DNA of 64,000 bases, taken from Posidonia oceanica. Lineage: Eukaryota; Streptophyta; Magnoliopsida; Alismatales; Posidoniaceae. Numbering within the stretch: position 1 is the stretch's first letter; every line of letters begins with the position of its first letter. The notes beneath the pieces are model-generated. The model was not told the origin of the DNA. It searched no databases and worked only from the letters and a program-made list of their open reading frames with translations. The stretch covers positions 12,403,001 through 12,467,000 of the forward strand of contig JAZBRS010000013.1 in the NCBI GenBank assembly GCA_037176725.1, written 5' to 3'. Below, one piece after another: positions 1 through 64,000 of this stretch. A program made the translations under genes and the position numbers.

Positions 1-253
1 AGGTCCGACGCACTTCCTCCAGCGTAGGAGTCAGCTCTGTCCTACCGAAGCGAAAGACATGATGCGCTGGTTTCCAGAACCTTGCAGCAGCGTAGAGGAG
101 ATGCCGACTTACTTCGACGTCAGCTACCTTCAGAAGCTTGGATGGAATACCCCATGTGCGCAGCTTCTCGTGGTCAACTTCAGTGAGTTTGCCAATCCAC
201 TCTCGTAGGGCATCCGAGCAGTGCATGGGGGTGACCAGAGTAGGATAACCCAT
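1..253 (-). CDS. E additional ORF: PMD-like protein, N-terminal part
   Basis: The start codon is at 253-251 on the minus strand and 84 codons are open to the window edge. The protein matches the start of the intact 400-codon ORF of B (56851-58053) at about 71 of 84 positions, most changes being conservative. It includes the WGIP, DVEVSRHLL and ELTPTLEEVRR segments. It lies about 1.5 kb downstream of pol in the same orientation, exactly as in B and C. The family looks like the plant mobile domain (PMD). Unlike E's gag-pol, this stretch has no visible break. Function in the element is unknown. Confidence 0.75.
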   Translation of the reverse strand, partial: MGYPTLVTPMHCSDALREWIGKLTEVDHEKLRTWGIPSKLLKVADVEVSRHLLYAAARFWKPAHHVFRFGRTELTPTLEEVRRT

Positions 254-1756
254 TGTGCGAGAGGGAGAATGCAGGCTGCTGGTGCAGAAATCTTAGGTAC
301 CTGTAACCAAGGTTGCAGTTCATCAGATCAGATATAAGCATGTAACCATTGGCTGATAAAGATGCAGATTTCAAAGCTAGCAGTTTAGCATGTTCAACAG
401 TTAACATTCAGAGTGCAGATATTAAGCATATTCAGACAAAGGCGGTTCTGCTTGTAGGAAAGTGGTTGGTCGGAGCTCTAGACCAGCGCAGCTTGAAGAA
501 GGTCGATGCGTGCTTGACAGAAGTGCTGTCTCTGTGCCGAGTCAAGTTTTGTAGAGCGGGAAGATAGAAGGAGGGTGATGATTGCTGCTGTGCATGCATG
601 CAGGGTTTATGATTGATATGCGTAGATATGTGCATGATTTATAATAGATGTTGTAGATGTGTGCATGATTTTTGCTTATACGCTGTAGCCCTCAGCATAT
701 GGAGTGCTTAGCTCCTGTTGTAGAGGAAGAGAGGGGTCCCTGACTCACTGTACTCTACTCAAACTCTTAACTTGCTGGTGACGCTCAGGAAAGGGTTATT
801 TGCAGTGTGTGGGTGGTGGGTAGTGAGGATAGGCTCCAGGCCAAACTCCCAAGGACCTATACCTACTCTTTTTGCTCCCTCATAGGCGTGTAGGTTTCCC
901 CTATCCCTAACTTAGAGGTAATGGGCACCTGGTTGAAGCTGGGGAGCTGCTTGCCAAGCCTTGCTGGGTTTATAGGCTCTACGGGGCTTATGTATTCCCT
1001 AGGCGCAAACTTTAGTTCCTCTCTAAGATAGGTAAAGGGGGCGGGATCGTGCTGCTTGCTTTTTTCTAAGGTTGACTTTTGTCTTCCCTCCTTTTTCTTG
1101 CTTTTTTTCTTTTTCTTGTTCTTCTTTTTTCTTTTCTTCTTTCTTTCCCTTTTTTTTTTTGTGCAGGCTTCCGCTGTCCCTAGCTTAGAGGTAATGGGCG
1201 CCTAAGTTTGAGGTGGGTTTGTAGGCTCCCAGGTGCGAAATGGTGGACCATCTCTGAAGCAGTTCGGAGGGACAGGGTTATGCTACATGCCTCTATCTCT
1301 AGGGCCTGTTTCTGCCTTCGCCTTCTATTTGCCTTTTCATTTATGCCCATGCTCAGACATATTCTATTATGGCTCACATCCTTGCTCATACCCTAGCATG
1401 TTATCTCCCTCGAGAGGTGCAAGTCCTAGGGGTTTGGTTATTTCGCCTATTCTTATTTGAAGGGTGGCTCCCTCACTAGCTAAGACGCCTAAGTTGTGTC
1501 AGGTGAGGCAAGGTAGACTCCTTCTAGAGTAGGCAAGCACATCCGATTTCATCATCGGGCCAAGTGCAATGCGTGATTTTGCTGAGGATTTTTGGGTTTT
1601 TTGCTTGAGATATGCTGAAAGAGGTGGAAATGCAGGGATATGTGCAGAGAGTGCGAGAATGCAGAGGGGCAAGATTGGAATGCAGAAGAATGTACAAAGG
1701 TAGTGAGAATGCAAAGGATAGGACGGAAGAGAACGCCCCGCAAGGCAAGGGCCGAG
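254..1756 (-). other. E spacer between pol and PMD ORF
   Basis: No convincing coding sequence. Positions 1040-1160 are a long pyrimidine tract, purine-rich in element sense; B has an A/G-rich tract at the same relative place (55910-56045). Positions about 1380-1570 match a block also found just 3' of pol in C (24600-24770) and B (55545-55700). Another shared motif lies around 690-730, a CATATG within a block about the CTCAGC sequence. The spacer may carry signals for expressing the downstream ORF, but nothing here proves that. Confidence 0.6.
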
Positions 1757-4700
1757 CTACTGATAGTACTTCTTGAGGTAGCATGCATTGACCGGCTCTG
1801 ACTGTCCAGTCTGGTCCATGTCCTCAAGAATCGTTGCGCCACTTGAGAATGTCTGCTTAACCACAAAGGGGCCGCGCTAGTTGGGTCGGAATTTGCCTCA
1901 ACTGTCTGGCAGGTGGATGGCTCGCAAGACGAGATCCCCTAGCTAGAAGCTCCTGGGCCACACCTTCTTCAGGTATGCTCTCGCCATCTGCTTCTGGTAG
2001 TAGCGAGCGTTGTGCATTGCTTGCAATCTACGCTCATCAATCAGGTTGAGCTGGGCGCAGCAGTCCTCAACCCACTCTGCTTCTTCCAACTCTACTTCTC
2101 ATAGGATCCGCAGCGAAGGAATCTCCACTTCGACAGGCAGCACTGCCTCCATGCCGTATGCCAACGAGTATGGGGTGGCTCTTGTTAAGGTCCACACTGA
2201 TGTCCTGTACGCCCAGAGTGCGTACGGGAGCTTGTCATGCCAGTCTTTGTGGGTTTCTGCCATCTTCTTCATTATTTTCACAATGTTTTTGTTGGCAGAC
2301 TCCACTACTCCATTTATCTGCGGCCAATAAGGTGAGGATCTATGATGCTTGATCTGGTGCTTTTGCAAGTACTCCTCGATCCTCTTTGCAATGCGGCCGA
2401 GCCGTTGTCAGAGATGATTGCATGCGGGACGCCATACCGGGTGACAATGTTGTTTCTGATAAACCTCTCTGTCACCGCGGCTGTGACCGCCTTGTAGGAG
2501 GTTGCTTCCACCCACTTAGTGAAGTAGTCTATCACTACCAAAATGAAGCGATGACCATTCGATGCAGCAGGGTGTATAGCACCGATGACATCAATCCCCC
2601 TGGTGGAGAAGGGCCATGGCAAGGACATGCTATGCAATTCCTGCGGGGGAGCGTGCATAAGATTACCATGGATCTGGCAATTGTGGCATCTACGCACAAA
2701 CTGGCAGCAGTCTGCCTCCATGGTTGACCAGAAGTAGCCTTGCAACATGATCTTCTTAGCCAGCAGCACGCCATTCATATGCGGACCACAAGTCCCTCCA
2801 TGAACTTGGAGCATTAGCGTGTCGGCCTCTGGCTTGCTTAAGCAGCATAGGAGCATCTGACTGTATGACCTTCTCTATAGCTGCCCCGCCCCTAACACAT
2901 ACTTCGACGCCAGACGCGCCAAAGTTCTTCTATCTGCTGTTGAGGTGCCAGGCGGGTGGTTACCAGACTCCAGGAAGGCCTTGATGTCACAATACCAAGG
3001 TTGCTCTTCTACCGGATCTGCCTCCTCTATGCTCATGCAATGCACAGGCTGCTCCATGCAGGTAACTGATACATCCACTGCTCGGTCTTCAGGTATACTG
3101 AGCCAGGATGCCAAGGTTGCTAGCGCATCTGCATATGCGTTCCTTGCCCTGTTCATGTACAAGAAGCGGATGCATGTAAATTCTTCTATCAGCTTCAGTA
3201 GGTGTTCGTGATATGGCACAAGCTTTGGATCCTTTGTTCTCCAATCACCATTCACTTGGGAAATCACCAGCATGGCATCGCTGTGCACATGCAGCTTCTA
3301 CGCTTCATGCTCGAGTGCGACCTTCAATCCCAGAATGCATACTTCATACTCTACTTCATTATTAGTGCATTTGAAGGTCAGCTTCCTTGCAAAGGGGATC
3401 ATCTGCCCCTGCGGCGTGGTCAACACTGCACCTATGCCTCGACCCTTCTTGTTGACAGCACCATCAAAGTACAACCGCCACTGCTCTAGATCTTCAGGGT
3501 CTTTCTCCTCAGAGTCCTCCATTGCAAAGAGGATGTCCTCATCCAGGAACTACATCTGGAGAGGCTGGTATTCAGGCAAGGGAAAGTCTGCAAGGTGATC
3601 TACCATGGCTTGGCCCTTCATGGCCCGCTGCGTGACGAAGGTGATGTCGTACTGAGACAACAACACCTGCCACTTGATGCATCTACCCACCATTGCTGGC
3701 TTCTGGAAGAGGAACTTGATGGGGTCATGTCGGTATAGAAGCCGAACTGGATACGCCATCATGTAGTGCCTCAGCTTCTGTGCAGCCCAGAAGAGGGATA
3801 AGTAGGTCTTCTCCATTGTGCTATACCTGGCCTCGCAATCATTGAATTTCTTGCTCAGGTAATAAATGGCATGCTCCTTTCTACCAGATTCGTCATGCTG
3901 GCCTAAGATGGCGCCCATGGAATGCTGCATGGTAGAGAGGTAGAGAAGCAGAGGTCTCCCCGATGTAGAAGGGATCAAAACAGGAGGCTTGATCAGAAGC
4001 TGCTTGATTTTGTCAAAGGCAGCTTGGCACTCCTCACTCCAGTTGATCTGTGCATTCTTCTTTAGGAGCTTGAAGATCAGTTCGCAGATGGGCGTGAGCT
4101 GTGCAATGAACCGACTGATATACTGCAGGTGTCCGAGCAGGCCTCGGACTTCTTTCTCTGTCCTGGGGGTGGCATGTCCACGATGGCCTTTGCCTTCATC
4201 AGGTCCACTTCAATCCCCCTTTGGCTAACAATGTAGCCCAGGAACTTGCCAGAAGATATCCCGAATACACATTTGCTGGGGTTGAGGCACAGCTTGTATT
4301 TTCTCAAGCAGTCAAAGAGCTTCCTTAAACAGGCAAGGTGATCCTCAGGCTCTTTGGTCCTGGCAATCATATCATCTACGTAGACCTCGACTTCTTGATG
4401 CATGAGGTCGTGGAAAAGTGCAGTCATCGCCCTCTGATAGGTTGTGCAAGCATTTTTCAACCCAAACGGCATAACTTGGTAGCAAAAGACGCCCCAAGGG
4501 GTGATAATGGAGGTTTTCTCCATGTCTTCTTCTGCCATTCTGATCTAGTTGTAGCCAGAAAAGCTGTCCATAAAGGAGAGCATTTTGTGCCCTGTAGTGT
4601 TGTCGACTAGGATGTCATTGTGCGGTAGTGGGAAATCATCCTTGGGACTCGCCTTGTTTAGGTCCCGGTAGTCGATACACATGCGGACTCGTCCATCCTT

Positions 4701-6122
4701 CTTGGGCACTGGCACAACGTTTGCAAGCCACTCAGGGTAAAGGACGACCTTGAGGAAGTTAACATTATGCTGCTTCATGATCTCCTCCTTGATCATGAGT
4801 AGCCACTGTAGTCGCCATCGCCATAGCTTCTGCTTTACTGGCCTTACGTCTGGGTCCAAAGGCAGCTTGTGCACAACTATCTCAATGTCGAGGCCGACCA
4901 TATCTTCGTAGCTCCAGGCGAAGACATCTGCATACTCCTTCAAGAATGCAATGAATTCTGCTCTAGCCTGGGGCGATAGATGGGCGCTAATGCGGACCTC
5001 TCTGGCTTCTTCTGCTGTGCCGATGCTGACATCCTCTGTCTCCTCTTCGACATGGAGGTTGGGGCCTTCTAGATCGTCGTTGTGGGGCCAGAACTCAGGT
5101 GACGATTCCTCATTCTCATCTTCGCCTGCATCATCCTCCTCTCCGTATGCAATAAGTTCCAAGAGGATCTCCTTCTCAAAGGTGGGATCTGAGATATCAA
5201 AGGAGTGCAAGTGTTCTACTACTTGACCCTGGTGACACTTCATGATGGTCACGCTTACCCGAGTGTTTCGGTATCCTCGGTGCGCGACCTCTGTCCTGGC
5301 AAACTCCTTGGCTGGCTCTGCCTGCTCTGATTCTGCTGCTGGATCTGCTGATTCTGCTATCCGTGCTGAAGCTGCCTGTGCTGAAGCTAGTTGTGTTGCT
5401 GCTTGCTGTGCGGGGGTTGCATAAGCTGGTTGTGCTACTGCTCGCTGCTGTGCTGTTGGTGCCTGTTGTGCTATTGCTTGTGCATGTTGTGCTGCTGCTG
5501 GTGCATGTTGTGCTAATGCTGCTACTTGCAGTGCTGGTGCTTGTGCTTGCTGTGCTAGCACTGATGCTTGTGGTGCTACTGGTGCTGCTTGTGGTGCTGA
5601 TGCCACTGGTATTTGCTGCGCTGTTACTTCCTCTACATGTTCCGGTGTGCATGCCAGAGATATATCAAGCTGGCGGCTGATCTGTGTACTACCGCCTGCT
5701 GCATTGCCTAAGTGGGGCATGCATTGCACAAACCATCTAGACCCACCCCCTAGCTGCAGGGTGATCAGCTCATCTGGCCTAGTGGGTGCCTCGACCGCTA
5801 GATCTTCCTCTAGGACCATGATAGAGGGATCTGCGGCCACGGCCTTCCCCTTCTTCTGTGCTGCCTCATGCTCTGTGACGTCCTGTGCCAGCGACGTGAG
5901 TTGCTCTTGGAACAGCTGCTCCAAGTCTCCCATTGAAAAGTCAATCTGGGCGTCCGCAGCCGCTCCTCCCTCCTCATCCGAGGGTGAGTCGACGTAGTAG
6001 GCGACGGTGACTTCCGATTCTTGGGCGACTGCTAGGCTTGCTGCCAGTTCTGGCCCGACTGCTGGGCTTTTTGCTGCTTGGGGTACTTGTTTCGCTGCTG
6101 CTGGGTAGGCTGCCAAGGTCAC
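1757..6122 (-). pseudogene. pol: E pol: RT, RNase H, archaeal-type RNase H, integrase; decayed
   Basis: In minus-strand order: an Ala/Gln-rich linker (about 5650-5280), reverse transcriptase with the YVDD catalytic motif at 4382-4371, the gypsy RNase H remnant (3978-3550), a second RNase H with its DGAVN motif (3522-3298 and on to about 2950), then integrase with zinc-binding region and DDE core (about 2850-2300) and a C-terminal part ending in KKYYQ at 1757. The double RNase H is diagnostic of the Tat lineage. Breaks include amber codons at 4547-4545 (a Gln codon in B), 3552-3550 and 3300-3298, and frameshifts near 4160 and 2370-2400. The element cannot make a full polyprotein. Confidence 0.9.
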
Positions 6123-9100
6123 TACTGCTACTGGAGGGGAGGTACAACTGTTCCTCTAGGGAACCAATGGCTGGGCCGCTATGCTTGGGGATGAAGCGCC
6201 GGTGCCCGTGGGTGATAGTGGTTGTCTCCCAGTAGCAGCGACGAGAATCTTCCGCAAAGCGAGATTTGCTGAAGCTGACAGCGGTGTGCCTGATAGAGCC
6301 GCCTAGTTTGCTTGTGGCGCTGTCGATGATGCGGGCCGAGTCACGCTGCCATCTGATCCGACTAACTGCGCCGTCGGAGAAGGTGATTTCCATGCTAGTG
6401 CGGTTGCGGCCACAAGCTAACTACTGGATGATGCCAGAGGGTGTGCTCTGGCGCTGTAGCTGTGGCTGTCGGTGACTTTGGTGAAGCTACAGGAAGAGGA
6501 GAAACTGTCAATCCCACCATAGGGCCTACCAATTCTACTGCTGCATCAGTGAGTGCCAAGCAAACTGACCGAGATGCTGTCACACTGAGCTGATCCTTAC
6601 TGCTGGTTGGGGCTGCTTCAATTATGCCAGACTCCTCCTTATCCGAGTAGTAGTCCTCAATGCAGACCCATTCTTCCATCAGCAGTAGAGAGCTTGGGCA
6701 TGACACTTGCTGTGCTGGGGCCTCACTGCTGTTTGCATCAAGGATACCTGCACTGGTGAAGTTAGTGAGGTCCCACGGGATAGCCGTCCTTTGATCCTTG
6801 AGCTGCATGCATCTATCTTCGCTGGACTGCAGGTCATATTTGAGACCTTCGGAGTCTCTTCACTCTGCTGCTCTGATCGGCTCAGCAATTCCCTGGCTGT
6901 ATCGCCGGAGCGGCGTTCCCTTGACATAGCCCCACCTGTGATAGACGTTTTCAACCATCCAGAAGGGTTGCTGTGAACGGCCAAAGAGTTAACACGTTCA
7001 AGATCAGGTATAAAGTTAACCGGCTCACACCGATTAACTCGATACAAGGCATCTGAAAGCTCAGGGTTAAAAGGGACAGTCTGCGAAGAGATGGGTGCAA
7101 CTACCTCGATCTGCTCCTTCTCGAAGTTTTCTGCCATGACAACGATAACATCGTCGCCGCGGCGAAACTTGATCATGTGGTGGAGGGTCGAGGGGATGAC
7201 CTGATGCTTGTGGAGCCAAGGGCGCCCAAGCAAGAAATTAAAGTTAGGCTGCAAGTCAACAATGTAGAATTCCACATTGAATGTGACCGGGCCAATGATA
7301 AGAGGAATAATCAAAATCCCTAGAGCGTCATGGTGAGTATTGTCAAAAGCTGTCATTCCCTTTATCGCCGGGGTGATATCCTCGGCTTTGAATCCGAGCC
7401 TGGTTACAGTGCGCAACGGACAGACATTAAGGCCTGACCCGTTATCAACCAGCGATAAGGGAATGCGGAAGTTTTTTTATTGCACCGTGACAAACAAGGG
7501 TTGGTTATGATTAATCCCCACTGAAGATAGCTCATCGCTCGTGAAAGAAATGATCTGAGGCTCCGCGATGACGCCAACCATGCTTTCCAGGGCCGCGGGT
7601 TCTATTGCTTGGGACACACGGGCTGCTTGGAACACTCGGAGGAAAGCCTCACGCTGTTCAGAAGAGGAATGTATAAGGTCCCAAATTGAAATGTCGACTT
7701 TAACCCTCTTGAGCTGGGAGGTAATGTCGATTTTATGGTGCGGCTTTCTGGTGGTAGAAGGAGATGCTTTGGGGTTACGCTCTGCGGGGTTAGGTGCAAG
7801 GGATTGGCTGGGTGCTAAGGGTGCTGCGGGTTGGCTAGCTGCTAGGGGTGCTGCTGGTTGGCTTGCTGGTGGGGGTGCAGCAGGCACTGGACAGCTGGGC
7901 CTTACCACCGATGCTGTGGGCTTGTAGACCCTCCCCGATCGCGTGACTTCTGCACTCGTTTCTGTGGCATAGTCATAGGGCACGCGATGGGGGTCCCAGG
8001 TTAAATCAATAACTGCAGGGGCCTGTGCTGCGAGCACAAGAGGGGATACAGGAGGGTTTGCTGGGCGATAGGGGAATGGGTGCTGCTAGTAGGTTGCTGG
8101 AGGTCTTGGCTAAGACCTAGCTAGTAGGCTGATTGGGGGTCCACCTAAATAGGAGGCAGGGGTTTGGGCCTGCGGTCTAGCTTGAAGGTGTACAGGGGCA
8201 GGGGTCTGAGGGTGCATGGTAGGGCAAGCGGCGGAATGCCCCGGCCTGGCACGCAGTCGGATCATATGAATCCCTGACTCGGAATCGGCAATGGCCGCAC
8301 GATAGAGAGAGAGAGAGAGGAAAGGACTCCGAGACATCATGAATGAGCTCGGAGGGGTCTACTACAGACGTAGCAGGCCCGGAGGGGGAGAGAGAATAGA
8401 TTCCCGAGGTCTCCGCACCTTCCGGATTGGAGTGCTCCAACAGGGGCTGGTGGACGATGCTGGGATGAGGGGATGCTAGTGCTTGTGCAAGGGCTAATGC
8501 TGATGAAGGAGCAGATGTAGATGCCTCGTGCGTGCAGATCGTAATCGTTCCCGATTCGATCAAATTCTGATTGGCGTCCCGCAAAGTGAGGCAACTGTTC
8601 ATCGAGTGCCCTACGGCTCGATGAAAGTCGCAAAAAAGATGCGCCTTATGCCAATGCGGAAGTGGATTTGGCAGCGGGCGAACTTCGGGAATCTTTATAA
8701 ATGTCACGACCTTGGGGAGGACGGCACTTAACAGCTCCACCAGTGGGGTGAATTGACGCCGCCGTCACCTTTGCCCGTGGGGCTGCGCTTGCCAGACCAG
8801 TGCAGCAAGATACACCGGTTGGGCGGTGGTAGTGATTTATGGTACAGGGGGTGCCCTAGGTGCTAGTGCGTACACTACTTGATTCAGGGGAGGCCGAACT
8901 GCCAACTGAACAGGCACGGGCGAGGGGTCGACGTAGGCGACAGTAGGTTTCGGCGAGTCCTTCTTCTTAGGATGGCTGCTGGTGCTACCACTGCTGCTAC
9001 TGCTGGTGTTGCTGCTGGTGCTGCTGCTGTTGCTGCTGGTGCTGCTGCTGTTGCTGCTGATGGTGGCCTACTTGGCAAACGCAGAGAGCACCGGGAAGTT

Positions 9101-10872
9101 GCCACTCCGTAGCGAACTCTCTACGCAGGTGCCAGCCCAAATCAGTGCGGTGAAAGTTGTGACAGGTTGAATGCTGAGCAGAGCCCCAGTAGTGGGCTAC
9201 GCACCTTCGATCACAATCTCGAGGGACTCCTCGTTAAAGGGTCCGTCTCGAACCTACGAAGCGAGTGCACGCCAGCGGCCGACATACTCCCCAAATGGCT
9301 CACTGGAGTTCTGTTTTGTTGCGACTAGGTCCGCGCACTTAGGGACTAGGTCCAAGTTGAAGGAATATTGTCCCAGGAATGCTTGGCTGAGGTCGCTCCA
9401 CGTCTTGATGCTGGCCATATCAAGTGAGGTGAACCACTTGAGCGCAGTGCCGATTAGACTTTTCTGGAACAAGCAGATTAGCAACCTCTCGTCAGCCTGG
9501 AGCTGAGTGAGATCTCCGCAGTATGCCTTCAGGTGTGCTATTGGACAGCCTCTACCATTGTATTTTTCAAAGACCGAGATGCGAAACTTCGGTGGGAGCA
9601 CCACCTCTGGGAAGTAATAGAGGTCCCGGAACTAGTAAGACTAGTGGTCTATACCCTGCACTTGTCAAAGCGCTTTATGTAGAACGGTGAACCTGTCGTC
9701 GTTGGATTCTGGAGCTGCTGCCAAAGGAGGTGGTGCAGTAGGGGCAGGGGCCACATACGCCGAATAGGACGCACCAAGGTGGTCCTCTAGATCTACCATC
9801 GCATCGCCTGGTGGAGCGACGGGATGGGCGACGTATTCGTGTGAATGTGTTGAGTGTGCTAGAATGCATGCAGGGGTAGGGTATTGCTGATGCAGGGGGT
9901 AGGAATAACTAGCATGCTGAGTGATAGGAGATGCAGAATGCTAGAGCGTCAGCTGCTGCACCGGCACGGTGCCGAGCAGCGGGCCTGAGGGATACTGTGC
10001 TCCAACTAGTCCTAAGGACTGGCCACCAAGTGCCAGAGGAGGATGCTGTGCAGGGTGTTGTGCATATGTAGGAGGCGGAAGCTGAGCCCCCATCGCCGGA
10101 GCAGGTGCCAGTGGAGTCGCCACTGTAGTAATCCTGAATTTCTGATCGTCCATGCACGATGCCAAAGCTCACGTGCACCGATCAAAATAGGCTCACTATA
10201 TGCGGCGGGATCCGAGGGATACTGCGCTCCAACCAGTCCTAGGGACTGGCCACCAGGTGGTAGAGGAAGATGCTGTGCAGGGTGTTGTGCATATGCACGA
10301 GACGGAAGCTGAGCCCCCATCGCCGGAGCAGTGAGTAGCTGAGGCGATGGTCTGGGTGGGAGAGTAGAAGGGAATGACTACGACGCAAGTGCAGGCCGCA
10401 GCGGGGCCTCGGGAACGACAAAAGTGAAAGAAGGGCAAAGAGATAGAGTCATGCCCTGCAGTCTCTAGGCAGTCTCCATCAGATGCCGATACTGCACCTC
10501 AGGGGGCCCGTCAGTGGGTATGCTGAGGTGTAGGGGCAGCGGGGGAGCAGAATCAAGCGGCTGGGACACAAACTGTCCAGGAGGCAGAGGTCCTAAGGCG
10601 GAAGTTGCCACAGCAGGATGGTTGTCAAAAGTGACATAACCCTGAGAAGGAGGAGTCAATGGCACCTCCAAAGTGTGGGCGATGGTTACCAAGATAGTCT
10701 CGACGACCGGGTCCGGCAGAGTCTGCCACTACTCCATAGAATACTGGGGAGACAACTGTACCAGAGAAGGAGACGCTGGTTCAGAGGAAACCAAGGCAAG
10801 AGTCGAAGGGACTGAAACGGCAAACCCCTCCGGGGCAATAGGAGTCTGGGAGTCACCAACAAACTGGGCCAT
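6123..10872 (-). pseudogene. gag: E gag-protease, decayed
   Basis: The start codon is at 10872-10870 (MAQ, as in A and B). Recognisable blocks are the retrotransposon gag capsid region (9604-9254, with KWFTSLD and EYVGRWRALAS), a C-H-H-C zinc knuckle (within 8740-8177; CDFHRAVGH then four residues to Cys), and the protease with its downstream LLGRPWLHKH segment (7416-6679). The aspartic active site lies in the damaged stretch near 7450. Reading frame is lost repeatedly. Between 9987 and 10331 the gene carries a duplicated piece with an LTR-end fragment between the copies (separate entry). Low-complexity CAG/CAA-type codons lie at 8970-9065. Confidence 0.85.
9987..10331 (-). repeat. Duplicated gag segment flanking an LTR-end/PBS fragment
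   Basis: Positions 9987-10104 and 10214-10331 are two direct copies of a 118-bp gag segment with roughly 10% difference. Between them, 10124-10213 matches the end of E's own LTR (12133 to about 12228), and 10122-10108 reads on the minus strand TGGCGACTCCACTGG, a PBS-like sequence. So an LTR end plus PBS sits inside gag. This looks like a reverse-transcription template switch or a recombination product. Confidence 0.8.
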
Positions 10873-12113
10873 CGCTAACCGAGAGTGGGTGATCACAAGG
10901 CTGTGACAGAGGGCAAGAGAATGAATCCTAGGGGGAGCTATTGTCGTGAAGGCGAAATAGCTCGAAAGAGGAAAGTCAGAAGCAGGTGTCGCAACAGGGG
11001 CGTCAGTAAGAGAATGCACTCAAGCTCCAGCTAAGGAACTTGCTCACTGACCTCTGCGCGAAAGGCAAGCAAACAACAAGGGATTAGAACCTGAAAGTAA
11101 AATGCAAATGCTTTGATGTATGTCATGAATGCAGATGTATGCTTTCTAGCATGCTCTCCCTCACCAATCTAGGGTGTCCTAGTAGGTAGTCTACTTCGGA
11201 CGCTCATGGGTGTACAGGTCACCGACTCAGGATAGAAAAAGTAGGTCCCACATCTTAATCCCGGCCCAAAGCTCAGGTGGTGACGTGGTGGTGCATTGGT
11301 GGCCTCGACCCTGCCAGAAGCATGGGTGGTACCCTCCACTAACACCGACACGACCCCCTGACAAGGGGGGACAGACCGATCTACTTACGCCACGCCAAAG
11401 CATTGGGGCAAGAGACCAGGACTATCCTTCTCAGACTGTAGGTGGACTCAGATGAGAAGAATGCATGCCCTATATGATGCTTCATGCAAATGCTTTGAGT
11501 TTTTTATCTTGTGTATTTTATTAACTCAAGGGGGTGCAGGTGTGTTGCAGTCTCTAGGTGCCCCTAGAGATGATTCTTTTTACTTGCTGTGTTTAATTAG
11601 TCGTGGGGGAAGCAATCAAGTCTCTAATTGTCCTTAGGCTAAATGCAAAAGGGGAAGAAAATCACCCAGACATGGCAAGCAATCAACATGAATCACTGCA
11701 ATAGGCATGCACATGGTATGTGCTAGTGCTGTGAACATGATAGTAAAAGGAAAACACTTACCACATCAAAAGGCAAGTATGCATGGTATGTGCAGGTGCA
11801 GTGGCATAGCATTGGTGTAAAAAAAGCATTTATCACTCAAAAGGCATGCATGGTGCACCAAGCAGATATTTAGACATGCGTAATGCAGGAAATAAAGCAG
11901 GAAATAGCAAGTAAATAAAGTAAGGGAAGGCAAGCAGTAAAGCATGTAAAACCAAGGCAAGCAGCAAAGCGTGTAAACAAGCAAGGCGGGCGAAAAGACA
12001 AGGTATGCAAAAGCAAAAGGCAAGCAAGGATGCAAAAGCAAGCGGCGAGAAAGCCAAGAGTGAATGCCGAAGTCTGGAATCCTTAGCGGAGCATCTGCTA
12101 ATGATTCCCAAGC
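10873..12113 (-). other. E 5' leader (untranslated)
   Basis: Region between PBS and gag, with no supported ORF. Positions about 11160-11460 match the leaders of A (33470-33780) and B (45900-46210), including a stretch around GTCGTGTCGGTGTTAG and the block just before it. Such a conserved leader is where packaging and dimerisation signals would be expected; that role is inference. The half nearest the PBS (11640-12060) is A-rich on the plus strand, with repeated GCAAG/GCATG words, and holds nothing else I can name. Confidence 0.6.
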
Positions 12114-12131
12114 TCCCCAACAGAGTTGCCA
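12114..12131 (-). other. E primer-binding site (tRNA-Arg-like)
   Basis: Minus strand reads TGGCAACTCTGTTGGGGA, one base after the LTR end (12133). Compared with A's PBS (TGGCGACTCCGCTGGGGA), all three differences are C-to-T or G-to-A changes, two of them at CpG sites, as expected from decay of methylated DNA. The consensus resembles the 3' end of plant tRNA-Arg (from memory ending ...CCCCAGTGGAGTCG plus CCA). Confidence 0.75.
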
Positions 12132-12562
12132 CTATAGTAATCCTGAATTTCTAATCGTCCATGCACGATGCCAAAGCTCGCGTGCACCGATCAAAACAGG
12201 CTCACTATATGCGGCGGGATCCGAGGGAAGAAACTTGACTCGGAAACGCTGGCAAAAAGAAGAAAAAGAAATGATAAGACAAATCGGAGTCGCCACCATG
12301 TCTATTAAGTTGGGAGACAAGGAGAACTGAGGGAAATGCATGAAAAGACATGCAAAATCGGATGCAAGGAGGGTGCAAAGGGATGCGACGCAATGCAATG
12401 CAATGCAATGCCATGCTATGCTATGCTATGACTCCTGCCTAGGATGAAGGAGAGGTCATTGCGGACCAAGAGAAAGGGTAAGGACTCCTGTTATGCATGG
12501 GGAAGGTGTTAGGCACCCCCGATACGTCCGAGAATGAACGCACAGGGAAGGTCTTTCTTAGG

Positions 12563-12567
12563 CAATC
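12563..12567. repeat. Target-site duplication, left of solo LTR F
   Basis: CAATC directly before the LTR start TGTTGACACC. The same five bases follow the LTR end at 18653-18657. Five-base duplications are normal for Ty3/gypsy integrases. Confidence 0.9.
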
Positions 12568-12959
12568 TGTTGACACCCCATCTTGACAGGCCCGGATCAT
12601 TTGGGACCCTCTGGTGACTTCTGGATCTAAACCTAGGTCAAACCAACCCCCAACCCTCTTCACTTTACCCTTCAAAACAAGCCTAACTTGACCTAAGTCT
12701 ACACCCATTTCCCAAGCCCAAAACTGCCCAAAAACCATAGGAAAACCCATCAACCCCTACTTAGCAAACCTACCCAAACACTTAAAAACTTTCAGCCCAA
12801 AACCATTCCCAAAAACCCTACAAAACTTAGGTGAAACTATCCTTTTTCTACACCTCAAAACCCCTCCAAAACTTGCTCAAAATCAGACCAAATCCCCAGA
12901 ACCAACACTAGAAACCGTAGGCTACACACTCCCCAATTTTCACCCCATTTCAAAACCTT

Positions 12960-14215
12960 TAAGCCTTCCCTTTACCTAAATTATCCTTTTCTCTCTCTTG
13001 GATTATTCTTTTCTCTCTCCTCTCTCTCTCCTGATTATCCTCCCTCTTTTCATCCCCTTCTCTCTCTTTTTCTTGCCTGGCTGTGGGCCCCCTTTGTGCT
13101 TCTATCTCTTCTCTATCTTATTCTATTTTTACCTTATTTTTAGCATTTTCCTTGACTTTTAAAAAATTGTTTTCCCCCAACTCATCTCTTTCCCCTTTAT
13201 TCCTCCTTTTTCTCTTTTCTTCTTCCTTCTCTTTTCCTTTTTCCTTCTTTTGCTAAAATCCATAAAAAACCCTTAAAAATCTCTAAAACTCTAAAACAAA
13301 AGGGAAGCAAACCAGAACCCTAAGAAAAATAACTAAAAATACTAAACAAACAATTAAAAACCTAAACCCAACTAAATTTAGCTAAAATGGAAAACCAAGG
13401 AGGCAAGCTAAAAAATGCAAAACAAACCAAAAGAAAATGCTGTAAAATCAAGGAAAAAACTAAAGTATAATCAAAACCAACCAAAAGTGAAAACCCTATC
13501 AAAATAATCTAAAAACAAACCCCAAGAAGAAGTAAAACAATTAAAAACACTAAGACAAATAATTAATGAAAAAAAAACTTAACTTAGCAAACCTAAGAAG
13601 AACAATTTAAGAACTTAATTAAAAAAAAGAAAAAAGAAAATGAGAAACAAATTAAAAAGATTTAAAAACACTTAATCCATCAAGAAGAAACTTAACTAAA
13701 AAACATCAAGAAAACTTAACAAATAAAAAATCAAAAGTGTAATTCAAAAAAAAAAGACTTAAGAAGAATCCTAAAAAGACTAAAATCAAAGGCCAAAACT
13801 CACTCTAATTAATCTAAAAATAAACTTTAAAAAATCCTCACTAGAATCCCAAATACTTAACAAGAAAAACACAATTAAAAAATAACTTAAAAGGCTTAAC
13901 AAACACTTAATCAAAATGGAAAACAAATTAAAAACAAAGAAAACCCTTAAAAACCTAATCAAACCCAAAACCCCTCTAAAATCAGAATTAATCAGCTAAA
14001 ACCAGTCATTAAAAATTGAATCAAGATCCTGACTCACAACATAATCATTCTAATATTTTTACATATTTTTATTTTATTTTTACCTAATTTATTTCTCCTC
14101 TTTTTCTCCTCTCCTTCTCCCTTTCTTCCTATCCTTTTTCTTTTTTTTTTTCTGCTGGGCCCAGTCCAGCCCGTCCGCCCCATCTTTCTTTTCTTTCTTT
14201 TTCTTTTTTTTCCCG
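12960..14215. repeat. Low-complexity pyrimidine- and A-rich core of LTR F
   Basis: Positions 12980-13260 and 14080-14215 are C/T-rich; 13260-14040 is A-rich with many AAAACCCTAA-type words. Equivalent domains lie at 27490-28680 (A), 39510-40690 (B 5' LTR) and 61950-63135 (B 3' LTR). I see no gene here. Short CCCTAA matches are not arrayed as a telomere repeat. Confidence 0.75.
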
Positions 14216-15729
14216 CTCGCGGCCCGGCCCGCGATCCCTAGCCTTCGCCCTCCACCCTTCTTCCTTCTTCTTCCTCAGCTTCTTCTTTCTCCTCCATCGA
14301 AGCTGCACAGCACTCCCCCTTCTTTTTCAAATTCAACTTCTTCCCCCTCCATCAGATCAGCACCAGTTCGCCTCGACCTCCTCTTCTCTCAGCACCTTTT
14401 CCGGGAGGCATTAACTGCCTGTCATCTCGCCGGCTGCTCGTCTCCCTCAGCTGCAGTGGACGACGTCGGTGGAATTTGAATTCCAGAGCGCGCGAGCAAG
14501 CCAGCCCTTTAGCCCCTTCTCCAATGCCTTTTTTGCCGTCCGAGAGAGAGAGCTGAGAAATCCAGAGAATTCCCGAGCAAACCTCCTGCTTCTCCCTCTG
14601 AATTCAGCAGCATTTCCCCTTCTTTTTTCTCCCTGAAAACCAAGCCCATTCCAGCCACTCTTTCCTTGCATTCCCATCCCCCGATCTCACCCAGCACATC
14701 AGTACCTTTTCCCCTCCATTTCCCGGCCTTTCCACCTCAGAACCACCCTCGACTCCACCTGAAGATACACCACAGAACCCATCACTTCTCATTTCAGAAT
14801 TGCCTTCACCACAGACTGTCCAATCTTCCCAAATCTTCCTAAGATACTCACCTGAACTCTACCTCCCCAAGGCACCCGACCTTCAGCCCAGCAACCCACC
14901 ACCGCACCTACCCGCCACTTCAAACACCTGCAATCCCCTCTGACCAGAAAATCGACCAACTTGCGAACTCCACCCACAGCCTCCCAAAACCCAATTCAAC
15001 CGCCCAGAAACGTTCACCCGTCATCCAGCAATCTACCAGAAGGTCCCATCCGGCCTGAGGAGCAGCGGACACCCCCCCAGTCTCCGGCTGCCTCTGTGAA
15101 CCGCCAGATCTTCCACCGGTCTTCGCAGCAGCCTTCCAAGCATCCAGGAAACTCCGGAGGGTCGCTTTGAGGCGATTCCAATCTCCCCGAGCCGCCGACG
15201 CCCCCTCCTCTCACCGGACGAGCTCCACCGGCGACCTCTGAAACCGCCTGCGTCGGGAGGACTTCTCAGACGCGGAGACAGGTAACTCTTTATCCCCTTA
15301 GCCTAATCTTCCTCCCCTCTTGCTTTTCCCCCCCTTAGAATAGGCTTTTCTTCGCTCCTGCGCCGAGTCAGCTCCAGCCAGAGTCGTCTTCTCCGGCGAA
15401 CCTCTCCGTGCGTCCCTCCGCTCCGGTCAGCAGAACGGCGTTCCAGCAGCACCCTCCGGTCCGCACGAGTCTCAGGAACACGCTCCGGTCTTCAGATCGC
15501 CGCGTCGTCGCGCCGATCGCCCGGAACGCGCTTCTGAAGCTCTACAGACCTCCGGTGGCTTCTCCGGCTCGCTCCAGCCCGCGTCGAGCTCCGCCGAGTG
15601 TCGTCCGACCTCTGTCAGGACCTGGAGACGCCTCCCCGCCGGTCTGCGCAGCCCCAGCATCCCTGTGCCGACGTTCATGGACGCTGGCAGGTTGCTGCTA
15701 CAGTGTCCATGGCCGTCGGCCATGCACTG

Positions 15730-16740
15730 TTCCTTTATTTTCTAGTTATCTAAGTTTTTTTGCCAATATTGCATTTCTGGTCTGAGTTCCTGTTATTTTG
15801 CATTCCAGTCCTTTATTTGATTTAATCTGCTGATTTCTGAACTGAAACTATATTAAATTGCATGAAATGTCTGTAGTTCTCCTTATTTGCTTTCTGGTCC
15901 TTTTACTGTGCTTTCCTTCAGTAATAAGTTAGACTCTGGCCCTCCAGTTTTTGATTTTTGCACTTAAGTCCTGCAGTAGTTTAATTTAATTTAATGCATG
16001 AATTTTGCCATATGAAATTGCATTCCGGGTCCCCTTTATTCTCAGTATTTGCATCCTGATCCTCTGTCCTGTAGAACTTAGGTTTTATTTTTCATTTTTG
16101 CTTGTTGCATTGCATTTCTCCCCCTCTATTTTCTGATTTTTGCATATAGGTCCTTTCTAATGCACAGTAGCCATTTTAAATGCATATTTAGCTTATTAAA
16201 TTGCATTTTTGACCTTGCATATTTTAAAAATTGCATGTTAGCCCTCTGTCTGCCCCTTTAATGCATATTTTGCTTCAAAAATTGCATTTTTGACCCTGCA
16301 TGATTTGAAAATTACACATAGGTCCTATGCATGCTTATAAAAATCATTTAAATACATATTTTGCTTCAAAAATTGAATTTTAGACCCCACATGTTTGAAA
16401 AATTGCATGTAGGTCCCCATTTGCATTCCTAGACTACTTAGGACCCTGTTTTTCTGGAAAAATTGCATTTTAAACCCTAATGATTTCAAAATTGCATCTT
16501 AACCTGCCACATGTTTTCAAAACTTGTCCTGATGCATACCCCTTTTGGAAAATTGCATTTTAGACCCTGTCCTTTGCAAAATTACATTCAGGCCCTCCTT
16601 TTTTCAAAATCCTTGCATGAAAGCCCCAAACTTTTCAAAACCTTTGCATTTAGACCCCCATCTTTTCAAAAATTGCATTTGAACCCCCAATTTTCTGAAA
16701 AATCCCCCTTAAGTCTTTTCTTGTATTCTGCATGCATTGC
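15730..16740. repeat. Degenerate TTGCATTTT/GACCCC repeat domain of LTR F
   Basis: Words of the type AAAATTGCATTTTAGACCC recur every few tens of bases with much variation. The same domain occurs at about 30120-31080 (A) and 42000-42800 (B). It looks like an old tandem array that has decayed. No coding sequence. Confidence 0.6.
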
Positions 16741-17458
16741 ATTCATGCATTCTAGCTTTTTGCATCCTTTGCACACACTTCAGTATCATTAGCTCCCATT
16801 CACATGGGAGGACCTGTTTACACACCCCTAGGACCTCCTGAACACTTAGATCTATTCTTCTCCCCTGTTCTAGCCCTTCTGCCTTGAAGTTGTGATATCT
16901 TCCAATTCGGCCGTTGGATCTTCTCAAACAAGTTACCCAGACGACCCCGGCGGAGCGCTCTTCAGCATGGAGCAAGCAGATCTCAGATCAGGCCTCAGAT
17001 TTTCCAAGTATGTCCTCCTGAACCCCTGCACAGCATTCATTTGCATACCTTTTGCATTGCATGCATCGTTTTCGCTTTTTGTTTTCTCGATCATGTAGAA
17101 TAGGGTTTCCTCCTCTTATCTATCAACTCCGTTCCTCGTTTCGCGTATCCCCAAGTGTTTTGTGTTGTGTTTCCCCTGGATTCACCACTTACTGCGACTC
17201 TCTTCCACCTTATTCAAGATCTGATCGCACTGCGAGCTTTGGGCAGCGTGCGAGACACATCGTGGAGCGGTTCAGTGGGAAACAGTCGCAAAACAGTGGC
17301 AATCCCTCCAGTTGCTTGTTCTCCCCAGTGTAGGTCTTCACACCTACTCTGTATGGTCCTTAAACGGCGTCTGTTCTCACACACGCGCTGTTTTACTTCT
17401 CCTTTTTGCTCTCTTGTTCCTTCTCCTTGCATTTGCATCTGCTTGGTTTTACCGAGGT

Positions 17459-18000
17459 TTCGCTTCGCTTTTGGCACCGTTTTGCGTGCCCGCCTTGCTT
17501 TTGGCACCGTTTTGCGTGCCCGCTTTGTCTTTTGCGCCGTTTTGCGCACTTGCTCCGCTTTTGGCACCGTTTTGCGTGCCCGATTTGTCCTTTGCGCCGT
17601 TTTGCGCACTCGCTCTGCTTTTGGCACCGTTTTGCGTGCCCGCTTTGTCTTTTGCACCGCTTTGCGCGCCCGCTCTGTTCTTGGCACCGTTTTGCGTGCC
17701 CTCTTTGTCTTTTGCGCCGTTTTACGCGCTCGCTTTGTTTTTGGCACCGTTTTGCGTGCCCGCTTTGTCTTTTGCACCGCTGCGCGCTCGCTCTGCTCTT
17801 GGCACCGTTTCGCGTGCCCGCTTTGTCTTTTGTGCCTTTTTGCGCGCTCGCTTTGTTCTCGGCACCGTTTTGCGTGCCTGCTTTGTTCTTGGCACCGTTT
17901 TGCGTGCCCGCTTCGCTTTTGGCACTGTTTTGCGTGCCCGTCTTGTTTTCTTGCACCGTTTTGCGTGTCGCTCTCATTTCTTGCATTGTTTCACGTGTTT
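17459..18000. repeat. 30-bp minisatellite in LTR F, about 18 units
   Basis: Units such as GGCACCGTTTTGCGTGCC plus 12 bases recur every 30 bp. Many contain a small inverted repeat (GGCAC...GTGCC, or TGCGC...GCGCA). Because 30 is a multiple of three, all six frames stay open for long distances, giving false proteins rich in KTKRARKTV or CVPALSFAPF. The homologous arrays in A and B differ in unit number. Confidence 0.9.
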
Positions 18001-18652
18001 TACGCCGTTTTCTCTTGCAAGTCGCCTGCATTGCTCGGTTTTGCCGTTGTTTTGCTTTTCCGCTTGCATTTGCATATAAGGCAGTGATGCTTACTGCCTG
18101 GAGTTCTCACGAGCCCGGTTTCGCCCGATTCGGAACACAGACAGCGCTACTGAGCACTTAGACTGCACGTTTACTTTCCTTGCATTGCATCCCACCACTT
18201 AGAGCACACCTATGAGCATTCATTCAAGCATTCATTGGCATTTAGGCATTCAAACCTGCATTTCCCTGCGTATGCGAGCGTAAGCCTAGAAAGACCGATT
18301 CTCGGGCGTGTCGGGGGTGCCTAACACCTTCCCCACGCGTAACAGGAGTCCTTGCCCAGTCTTTTGGCCCGCATTGACCATATCGCCCTTATCCTAGGCA
18401 TAAGTCATCTCATTTGCATGTATTTGCATTTGTTTTCCTTTGCATTGCTTTGCTTTGCATTTCTTGCTTGGTTTTGCGTGTTAATTCACGCATTTCCCCC
18501 GATTTTCCTTGTCTCCCGATAATAGACACGGTGGCGACTCTGATTTGTCTTATCTTCTTCTTTCCTTCCCTTTTTAAGTGTTTTCGAGTTGAGCCCTCCT
18601 CCTCGGATCATCGCCGCTAATAGTAAGCCTGATTCTGATTGGGATTACTACA

Positions 18653-18657
18653 CAATC
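18653..18657. repeat. Target-site duplication, right of solo LTR F
   Basis: CAATC directly after the LTR end, matching 12563-12567. Confidence 0.9.
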
Positions 18658-19219
18658 TCACTCACTAATGCAGGAAGATGCTTGCCTAGTGCCTAAATGC
18701 AATGAATGTCTGATTGCTACGCATGGGAAATAAACATGCTATCTATGTGCTCAGCAGCGCTGCTAGTGTTCCGAACTGGGCAAAACCTGGATCGTGAGAA
18801 CTCCTAGGCAGTAAGCATCATTGCCCTAATGCAAATGCAGGCGATAAGACAAAACTACTAGGAAAGCTATGCAATGCAAGCGACATGCAAGGGATAAAGC
18901 AAAAGTGGGTGCAGAAAATGGTACAAACAGTAAGAAAATGGTGCGGAAAACGATGCAAAAGCAGTGCAGAAAATAGTGCAAAGGCGACGTGTAGATAAAG
19001 GCACGAAAACTATGCAAGCGAGCAACATGCAACAGGGAAAGCGAAAGCGAGTCCGAGGCGAAAACCACGAGAAAGCGTGCAAGGCGAGGTGCAAAATCAA
19101 AATAGGGGGGCAAGCAGCGTGCACAGGTGTTACAGCATGCCTAAGAAGCAATAAAACATGGAAAACGGCGAATGAAACCAAATCGGCATCTTAAAAACCA
19201 AGTTCAGCCAACTACAGGC

Positions 19220-21504
19220 GTTGGACGCTGGCATCGCTGGCGTCCAACACCTACTGGAGGCAAACAGCATGCAGTTTTGGAAAGTTGATGCATTCTAGCT
19301 ATATGAATGTGATGCAGATGCAGAGATGCAGGACAATGGGTGTAGAGCATGTTAAGCAGTCAAGGCAGCAAATCAGAAACAAGCTCAGAACAGGATGCAA
19401 GCAAAGATCAGCATTTAAACAAGCAGGGCGTTGGACACCTGATAGCATGGCGTCCAACGTTAGACACCAGAGAGACTAGCGTCCAACACAGGCCAAAGGA
19501 CAGCATAGCAAATCAGCATACAGATGATGAACAAAATATGTAAGCATGCATTTAGGCTACTATAAGCAGGTATAGGCTAAACATGCAAGCATAGGATATG
19601 AAAAATCCAAGAAAAACAACATCTGCAATGCATGCAAGGAATAAAGCTCAACCAGAGCATTGGACGCGAGCTACACCTACGTCCAACATTGGACGCGAGG
19701 AACAGCAGCGTACAACGCACTGGGAGGCACAATCAAACAAAACCCTGCATAAAACTTGGATATAAACTATAAAAGCTGAGGAGCAGTTGCTATGAAGGCT
19801 AAGCAAGCATACAAGCGCAGAGATCATGCAAACATAGGGATCAGAGCATCATGCAAGCATTTAAACAAGAGTAACTGAGCAGCGACGTAAGACGCTGGTA
19901 GCAGCAGCGTCCAACATAGGACGTTGAAGCCCCTAGCGTCCAACACATGAAGGATGCAAACCTACCTGCAAAGGGGGAGCTCAGCTCTAAACCCCACTTA
20001 AACATGCATGCAAGCTACTGAGGACATGCCAGATCAAGAAAAACCACTTATACCAAGCATATAATCCATGAGAAGCAAGTAAGAAAGAGTATGCAGAGGA
20101 ATAAAGGGGTAAAAACCCACGAAAATTAGCATGCAACTTGAGAGGAGACTAGCAAGCTTAAACATGGTTGCCATAGGGGCCAAGCATCACTAAACATGCA
20201 TGGATCATGTATAAATCTCAAAAATAAGCATGATACAAGCATGGCAGCAGATATAAGCAAGCAGATAAGTACGATGCTGGACTCTCCAGCATCCAACGTT
20301 GGACGCGAGAGTTCCAGTGTCCAACATAGGCAAACAGTAGATTAATCATGGAACATGCAATATTGATTTAAGATGGGATCAAAACACGAAAGCAGACATG
20401 GTACAGCATCTGTAAGCATGTAAGGAAAGCATGCAGAACAAACTCATAAAAAGCAAGCAAAGCAAAGCATGGTAAGTTTTAAAGCAAAATCAAAGCAAAG
20501 GAAGACAAGGCACAGTAGGGGATTGGATGTGGCTCCTGCCGCGTCCAATGTTGGATGCACTAGGCTGTGCGTCCAACAAGTCGGGAATCCTCCCGTCCAA
20601 GGACAGTGGCCAAATCGGCCAAAAGCTTCAAACAAACTTGCTAGGGAGCAAGTGTGGTCGACGGCGAGCATGGTGGTATGCTTGGTGCCAGAAATAGGTG
20701 GGTGAATTGCTCCACCCACCTCCTCCTCCTCGCGGCCGGAAAGCCAAGGCGGGGAGGGGTGTGTGCTGTGCTAAAAATTGAAAAAACTGCCTAAGAACAT
20801 TCCTACACACATGCACGAACTAAAGGTAAGGAATCCCTACCTGGTCGCGGCCTGAAATGGCTGTTTGCGTTCCTCGTCGGCACTGTGGAAGGTGGCGGCC
20901 GACGAACTCTGGCGAGCTTGCAGTGCGCATAGGAGGCACGGGAAAGGTTGCTGGAAGCTTGGGAGTGGTCGTGGGAGATCACTCTTTGCTCTAGAGGTTG
21001 TGAATTCTCTCTAGAATGGGTGTGGTGAGCTCTGGAAGGGGGAGAAGTGGCTGGTTTTGGTGAGTGGTGCATGGGTTCTAGCACATGGCAGTGGCTTTGG
21101 GCTGGCTTTGGACTGATTTTGCAGGCAATTGCAAGCGTGGCAGGGGCTGTTGTGAGTGGGGAATCCACGAGGGATGTCACGCAAAGGCTTGGGGCTTGTC
21201 AAGAGGGCAAGCAAGTCTTGGTGGTGGTAGGCGAAGGCGGCTAAAGTCAGTGACCGCGGTGAGAGCGGAGGTCACGCTGGGGCAGAGGAGATGGCTTGGC
21301 AGGGCAGTTACGTGGCCTTGGCAGCTAATGGATGGGTTGGAGTGGTGAGTAAGTGGCCGAGGAGACCGGTAGTAAGTGCGTGCAAGCAGTGGATGGGACG
21401 GGAGGTGAGCTAGAGGTGGCAGAGCAACCGCTGCACCTCCCGGGACGTTGGACGCTAGTGCAGAGCGCGTCCAAAGCTGGACGCTACCCGTGCCGGCGTC
21501 CAAC
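19220..21504. repeat. Phased 29-bp hairpin units in E's LTR
   Basis: Twelve units of the form GTTGGACGC, about 11 variable bases, GCGTCCAAC start at 19220, 19430, 19459, 19659, 19688, 19887, 19916, 20298, 20522, 20550, 21447 and 21476; a shortened thirteenth precedes 20298. Left and right arms start 19-20 bp apart in every unit, and paired units start 28-29 bp apart, the second beginning exactly where the first ends. Clusters lie about 200-400 bp apart, the last farther. The loops differ and the DNA between clusters is not obviously repeated. No ORF explains them. Confidence 0.85.
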
Positions 21505-21748
21505 ATGCCCAGGAGGCCAAAGGCTCAAATGGGCTTGGGCCTTGGTTTAAAAAGTTTTTAAAAAAAGGTGTAAAAGGCTTGGGTGATGGTTTTGGGGTTT
21601 AAGGGGGGGTTTTAGGGTTGGTTTAGGAATGGGATTTGGTTTTTAAGTCAAAATGGGTTAATCTGAAAAAAGGAGAGCCATCCCAGAGTCCAGGCAAGTT
21701 TGCAGGAGAAACCACCATCTTCCAGGCTGTCATAATGGGGTGTCTACA

Positions 21749-22784
21749 GAACCTCCTTCCCGCCACCGCCGGCGGCTCGTCGGCATTACCATTCGCCGTC
21801 AACCGTTGGGCAGCTCAAGAGTGCCTCCATGCGAAGTGAATGTGGGGGAAGAGAGGGGAGGTGTCCGGGAACCTTCCCGGACCCTCAAACATGCAAGGTA
21901 GGAGCGGGGCCTACCTTTGTGGCTTGCCGATGCAACGGGTGTCGCCGGAGAAGATGCCAGAGCTAGGGAAGACGATGTTGGCGTGGCTCGGGGAGGCTTC
22001 TGGGATGCTCGAACACACATGGGAAAGGCTTGGGAATGCTCTGGGATCACTCACAAATTCACTCTGGAGGGAATTGGGAGTCTGGAGTGAGTGGAAAGGG
22101 GAGCTCTCTCTTGCAAAAATGGCTGGCGATCTGTGTGATGAATGGGTTCTCGTGCAAGGAATGGTTTTGTTCGTTGGGTGGCACTGGGCGCGAGGAGGGA
22201 GCGGCACAGTGAGGGAGTGTGAGAGCGGATCTCACGGGCCGAAGGAGTGGTGAAGGAGCTGGAGTCATGGCCGGCTGTAGGCGTTGACGTCGAGGTGGGC
22301 GTGGTCGGCGAGGAGAAGGCTTGTGAGAGCGGGAAAGGTGGCGGCCGGGCATGCCGAGTTAGTGGATTTGTTGTGTAGCTGGTGTAGCACATGAGTGTGG
22401 ACAGGTCAGAGGTGAGAGGCGATCGGCAATGGCCGTGCGGGATGGGTTCAAACGGCGGTCTGATTTGCAAGTTCAGTCGCCTGGTGCATTGGCGCCAAAC
22501 TCAGTCGCCACAGGTAGTGGCGACAGGTCTTAGTCGCCCCTGCACTCGACGACCAACCGTGCAGCTCAGTGGGCTGCGCTTCTATTGGGCTTTGGCTTGA
22601 CTTAGGTTAAGTTTTGGGTTTTGAGGTTAAAATGTGAAGTGGAAATGGTTTAGTTTTGGTTAAGTCTAGGTAGATCTTGGGTAGGGTTTTGGGTAGGTCT
22701 GGAATAGGATCCTCCGAGCCATCTTCCAAGCAAACTTCCAAAGATTCTCTGACTGAAAAGACCCGTCGAAATGGGGTGTCTACA
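21749..22784 (-). mobile_element. Element D: 5' part of an LTR
   Basis: On the minus strand an LTR starts at 22784 (TGTAGACACCCCATTTCGAC) and continues for 1,036 bp until E's LTR begins at 21748. It interrupts C's PMD ORF. The rest of D is not in the window, consistent with E having inserted into it. Whether D is a solo LTR or part of a full element cannot be seen. It contains a three-unit hairpin group (22473-22556). No gene is supported. Confidence 0.75.
22473..22556. repeat. Three phased hairpin units in LTR D
   Basis: Units begin TCAGTCGCC at 22473 and 22501 and TTAGTCGCC at 22530, each followed by about 9 bases and a complementary arm (GGCGCC, GGCGAC, GACGAC). Spacing is 28 and 29 bp, the same as in E's LTR, but the arm sequence is unrelated. 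Confidence 0.7.
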
Positions 22785-23556
22785 GCTGTCGACAAAGGCC
22801 CCCTGCTGGAAGCCGAACTGTCGCATGACCTGGATAGGGTGATACTCTACACCTCCGGTGAATCCCGGCAGTATGACCAGTCACATGTCACGGGTGATAC
22901 TCTACACCTCCGTAGCCATGGAAGTGGCAGCAGCGGTGCGAGATGCGGTCCAGCCTGTGGTATGTTTCTGCTAGGACTACTGGTGCTAGGTCGATCTGCC
23001 TGGTCGCCACAGTAAAGGCGATCTCGGCAACTTTGATCGCGATCGTCATCTGACCATGAGTGAAGATCATCTCGCCTAGGAAGCGGGTGACGAAGCCTCA
23101 GAGCCATAGCTCATCTCTGAGCGTGGCACGCTTCTTGGCGACTTCATCAAAGTATTGTAGGCAGAGCATGGGCATAGCCTCGTTGGGGCAAAGCAGCCTA
23201 CGTTTGCATTCCACAGTGGAGAGTCCGGTAAGTTGGCTCAGTGTTGCATTGTATCCATCCTGCCTCATGAATGTGGCAGGCCCCATGAGCTTGGAGAAGC
23301 CGCAGATCCAGCGTACCTCCTCTAGCGTGAGTGTCAACTCTGTCTTGCCGAAGTAGAAAACATGGTGCACTGGCTTCTAGAACCTTGTAGCAGCGCATAG
23401 AAGATGTCGACTTACTTCTACATCAGCAGCTTTCAAAAGCCTGGGCGGGATGCCCCATAAGCTTAGCCTCTCACGGTCACCGGTGGTGAGTTCGCCGATC
23501 CAATCTTGGAGGACCTCAGAGCAGTGCGGCGGGGTAACCAAAGTAGGGAAGCCCAT
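22785..23556 (-). pseudogene. C additional ORF: PMD-like protein, broken
   Basis: Start codon at 23556-23554 (MGFPTLVTP). It aligns with B's PMD protein from the start to GAF(I/V)DS, where LTR D interrupts it. Two in-frame stops lie near 23377 and 23098. The middle (from HGCGALIQVW to just before VEYHP in B) is missing. At that junction a 21-bp sequence occurs twice (22837-22857 and 22892-22912), separated by 34 bp, which suggests a repeat-mediated rearrangement. The PMD signature RVMRQFG of B is present as QVMRQFG. Confidence 0.8.
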
Positions 23557-24902
23557 TCCACTGTCAAGGAGGGAGGAAACAAGGGCACTTGAGAGAAGCA
23601 CTGGACAAAAACTCCAGGTACCTATAATCAAAGCTGTTTATCAATCTGGATCATACACAGGCTTACAATACTGGCTGCCAGAGAAAGAGATGCGCATATC
23701 AAAGTAGATAAAGCAGTTCATATGCTACAGCTAACAATCAGATCACGGAATCCAAGCACATTCAGCTATGTAAAGGGGGCTTCACCTGCATAGGGCGAAG
23801 TCGCACAAAAGGCACTCTCGTCCTCGTCCGTGCAGAGCGAGGAAACAAAGGAGAGGGGCTTTGCCCATCCAGAGTGAAGTCACAAAAGGGGGTGCACTTC
23901 TCCTTGTCCATAGAGAGTGGGGAGCAAGCGAAAAGGGACTTCGTCCGCCCGGAGCGAAGTCACACAGAGATTAGGGGTGGTGCCTGACCGCACAGGCCCG
24001 ACAGCCTGTGAGGGCCCCTGAGGTGCCAAGGTTGTCGGCTACCTCTGAGGTGACTGCCCTGTCTCTGACTACTGACATACTCCTTGAGCTACTGCGCTGA
24101 AAGTGATAAACTGTTCTGAGGCTCGAAGGCGGTCAACCTGCCTAGGCAGAAGTACTGTCCCAGTGCCGGATTGAGCCTTGCAGAGTGGGAGGAAAAGTGC
24201 AAGAGGGATGATTGGATAGTAGATAGATGCATGCATGATCTATGCTAAATTTCTATTGCCCTCAGCATATGGAGTACTTGATGCCTGCTGCAAAAGAAAG
24301 GAGCAGTCTCTGATTCACCAGACTCTACTCGGATTCCTAACTGTTGGTGGCACTCTGGAATGGGTGATGGTTTTAATGTTAAGGTGGTGGTGAGGTGAGG
24401 ACAGGCTTCATGCCAAACTCTCGAGGACCTACACCTACTCTTCGACTCCTCTCCAAGGTAATTTGGAGGGACAGGGTCACACTGCTCGCCTCTATCTCTA
24501 AGGCTAAACTTCTGTCTTCGCCTTCTATCTTCTTCTTTTTTTGTGCCCGGGCTTAGACATGTATGCTTTTTTAGCTCACACTCTCTCACACCCTAGCATT
24601 TTATCTCCCTCTGGAGGTGTAAGTCCTAAGGGGTTTGGACATTTCGTCTGTCCTTACTGGACGGTGGCTCCCTCACTGGTTAGGACATCTAAGAAGTGTC
24701 AGGTGAGGTAGAGTGTACTCTTTCCAGAGCATGCAAGCATCTCCGATTTCATCACCAGGCTATGATAGTAATGCACATAATACATATACATCTCTCTCTT
24801 TTTGTTCTTTTTTTTTTTGCAAAATAAACATGACTAAAATGCATGTGAAAGCAAAATGCAAGAAGTGGGAGAGTAGGATCTCTGCAAGGTGATGGCGACA
24901 AG
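23557..24902 (-). other. C spacer between pol and PMD ORF
   Basis: No coding sequence. Positions 23779-23965 hold alternating inverted-repeat units: GGCTTC...GAAGTC types near 23779, 23856 and 23935 (the last GACTTCG/CGAAGTC is perfect) and CTCG/CGAG types between them, about 78 bp apart within a type. Positions about 24600-24770 match the block conserved in E and B. Around 24250 the CATATG region shared with E recurs. Confidence 0.6.
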
Positions 24903-27075
24903 CTACTGGTAGTACTTCTTGAGGTAGCATGCGTTGACCGGTTCTGATTGTTCAACCTGGTCCATGTCCTCAAGGACTGCTACACCGCCGAAGAAGACCC
25001 GCTTGATCAGAAAAGTGCCATGCCAGTTAGGCCGGAATTTGCCTCCGCCGTCTGGGAGATGGATGGCTCGAAGGACCATATCCCCTAGATGGAAGCTTCT
25101 GGGCCTAACCTTTTTCAGGTATGCTCTGGCCGAACGCTTCTAGTAACACTGAGCATGATGCATGGCCTGCAGCCTATGCTCATCAATCAGGTTCAACTGG
25201 ATGCAACGGCCTTCGACCCATTCTGCCACTTCTAGCTCAGCTTCTCGTAGGATCTGCAGTGAGGGGATCTCTACTTCAATAGGCAGTACTGCCTCTATGC
25301 CATAGACCAAGGAGTACGGGGTTGCTCCTATTGAGGTCCAGACTGATGTCCTGTACACCCAGAGTGCGTACAGAAGCTTGTCATGCTAGTCCTTGTGAGT
25401 CTCTGCCATCTTCTTCAAGATCTTGACAAGATTCTTGTTGGCGGACTCTACTACGCCGTTCATCTGTGGCCGATAAGTCGAGGATCGGTGATGTTTGATG
25501 TTGAAGCTCTGCAGGTAGTCTTTGATCCTCCTGGCTATGAAGTTTGAGCCATTATCAGAGATGAGCATGTGCGGGACCCCATACCGGGCTATGATGTTGT
25601 TTCTGATAAACTTCTCTGTAGCTACGGCAGTGACTGTCTTGTAGGAGGCTGCTTCCACCCACTTAGTAAAATAGTCGATCGCTACAAGAATGTAGCGATG
25701 ACCGTTGGAGGCTACTGGATGTATGGCGTCGATGACATCAATCCCCCAGGTGGAGAAAGGCCATGGCGAAGACATACTGTGCAATTGCTGTGGGGGAGCG
25801 TATATGAAGTTCCCATGGATTTGGCAGCTATGGCACCTGCACACAAATTGGTAGCAGTCTGCCTCCACGGTTCACCAGAAGTAGCCCTAAAGCATAATCT
25901 TCTTGGCCAGCAACACACCGTTCATGTGAGGGCCGCAGGTCCCTACATGGACTTGGAGCATCATTGTGTCGGCCTCTTTCTTGCCTACGCAACGTAGGAG
26001 CATCTGGTTGTAAGATCTTCTGTATTGATGTCCTACCCCCATCACATACTTTGACACCAGACGCGCCAAAGTCTTTCTGTCTGCCGCTGAGGCGTAAGGC
26101 GGGAGGCTGCCAGATTCTAGGAAGACCTTGATGTCATGGTACCACGGTAGTTCCTCTGCTGGATTTGCTTCCTCAATGCTCATGCAGTGTGTAGGCTGTT
26201 CCACACGAGTGACTGATACATCCACTGCATGATACTCGAGTATAGAAAGCCAAGATGCTAAGGTTGCCAGAGCATCTGCATAGGTGTTCCTGGCTCTATT
26301 CATGTATGTGAAGTGGATGCTTTCAAATTCTTCTATCAGCTTCAGTAGGCATTCATGGTATGGTATCAACTTAGGGTCTTTGGTCTTCCAATCACCGTTG
26401 ACCTGGGAGATGACCAGCATCGCATCTCCGTGTACATGTAGCTTGCGCACATCGTTCTCGAGTGCGACTTGCAGTCCCAGAATGCAGGCATCATACTCTG
26501 CCTCATTATTGGTGCAAGGGAATGTCATCTTCCTTGCAAATGGGATCAGCTCTCCCTGGGGCGTTGCTAGGACAGTGCCAATGCCTCTGCCTCTTCTATT
26601 GACTGCGCCATCGAAATACAGATGCCACTGTAGTTCGTCTTCAGGATCCTTCTTCTCTGAATCCTCCATGGCAAATAGAATGTCTTCATCACAGAACTGC
26701 GTCTGCGGAGGCTGATACTCAGGTAAGGGGAAGTCGAGCAGATGATCCGCCATGGCTTGCCCCTTCATGGATTTCTGCGTGACGAAGGCGATGTCATACT
26801 GAGACAATAGCACCTGCCACTTGACACATCGACCTACCATGGCCGGCTTCTGAAAGAGGAACTTGATGGGGTCGTGCCGACATAAGAGCTGGACCGGGTG
26901 TGCCATCATGTAGTGCCTTAGCTTCTGTATGGCCCAGACAAGAGATAGGTAGGTTTTCTCTATGGTGCTCTACTTGGCTTCGCAATCAGTGAATTTCTTG
27001 CTCAGGTAATAGATGGCACGCTCCTTTCCACCTGCTTCATCATGTTGGCCCAAGACGGCGCCCATGGAATACTGC
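24903..27075 (-). pseudogene. pol: C pol 3' half: RNase H, archaeal-type RNase H, integrase; broken
   Basis: Begins inside the gypsy RNase H (QYSMGAVLGQ), where element A inserted. The longest open piece (26909-25887) covers the rest of that RNase H, the second RNase H (LYFDGAVN, NNEAEYDACI, HGDAMLVISQ, YADALATLAS) and the integrase zinc region. The integrase core follows (GIDVI, SDNGSNF, GVVESANKN), then the C-terminal part ending KKYYQ at 24903. Stops include amber 26972-26970, two in the ML*GYFW* region just below 25900, and one near 25386. Non-functional. Confidence 0.9.
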
Positions 27076-30000
27076 TGTTGACACCCCATCTTGGTAGGCT
27101 TGGACCATTTGGAGCCCTCCTGGTGGTTGCTGGACTCAAACCTAACCCAAAACCAAACCCTAATCCTCTTCTTTACCCTCCAAAATCAGCCCATCTTGAC
27201 CTAAGCCTTTACCCCTCTTCCCAAGCTCAAAACCTAACCAAAACCCATAGGAAAACCCACCAACACCCACTTAGCAAGCCTACCCAAGAACCTAGAAATT
27301 TCCAAACCTAGACCATTCCCAAAAATCCTAGAAAACCTAGGTAAAACTCCCCTTTTTCTACACCTTAAAACCCTTCCAAAGCCTTCTTAGAATCAAACCA
27401 AAACTTCAGAACCAACACCTCAAACCCTAGACTACCCACTCACCAATTTTCACCCCATTCCAAGACCCTTAAGACCCCTTTTCATCCAAATTATCCTTTT
27501 CTCTCTCTGGGATTATCATTTTCTCTCTCCTCTCTCCCTCCTGATTATCATCTCTCTTTTCATCCCCTTTTTGCCCATTTTCTGGCCTGGCTGTGGGCCC
27601 CCTTTGTACTTCTATCCCTTCTCTACCTTATTCCTATTTTTACTTTATTTTTAGCCTTTTTCCTGAATTTTAAAAATCATTTCTCTCCAACCTATCTCTT
27701 TTCCTTTTATTTCCCTCTTTTCCCCTTTTCCTTCTTCCTTCTCTTTTCCTTTGCCTTCTCTTGCAAAAATCCATAAAAACCCCTAAAAATCTGTAAAACC
27801 CCAAAACGTAAAAGAAACAAATCAGAACCCTAAGAAAAATAATTAAAAAACATTAAACAAGCAATTAAAAACCTAAACTTAACTAAATCAAACTAAAAGG
27901 AAAACCAAGCATGTAAGCTAAAAAATGCAAAACAAATCAAAAGAAAACACTGAAGAATCAAGGAAAAAACTAAAATAAAACCAAAACCCACCAAAAGCAA
28001 AAACCCCATCAAAAGAATTAAAAAACAAACCCTAAAAAGAAGAATTAAAAAACAAACACTAAAACAAGTAATTAAAGAAACAAAGAGACTTAACCTAACA
28101 AACCTAAGAAAAAAAAAACAAATTGAAAGCTTAATTAAAAGGAAAAGAAAAACACATCTAAAAGACTTAAAAACACCTCAGCAAACTAGAAAAATCTAAC
28201 TAAAAAAAAAACTTCAAGAAAAATCAACAAATAAAAATCAAAGCATAATTTAAAAGACTTAAGAAAAAAAAAAACCTAAGAAGACTAAGACTTAAAAACC
28301 TAAAACCAATCCTGATTAATACGAAAATAAATCCTAAAAAATCCTAATCAATGTCCTGAGTATCTAACAAGAGAAACACAATTTTTAAAACAATTTAAAA
28401 CAAGGTTTAACAAACATTTAATCAAGTGAAAACCAATTAAAAGCAAAACCAAAACCCTAAAACCCCAATCAAGCCCAAAACACATTAATCAACCCAAAAT
28501 GGCCAGTAAAAAATTTAATTAAAATCCTAATCTACATCACAACCTTTCTAATATTTTTATTTATTTTTAGTTCATTTTTACTAATTTTATTTCCCCATTC
28601 TACCCTCTCTTCTTTCTTACTTCTCTTTTTCTTTCTTTCCTTTCCTTACTGGGCCCAATCCAGCCCGTTTTTCTTTTTTTCTTTTATTTCTTTTTTTCCT
28701 TCGGCCCGCAGCAGTCCGGCCCACGCCCCTCCTTCTTCCTCCTTCTCCTTTTGCAGTTTTTCTACAACCTTCTCCCGCGAACAGCTGCTACAGCCCTCCC
28801 TCCACCATTTGAATTTCGAGCTTCCGTCAGATCAGCAACAGCGGCTCGCCGCTCCTCTCTTCTCTCAGCACCTTTTCCGGGAGGCTTTAACTGCCTGTCG
28901 TCTCGCCGGCTGCATGTCTCCCTCAGCAGTAGTGGATCGCGCCGGTGGAATTTTAATTCCAGAGCACGCAAGCAAGCCGGAGAGCAGCAGATAAAAGCCT
29001 CGTTCAGCACCTCCTTCAATGCCCCTTTGATCATCCGAGAGAGAGAGCTGAAAATCCAGAGAATTCCCAAGCAAATCTCCTTCTTCTCCCTCTGATTTTC
29101 AGCAACACTTCCCTTTCTTTTTCTCCCTGAAACCAAGCCCGTTCCAGCATCCAACTCTCTTCCATTTCATCCCCCAAATTCACCCAACACACCAGCATTC
29201 CTCCTCCATCATTTCCCAGCCTTTCCTTCCCTGTAAACACTCCAGTTCTCCCGAACTTCCATCACTGAAACCAGCTGCAACCCAACACCTCCTCTCCTGA
29301 AAATTGCCTTCACCACAGACCTCCAATCCTAACCGAATCTTCCCTAGATATTCACCTAAACTCCACCTCCCCAAGGCACCCGACCTTCAGCCTAGCAACC
29401 CACCACCGCACCTACACGCCACCACAAACAGTTGCCTCCCTCTCTGACCAGAAAACCCACCAGCTTGCAATCTCCACCCACAGCCTCCCAAAACCCAATT
29501 CGACCGCCCAGAACCCTTCAACAGACCTCCAGCAATCTTCCAGAAGTCGCCGTTCAGCCTGAGGAGTAGCAGACACTCCCCCCGGCCTCCGGCTGCCACT
29601 CTGAACCCACGACCTGCCGAATCTCTCTCCGGTCTGCACAGCTCGCGTCTGATCATCTGGGAAGCTCCGGAGGGCCGTTCTGAGGTGACTCCAGCCCTCG
29701 TGAGCAGCGGACAGAGCCCGCAGCGACCGGACGGACCCCACCGGCGACCCCTGAAGCCACCTACGTCGGGAGGGCATCTCAGACGCGGACCCAGGTAAAA
29801 GTTTCTTCCCCTAGTCCCCTTTTCTTCCCCCGCTGCTTCTCAGCCCCTTAGAAGTAGGTTTCCAGCCCTCCAGACGTTCCTGCAGCTCACCGGTCTTCCC
29901 GTCTTCTCCGGCGCCGGTCCCCTGATCTCCGGACGCTCCGCCCAGCAGAACGGACTCCCGACGATTCCCAAAGCTCCGCACAGTCGCCGGCTACGTCCTC

Positions 30001-32720
30001 CGCCGTCTCGCGCCTCCCCAAGCCCCCTGTGTCGGCGGTGGTGAGCGCCGGTGGCTCACTGCTACAGTGCCAGCCACCGCCGGCAAATCACTGTGCATTT
30101 ATCTTCTTAGTTATAAGATTTCTGTGCAGATATTGCATGTTTGCCTTAGGTTTTTTAATTTTTGCGTTTCAGTCCTCTGTCCATTTAATATGCTTAGTTT
30201 TTAATTAAAAACCATGCTAAATTGCTGCTTTTATCTCTGCTTTTCAGTATTTTCTTTCCAGTCCTTTTACTGTGATGTGCTGTTGTAACTCTTTGCATTT
30301 TAGCCCTTCTGTTTTTTATTTTTGCATATAAGTCCTGCCCTAAATCAGTTCATTTAATTGCATGCATTTTACCATATGAAATTGCATTCTGCATCCCTGC
30401 ATGTTTTTGATTTTGCATATAGGTCCATGCACTGTAGAAACTTAGGTTTTATTTTTTATTTTTGCTTGTTGTATTGCATTTTCTTCCCTCTGTTTTCTGG
30501 CATTTGCATTTAGGTCCATTTTAAATGGACAGTAACCATTTGCATGCATTTTTGCTTACTGCATTGCATTTTGGCCCCTGTTTTTTTTCAGAAATTACAC
30601 ATCAGTCCTTTATCAGTGTTTTCAGAGCATATTTACCATACAAAATTGCATATTTGACCCCTGCATGATTCAAAAATCACACATAGGTCCTTGCATCTTT
30701 TAAAAACCATGTAAAAAGACTGTTTTGCCCCTAAAGTTGCATCTTAGCTCCTATGCTTACAAAATTGCATGTAGACCCTCCACTTGCATTCCCAGACTCC
30801 CCAGGACCCTGTTTTCTGGAAAATTTGCACTTTAGACCCCAGTTTTTTCCAAAATTGCACCCTAATTTCTTTTTGTTTTCAAAACTTCTTCCAATGCATA
30901 CCCTCTTTTCAAATTAGCTTTCTGAGCCCAGTCTTTTGCAAAATAACCCTCTGCCCTCTCCTGTTTTCAAAACCCTCCTCTGTGGACCCCATCTTTTGTG
31001 AAAATTTGCATTTTAGCCCCTTTGCTTTTTCAAAAATGCTTTTGAACTCCTGTCTTTTCCAAGTTTGTTCCCCTTGTTTCTTCTTGCTTTTGCATGCATT
31101 CTGCATCCATTTAGCTTTGCATTTTCGCATCTCTCTGCACACACTAAGCACTTCTAGCTCCCCTTCACTTGGGAGGACCTTTTGCACACCCCTAGGACCT
31201 CTTGAACACTTAGATCTGTTCTTCTCCCCTGTTCTGGCCCTCCTGCCTTGAAGCTGCGATATCTTCCGATCCGGCCGTTGGATCTTCTCAAGCAAGCTGC
31301 CCAGGCGACCGCAGCAAAGCGCTCTTCAGCATGGACCAAGCAGATCTCAGATCAGGCTCCCGGATTTCCAGGTATGTCCTCCTAAACTCATGCATTGCAT
31401 TCATTTGCATGCTATTTGCATAGTTTTCCTCGTTTCCGATTTTTGTCTCTTTGAGCATGTAGAATAGGGCCTCCTCTTCTTGTCTATCAACTCAGATCTC
31501 CGTTTCGCGTTTCCCTATGTGTTTTGTGTTGAGTTTTCCCTGGATTTACCACTTAATGTGACTTTCTTCCCCCTTTTCCACGATCCGATCGCATCGCGAA
31601 CTTTGGGCAGCATGCGAGACACACCGTGGAACGGTTTAGTGGGAAATGGTCGCAAGAGAGGTGGTAATCCCCCCGTTTGCTCACTCTCCCCTTTGTAGGT
31701 CTTCACACATACTCTGTGTGGCCCCGAACAGCGCCTGTTCTCACACATGCGTTGTTCTGCTTCTCCTCTTACTGCTTCTAATCTTTTCCTTGCATTTGCA
31801 TTCGCACGGCTTTTTCCGAGGTTTTATCTCGCAGCTTTTGGCACCATTTTGCGTGTCCGCTCTCGTCTTGGAGACGTTTTGCGTGCCTGCTTTGTCTTTC
31901 GCGCCGTTTTGCGCGCTCGCCCTGTTTTTGGCACAGTTTTGCGTGCCCGTCATCGCCTTTTGCACCGATTTGCGTGCCGCCTTGCTTTCTCGCCTGTTTT
32001 GCGTGCCGATCTTGTCTTTTTGCACCATTTTGCGCGCTTTCTTGTTTTTCGCCTCGTTTTGCGTGTTTTACGCCGTTTTCTCTTGCATGTTGATCGCATT
32101 GCATGGTTTTGCCGCTGTTTTGCTTTTTCGCTTGCATTTGCATATACGGCTGTGATGCTTACTGCCTGGAGTTCTCACGAGCCAGGTTTCGCCCGGTTCG
32201 GAACACAGACAGCGTAGCTGAGCACTTAGACAGCACGTTTACTTCCTTGCCCTGCATCTCTCCACTTAGAGCACACCTTGAGCATTCATTTAGGCATTCA
32301 TAGGCACATAGGCATTCAATCCTGCATTTCCCTGCGTATGCGAGCGTAAGCCTAGAAAGACCGATTCTCGGGCGTGTCGGGGGTGCCTAACACCTTCCCC
32401 GCACGTAACAGGAGTCCTTGCCCTGTCTTTTGGCCCGCAATGACCGTACTGCCCTTATCCTAGGCTAGAGTCATCTCATTTGCATGTATTTGCATTTGTT
32501 TCCTTTGCATTGCTTTGCTTTTCATTTCTTGCTTGGTTTTGCGTGTTAATTCACGCATTTCCCCCGATTTTCCTTGTCTCCCGTTAATAGACATGGTGGC
32601 GACTCTGATTTGTCTTATCTTTCTCTTTTCTCCTCGATTTCAAGTGTTTTCGAGTCGAGCCTCTTCCTCGGATCCAATCGCCGCTAAATAGCAAGCCTGA
32701 TTCCGATCGGGATCGCTACA
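27076..32720 (+). repeat. A 5' LTR
   Basis: Starts TGTTGACACCCCATCTTGG, ends GATCGCTACA, 5,645 bp; a PBS follows after one base. Same family as F (solo LTR) by start sequence and domain order, differing mainly in repeat number. Contents: C-rich start; pyrimidine-/A-rich core 27490-28680; GC-rich part about 28700-30060; T-rich degenerate repeats 30120-31080; 30-bp array 31815-32080; conserved 3' end. No gene supported. Confidence 0.9.
31815..32080. repeat. 30-bp minisatellite in LTR A, about 9 units
   Basis: Degenerate units around TTTTGCGTGCC every roughly 30 bp, homologous to 17459-18000 and 43530-44500. It has about half the unit number of F and more variation. Confidence 0.8.
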
Positions 32721-32721
32721 G

Positions 32722-32739
32722 TGGCGACTCCGCTGGGGA
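32722..32739 (+). other. A primer-binding site (tRNA-Arg-like)
   Basis: TGGCGACTCCGCTGGGGA, one base after the LTR end. It differs at one position from the complement of the plant tRNA-Arg 3' end as I remember it. Ogre elements are known to use tRNA-Arg. Confidence 0.8.
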
Positions 32740-34050
32740 TAGCTAGACTCCGGCTTTCGTTCCCGGCTTTTCACTCGCCTGTTTTTGCAGTTTTGCCTGT
32801 CTTGTGTGCCTTCTTTGCCTGCTTTGCTCGTTTTTCTGTGCAAACTCCTAGAAAGTCGCTTTGTGGCTACTTTGCTTAGGTTTTTGCACCTCTTTCGTCT
32901 CGGTTTGCGCTCCCTTTCGCTTGGCTTTGCTTCTCTGCTTGTTTATTTACTTATTGTCTTGCTTATGCTCTTACTTCCTTTACAGCTTACTTGTCTTTAT
33001 TTTCTTTGCCTTACTTGCTTATTATTGTTTAATTATCGCACATTGCATGTCTACATACTTGTTTGGCAACGATACATGCTTTTTGAATGTTGAATGCTTC
33101 TTTTACACCTTTGCTATGTCACTACGCACGCACATGCCTTGCATACATGCCTTCTGACTTGATGAATGTTTTTTCTTCACCATTATGCTCACAAACACTT
33201 GCACATGTCATGTACTTGCCTTTTGTTGTGTTGTATGATTGTCTGCCTGCCATTCTTGACTGATTTTCTTGCCTTTCGCACATGCCATGCCTAGGATAGT
33301 AGAAACTTGTTTGCTCTCCCCATGGTTAACTAAAAACCGCAAGTAAAAAGAACTCCTAGGAGCTACTAGAGACTCTGAACAATCCTTCACTCCCTCTGGT
33401 TAATAAAATGTGCAAGATAAAAGACTTTAATCATTTGCATAAGCATCATATAGGGCATGCATTCTTCTCATCTGAGTCCACCTATTAGTCTGCGAAGGAC
33501 GGTCCCGGCTTCTTGTTCCACCGCTTTGGGCGTGGCACGAGCCAGTCGGTCTGTCCCCCCTCGTCCGGGGGTCGTGTCGGTGTTAGTAGAGGGTACCACC
33601 CACGCTTTGGCGGGGTAGAGGCCACCAACGCACCACCCTGTCATTTCCTGAGCTTTGGGCCGGGAGTTAGACAGGGAACCTACTTTTCTGACCTGAGTCG
33701 GTGACCTGTACACCCAGGGATACCCGAAGTAGATTACCTTACTAGGACACACTAGTTAGGTGAGGGGGGCATACTAGAAAGCATGCATATCATTCATGCC
33801 ATTTAACTAACTCATTTGCATTCATCTTTTAGTTTCTAACCCCTAATTTCCTTCTGTTGTGTCAGCGTGACCGGTAAAGCGAGTTTCCCTATGCCAGAGC
33901 TCGAGTACCGACCCTCGTTGACACCCCTTGTGCGACTTCATTCGCGACCATTCCCCCTCTGAGCAATCCACATTTGTGACGATAGCTCCTCTTAGGACTC
34001 ACCGCTTGAACACTCGTCGCAGCCCTATTCTCACGCGATCTAGGTCAGCA
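32740..34050 (+). other. A 5' leader (untranslated)
   Basis: No supported ORF. T-rich to about 33300, then a conserved segment (33440-33790) shared with B and, in opposite orientation, E. Immediately upstream of gag the sequence stays open but lacks a conserved start. Confidence 0.6.
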
Positions 34051-37000
34051 ATGGCCCAGTACGTTAGTGAGCCTCTTTTCACTCCTGTCACGGAGGGTGT
34101 TTCCATTCCGGCCCCTCCGGTTGCTCCTTCTGTCCCCCTTGTTCCCCCTCCGACGCTAGGGTTTCCTCCCCTGACGTCTCTAGGTTCTCAGTACGTCCCG
34201 GGACAGTGGCAAGCATCTCTTCCTCCGGATCCGGTCGCCGAATCCATCTTGACGACCGTTACTCGCGTTTCGGAGACGCCACTGCCCCCTCCATCCCAGG
34301 GATACGTCGCTTTCGACATCCCTTCCACCATCGCTGCGACCTTTGCTGTAGAATCCTTCCCTCCCGGACAGTCTGTGTCCGTGCCACTTGTTTCTCAGCC
34401 TTCGCCGGCACTGCACTTCAGCGTCCCCACTGGCGAGACGCCCGAGGCGCAGTACCAGCACCTGATGGAGCTCGCCCAGAAACTGCAGGGCATGGCTCTA
34501 TCAGTTCGTCCTTCTTCCATTCCTGTCGTTCCTGAGGTTCCTCTGAGGCCAGTTCCTGCATTCCATGCATCGACCTCCACACCTCCGCCTCGTCCATCGT
34601 CTCAACTGCTCACGGTTCCGACGATGGGGGCTCGTTTACCGCCTCCTGCTGCACAACACTTAGCACAGCATGCTCCACTTCCCTCTGGTGGTCAGTCTTT
34701 TGGACCGGCAGGAGCCCAGTACCTCACTGGCTCGCTGTCTGGCGCTCCGCCTGTACAGCAACTGGTGCTCCGTCATCCTACCCCTATCACAGCACAGCAT
34801 GGCATCTACTCTTCTCCTCTGCACCAAGTCCAGCATCCTGCATACACTCCTGCATACACAGTCCCCCAGCACGGATACGCCGGCCATCCCACTGCTCCAC
34901 CAGGCGACGCTATGGTAGATCCGGAGGAGCACTTAGGTGCGACCCATTCGGCGTATGCGCTCGCTACCCCTGCTGATCCCTCTCCTACAGCAGCAATCCC
35001 AAACCCCATCAATAACCGGATGGACGTCTTGGAGAAAGCACTACGACTAGTGCAGGGTACTGAGCACCAGACCTACCAATTCCGAGACCTCTGCTGCTTT
35101 CCAGAGGCGGTACTCCCTCCGAAGTTCAAAATCCCGGACTTCGAGAAGTATAATGGTAGGGGCTGCCCCGTAGCACACTTGAAGGCGTATTGCGGTGATC
35201 TCGCTCAGCTTCAGGCTGACGAGAGGTTGCTGATCCGCTTGTTCCAGAAGAGTTTGACCGGGCCGGCACTCAAGTGGTTCACATCACTCGATATGTCAGC
35301 CATCAAGACTTGGAACGACCTCAGTCAGGCGTTCCTGGAGCAATACTCCTTCAACCTCGATCTTGTCCCAAAGAGGGCGGACTTGATCGCCATCAAGCAG
35401 AATTCTGGCGAGCCGTTCGGGGAGTACGTCGGCCGCTGGCGCGCCCTTGCCTCTCAGGTTCGAGATAGACCCTCTGACGAGGAGTCTATCGAGATCGTTA
35501 TCAAAGGGGCGCAGCCGTCTCTCGGAGCTCTGCTTAGCATTCAGCCAGTCACTACTTTCGCGGCACTCATCAGAGCTGGAGCGCGCGTAGAGAGTTCTTT
35601 GCGGAGTGGCAACTTCCCGGCTCTCTCTGCGTTCGCTAAGCAGGCAGCGATCAGTAGCAGCAGTGCCAACAGCAGCATCTCCAACAACAACAACAGCGGC
35701 AGCAACAGCAACCGCCCGAAGAGGAAGGATTCGCCGAAACCCGCTGTTGCATTCGTCGATTCTCCTGCTGTGCCTGTTCGCTTGCCGTCTCGGCCTGCCC
35801 CAGCTCAGATGGTGTACGCTCCTGCACCTAGGAATCCACACACACCGCACATCACAACCACCGCTAGACCGGTCTATCCTGCCGCACCGGTTCAGCAAGG
35901 CCCGTACCCGAGGCAAAGAAGACCACCCACTGAGAGGCGGAATTTCACCCCACTGGTGGAACCACTCACGGTCATCTTGCCAAAGGTGGCATCGCTCCTG
36001 AAGTTCCCAGAGGTTCGTCCGCCGCCAAGCCCTCTGCTGCATTGGTTTAGGTCGGACCTCTTCTGCAATTTCCATCGAAGCGTCGGGCATTCGACGGACA
36101 ATTGCTTCTCCCTGCGGAACGCAATTCAGGACCTGATCGAATCGGGAACGATTGTGATCGACACGCACGAGGCATCCACTCAAGCACACACTCATGCATC
36201 TGCACACTCAGCTGTTCCCCCTCATTCTGGCATCACCCGCCAACCCTTACCGGAGCACTCTTATCCAGGAGGGGCAGGAACCTCAGGCATCCACTCTGTC
36301 TTTCCATCTGGGCCTGCTACCTCTGTGGTAGACCCTTCTGATCTCATCTCTGACATCTCTGAGCCTTTCCCAGTCAGTCTCTATCTCGCGGCAGTTGCCG
36401 GCTCCGAGTAGGGAATTCACTTGATCCGACTGCGTGCCAGTCCGGAGCGCCCTCTCGCGCCTCCCACCGTGCTTCCCCAGGCTCAATCCCCTGTGCACCT
36501 TCTAGCTAGGGCCCAGCCTAGTTCCCCCATCCACCTCTTAGGGCGACCTCAGCTACACCTTCTAGGCAGACCTCAACCTGCCCCAGCCTTCCCACCCCGA
36601 CAACCATGCCCTCTAAAGAGACCTCAGTACCCTGTAGGTCCCCCTGTAACCTCTCCTGTGCTCGCAGCACGTGCTCCAGTCGTCATTGATTTGACCCTGG
36701 ACACCCATCGCGTCCCTTACAGCTACGCCACAGAGATGTGCGCGGAAGTAACGCGATCGGGGAGGGTTTACAGGCCCCCAACACCGGCAATTAGGCCAAC
36801 TCACCCTAGACCTGTTATGCCCCCACCCTCTAGCCAACCCATAGTAGGTCCAACTCCAGACCAACTTGTAGCTAGCCAAATCCCTATCCAGCCTGTAGAA
36901 ACCCAGCTTCTTGCCACTACCCCCTTAGAGCCTGCCAGAACTACCCCTCCCCTTGCCAAAAAGAGCCAACCTAAGGCAGACTTGACCTCCCAGCTTAAGA

Positions 37001-38954
37001 AGGTCAAAGCCGACATTTCTATCAGGGACTTGATCCACACCTCTGCCGAACACCGCGAGGCTTTTCTTCGTGTGTTCCAGGCTGCCCGTGTGTCCCGGTC
37101 CATTGAGCCTTCAGCCTTGGAGAGCATGGTTGGGTTGATTGCGGAGCCCCAGGTCATCTCTTTTACGAGTGATGAGCTGCCTCCGGCGGGGATTAATCAC
37201 AACCAGCCCCTATTCGTCACGGTGCAGTTCAAAAACTTTCGCATTCCCCTAACACTGGTTGATAATGGGTCAGGCCTTAACGTCTGCCCCTTGCGTACTG
37301 CAACCAAGCTCGGATTCAAAGTCGAGGACATCACGCCAGCCGTGAAGGGAATGACAGCCTTTGACAACACTCACCATGACGCTCTAGGGGTCCTGATTAT
37401 TCCTCTTGCTATTGGCCCGGTTGTCTTCGACGTAGAATTCTATGTCGTCGACTTGCAGCCGAACTTCAATCTTCTGCTTGGGCGCCCTTGGCTCCACAAG
37501 CATCAGGTCCTTCCTTCGACCCTCCATCGAATGATAAAGTACCGTCGCGGCGACGATGTCATTGTCGTCATGGCGGAGAACTTTGAGAAGGAGCGGATCG
37601 AAGCAGTCTCCCCCGTGTCTTCGCAATCTATCCCGTTTGACCCCGAGACTTCTGAAGCCCTATATCGCGTTAATCGGTGTGAGCCGGTTAACTTCATTCC
37701 TGATCTTGAACGTGTCAACTCCTTGACCGTTCACAGCAACCCCTTTCGAATGGTCGAGAATGTATGTCACAGGTGGGGTTACATAAAGGGTACGCCGCTC
37801 GAGTGTCACGGCCAGGGGATCGCAGAGCCGATCGTAGCAGTGGAGCGAAGGAAATCTGAAGGCCTCGGCTACGAGCCCAAGACCAACGAAGATCACTACT
37901 CTCAGCTCAACAATCCAGAACCAGCCATTCCCAGAGACCTCACTAACTTTACTAGTGCAGGAACCCTGGGATCGACCGACGATCAAGACACGGTACCGAC
38001 AGAGGATTGGGTGTGTGTTGAGGACTACTACTTGGATGAGGAGCAGTCTGGCACAACAGAGGCAGTCCCAACCAGCACAGCAGAAACAATGATCAGAGCA
38101 GAGGCCACACAGTCAATCTATTCAGCTCTTCCTCTGGCAGAAACAGCAGGCAGCTCAGCAGGCCCTGTGGCAGAACTGGCAAGTTCCCACTCTTTTGCAG
38201 CCACATCAGCTTCCCAAGAACAGACAGCAGCAGTGCAGGAGTCAGGGACACTCCTTCTGGCAGAATCAAGCATGCTACCAACGGTCACAGCAACATCAGT
38301 GCCACTGTCCCTATCTCTGGAGGGGCGGTCAATCAATACAGTCAACAGCTCGGCTCAGCCCGCTTCAGCAGCCACATCTCTAGGAATGCAGCAGGCGCAG
38401 TCCGCTTCGCATCCTCCTGACAACCAGCAGCAGCTCTCATGGCAAGACCCCATGGCGTCAGAGGCTGCACTCTCTCAGTTACGGCCCGATACAAAAGGCC
38501 AACTGAGCACTACACTCTCCGGGCCCTTGAGCCCTCTGAAGAGCACCCTTGCTTACTCTCCAACAGTGACCCTGGCAGCATATCCATCTATGGCACCGCT
38601 GACTTGTCTATTTGGGCCTTCTACATCAGAGTTGCCACCATCGGACGCGCCCGTGAACCAGATCATGCAGATTCCCAGGGCAGCAATCCGCCTTGCAGCC
38701 GGGCCAGTGCCGCAGGCCCCCGGCGCCTACTACGTCGACTCCCCCTCAGACGAGGAAGAAGGAGTGGCGATAGAAGCCCAGGTCGATTCTTGGATGTCTG
38801 ACTTAGAGCTACTCTATCAAGAACAGATCAAGTCGATAGCAGAAGACCTGGCAGAGCATCAAGCCGCAGAAAGGAAAGGGAAAGCCGTGGTTACGGACCC
38901 TCCTCTGCAAGAAGACCATGCCTCTATCATGGTCCTGGAAGAAGACTCAGCAGC
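34051..38954 (+). pseudogene. gag: A gag-protease, one stop, truncated by insertion
   Basis: ATG at 34051 (MAQYVSEP, purine at -3 and G at +4), the start shared with B and E. Order: Pro-rich N-terminal region, capsid region (about 35100-35640), Ser/Asn-rich stretch (about 35650-35720), C-H-H-C zinc knuckle (36064-36105), Pro-rich linker, aspartic protease with VDNGSG near 37258 and LLGRPWLHKH near 37471, then an acidic Ser-rich linker. A TAG at 36409-36411 replaces a Ser codon of B; the frame is otherwise open from 34051 to the cut. Positions 35003-36167 are nearly identical to B. Confidence 0.9.
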
Positions 38955-41900
38955 TGTTGACACCCCATTTCGACAAGGCTGAATCGGCAGATCTCTCTGG
39001 CGGCTAGGAAAAACCCAAAATCGCACATTTCTCTTCATCCTTCTTCCCAAATCAAAACTCCAGCTCAAACCTCAAAGCCAAACCTAGAACCACACCCATT
39101 TTCTAACCCCAAAACCTTACCCTGGAACCGTCCCAAAACCTAACCCTGAAACCATCCAAAACCCAAGCCAAAACCAAACCCTAACCCTCCTTTTTACCCT
39201 TCAAAACTAGCCAACTTGACCTAAGCCTTTACCCCTCTTCCCGAGCTCAAAACTTGACCAAAATCCATAGGAAAATCCACCAACACCCACTCAACAAACC
39301 TACTCTAGAACCTAGAAATTTCTAAACCTAACCCATTCCCAAAAACCCTAGAAAACCTAGGTGAATTTCCCCTTTTTCTACACCTTGAAACCCCTCCAAA
39401 ACCTTCTTAGAATCAAACCAAAACCTCAGACCTAATGCCTTAAGCCCTAGACTACCCGCTCGCCAATTTTCATCCCATTCCGAGACCTTTAAGACCTCCA
39501 TTCACCCAAATTATCCTTTTCTCTCTCCAGGATTATCATTTTCTCTCTCCTCTCTCTCTCCTGATTATCATCTCCCTTTTCATCCCCTTCTTGCCCTTTC
39601 CCTGGCCTGGCTATGGGCCCCCTTTGTGCTTCTATCCCTTCTCTATCTTATTCCTATTTTTATTTTATTTTTAGCATTTTCTCTGAATTTTAAAAAATCA
39701 TTTCCCTCCAACTCATCTCTTTCCCTTTTATTTCTCCCTTTTTCCATTTTCTTCCTCCTTCTCTTTTCCTTTTCTTTCTTTTGCAAAGACCCATAAAAAC
39801 CCCTAAAAATCCATAAAATTCCAAAACATAAAAGAGACAAACCAGAACTCTAAGGAAAACAATTAAAAAACATTAAGCAATCAATTAAAAAACTTAAACT
39901 TAACTAAATCAAGCTAAAAAGAAAATCAAGCATGCAAACTAAAAAAATGCGAAACAAACCAAAATAAAATACTGAAAAATCTAGAAAAAACTAAAACAAA
40001 ACCAAGACCCACCAAAAGTAAAAACCCTACCAAAAGAATTAAAAATAAACCCTAAAAAAGAAGTGAAACAATTAAGAACACTAAGATAAGTGATTAATGA
40101 AAGAAAAAGCTTAACTTAACAAACCTAAGGAAAACAATTTAAGAACTCAATTAAAAAGAATGAAGAACACATCAAAAGGACTTGAAGACTCTTAATCAAA
40201 CAAGAGAAACCTAATTAAAAAACATCAAGAAAAATCAGCAAATAAAAATTAAAAAAACCTAATCCAAAAGACTTAAGAAAGAAAAACCCTAAGAAGACTA
40301 AAACTTAAAAACCTAAAAACAATCCTAATTAATATGAAAATAAATCCTAAAAAATCCTAATCAATATCCTAAAATGCTCAACAAGAAAAACACAATTTTT
40401 AAAACAATTTAAAAGGATTTAACAAACACTTAATCAAGTGAAAACTAATTAAAAGCAAAACCAAAACCCTAAAACCCTAATCAAGCCCAAAACACACTAA
40501 TTAACCTAAAAACAGTCACTAAAAATCTAATTAAAATCCTAACTCACAACACAACTTTTCTAGTATTTTTACTTATTTTTAGTTTATTTTTTTTCTTCTT
40601 CTAATTTTATTTCCTTTCTCTTCCTTTCTTCTTCTTCTTTACTTTCTTTCCCACTTCTCATTCCTCTCTTCCTCCCCTTCATTTTCTTTCCTTTTACTGT
40701 GCTCAAGGCCCAGCCCATGTCCAACTTCTTCTTCTTCCCTCCATCCCTTCTTCTTCTTCCACTCTCCTCCTCTCTCACAACCTGCAAACGACAACACCTC
40801 TCCCCATTGGTTTTCTTTTTTTCAAACCTCCCTGACACCACCTTGACCTTCCGGCCATCACCCATCACCCATGACCCAGACCACTTCCTCCATGCCCTGC
40901 CAATGGTAGCAGAAGACCAAGACTTCCCCTCACCTTGACCGACAGAAAATGCAGAGAGAGGGGGAGAACAAAACCCAGATTCCCACCCAAAAAAAGAAGA
41001 GTTCTTTCGACACCAAGCAACCCAGAGTGCTCCTGCTTCCTTGTGCATCTTCCACATCCAGAAACCACCCAGAAAACGACCTGAAACCCCCCCAAACAAC
41101 GATCTTCTCTTCACCTCACAGAGCAACCTTCCCCCTGGCCTCTCCAGCACCACAGTCATCAGAAGCCTCCCAGATCTCACCACCCAACTCACCAGACCAC
41201 CACCTTCACGACCCAACCCTCGCTTCAGTCCCAAACCTCCCACAGCCTCCACGAACCACCACAAACACCTTGCACGGAAACTGCCCAGAAACCTTCCAAC
41301 ATCCACACCACCTTCTTCAGACCTTGCCAACCCATTTAAACTCCTCCATCGCGTTCCTGGAGCCTCCAGCAACCCAGAGTGACCTCCACCTTGGCCCGAA
41401 GGGCCACACACCGCCCCGGCGACCTCAACCCCAACTTCGGCACCCAAAAACATTGGATCTCCCTCCGACGAGCGAAACGCACTTTTGGACGCATCGGGAG
41501 CTTCCCCAGCACGCGTGGAGCACACCGGTACCCCGCAGCAGCTCCCAGACCCCTTCGAACGCCGCCACTGTCCTCCTCCGGCCGGCCACAACCCACCGAC
41601 GTCGGGGGCACGATCCGGCTAGCGTAACAGGTGACTACCTATACCAATGTGTTCCTTGTGTGAATGTGGTCATTTCGACTATTTTTTCGGATTTTTTCAT
41701 GCATTGTGCCGCCCTCTGGGCCTCGCCGGAGTTGCCAACTCCGTCGACCAATCCCACCGCCTCCGCCGCGCGACGCCGCCGCCAGACCCGCGTGCCGCCT
41801 CCGCCAGCCTCCGGGCTACCGTACCACGCCTCCAGCTCTGTCCCAGGCCGCCGCCCGCCACTGCTCCACCATGCCCCGCCGCTGCTCCGCGCAGCCTCTG

Positions 41901-43529
41901 CCGGCAGCACAATGCTGCGCGCGGGAGGAAGGAGAAGGCACTGTAGCAATATTTGATGTTTTTAAAACTTAAATATAGTTTAGATGCATGCATTGAAATA
42001 AATTCTGTTATGTTTTTGTTATTACACTTTGGTCCTGTTTGATTTAAGATCTATTTAATTTTGATTTAAAATCATGTGGAATTACGGTTAAAATCTACAA
42101 TTTTGCTTATTTACACTTTCATCCAGCTGCAGTTCATGTTCTTTGGTTGCCTTTTAATTAAAGTCCTGCATGTTTCTTTTATTGCGTGATGGTCCTCTGT
42201 TGTTGTGATCCTAGTTGTACTACTTTGAATCTAGTCCAGTAAGTTGCCATATTTGCATATCAGTACGTTCTTAGTTCAACATGGCTTGCTACGCTTTATT
42301 GTTTGCCCCAGCATGTTTTTTATTTTTGCGTTTAGGTCCTTTAGATGTTGAATGCCATTTAAAAGCTTGCTGTTATCTTATTAAATTGCTGTTAAGTCCT
42401 GATCTTTGCATTATTTGCATGTTGGTCCTTTGATCTGTTATATCATGCATCCTGTTTGCATCCCCTGTTTACTGCATTGCATGCTTAGCTCTGGCTTCCT
42501 GATTTTGCATATAGGTCCTCTGCATCATGCATAGCATGCATTTAGCTTGCATTTTTCTTACGAAATTGCATTTCAACCCCTACATGTTTTAAAATTGCAT
42601 ATAGATCCTCCGTGCGGTTGCAAAGCGTATTCCAGTGCATGATTACTTTATTAGGTTGCATTTTGAACCCTGCATCCTGCAAAATTGCATCCAGACCCCT
42701 AAGCTTTCAAAAATCTTGCATAAAAAGCCTTGAACTTTTCAAAATCTTTGCATTTAAGTCCCTAATTTTCTGAAGAATCATCTTTAGGTCTTTTCTTGCA
42801 TTTTGCATGCATTGCACTCATGCATTCTTGCATTTTTGCACTCCTTGCACGCACTTAAACACTCTTAGCTCCCATTCGTAGGGGAGGACCTATTTTGCAC
42901 ACCCCTAGGACCTCCTGAACACTTAGATCTGTTCTTCTCTCCTGTTCTGGCCTTTCCGCCCTGAAGCTGCGATATCTTTCAATCCGGCCGTTGGATCTTC
43001 CTAAACAAGCTGCCCAGGCGACCGCAGTGAAGCGCTCTTCAGCACGGACCAAGCAGACTTCAGATCAGACCCCAGGATTTCCAGGTATGCCCTCCTGAAC
43101 CTTTGCACTGCATTCATTCGCATGCCATTTGCATAGTTTGCCTCGTTTTCGCTTTCGGTCTCTTTGAGCATGTAGAATAGGACCTCCCCTTCTTGTCTAT
43201 CAATTCCAATCCCCGTTTCGCGTATTCTTGAGTGTTTTGTGTTGTGTTTTCCCGGGTTTTGCCACTTAATGTGACTTTCTTCCCTCTTTTCCACGATCCG
43301 ATCGCATCGCGAGCTTTGGGCAGCGTGCGAGACACACCGTGGAGCGGTTTAGTGGGAAACGGTCACAAAGAGGCGGTAATCCCTCCGTTTGCTCACTCTC
43401 CCCTTTGCAGGTCTTTACACCTGCTCTGTGCGGCCCCGAACAGCGTCTGTTCTCACACACGCGCTGTCTTACCTCTCTTTGGCTTCTTCTGATCTTTTTC
43501 TTTGCATTAGCATTCGCATAGCTTTTCCG

Positions 43530-44500
43530 GGGTTTTGTTTCGCTGTTTTGGCACCGTTTTGCGTGCCTGCTTTGCTTTTGCACCGTTTTGCGCGCCCGTC
43601 TTGTTTTGGCACCATTTCGCGTGCTCGTAATCGTCTTTTTGCATCGTTTTGCGTGCCAATCTGTTTTGTTGTCTCGTTTTGCGTGCCGCCTTGCTTTTTC
43701 GCTCATTTTGCCTGTCGATTTCGTTTCTTTTGCACCGTTTTGCGTGCCATTCTGCTTTCTTGCCTCGTTTCGCGCCCGTCTTGTTTTTCGCTTGCTTTGC
43801 GTGCCGGTTTCGTTCTTTTTGCATCGTTTTGCGTGCCATTCTGTTTTGTTGTCTCGTTTTGCGTGCCGCCTTGCTTTTTCGCTCATTTTGCCTGCCGATT
43901 TCGTTTCTTTTGCACCGTTTTGCGTGCCATTCTGCTTTCTTGCCTCGTTTCGCGCCCGTCTTGTTTTTCGCTTGCTTTGCGTGCCGGTTTCGTTCTTTTT
44001 GCATCGTTTTGCGTGCCATTCTGTTTTGTTGTCTCGTTCTGCGTGCCGCCTTGCTTTTTCGCTCATTTTGCCTGCCGATTTCGTTTCTTTTGCACCGTTT
44101 TGCGTGCCATTCTGCTTTCTTGCCTCGTTCGCGCCCGTCTTGTTTTTCGCTTGCTTTGCGTGCCGGTTTCTTTCTTTTTGCATCGTTTTGCGTGCCATTC
44201 TGTTTTGTTGTCTCGTTTTGCGTGCCGCCTTGCTTTTTCGCTCATTTTGCCCGCCGATTTCGTTCTTTTTGCACCGTTTTGCGTGCCATTCTGCTTTCTT
44301 GCCTCGTTTCGGGGCCGTCTTGTTTTTCGCTTGTTTTGCGTGCCGATTTCGTTCTTTTTGCATCGTATTGCGTGCCATTCTGTTTTATTGTCTCGTTTTG
44401 CGTGCCGCCTTACTTTTTTTCGCTTGTTTTGCGCACCGGTTTCGCTCTTTCGCATCGTTTTGCGTGCGTTGTTCGCTTCCCGCCTCGTTTTGCGTGTTTC
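43530..44500. repeat. 30-bp minisatellite with 180-bp higher-order repeat in LTR B
   Basis: About 31 units of about 30 bp. From about 43640 to 44420 six different units form a 180-bp block repeated about four times; for example the line starting 43741 recurs at 43921 and, with a 1-bp loss, at 44101. This is newer amplification on top of the older 30-bp array. Long open frames across it are artefacts. Confidence 0.9.
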
Positions 44501-44572
44501 GCGCCGTTTTCTCTTGCATGTCGATCCCATTGCATGGTTTTTACGCTGTTTTGTTTTCTCACTTGCATTTGC

Positions 44573-44578
44573 ATATAG
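44573..44578 (+). promoter_or_regulatory. Candidate TATA-like element in B's LTR
   Basis: ATATAG within TTTGCATATAGGGC, just upstream of the conserved GATGCTTACTGCCTGGAG block. The same place reads ATATAA in F (18074-18079) and ATATAC in A (32142-32147), and is lost in E. If real, the R region would start about 30 bp downstream. No other evidence. Confidence 0.3.
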
Positions 44579-45154
44579 GGCTGTGATGCTTACTGCCTGG
44601 AGTTCTCACGAGCTAGGTTTCGCCTGGTTCGGAACACGGACAACGTAGCTGAGCACTTAGAGAGCACGTTTACTTCCCTGCCTTGCTTTTTTCCCACTTA
44701 GAGCACTCCTTGAGCATTCATTTAGGCATTCATAGGCACATAGGTATTCAATCCTGCATTTCCCTGCATATGCAAGCGTAAGCCTAGAAAGACCGATTCT
44801 CGGGCGTGTCGGGGGTGCCTAACACCTTCCCCGCGCGTAACAGGAGTCCTTGCCCTGTCTTCTGGCCCGCCATGACCATATTGCCCCTATCCTAGGCTAG
44901 AGTCATCTCATTTGCATTCATTTGCATTTGTTCTCCTTTGCACTGCTTTGCTTTGCATTTCATTCTTGGTTTTGCGTGTTAATCCACGCATTTCCCCCGG
45001 TTTTCCTTGTCTCCCGTTAATAGACATGGTGGCGACTCTGATTTGTCTTATCTTTCCCTTTTCTCCTCGATTTTAAGTGTTTTCGAGTTGAGCCTCTTCC
45101 TCGGATCCAATCGCCGCTAATTAGCGAGCCTGATTCCGATCGGGATCGCTACAG

Positions 45155-45172
45155 TGGCGACTCTGCTGGGGA
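45155..45172 (+). other. B primer-binding site (tRNA-Arg-like)
   Basis: TGGCGACTCTGCTGGGGA, one base after the LTR end at 45153. It has two differences from the remembered tRNA-Arg complement and one from A's PBS. Confidence 0.8.
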
Positions 45173-46483
45173 TGATCAGACTCCGGCTTTCGCTCTTGGC
45201 TTTTTCGCTCGCTTGTTTTGCAGCTTTGTCTGCCTTGTGTGCCTTCTTTGCCTGTTTTGCTCGCTTTTCTGTGCAAACTCCTAGCAAGTCGCTTCGTGGC
45301 TACTTTGCTTAGGTTTTGCACCTCTTTCGCCTCAGTTTGCGCTTCCTTTTGCTTGGCTTCGCTTATTTGCTTGTTTATTTACTTATTGCCTTGCTTATGC
45401 TGATATTTCTTTTACAGTCCGCTTACTTTTACCTTACTTAATCTTACTTGCTTATTATTGCTTTAATTCTTGCACATTGCATGTCTACATACTTTGTTTG
45501 GCTAAAATACATGCTTTTTGGATGTTGAATGCTTCTTTTACACTCTTGCTATGTCACTACACACGCACATACTATGCTTACATGCCTTTTGACTTGATGA
45601 ATGTTTCTTTTTCACCATCATATTCACAAACACTCACACATGCCATGAACATGCCTTTTGTTGTGTTGTATGATGGTTGCCTGCCATGCTTGACTGATTT
45701 TCTTCCCTTTCGCACTTGCCATGCTTAGGATAGTAGAGACTTGTCTGCTTCCCCCATTGTTAACTAAAAAATGCAAGTAAAAAGAACTTTTAGGGGCAAC
45801 TAGAGACTACAAACAATCCTTCACTCCCTTTGGTTAATAAAATGCGCAAGATAAAAAACTCTAATCATTTGCATAAGCATCATATAGGGCATGCATTCTT
45901 CTCCTCTGAGTCCACCTACTAGTCTGCGAAGGACGGTCCCGGCCTCTTGTTCCACTGCTTTGGGCGTGGCATAAGTTGGTCGGTCCGTCCCCTCCTTGTC
46001 CGGGGGTCGTGTCGGTGTTAGTAGAGGGTACCACCCACGCTTTGGCGGGGTAGAGGCCACCAACGCACCACCCAGTCATTACCTGAGCTTTGGGCCAGGA
46101 GTTAGGCAGGGGACCTACTTTTTCTGACCTGAGTCGATGACCCGTACATCCAGGGATACCCGGAGTAGACAACCTTACTAGGACACACTAGTTAGGTGAG
46201 GGGGGCATACTAGAAAGCATGCATATCATTCATGCCATTTAACTAACTCATTTGCATTCATCTTCTTAGTCTCTAACCCTAATTTCTTTCTGTTGTGTCA
46301 GCGTGATCGGTAAGCGAGTTCCCTTTGCCAGAGCTTGAGTACCGACCCTCGTTGACGCCCCTGTTGCGACCTACTCGCGACCATTCCCTTTCCGAGCTAT
46401 CCGCACTTGCGACGATAGCTCCTCTTAGGAAGCACCGCTTAAACACCCGTCGCAGCCCAGTTCTCACGCGCTCTAGGTCAGCA
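45173..46483 (+). other. B 5' leader (untranslated)
   Basis: No supported ORF. T-rich to about 45720, then the conserved leader segment (45870-46220) shared with A and E. The frame upstream of gag is open from about 46325 but has no ATG before 46484. Confidence 0.65.
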
Positions 46484-49400
46484 ATGGCCCAGTACGTTAG
46501 TGAGCCTTCTTTTACTCCCGTCACAGAGGGTGTTTCCGTTCCGGCCCCTCCGGTTGCTCCCTCTGTCCCTCTTGTTCCCCCTCCGACGCCAGGGTTTCCT
46601 CCTCTGACGTCTCTAGGTTCTCAGTACACCCCGGGACAGTGGCAAGCCTCCCTTCCTCCGGATCCGGTCGCCGAATCTATCTTGACGGCCGTTACTCGCG
46701 CTCCGGAGACGCCACTGCCCCCTCCGCCCCAGGGATACGTCGCTTTCGACATCCCTTCCACCGCTGCTGCGACCTTCTCTATAGAATCCTTCCCTCCCGG
46801 ACAGTCTGTGTCCGTGCCGCTTGTTTCTCAGCCTCCGCCGGCACTGCACTTCAGCGTCCCCACTGGCGAGACGCCCGAGGCACACTACCAGCACCTGATG
46901 GAGCTTGCCCAGAGACTGCAGGGCATGGCTCTATCAGTTCGTCCTCCTTCTGTCCCTGTCGTTCCTGAGGTTCCTCCGAGGCCAGTTCCTGCATTCCTTG
47001 CATCGACCTCTACACCTCCGCCTCGACCATCGTCGCAACTGCTCACGGTTCCGACGATGGGGGCTCGTTTACCGCCTCCTCCTGCACAACACTTGGCACA
47101 GCATGCTCCACTTCCTTCTGGTGGTCAACCCTTTGGATCGGCTGGAGCCCAGTACCTCACTGGCTCGCTGTCTGGCACCCCGCCTGCACAGCAACTGGTG
47201 CTCCGCCATCCTACCCCTGTCCCAGCACAGCATGGCATTTATTCTTCTCCTCTCCCTCAAGTCCAGCATCCTGCATACACTCCTGCATACACTATCCCCC
47301 AGCACGGATACGTCGGCCATCCCGTTGCTCCACCAGGCGACGCTATGGTAGATCCGGAGGAGCACTTAGGTGCGACCCATTCGGCGTATGTGCTCGCTAC
47401 CCCTGCTGATCCCTCTCCTCCAGCAGCAATCCAAGACCCCATCAATAACCGGATGGACGTCTTGGAGAAAGCACTACGACTAGTGCAGGGTACTGAGCAC
47501 CAGACCTACCAATTCCGAGACCTCTGCTGCTTTCCAGAGGCGGTACTCCCTCCGAAGTTCAAAATCCCGGACTTCGAGAAGTATAATGGTAGGGGCTGCC
47601 CCGTAGCACACTTGAAGGCGTATTGCGGTGATCTCGCTCAGCTTCAGGCTGACGAGAGGTTGCTGATCCGCTTGTTCCAGAAGAGTTTGACCGGGCCGGC
47701 ACTCAAGTGGTTCACATCACTCGATATGTCAGCCATCAAGACTTGGAACGACCTCAGTCAGGCGTTCCTGGAGCAATACTCCTTCAACCTCGATCTTGTC
47801 CCAAAGAGGGCGGACTTGATCGCCATCAAGCAGAATTCTGGCGAGCCGTTCGGGGAGTACGTCGGCCGCTGGCGCGCCCTTGCCTCTCAGGTTCGAGATA
47901 GACCCTCTGACGAGGAGTCTATCGAGATCGTTATCAAAGGGGCGCAGCCGTCTCTCGGAGCTCTACTTAGCATTCAGCCAGTCACTACTTTCGCGGCACT
48001 CATCAGAGCTGGAGCGCGCGTAGAGAGTTCTTTGCGGAGTGGCAACTTCCCGGCTCTCTCTGCGTTCGCTAAGCAGGCAGCGATCAGTAGCAGCAGTGCC
48101 AACAGCAGCATCTCCAACAACAACAACAGCGGCAGCAACAGCAACCGCCCGAAGAGGAAGGATTCGCCGAAACCCGCTGTTGCATTCGTCGATTCTCCTG
48201 CTGTGCCTGTTCGCTTGCCGTCTCGGCCTGCCCCAGCTCAGATGGTGTACGCTCCTGCACCTAGGAATCCACACACACCGCACATCACAACCACCGCTAG
48301 ACCGGTCTATCCTGCCGCACCGGTTCAGCAAGGCCCGTACCCGAGGCAAAGAAGACCACCCACTGAGAGGCGGAATTTCACCCCACTGGTGGAACCACTC
48401 ACGGTCATCTTGCCAAAGGTGGCATCGCTCCTGAAGTTCCCAGAGGTTCGTCCGCCGCCAAGCCCTCTGCTGCATTGGTTTAGGTCGGACCTCTTCTGCA
48501 ATTTCCATCGAAGCGTCGGGCATTCGACGGACAATTGCTTCTCCCTGCGGAACGCAATTCAGGACCTGATCGAATCGGGAACGATTGTGATCGACACGCA
48601 TGAGGCATCCACCCAAGCACGCACTCATGCATCTGCATCTCCAGCTGTTCCCCTGCATTCTGGCATCGTCCGCCAACCTTTACCGGAGCACTCTTATCCG
48701 GGAGGGGCGGGAACCTCAGGCGTCCACTCTGTCTTTCCTTCTGGGCCTGCTACCTCTGAAGTAGACCCTTCCGATCTTATCTCTGACATCTCTGAGCCTT
48801 TCCCGATCAGTCTCTACCTCGCGGCAGTTACCGGCTCCGAGTCGGGAATCCATTTGATCCGACCGCGTGCCAGGCCGGAGCACCCTCTCGCGCCTCCCAC
48901 CGTGCTCCCTCAGGCTCAATCCCCTGTGCACCTTCTAGCTAGGGCCCAGCCTAGTTCCCCTATCCACCTTTTAGGGCGACCTCAGCCACACCTTCTAGGC
49001 AGACCTCAACCTGCCCCAGCCTTCCCACCCCAACAACCATACCCCTTAGATAGACCTCGGCTACACCTCCTAGGCAGACCTCAACCTGCCCCAGCCTTCC
49101 CACCACAGCAACCATATCCCTTAGACAGACCCCAGTATCCTGTAGGTCCCCCTGTAACCCCTCCTGTGCTCGCAGCACGTGCTCCAGTCGTCTTCGATTT
49201 GACCCTGGACACCCATCGCGTCCCTTACAGCTACGCCACGGAAATGTGTGCGGAAGTAACGCGATCAGGGAGGGTTTACAGGCCCCCAGTGCCGGCAACT
49301 AGGCCAACTCACCCTAGACCTGTTATGCCCCCACCCTCAAGCCAACCCATAGCAGATCCAACCCCAGATCAGCCCGTAGTTAGCCAAATCCCTACCCAGC

Positions 49401-51334
49401 CTGTAGTAACCCAGCTTCCTTCCACTATCCCCTTAGAACCTGCTAGAACCACTCCTCCAGCTGCTAGGAGAAGCCAACCTAAAGCAGACTTAACCTCTCA
49501 GCTTAAGAAGGTCAAAGCCGACATCTCCATCTGGGATTTGATCCACACTTCTGCCGAACACCGCGAGGCTTTTCTTCGCGTGTTCCAGGCTGCTCGTGTG
49601 TCCCAGTCCATTGAGCCTTCTGCCTTGGAGAGCATGGTTGGGTTAATCGCGGAGCCCCAGGTCATCTCTTTTACGAGTGATGAGCTGCCTCCGGCGGGGA
49701 TTAATCACAACCAGCCCCTGTTCGTCACGGTGCAGTTCAAAAACTTCCGCATTCCCCTAACACTGGTTGATAACGGGTCAGGCCTTAACGTCTGCCCCTT
49801 GCGTACAGCAACCAAGCTCGGATTCAAAGCCGAGGATATCACGCCAGCCGTGAAGGGAATGACTGCTTTTGACAACACTCACCATGACGCTCTAGGGATT
49901 CTGATTATCCCTCTGGCTATCGGCCCGGTCGTCTTCGACGTAGAATTCTATGTCGTCGACTTGAAGCCTAACTTCAATCTTCTGCTTGGGCGCCCTTGGC
50001 TTCACAAGCATCAAGTCCTTCCTTCGACCCTCCATCGAATGATAAAGTACCGTCATGGCGATGATGTCATTGTCGTCATGGCGGAGAACTTTGAGAAGGA
50101 GCGGATCGAAGCAGTCTCTCCCGTGTCTTCGCAATCTATCCCATTTGACCCCGACACTTCTGAAGCCCTCTATCGTGTTAACCGGTGCGAGCCAGTTAAC
50201 TTCGTTCCTGATCTTGAACGTGTCAACTCCTTGACCGTTCACAGCAACCCCTTTCGAATGGTCGAGAATGTATGTCACAAGTGGGGTTACACAAAGGGTA
50301 CGCCGCTCGGGCGTCACGGCCAAGGGATCGCGGAGCCGATCGTAGCAGTGGAGCGAAGGAAGTCTGAAGGTCTCGGCTACGAACCAAAGCTCAACGAAGA
50401 TCGCTGCTTCCAGCTCAAAGATCGTGAAGCAGCCATTCCCAGAGACCTCACTAACTTTACCAGTGCAGGAATTCTGGGATCCACCAACGATCAAGCCACG
50501 ACGCCGACAGAGGATTGGGTGTGTGTTGAGGACTACTACTCGGATGAGGAGCAGTCTGGCACAACAGAGGCAGTCCCAATCAGCTCAGCAGAAACAGTGG
50601 TCAGAGCAGAGGCCCCACAGTCAGTCTTTTCAGCTCTCCCTCTGGCGGATATAGCAGGCAGCTCAGCAGGCCCTGTGGCAGAACAAGCAAGTTCCCACTC
50701 TTTTGCAGCCACGTCTGCATTACAAGTTCAGGCAGCGGTGCAGGAGTTAGAGACACTCCTTCTGACAGAACCAAACATGCTACCGACGGTCACAACCACA
50801 TCAGTGCCACTGTCCCCATCTCTGGAGGGACCATCTATCAGCTCAGCCAGCAACGCGGCTCAGCCCGCTCCAGCATCGTCCTCAGGAATGCAGCTGGCGC
50901 AGTCCGCTTCGCATTCTCCTGACAACCAGCAGCAGCTCTCATGGCAAGACCCCATGGCGTCAGAGGCTGCACTCTCTCAGTTACGGCCTGATACAAAAGG
51001 CCAACTGAGCACTACACTCTCTGGGCCCTTGAGCCCTCTAAAGAGCACCCCTGCTTACTCTCCAACTGTGACCCTGGCAGCTTATTCATCCTTAGCACCG
51101 CTAGCCTGTCTATTTGGGCCATCTACGTCAGAGTTGCCACCATCGGACGCGCCCGTGAACCAGATCATGCAGACCCCAAGGGCGGTGATCTGTCTTGCAG
51201 CCGAGCCAGTGCCGCAGGCCCCCGGCGCCTACTACGTCGACTCCCCCTCAGACGAAGAAGAAGGAGTGGCGATAGAAGCCCAGGTCGATTCCTGGATGTC
51301 CGACTTAGAGTTGCTTTATCAAGAACAACTCTAG
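46484..51334 (+). CDS. gag: B gag-protease polyprotein
   Basis: The ATG at 46484 (MAQYVSEP) has a purine at -3 and G at +4 and is conserved in A and E; the frame upstream lacks ATG. 1,616 residues, then TAG. Domains by residue: Pro-rich N-terminus (1-320), capsid-type gag region (about 350-520), Ser/Asn tract (about 535-560), zinc knuckle with C672, H675, H680, C685 (C-H-H-C instead of the usual C-C-H-C), Pro-rich linker with a 25-residue tandem duplication (about 831-880) absent from A, aspartic protease with D1096 in VDNGSG, and an acidic linker. Gag packages the RNA and PR cuts the polyprotein. The TAG at 51332-51334 is AAG in A and ACG in E; the frame continues beyond it. Confidence 0.93.
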   Translation: MAQYVSEPSFTPVTEGVSVPAPPVAPSVPLVPPPTPGFPPLTSLGSQYTPGQWQASLPPDPVAESILTAVTRAPETPLPPPPQGYVAFDIPSTAAATFSIESFPPGQSVSVPLVSQPPPALHFSVPTGETPEAHYQHLMELAQRLQGMALSVRPPSVPVVPEVPPRPVPAFLASTSTPPPRPSSQLLTVPTMGARLPPPPAQHLAQHAPLPSGGQPFGSAGAQYLTGSLSGTPPAQQLVLRHPTPVPAQHGIYSSPLPQVQHPAYTPAYTIPQHGYVGHPVAPPGDAMVDPEEHLGATHSAYVLATPADPSPPAAIQDPINNRMDVLEKALRLVQGTEHQTYQFRDLCCFPEAVLPPKFKIPDFEKYNGRGCPVAHLKAYCGDLAQLQADERLLIRLFQKSLTGPALKWFTSLDMSAIKTWNDLSQAFLEQYSFNLDLVPKRADLIAIKQNSGEPFGEYVGRWRALASQVRDRPSDEESIEIVIKGAQPSLGALLSIQPVTTFAALIRAGARVESSLRSGNFPALSAFAKQAAISSSSANSSISNNNNSGSNSNRPKRKDSPKPAVAFVDSPAVPVRLPSRPAPAQMVYAPAPRNPHTPHITTTARPVYPAAPVQQGPYPRQRRPPTERRNFTPLVEPLTVILPKVASLLKFPEVRPPPSPLLHWFRSDLFCNFHRSVGHSTDNCFSLRNAIQDLIESGTIVIDTHEASTQARTHASASPAVPLHSGIVRQPLPEHSYPGGAGTSGVHSVFPSGPATSEVDPSDLISDISEPFPISLYLAAVTGSESGIHLIRPRARPEHPLAPPTVLPQAQSPVHLLARAQPSSPIHLLGRPQPHLLGRPQPAPAFPPQQPYPLDRPRLHLLGRPQPAPAFPPQQPYPLDRPQYPVGPPVTPPVLAARAPVVFDLTLDTHRVPYSYATEMCAEVTRSGRVYRPPVPATRPTHPRPVMPPPSSQPIADPTPDQPVVSQIPTQPVVTQLPSTIPLEPARTTPPAARRSQPKADLTSQLKKVKADISIWDLIHTSAEHREAFLRVFQAARVSQSIEPSALESMVGLIAEPQVISFTSDELPPAGINHNQPLFVTVQFKNFRIPLTLVDNGSGLNVCPLRTATKLGFKAEDITPAVKGMTAFDNTHHDALGILIIPLAIGPVVFDVEFYVVDLKPNFNLLLGRPWLHKHQVLPSTLHRMIKYRHGDDVIVVMAENFEKERIEAVSPVSSQSIPFDPDTSEALYRVNRCEPVNFVPDLERVNSLTVHSNPFRMVENVCHKWGYTKGTPLGRHGQGIAEPIVAVERRKSEGLGYEPKLNEDRCFQLKDREAAIPRDLTNFTSAGILGSTNDQATTPTEDWVCVEDYYSDEEQSGTTEAVPISSAETVVRAEAPQSVFSALPLADIAGSSAGPVAEQASSHSFAATSALQVQAAVQELETLLLTEPNMLPTVTTTSVPLSPSLEGPSISSASNAAQPAPASSSGMQLAQSASHSPDNQQQLSWQDPMASEAALSQLRPDTKGQLSTTLSGPLSPLKSTPAYSPTVTLAAYSSLAPLACLFGPSTSELPPSDAPVNQIMQTPRAVICLAAEPVPQAPGAYYVDSPSDEEEGVAIEAQVDSWMSDLELLYQEQL

Positions 51335-54300
51335 TCAATAGCAGAAGACCTGGCAGACCATCAAGCTGCAGAAAGGAAAGGAAAAGCCGTAGTTACGGAT
51401 CCTCCTCTGCAGGAGGACCATACCACTATCATGGTCCTAGAAGACTCAGCAATGCCGGACTCCCCTAGACCAGATGAGCTCATCACTCTTCAACCAGAAG
51501 GCGGGTCTAGGTGGTTTGTGCAACCCATGCCTCACCTGAACAATATACCGAGCGGCAGTAACCAGATCAGCCGCCAGTCTGGCGTATCCCCCACAAGCAC
51601 ACTAGAAGACCCAGAGGGAGGAACATCAGCAGTACATGCAGCAGCAGTAACAGAGCAGAATGCCTCAGCAGCAGAGCAGAATGCCTCAGCGGTAGAACAG
51701 TCAGCAGTATCAGCAGTAGAGTCAGCTAAGCCATCAGCAGTATCAACAGAGCACTCAGCAGAGCCAGTCAGGCCAGAGCAAACAACAGAAGGAGTTGCTG
51801 GGACGGAGGTCGCGCACCGAGGCTACAAGAATACTCGAGTGAGCGTGACCATCCTGAAGCGTCACCAGGGCCAAGCAGCGGAACACATGCACTCTTTCAA
51901 CATCACAAACCCTTCCTTCGAGAAAGAGATCCTCTCAGAACTTATTGCCTATGGAGAGGAAGATGATACGGGCATGGACGAGACTGACGAACCTTTGCCC
52001 GAGTTCCGACCCTATGACGACGACCCAGAAGGCCCCAATCTCCATGTTGAAGAAGAAACGGAGGTTGTCAACATCGGCACAGCTGAGGAAGTCAGAGAAG
52101 TTTGCATCAGTGCCCAGCTGTCCACCCAGGTTCGAGCAGAATTCATCGCATTCCTGAAAGAATATGCGGATGTCTTCGCCTGGAGTTATGAAGATATGGT
52201 CGGCCTTGACATAGAGATAGTGGTGCACAATCTGCCATTAAATCCGGATGCCAAGCCAGTAAAGCAGAAACTAAGAAGATGGCGACCGCAGTGGCTGCTC
52301 ATGATCAAAGAAGAGATAATGAAGCAGCTTGGAGTCAACTTTCTGAAGGTCGTTCTTTATCCTGAATGGCTGGCAAACATTGTACCTGTGCCCAAGAAAG
52401 ATGGCCGAATCCGGATCTGTATCGACTACAGGGACCTGAACAAGGCGAGTCCCAAGGACGACTTTCCATTGCCTCACATTGATGTCCTAGTCGACAATAC
52501 AGCAGGCCACAAGATGCTCTCCTTCATGGACGGCTTTTCTGGATACAATCAGATCAAAATGGCAGAAGAGGACATGGAAAAGACTTCATTCATCACCCCT
52601 TGGGGAGTCTTCTGCTACCAAGTCATGCCGTTCGGCCTGAAGAATGCTGGTGCAACCTATCAAAGGGCCATGACTGCGCTATTCCACGACCTCATGCACC
52701 AAGAAGTGGAGGTCTATGTAGACGACATGATTGCCAAAACCAAAGAGCCCGAGGATCATCTTGCCTGTCTCAGAAAGCTCTTTGACCGTCTACGGAAGTA
52801 CAAGCTGCGCCTGAATCCCAAGAAGTGCGTATTCGGGGTATCTTCTGGCAAATTGCTCGGCTACATTGTCAGCCAAAGGGGGATTGAGGTGGACCCGTTG
52901 AAAGCACAAGCCATCGTGGACATGCCACCCCCTAGAACTGAAAAGGAAGTCAGAAGTCTGCTTGGGCGTTTACAATATATCAGTCGCTTCATTGCACAGC
53001 TTACGCCCATCTGCGAACCCATATTCAAGCTCTTAAGGAAGAATGCGCAGATTCACTAGAGCGAGGAGTGCCGGGCTGCATTTGCCAAGATCAAGCAGCT
53101 GCTGATCAAGCCTCCTGTCCTGGTCCCGCCTACGCCAGGGAGACCTTTGCTTCTCTACCTTTCTACCACGCAGCATTCCATGGGCGCCGTCTTGGGCCAA
53201 CATGACGAATCTGGTAGAAAGGAGCGCGCCATCTACTACCTGAGCAAGAAATTTAATGAATGTGAAGCCAGGTACACAACACTAGAGAAGACTTGCTTGT
53301 CCCTTGTCTGGGCTGCACAGAAGCTGAGGCACTACATGATGGCATACCCAGTACAGCTCTTATGCCGGCACGATCCCATCAAATTCCTCTTCCAGAAGCC
53401 GGCCATGGTGGGCAGATGTGCTAAGTGGCAGGTGTTATTGTCTCAATACGACATCACCTTCGTCACACAGAAATCCATGAAGGGTCAAGCAATGGCAGAC
53501 CATCTTGCTGACCTCCCTCTGCCTGAATACCAACCCCTCCAGACGCAGTTCCCTGATGAAGACATTCTCTTTGCAATGGAGGACTCTGAGCAGAAAGATC
53601 CTGAAGAAGCAGAGGAATGGCAGCTCTACTTTGATGGTGCAGTCAACAAGAAGGGCCGAGGCGTAGGCGCAGTGCTGACCACGCCCCAAGGACAGATGAC
53701 TCCTTTCGTGAGGAAGCTGACTTTCACCTGCACAAACAACGAAGCAGAATACGAAGCATGCATCCTGGGGTTGAAAGTCGCCCTCGAGCATGAGGCGCAG
53801 AAGCTGCATGTGCACGGCGATGCCATGCTGGTGGTTTCTCAAGTGAACGGCGATTGGAAGACAAAAGATCCCAAGCTTGTGCCGTATCACGAACACCTGC
53901 TGAGGCTGATGAAAGAATTCAAGAGCATCCGCTTCACATACCTGAACAGAGCGAAGAACGCGTATGCAGACGCACTAGCAACTCTGGCATCCTGGCTCAC
54001 TATATCAGAAGACAGCACTATGGATGTATCAGTCACTCGCATTGAGCAGCCTGCATACTGCATGAGCATAGAAGAAGCGGATCCCGCAGAGGGGCAGCCC
54101 TGGTATCAAGACATAAAATCTTTCCTGGAGTCTGGTAACTTTCCTCCTGATACCACGGCAGCAGACAAGAGAACTTTGGCGCGTCTGGCGTCAAAGTATG
54201 TGTTAGGGGCCGGGCAGCTATACAGAAGGTCTTACAATCAGATGCTACTGCGCTGCCTGAACAAGTCGGAGGCTGACACGCTGATGCTTCAAGTGCATGC

Positions 54301-55342
54301 GGGAACTTGTGGCCCGCACATGAATGGCGTCCTCCTGGCCAAGAAGATCATGCTTCAAGGATATTTCTGGCAGACCATGGAAGCCGACTGCTGCCGGTTC
54401 GTGCGTAGATGCCATAACTGTCAAATTCATGGTAACTTCATCAAGGCCCCTCCACATCAGCTGCACAACATGTCTTCGCCATGGCCTTTCTCCACCTGGG
54501 GGATCGATGTCATCGGCGCCATCCACCCCGCTGCTTCAAATGGTCATCGTTACATTCTCGTAGCGATCGATTACTTTACCAAGTGGGTGGAAGCGGCCTC
54601 TTACAGGACAGTCACCGCTGCGGCAACAGAAAAATTTATCAGAAACAATATTGTTGCCTGGTATGGGGTCCCGCACTCTGTCATCTCTGATAACGGCTCA
54701 AACTTTATTGCCAAAAGGATCGAAGAATACCTGCAAAGTCTCAAGATCAAGCACCATCGATCCTCGCCTTATCGGCCTCAGATGAACGGAGCAGTGGAAT
54801 CTGCAAACAAAAACATTGCCAAGATCCTGAAGAAAATGGCAGAAATCCACAAGGATTGGCATGACAAGCTCCCGTACACACTCTGGGCGTACAGGACATC
54901 AATACGGACCTCTACAGGAGCCACCCCGTACTCTCTGGTGTACGGCATGGAAGCAGTGTTACCTGTTGAAGTGGAGATCCCCTCCCTGCGGATCCTGCGG
55001 GAAGCTGAGTTGGAAGAAGCAGAATGGGTCGAAGACCGCTGCGTCCAACTGAACTTAATTGATGAGCGCAGATTGCAAGCCATGCATAACGCTCACTGCT
55101 ATCAGAAGCGGATGGCCAAAGCATTCTTGAAGAAGGTCCAGCCCAGAAGCTTTCAGCCAGGGGACCTTGTCTTGCGCGCCATTCTTTTGCCTGACGGTCG
55201 AGGGAAATTCCGACCCAATTGGCGCGGCCCATTTGTGGTCAAACAGATCTTCTCGGGAGGCGCTGTGACTCTTGAGGATATGGACCAGATTGAGCAGTCT
55301 GAGCCCATCAACCTCTGCTATCTCAAGAAGTACTATCAGTAG
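51335..55342 (+). pseudogene. pol: B pol: RT, RNase H, archaeal-type RNase H, integrase; one internal amber
   Basis: Continues gag-PR in the same frame after the TAG at 51332. Numbering from the gag ATG: variable Ala/Ser/Glu linker, RT with FMDGFSGYNQ and YVDD at 2078-2081, an amber codon at 53057-53059 (residue 2192; Trp in E), gypsy RNase H (about 2220-2290), second RNase H with D2384, E2422 and D2446 and YADALATLAS, integrase with HHCC region, D2675, D2736 and E2772 (a DD35E spacing) and a C-terminal part with NWRGPF. Ends KKYYQ and TAG at 55340-55342. Apart from the two ambers the 2,953-codon frame is open. A single recent G-to-A change would explain the second amber. Confidence 0.9.
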
Positions 55343-56850
55343 CCGAAAGCGGCCCCGTTGCAGATGCCCTTCTCCCACTTGCATTTTCATTCTCGTCTTC
55401 TTGCTTCAACTCTGTTTCAAATCATCATCGTCATCCTTTCAACTCTTACATCCCTATTTAAATCATCATCATCGTCATCTTTTCAGTTCTTGCCCCCTTT
55501 CTTTTCAAATCATCATCGTCATTCTCTCAAGCATTGTATCTTTGGCCCGGTGATGACAACCGGAAGTGCTTGCCTGCTCTGGAAAGAGTCACCCTGCCTC
55601 ACCCGGCACTACTTAGATGTCTTAGCAAGTGAGGGAGCCACCACCAGTGAGGACAGGCAAACTGTCTAATCTCGTAAGGACATACATCTCTGCGAGAGAA
55701 AAATGTTAGGATGTGAATCTGAAAAGGTGAGAGTAGACATCTAGGCTTGGGCACATCCAAGGGACAGAGGACGAAGACACAGGCCGGCCCTAGAGATAGG
55801 GGTGTGCAGTCTAACCCTGTTCCTTCTACCCATCACACAGCAGACCCAAAGCCTAAATCTATTACAATTCAAGCTCCCTCCTTTTGCCACCAAAATGGGG
55901 ATAGCAAAAGCCTGAAAAAAAAAGAAGAGAAAAGCAAAACAACAAGCGAAAAAAAAAAAGAAAGAGAAAAGAGATAGAACAAAAACCAAAAAAAAAAGGA
56001 AAAAAGCAAGTAAAGCAAAAAACAAAAAAAAAGAGAAGAAGAAAAGGGCAAGTTGCAGCCCGAAAATACAGGCACCGTTATCCCCCATACCATCACTAGA
56101 GATCCCCAGGGAGTTAAGCTTGAAAAGGGTCTACCACATCCCTCCAAGAGCAACACTTACCCTTCTTCTAGCTAGGGGCAGAAAAAGGACTGCATACCCA
56201 TGAGGGAGAAACCTTTCAAAAAAGAGAGAGCTGAAAGAATAGGTGTAGGTCCTGAAAGCGCAGCCAGTAGCCTGTCCTCACCATATCACCATCTGTATAA
56301 TGCCAACACCTGTTCCGGAGCGCCACCAATAAGCCGAGAGTCTGAGTAGGACCCAATGAGTCAAGGACCACTCCCTTCCTCTGCAGCAGGCACCAAAGCA
56401 CTCCGCACGCTGAGGGCACTCAAGCATCCACTCAAGCATACTCATTCATCCAATACTACTCATCTTCATAAGCATAGCACTTGCATCCTGCATACATGCA
56501 TCCTCTTTCTGTCATTTCTTTTCTCATCAATCATTTCGCTCTGCAACACGCTCCGGCCCTAAGACAGTACTTCTCCCCAGCAGAGCGCATCGACGACACT
56601 CAAGCTGCGCTGGTCCAGATCTCCTGCCAGCCCTCGCCCCCATGTCCGCAAGACTACAACAAAATCCCCCTGCTTATCAGTGCTTAACTGCTATGTTCCG
56701 TTATCAACTGCTAAATGCATATGGAACTACGTTTTCAGTTTCAGTTTCTTCTTGTTGCCAATGATTACATACCTGCGAGATCTGACTGTTTATTGATAGC
56801 AGGTACCGTCAAGCTTTGCATCCATCAGCCTGTCTGCTGCAATCAGCGCA
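55343..56850 (+). other. B spacer between pol and PMD ORF
   Basis: No supported ORF. Positions 55395-55540 have repeated ATCATCATCGTCAT words. Positions 55545-55700 are the block shared with E and C. Positions 55910-56045 are a long A/G-rich tract. 56345-56420 contains the segment shared with the CATATG region of E and C. The remainder shows nothing I recognise. Confidence 0.6.
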
Positions 56851-58053
56851 ATGGGCTTCCCTACTCTGCTAACTCCTGCACATTGCTCGGAAGCCCTGCG
56901 AGAATGGATCGGCAGGCTCACTCAAGTAGACTGTGAAAAGCTGCGCCTGTGGGGCATACCAACTAAACTGCTGAAGGCTGCTGATGTGGAAGTCAGCCGC
57001 CACCTTCTGTGTGCCGCCGCAAGATTCTGGAAACCGGCACACCACGTCTTCCGCTTTGGCAAGACTGAACTGACACCTACACTGGAAGAGGTGCGTCGGA
57101 TCTGTGGCTTTTCAAAGATCATGGGGCCGCCTATTTTCATGAGGCGAGACGGATATCTCGAAGTCCTAAGCCAGCTGACTGGGCTATCCACTCGAACCTG
57201 CCAACAGAAACTAATCTGCACCAGTGGACCAGAGCCCATGCTTCGCCTTGCACACTTCAATGATATCATGAACAAGCGTGCTGACCTCGGAGATGAGCTG
57301 TGGCTCCGAGGATTCGTCATCCGCTTTCTGGGCGAGCTGATCTTTACTCATGGCCGACTGACAGTGGCCATCGAGGTCGCAGAGATTGCACTAGCTGTGG
57401 TGACCCAGCACGTAGACCTGGCACCAGTTGTCTTGGCAGAGACCTATCGCGGGCTGGACCGCATTTCTCATCGCTGCCGCCACTTCCACGGTTGCGGAGC
57501 ACTCATACAAGTCTGGCTGACCGCGCACTTAGAGATGGACCTTCTACGCCCTCAAATGCATGCTTTCGAAGCTTACTGCAGCGGCGCCCATACCAGAGCA
57601 GACAAGAGTGTCAAAGACGAGTACGAGAGGCTGTCAGCACTGACTGACGACGCTGTGACCTGGCGTATCACTCCCTCTGCAGCCGAGCCATTCACTGTCT
57701 TTTTCAGCGCGCGCGACACGCGACTGATCGTCCTTCCAGGCTTCACAGCAGGCGTAGAGTACCACCCAATCAGGGTCATGCGCCAGTTCGGCTTCCAGCA
57801 GGGCGCCTTCATCGACAGTACAGCGCCCAAGCTTCTACAGACGTACCCTCTCAGCACAACTGCCCCAACCAAGAAGCTTGCTAGTCTGATGCAGCATGGG
57901 GTCCAATCCATAGACATTGCAGCTGTGAGAGGTGTAGGATGCACCCCTGAATATGAAGCTGAAGTCCGACAGCTCTGGCCTATTACTGAAATTCCGCCAA
58001 GCGGCCCCTTGTTCCCCGACTCCAGACAGTCGAAGAAGGCCCGAACTGACTAG
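56851..58053 (+). CDS. B additional ORF: intact PMD-like protein, 400 aa
   Basis: Starts MGFPTLLTPAHCSE, ends KKARTD. Features typical of plant mobile domain proteins: an N-terminal HHVFRFGKTELTPTLEEVRRICGF segment (residues about 68-91; the family has F..GE.T.TL.DV..L.G), and YHPIRVMRQFGFQQ (residues about 305-318; the family has RV.RQFG..Q). No signal peptide or membrane segment is visible; the C-terminus is basic. PMD proteins include the Arabidopsis MAIN/MAIL1 group and are known to be carried by plant transposons. The ORF sits 1.5 kb after pol in the same orientation, also in C and E, so its capture predates these insertions. A role in silencing evasion or targeting would be speculation. 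Confidence 0.85.
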   Translation: MGFPTLLTPAHCSEALREWIGRLTQVDCEKLRLWGIPTKLLKAADVEVSRHLLCAAARFWKPAHHVFRFGKTELTPTLEEVRRICGFSKIMGPPIFMRRDGYLEVLSQLTGLSTRTCQQKLICTSGPEPMLRLAHFNDIMNKRADLGDELWLRGFVIRFLGELIFTHGRLTVAIEVAEIALAVVTQHVDLAPVVLAETYRGLDRISHRCRHFHGCGALIQVWLTAHLEMDLLRPQMHAFEAYCSGAHTRADKSVKDEYERLSALTDDAVTWRITPSAAEPFTVFFSARDTRLIVLPGFTAGVEYHPIRVMRQFGFQQGAFIDSTAPKLLQTYPLSTTAPTKKLASLMQHGVQSIDIAAVRGVGCTPEYEAEVRQLWPITEIPPSGPLFPDSRQSKKARTD

Positions 58054-58328
58054 GCCCTTGTGCAACCATCATATGGTCTTCTTTCAGACTATGCTGTACA
58101 TTTCTGGCCTGCCACAGGCATTGTACCTACCAAGCTTTATCAATGAAAAACTGTTTCTGCTTTCTGCTTGCACATCAAGTTTCTTTGCTGTATTGCATAT
58201 CATTATCATCACCATCTTGGGCCCTCTAACCAGACTTGCAGGCATCACAACGCAGTAAAGTCCTCAGCACCCAATCCGGAGTCCAGAACATCTGCGGACC
58301 CGCGTCGTCAAGCTACGCCATCCGGCGT

Positions 58329-58910
58329 CCTCAGCTGATCATCCCCAGCTGAGTCCTCTGCGGGCTGGCACCCCAAACTGCCCGGTGAAAGGTCCGTCAA
58401 CCTGTCATCATCCTCAGCTGATCATCCCCAGCTGAGTCCCTTGCGGGCTGGCACCCCAAACTGCCCGGTGAAAGGTCCATCAACCTGTCATCATCCTCAG
58501 CTGATCATCCCCAGCTGAGTCCCTTGCGGGCTGGCACCCCAAACTGCCCGGTGAAAGGTCCGTCAACCTATCATCATCCTCAGCTGATCATCCCCAGCTG
58601 AGTCCCTTGCGGGCTGGCACCCCGAACTGCCCGGCGAAAGGTCCGTCAACCTGTCATCATCCTCAGCTGATCATCCCCAGCTGAGTCCCTTGCGGGCTGG
58701 CACCCCAAACTGCCCGGCGAAAGGTCCGTCAACCTGTCATCATCCCCAGCTGAGTCCTCTGCGGGCTGGCACCCCAAACTGCTCGGCGAAAGGTCCGTCA
58801 ACCTGACACTCTTCTCGGCTGATCACCTCAGCTGAGTCCCCAACTGATCGCCCTCAGCTGAGTCCCCTACGGGCTGGCACCCCAAACTGCTCGGCGATGG
58901 GTTCGTCAAC
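58329..58910. repeat. 83-bp tandem array
   Basis: Units start CCTCAGCTG at 58329, 58412, 58495, 58578 and 58661, exactly 83 bp apart with few changes, followed by two shortened or altered units. Each full unit holds the inverted repeat CTCAGCTG...CAGCTGAG with a short loop. Confidence 0.93.
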
Positions 58911-58948
58911 CTATCATCCATCCACTCGCTCATTTATCTTTGCATCCT

Positions 58949-59350
58949 GATGCCAGGGGCGCTTCGGACATCCCCTGGTATCATCCTGATACCAGGGGCA
59001 TCTTTTGGCTGCCCTGCAGTATCATCCCCAGCTGATCGCCCTCAGCTGAATCCCTTGCGGGCTGGTACCCCAAACTACTCGTCTGACAAGCACGACACTC
59101 TTGTCATCACTCTCTGCTTTCGATGCCAAGGACGCGCTGGCCAACCCCTGGTGTCATCCCGACACCAGGGGCATCTTTTGATCGCCCCTTGGTATCGTTC
59201 TTTCCCTCTTTCCCCTATGACGTTCCTGGCGTCATGGGATGATTTCTTCTCATCATTCCCTTACCCCTTCTTTGCCGGCCGATAAGTCCGATATCTTATC
59301 ATTCTCATCATTCCCTCATCCCCTCTTTGCCGGCCGATAAGTCCGATATC
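58949..59350. repeat. Group of long inverted repeats
   Basis: Includes GATGCCAGGGG...CCCCTGGTATC (58949-58982), a perfect 11-bp pair CCCCTGGTGTC (59145-59155) and GACACCAGGGG (59161-59171) with a 5-base loop, TGACG...CGTCA near 59218-59235, and two copies of GATAAG...CTTATC near 59281 and 59337. Variants change in both arms. Confidence 0.7.
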
Positions 59351-59364
59351 TTATCAATCAACAA

Positions 59365-59790
59365 TTCTCATCATGATCTCATCCCCCTCTTTAGCTTAAA
59401 TTCTCATCATGATCTCATCCCCCTCTTTAGCTCAAATTCTCATCATGATCTCATCCCCCTCTTTAGCTTAGCTTCTCATCATGATCTCATCCCCCACTTT
59501 AGCTTAGCTTCTCATCATGATCTCATCCCCCTCTTTAGCTTAAACTCTCATCATGATCTCGTCCCCCTCTTTAGCTTAGCTTCTCATCATGATCTCATCC
59601 CCCTCTTTAGCTTAAACTCTCATCATGATCTCATCCCCCTCTTTAGCTTAGCTTCTCATCATGATCTCATCCCCCTCTTTAGCTTAACTTCTCATCATGA
59701 TCTCATCCCCCTCTTTAGCTTAAATTCTCATCATGATCTCATCCCCCTCTTTAGCTTAACTTCTCATCATGATCTCGTCCCCTCTTATCA
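59365..59790. repeat. 36-bp tandem array, 12 units
   Basis: Units start TTCTCATCATGATCTC at 59365 and then every 36 bp to 59761. Each contains the palindrome ATCATGAT. Only a few bases vary, mainly at the unit ends (AAATT, AGCTT, AACTT, AACTC). Confidence 0.95.
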
Positions 59791-59814
59791 TCAACCAATC
59801 ACTCGTGCTAGGCT

Positions 59815-60849
59815 GATATCCGAAACTATCAATCATCAATCAAACTCGTGCTAGGCTGATATCCGAAACTATCAACAATCAATCACTCTCAGGCTGATAA
59901 CCTAAACTATCTTCTGGCCGATCCATGGTTGGCCCGCAGTTGTGTTATACGGCTGACATCCAGTAACTGTCCCTCGTAATTGCACTTTTCCAGTTGATAG
60001 GTCTGTAAACTATCCGCCGGTTGACAGGACCGTAAACTGTCGCTCCAGTTGATAGGTCTGTAAACTATCGCGTGCAATTACGTTATACGGCTGACATCCA
60101 GTAACTGTCCCTTGCAATTGCGGTTTCCAGTTGATAGGTCTGTAAACTATCCTCCAGTTGATAGGTCTGTAAACTATCCGCCGGTTGACAGGACCGTAAA
60201 CTGTCGTTAGGCTGATATTCCTAAACTATCACCAGCAATTGCATTATACGGCTGATATCCAGTAACTATCCCTCATCATTGTGCGTTTCCAGTTGATAGG
60301 TCTGTAAACTATCCGTCGGTTGACAGGACCGTAAACTGTCGCTCCAGTTGATAGGTCTGTAAACTATCCACCAGTTGGTAGGACTGTAAACTACCACGCG
60401 CAATGATGTTATACGGCTGACATCCAGTAACTGTCCCTCGCAATGCCATTTCCAGTTGATAGGTCTGTAAACTATCCTCCAGTTGATAGGTCTGTAAACT
60501 ATCCGCCGGTTGACAGGACCGTAAACTGTCGTTCCAGATGATAGACTGTAAACTATCCGGCATTGCGTTATACGGCTGATATCCAGTAACTATCACTCAT
60601 GGTTTGTGGTTTCCGGTTGACAGGACCGTAAACTGTCGCTCCAGTTGATAGGTCTGTAAACTATCCACCGGTTGACAGGACCGTAAACTGTCGTTAGGCT
60701 GATACTCCTAAACTATCACCCACAACCATGTTATACGGCTGATATCCAGTAACTATCACTCACAACTGCTCCGGTTGACAGGACCGTAAACTGTCACTCC
60801 CAGTTGATAGGACCGTAAACTATCCGGACGATAAGCCCGTCACCTTATC
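59815..60849. repeat. Covarying hairpin array with nested outer arms
   Basis: About 31 short inverted repeats. Twenty are of type GATA(G)...(C)TATC, ten GACA(G)...(C)TGTC, one GGTAG...CTACC; in every unit I read, a change in one arm is matched in the other. A linker GTTATACGG recurs before the GA(T/C)ATCC type. Groups of three or four hairpins are bracketed by longer complementary arms: 59975-59985/60072-60082, 60113-60121/60235-60243, 60275-60286/60396-60407, 60439-60447/60559-60567 and 60598-60609/60720-60730. The arm sequences differ between groups. GCAGTTGTG (59936-59944) and CACAACTGC (60761-60769) would close the whole set. Confidence 0.9.
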
Positions 60850-61327
60850 ATTTTTTTTCTCCTTTTCGGCGTAACCTTGTCCCAGGAAGACAAAGTCACG
60901 CACCCCCTTTCTGCGATAGGAGAGTTGGCCTCTCTCCCCTCGCACTCTTTTCTTTCCTGCTGGCTTGTTCCCCAGACGGGGACAAGCTGCACCCTGTTTC
61001 CCCTCGCTTTGTCGCGTGAGTTTGGCCTCCCTGCCAGATCCTCGCGCCACATCGCGTCCTTTTATCTTCTCTCTTGCATCATCTCCGCACCTTCTCAGCT
61101 AGCATTGCATATTAATTTAACATCATCAGCATCACTTGCGTGGCATCAGCATCTCTTCTAGTTGCACTAACTTTTGTACTAACTTTTGCATCGCATTAGC
61201 ATGCATTGCATACTTAGCATCATTCATCTGCACCTAGCATCTTGCATTGCGGCAATGGGCTACGACGTTCGGTGCATCCGCCGAATAAGTAACTCACGCC
61301 AATAGCAAATCTTTTGGCCCTCCGGTC

Positions 61328-61411
61328 AAATGGGGTGTCTTGTCAACCCTGAGCAGCGGTCTCGGTCCCCTTGACCTCGCTCAGGGAGGGGCATCTGTTG
61401 ACACCCCATTT
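61328..61411. other. Inverted repeat across the 3' spacer/3' LTR junction
   Basis: AAATGGGGTGTC (61328-61339) is the exact complement of GACACCCCATTT (61400-61411) in the LTR start. Between them GTCAA (61342-61346) can pair with TTGAC (61399-61403, overlapping alternative) and CCCTGAGC (61347-61354) with GCTCAGGG (61379-61386), leaving a 24-base loop. The PPT lies on the right arm. Confidence 0.75.
61383..61391 (+). other. B polypurine tract (candidate)
   Basis: AGGGAGGGG, four bases before the 3' LTR start at 61396, the expected place for the plus-strand primer. Confidence 0.7.
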
Positions 61412-64000
61412 CGACAAGGCTGAATCGGCAGATCTCTCTGGCGGCTAGGAAAAACCCAAAATCGCACATTTCTCTTCATCCTTCTTCCCAAATCAAAACT
61501 CCAGCTCAAACCTCAAAGCCAAACCTAGAACCACACCCATTTTCTAACCCCAAAACCTTACCCTGGAACCGTCCCAAAACCTAACCCTGAAACCATCCAA
61601 AACCCAAGCCAAAACCAAACCCTAACCCTCCTTTTTACCCTTCAAAACTAGCCAACTTGACCTAAGCCTTTACCCCTCTTCCCGAGCTCAAAACTTGACC
61701 AAAATCCATAGGAAAATCCACCAACACCCACTCAACAAGCCTACTCTAGAACCTAGAAATTTCTAAACCTAACCCATTCCCAAAAACCCTAGAAAACCTA
61801 GGTGAATTTCCCCTTTTTCTACACCTTGAAACCCCTCCAAAACCTTCTTAGAATCAAACCAAAACCTCAGACCTAATGCCTTAAGCCCTAGACTACCCGC
61901 TCGCCAATTTTCATCCCATTCCGAGACCTTTAAGACCTCCATTCACCCAAATTATCCTTTTCTCTCTCCAGGATTATCATTTTCTCTCTCCTCTCTCTCT
62001 CCTGATTATCATCTCCCTTTTCATCCCCTTCTTGCCCTTTCCCTGGCCTGGCTATGGGCCCCCTTTGTGCTTCTATCCCTTCTCTATCTTATTCCTATTT
62101 TTATTTTATTTTTAGCATTTTCTCTGAATTTTAAAAAATCATTTCCCTCCAACTCATCTCTTTCCCTTTTATTTCTCCCTTTTTCCATTTTCTTCCTCCT
62201 TCTCTTTTCCTTTTCTTTCTTTTGCAAAGACCCATAAAAACCCCTAAAAATCCATAAAATTCCAAAACATAAAAGAGACAAACCAGAACTCTAAGGAAAA
62301 CAATTAAAAAACATTAAGCAATCAATTAAAAAACTTAAACTTAACTAAATCAAGCTAAAAAGAAAATCAAGCATGCAAACTAAAAAAATGCGAAACAAAC
62401 CAAAATAAAATACTGAAAAATCTAGAAAAAACTAAAACAAAACCAAGACCCACCAAAAGTAAAAACCCTACCAAAAGAATTAAAAATAAACCCTAAAAAA
62501 GAAGTGAAACAATTAAGAACACTAAGATAAGTGATTAATGAAAGAAAAAGCTTAACTTAACAAACCTAAGGAAAACAATTTGAGAACTCAATTAAAAAGA
62601 ATGAAGAACACATCAAAAGGACTTGAAGACTCTTAATCAAACAAGAGAAACCTAATTAAAAAACATCAAGAAAAATCAGCAAATAAAAATTAAAAAAACC
62701 TAATCCAAAAGACTTAAGAAAGAAAAACCCTAAGAAGACTAAAACTTAAAAACCTAAAAACAATCCTAATTAATATGAAAATAAATCCTAAAAAATCCTA
62801 ATCAATATCCTAAAATGCTCAACAAGAAAAACACAATTTTTAAAACAATTTAAAAGGATTTAACAAACACTTAATCAAGTGAAAACTAATTAAAAGCAAA
62901 ACCAAAACCCTAAAACCCTAATCAAGCCCAAAACACACTAATTAACCTAAAAACAGTCACTAAAAATCTAATTAAAATCCTAACTCACAACACAACTTTT
63001 CTAGTATTTTTACTTATTTTTAGTTTATTTTTTTTCTTCTTCTAATTTTATTTCCTTTCTCTTCCTTTCTTCTTCTTCTTTACTTTCTTTCCCACTTCTC
63101 ATTCCTCTCTTCCTCCCCTTCATTTTCTTTCCTTTTACTGTGCTCAAGGCCCAGCCCATGTCCAACTTCTTCTTCTTCCCTCCATCCCTTCTTCTTCTTC
63201 CACTCTCCTCCTCTCTCACAACCTGCAAACGACAACACCTCTCCCCATTGGTTTTCTTTTTTTCAAACCTCCCTGACACCACCTTGACCTTCCGGCCATC
63301 ACCCATCACCCACGACCCAGACCACTTCCTCCATGCCCTGCCAATGGTAGCAGAAGACCAAGACTTCCCCTCACCTTGACCGACAGAAAATGCAGAGAGA
63401 GGGGGAGAACAAAACCCAGATTCCCACCCAAAAAAAGAAGAGTTCTTTCGACACCAAGCAACCCAGAGTGCTCCTGCTTCCTTGTGCATCTTCCACATCC
63501 AGAAACCACCCAGAAAACGACCTGAAACCCCCCCCAAACAACGATCTTCTCTTCACCTCACAGAGCAACCTTCCCCCTGGCCTCTCCAGCACCACAGTCA
63601 TCAGAAGCCTCCCAGATCTCACCACCCAACTCACCAGACCACCACCTTCACGACCCAACCCTCGCTTCAGTCCCAAACCTCCCACAGCCTCCACGAACCA
63701 CCACAAACACCTTGCACGGAAACTGCCCAGAAACCTTCCAACATCCACACCACCTTCTTCAGACCTTGCCAACCCATTTAAACTCCTCCATCGCGTTCCT
63801 GGAGCCTCCAGCAACCCAGAGTGACCTCCACCTTGGCCCGAAGGGCCACACACCGCCCCGGCGACCTCAACCCCAACTTCGGCACCCAAAAACATTGGAT
63901 CTCCCTCCGACGAGCGAAACGCACTTTTGGACGCATCGGGAGCTTCCCCAGCACGCGTGGAGCACACCGGTACCCCGCAGCAGCTCCCAGACCCCTTCGA
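61396..64000 (+). repeat. B 3' LTR, first 2,605 bp
   Basis: Aligned by eye with 38955-41558, I saw three substitutions and one extra C (near 63530). It runs off the window. No gene is supported; the open frames mirror those of the 5' LTR. Confidence 0.95.

Follow-up and report, generated by a model that had tools for sequence, protein, structure and literature searches.

Does the dense array of hairpins in front of the 3' LTR of a Posidonia oceanica retrotransposon amount to an organised structure, and if so, in which nucleic acid and to what end? A preliminary description of this DNA proposed that five groups of hairpins, each held between complementary arms of its own, could fold together as a multibranch structure at three levels. 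We examined this proposal in the window, that is, the whole stretch of 64,000 nucleotides that was analysed, which holds several nested plant LTR retrotransposons.

The host element and the place of the array

The element that carries the array has the following features:

38955..45153, plus strand: 5' LTR, TG...CA, about 6.2 kb, exact ends set by eye
51431..55342, plus strand: pol, with an RT ORF (51431-53059) and an RH-aRH-INT ORF (53147-55342) in one frame and one or more stops between them
56851..58053, plus strand: extra ORF with a plant mobile domain (PMD; Pfam PF10536, E 3.3e-20)
From 61396 and past the window end, plus strand: 3' LTR, matching the 5' LTR

The array lies between the end of the PMD ORF (58053) and the 3' LTR. 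The two LTR starts, at 38955 and 61396, are 22.4 kb apart, and the insertion appears to be young because the two LTR stretches (38950-41558 and 61391-64000) match at 99.8% over 2610 bases. In pol, Pfam detected RVT_1, RT_RNaseH (3-101), RVT_3 (162-280), H2C2 (372-428) and rve (447-544), the order of domains being RT, RNase H, a second RNase H and integrase, followed by the PMD ORF. According to parts of PMC6317226, an archaeal-type second RNase H between RH and INT is a mark of Ogre and Retand, PMD extra ORFs occur in 57% of Ogre elements, and non-chromoviruses reach about 24 kb with LTRs of about 5 kb. The present element has the second RNase H between RH and INT, the extra ORF with a PMD, and a large size with very long LTRs, its 5' LTR of about 6.2 kb exceeding the published range. 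It is thus Ogre-like, and domain order, PMD ORF and LTR size point to an Ogre-type element (Tat lineage, Ty3/gypsy). A long ORF at the gag-pro position, the RT ORF and the RH-INT ORF share one frame (46325-55342), which is split by stops at about 51334 and about 53059; the former is what the two-ORF layout of Ogre would lead one to expect, and the latter seems to interrupt pol.

Minus-strand elements in the window yielded no second array for comparison. One of them, at about 1-12.5 kb, passes the window edge at its PMD gene, and no second array was found there. In a second PMD-containing element (21700-23580), the PMD region passes straight into what looks like the beginning of an LTR (TGTAGACACCCC, at about 22784), which leaves no room for such an array. 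Another LTR-like start was seen by eye near 21748 in the same minus-strand stretch.

Anatomy of the array and complementarity of its arms

The structured stretch is longer than the array first described, extending from about 58328 to 60850, or about 2.5 kb. Its parts are:

58328..58923, plus strand: 83-bp repeats, with an 8-bp hairpin CTCAGCTG/CAGCTGAG and candidate pseudoknots
59121..59197, plus strand: 11-bp closing helix (one G-U) that encloses an 11-bp hairpin at 59145-59171
59275..59355, plus strand: two identical candidate pseudoknots, CGG-cc-GATAAG-t-CCG-atat-CTTATC
59363..59786, plus strand: pyrimidine-rich 36-bp tandem repeat, 11.8 copies
59801..59911, plus strand: three repeat units, one with AGG/CCT and GATA/TATC, the other two with only a 2-bp GG/CC
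59936..60769, plus strand: closed array, an outer helix around six separators and five groups
59936-59944/60761-60769, plus strand: outer helix, 9 bp
59945..60758, plus strand: six separators TTATACGGCTGAYATCCAGTAACTRTC, at 59945, 60083, 60244, 60409, 60568 and 60731
59975..60082, plus strand: group 1 (G1), arms 59975-59985/60072-60082, 11 bp; units A-B-A
60113..60243, plus strand: group 2 (G2), arms 60113-60121/60235-60243, 9 bp; units A-A-B-D
60274..60408, plus strand: group 3 (G3), arms 60274-60285/60397-60408, 12 bp with one G-U; units A-B-A-C
60439..60567, plus strand: group 4 (G4), arms 60439-60447/60559-60567, 9 bp; units A-A-B-E
60598..60730, plus strand: group 5 (G5), arms 60598-60609/60720-60730, 12 bp with a 1-nt bulge; units B-A-B-D
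60771..60849, plus strand: tail beyond the outer helix, with unit B at 60771, unit F at 60800 (S1 broken) and a candidate GATAAG pseudoknot at 60825

The candidate pseudoknots of the 83-bp repeats read GGG-ct-GGCA-CCC-caaac-TGCC and, by eye only, CGG...AGGT-CCG-tca-ACCT. A pseudoknot motif scan returned no candidate within the 36-bp repeat (59363-59786), which parts two structured regions in the manner of a linker. At 58948-58998, CCCCTGGTATCA can pair either with the upstream TGATGCCAGGGG (with one G-U) or with the downstream TGATACCAGGGG, and these two mutually exclusive 12-bp helices are perhaps a switch.

Inside the outer helix lie 19 units and the six separators, and a repeat finder reported a period of 162 bp with 5.2 copies in the array. 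The separators end in ...AACTRTCMCT, after which the left arm begins, and the right arm adjoins TTATACGG. The sequence said to be shared behind the right arms is present in five of six cases; G2 has ATTATACGG in place of GTTATACGG, the differing base belonging to the arm.

All five groups carry the arms attributed to them and hold three, four, four, four and four units, and the first right arm (59936-59944) complements the last left arm (60761-60769) over 9 bp with a pairing probability of 0.99. The arms of G2 have a self-palindromic core, for which the preliminary description had already allowed. The claim that the arms are private to a group and nonetheless complementary within it was borne out, since the proposed pairing ranks first among 720 permutations, both by pairing score and by Watson-Crick count. 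Each of the six left arms has its highest-scoring partner in the right arm of its own pair; the converse is true of five right arms, the sixth (59936-59944) scoring 24 with left arm 2 and 23 with its own. Taken singly, the arm pairs have p-values of 0.0005-0.008. When the arms were trimmed to 11 nt, aligned without gaps and their 3' letters redealt, 57 of the 66 arm cells were Watson-Crick pairs (58 including G-U), whereas 5000 column shuffles averaged 37.6 and never exceeded 50. Against shuffles that ignore the kinship of the groups, which all come from a single copy of the element, both sides had changed at 10 of 11 arm positions (3.9 in shuffles, 0/500 as high) and the covariation score was 0.70 (0.32 in shuffles, 0/500 as high; slid partners 0.06-0.20), the number of further pair types being ordinary (reached by 205/500 shuffles). 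Between groups, identity amounts to 94% in the 30-nt separators, 55% in the right arms and 47% in the left arms: the arms changed fast while keeping their complementarity.

Repeats and arms of this kind could also have been made by mutation alone. Hairpin copying perfects imperfect palindromes and so yields complementary arms and compensatory-looking changes, and together with template switching during reverse transcription it might have produced an array that folds without having a function. Unit F, which resembles a fusion of A-type and B-type sequence, would agree with this origin, which we nevertheless consider rather unlikely, as the arms diverge far more than the adjoining separators and those of G3 and G5 are paired through a G-U and a bulge and are not perfect copies.

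Folding of 59900-60860 gave -282 kcal/mol and a z-score of -3.6 as RNA and a z-score of -3.64 as ssDNA, with 0/20 shuffles as low in both cases, so that the shuffled controls do not refute the proposed fold. The closing helices formed in unconstrained folds with probabilities of 0.99 (outer helix, G1 and G2) and 1.00 (G3 and G4), and of 0.85 and 0.91 for the two helix parts that flank the bulge of G5; all of the closing helices reappeared with probabilities of 0.85-1.00 in a fold of 58054-61395, for which helices of at least 6 bp were tabulated. Of the three levels proposed, those of the group and outer helices were thus recovered in all six instances, whereas the hairpin level was not favoured. 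When 59936-60770 was folded freely with nested pairs, only three of the 25 S2 stems, the hairpins of the 19 units and six separators, exceeded a mean probability of 0.5, and the units paired across to one another instead, as for example two A units did. Because the fold program models nested pairs alone and cannot form pseudoknots, this result counts against plain hairpins; for the knots it is a caution, since cross-pairing between units may compete with them. The arms and nested closing helices of the array are therefore confirmed as they had been described, and the structural interpretation as a whole is partly supported. At 60134-60170, the ATAGGTCTGT of adjoining A units can self-pair via G-U over 10 bp (p 0.88), which would be a possible alternative fold or dimer contact.

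Predicted crossing helices in the repeat units

The preliminary description took the units for simple hairpins. H-type pseudoknots fit them better: among 33 units picked by eye, with the 83-bp repeats excluded, the upstream flank is predicted to pair with the loop in 30, six of which are separators of doubtful geometry. In the unit CCAGTTGATAGGTCTGTAAACTATC, for example, the hairpin GATAG/CTATC is accompanied by an upstream CAG that can also pair with the CTG of the loop. Other predicted crossing pairs are CGGT/ACCG with GACAG/CTGTC, CAGT/ACTG with GGTAG/CTACC, TTAGG/CCTAA with TGATA/TATCA, and CGG/CCG with GATAAG/CTTATC. The units that lack the crossing stem S1 by our rule are unit F (60800, broken) and those at 59809 and 59852 (2-bp S1). 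In the separators, S2 (GAYA/TRTC) covaries, and S1 consists either of GG/CC alone or of TACGG/CC(a)GTA with an L3 of 2 nt; they are weak knot candidates because the former is so short and the latter leaves so tight a loop.

Several comparisons indicate that the crossing pairs exceed chance. Exact pseudoknot motifs numbered 34 in 58101-60900, as compared to 5.8 in 30 shuffles (sd 2.0), and those of at least 8 bp numbered 27 in 58328-60850, as compared to 2.2 in 400 shuffles (maximum 8) and to 0-8 per strand in the 23 tiles of the window that lie clear of this region. The minus-strand counts (13 and 11, respectively), which exceed the shuffles as well, are not independent of these, since the reverse complement of the motif is again the motif with its loops exchanged. 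Under stricter rules, the upstream flank paired with the loop in 25 of 41 perfect hairpins here and in 55 of 360 elsewhere. When flanks were swapped among 28 distinct hairpins, 15 were paired in the true arrangement, against a mean of 6.9 and a maximum of 14 in 2000 swaps (p 0.0005).

The geometry of the units would suit a knot as well. L1 measures 1-2 nt in 23 of the 30 units with S1, and the stems of these 23 measure 4-6 bp (S2) and 3-4 bp (S1); L3 measures 4 nt in 21 of them and is A-rich in most. A short L1 and a 4-nt L3 over such stems are the textbook geometry of an H-type pseudoknot. The stacking sums per knot range from -10 to -17 kcal/mol before loop costs, and the best nested fold of single array-type units from -1.0 to -7.3 kcal/mol.

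Compensatory changes between the repeats were found in both helices. Types A and B differ at 5 of 25 positions, which include one compensatory pair in S1 and one in S2, and one further change from A to B gives B a fourth S1 pair; the three differences between A and C consist of one S2 pair and the same change that adds an S1 pair in B. In a near-gapless alignment of 19 rows (6 distinct), 97.9% of the cells are paired (1/500 shuffles as high; slid partners 15-38%). Three pairs changed on both sides (one in S1, two in S2), a number reached by 41/500 shuffles, and further pair types lie below the shuffled level. A wider alignment of 33 units (14 distinct) has 90.5% of its cells paired (0/500 as high), and its pairs changed on both sides are reached by 12/500 shuffles; S1 is unpaired in 8 of 42 cells there, partly due to a one-base shift of the D units and separators. 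As the compensation comprises few independent events, among only six distinct rows in the narrower alignment and among related repeats of one element, it is probably best regarded as supportive, not as proof.

A multibranch RNA built of plain S2 hairpins within closing arms, the match of S1 being incidental, would account for part of these data. S2 is the more constant stem, with 96.8% of its cells paired in the wider alignment versus 81% for S1, and, when A, B and C units are folded one at a time without crossing pairs, it is the hairpin of the optimal structure. Such an RNA would leave unexplained that S1 is present upstream in 30 of 33 units and in mirror image downstream in only 9 of 33 under the same rules, that it is likewise enriched over hairpins elsewhere in the window, and that it covaries, being A-U in A and C and G-C in B. 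The nested fold of D units, moreover, picks S1 as its hairpin, and most S2 hairpins lose to cross-pairing in the whole array. We therefore hold plain hairpins to be improbable. The frequency of S1 bears on a mutational by-product too, because hairpin correction perfects one nested helix and not two crossing ones.

Adjoining units have a further property, in that, wherever A precedes another A or a C, the loop of the first unit could be bound by the CAG of the second; such mispairing would be a reason for the alternation of unit types. A covariance model of the unit (S2 only) gave 36 matches in the window, all on the plus strand and within 58444-60824, 32 of which fall among its own 33 training units and match by construction. 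The next best matches are units of the 83-bp repeats at 58444, 58527 and 58693 (E 0.21).

Acting strand, known systems and possible role

Folding energy is silent on the strand: although the antisense RNA of 59900-60860 had a z-score of only -1.98 (1/20 shuffles as low; sense -3.59), the values for 59936-60770 with 150 shuffles were -3.43 for sense (one as low) and -3.39 for antisense (none as low). Among matches of at least 10, three long sense-strand arms contain three G-U pairs, and six other matches, which are shorter and for the most part palindromic, contain 11 A-C pairs; at face value this count would speak against the sense strand, though the kind of match that holds the A-C pairs lessens its weight. 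In an antisense knot, a loop of 1-2 nt would be left to bridge the shallow groove along 5 bp of stem. We took the sense RNA as the acting form because an L1 of 1-2 nt and an L3 of 4 nt suit sense pseudoknots.

These loop lengths also bear on the possibility that the feature acts in DNA, as a single strand or a cruciform involved in replication, recombination or chromatin, or as a seed of satellites. Its ssDNA fold is as significant as that of the RNA (z -3.64), and Ogre 3'UTR repeats are described as seeding satellites in parts of PMC7004042. Two crossing stems, on the other hand, cannot coexist in a cruciform, and the loops suit an H pseudoknot of the RNA type on the sense strand, which makes an action in DNA very improbable. 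A structure at the RNA level is, by contrast, what we consider likely.

The reading that we prefer is that 58328-60850 would constitute a structured RNA domain of about 2.5 kb in the 3' non-coding part of an Ogre-type genomic RNA. Its bricks would be H-type knots of 24-25 nt, composed of S1 (3-5 bp), L1 (1-2 nt), S2 (4-6 bp), S1', L3 (A-rich and in most cases 4 nt long) and S2'. A closing helix of private sequence would bundle three or four such knots, a separator, itself maybe a knot, would link the bundles, and the outer helix would close the whole. A unit of about 162 bp would have been duplicated in tandem to give the domain, and its stems would then have undergone compensating changes; private arms and unlike neighbouring knots would let each bundle fold without mispairing. 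Most probably, the sense RNA would then offer Gag or a host RNA-binding protein multiple binding places within a compact structure, and would thereby favour the export, stability or packaging of the unspliced genomic RNA. The chances of a structured 3' domain of the genomic RNA together with such a role seem to us evenly balanced, and the role in export, stability or packaging, taken alone and argued from analogy, is a tentative suggestion. We infer that the fold forms in the cell, is under selection and has a function; place, size and arm stability would suit a cis-acting role in the genomic RNA. According to parts of PMC6317226, the Ogre intron of pea and Medicago is spliced from only a subset of transcripts. 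If the present element splices likewise, its full-length RNA must exit the nucleus with the intron.

Tandem repeats between the coding region and the 3' LTR are known in Tat/Ogre/Retand, as parts of PMC7004042 and PMC11963269 report, and the latter calls the origin and eventual function of the pol-3'LTR repeats of the Tat lineage unknown. They share with the present array their place, their tandem arrangement and their family-specific sequence, but are described in these parts as repeats and satellite seeds (PMC7004042, PMC11963269). The terms hairpin, pseudoknot, secondary structure and inverted repeat are absent from the main text of PMC11963269, PMC7004042 and PMC6317226. A search of a literature consisting mostly of journals free of subscription showed no such pseudoknot array in the titles and abstract openings of the matches listed.

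Small pseudoknots that follow one another in a plant 3'UTR also make up the upstream pseudoknot domain of tobamoviruses, for which structure is said to matter over sequence and which interacts with the host factor eEF1A; it has three pseudoknots, and the account in parts of PMC4683447 describes no arms or hierarchy. The type III antitoxin RNAs ToxI and CptI likewise consist of tandem H-type pseudoknot repeats, with a one-base L1 in CptI, but are bacterial and have units of 36 or 45 nt that are cut apart by the toxin RNase (parts of PMC4627078), unlike the 25-nt predicted knots nested in retrotransposon arms here. Neither an Rfam match nor the one neighbouring ORF examined, which is the PMD ORF, pointed to a type III antitoxin. 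Structured or repeated RNA is further shared with the CTE of MPMV, the direct repeats of RSV and the MTE of MusD (PMC12789967, PMC12786077, both in part). The CTE is located close to the 3' end that every viral mRNA shares, the RSV direct repeats lie 3'-ward too (PMC12789967), and the MTE contains a pseudoknot (PMC12786077). Export is known for these retroviral transport elements and a guess for ours, and the portions of these sources concerned describe no knot array; likeness to a constitutive transport element would fit by position toward the 3' end alone, and the Rfam scan gave no match to a described RNA family. Finally, Ty1 has a pseudoknot in the genomic RNA of an LTR retrotransposon, but a single one at the 5' end; its disruption interferes with retrotransposition, it binds a Gag fragment in vitro, and a packaging role could not be shown for it (parts of PMC4974528), which weakens such a role for our array.

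Rfam, searched with 57000-62000 at E-values up to 5, returned only SNORD101 (E 3.1, minus strand, below its cut-off). The CTGATA...GAAAC wording of some units resembles the hammerhead core, and a hammerhead or another described ribozyme or RNA family was rejected on this result. The exact unit pattern had no match in a viral contig collection, nor the exact separator pattern in one of bacterial and archaeal contigs. Among PMD relatives sought in the viral contigs, four stretches fitted the pattern and none was a relative, and the antisense ORF of the array gave 21 candidates in a protein collection, none at E 0.1.

Beyond this element, the hypervariable arrays of Ogre/Tat elements could be a fast-evolving, self-orthogonalising RNA, with knots as bricks and private arms as addresses, kept by selection for a genomic-RNA function and not for sequence. 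We put this forward as a conjecture that is more doubtful than probable. If it is true, such arrays would form a novel class of modular structured RNA. Repeats long held to be hypervariable filler could then be working RNA structure, and it would be explained why they differ between families and yet recur at one place. Should the unit be a pseudoknot and the arms close the arrays, the function of the repeats would become directly testable, and nature would have supplied an example of a modular, orthogonal RNA architecture.

Other hairpin-bearing repeats were seen elsewhere in the window. Tandem repeats of about 30 bp occur in three related elements, at 17461-17974, 31837-32065 and 43547-44467, the last being inside the 5' LTR of the element studied here. 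Many of them contain hairpins of the form GGCAC-cgttttgc-GTGCC or TGCGC-cgtttt-GCGCA, with 12 perfect hairpins at 17461-17974, two at 31837-32065 and one in the element studied here. A scan for promoter and terminator patterns near the PPT was set aside as not meaningful in a plant. At 61347-61386, just before the purine-rich tract and the 3' LTR, lies an 8-bp hairpin, CCCTGAGC/GCTCAGGG, with a pairing probability of 1.00.
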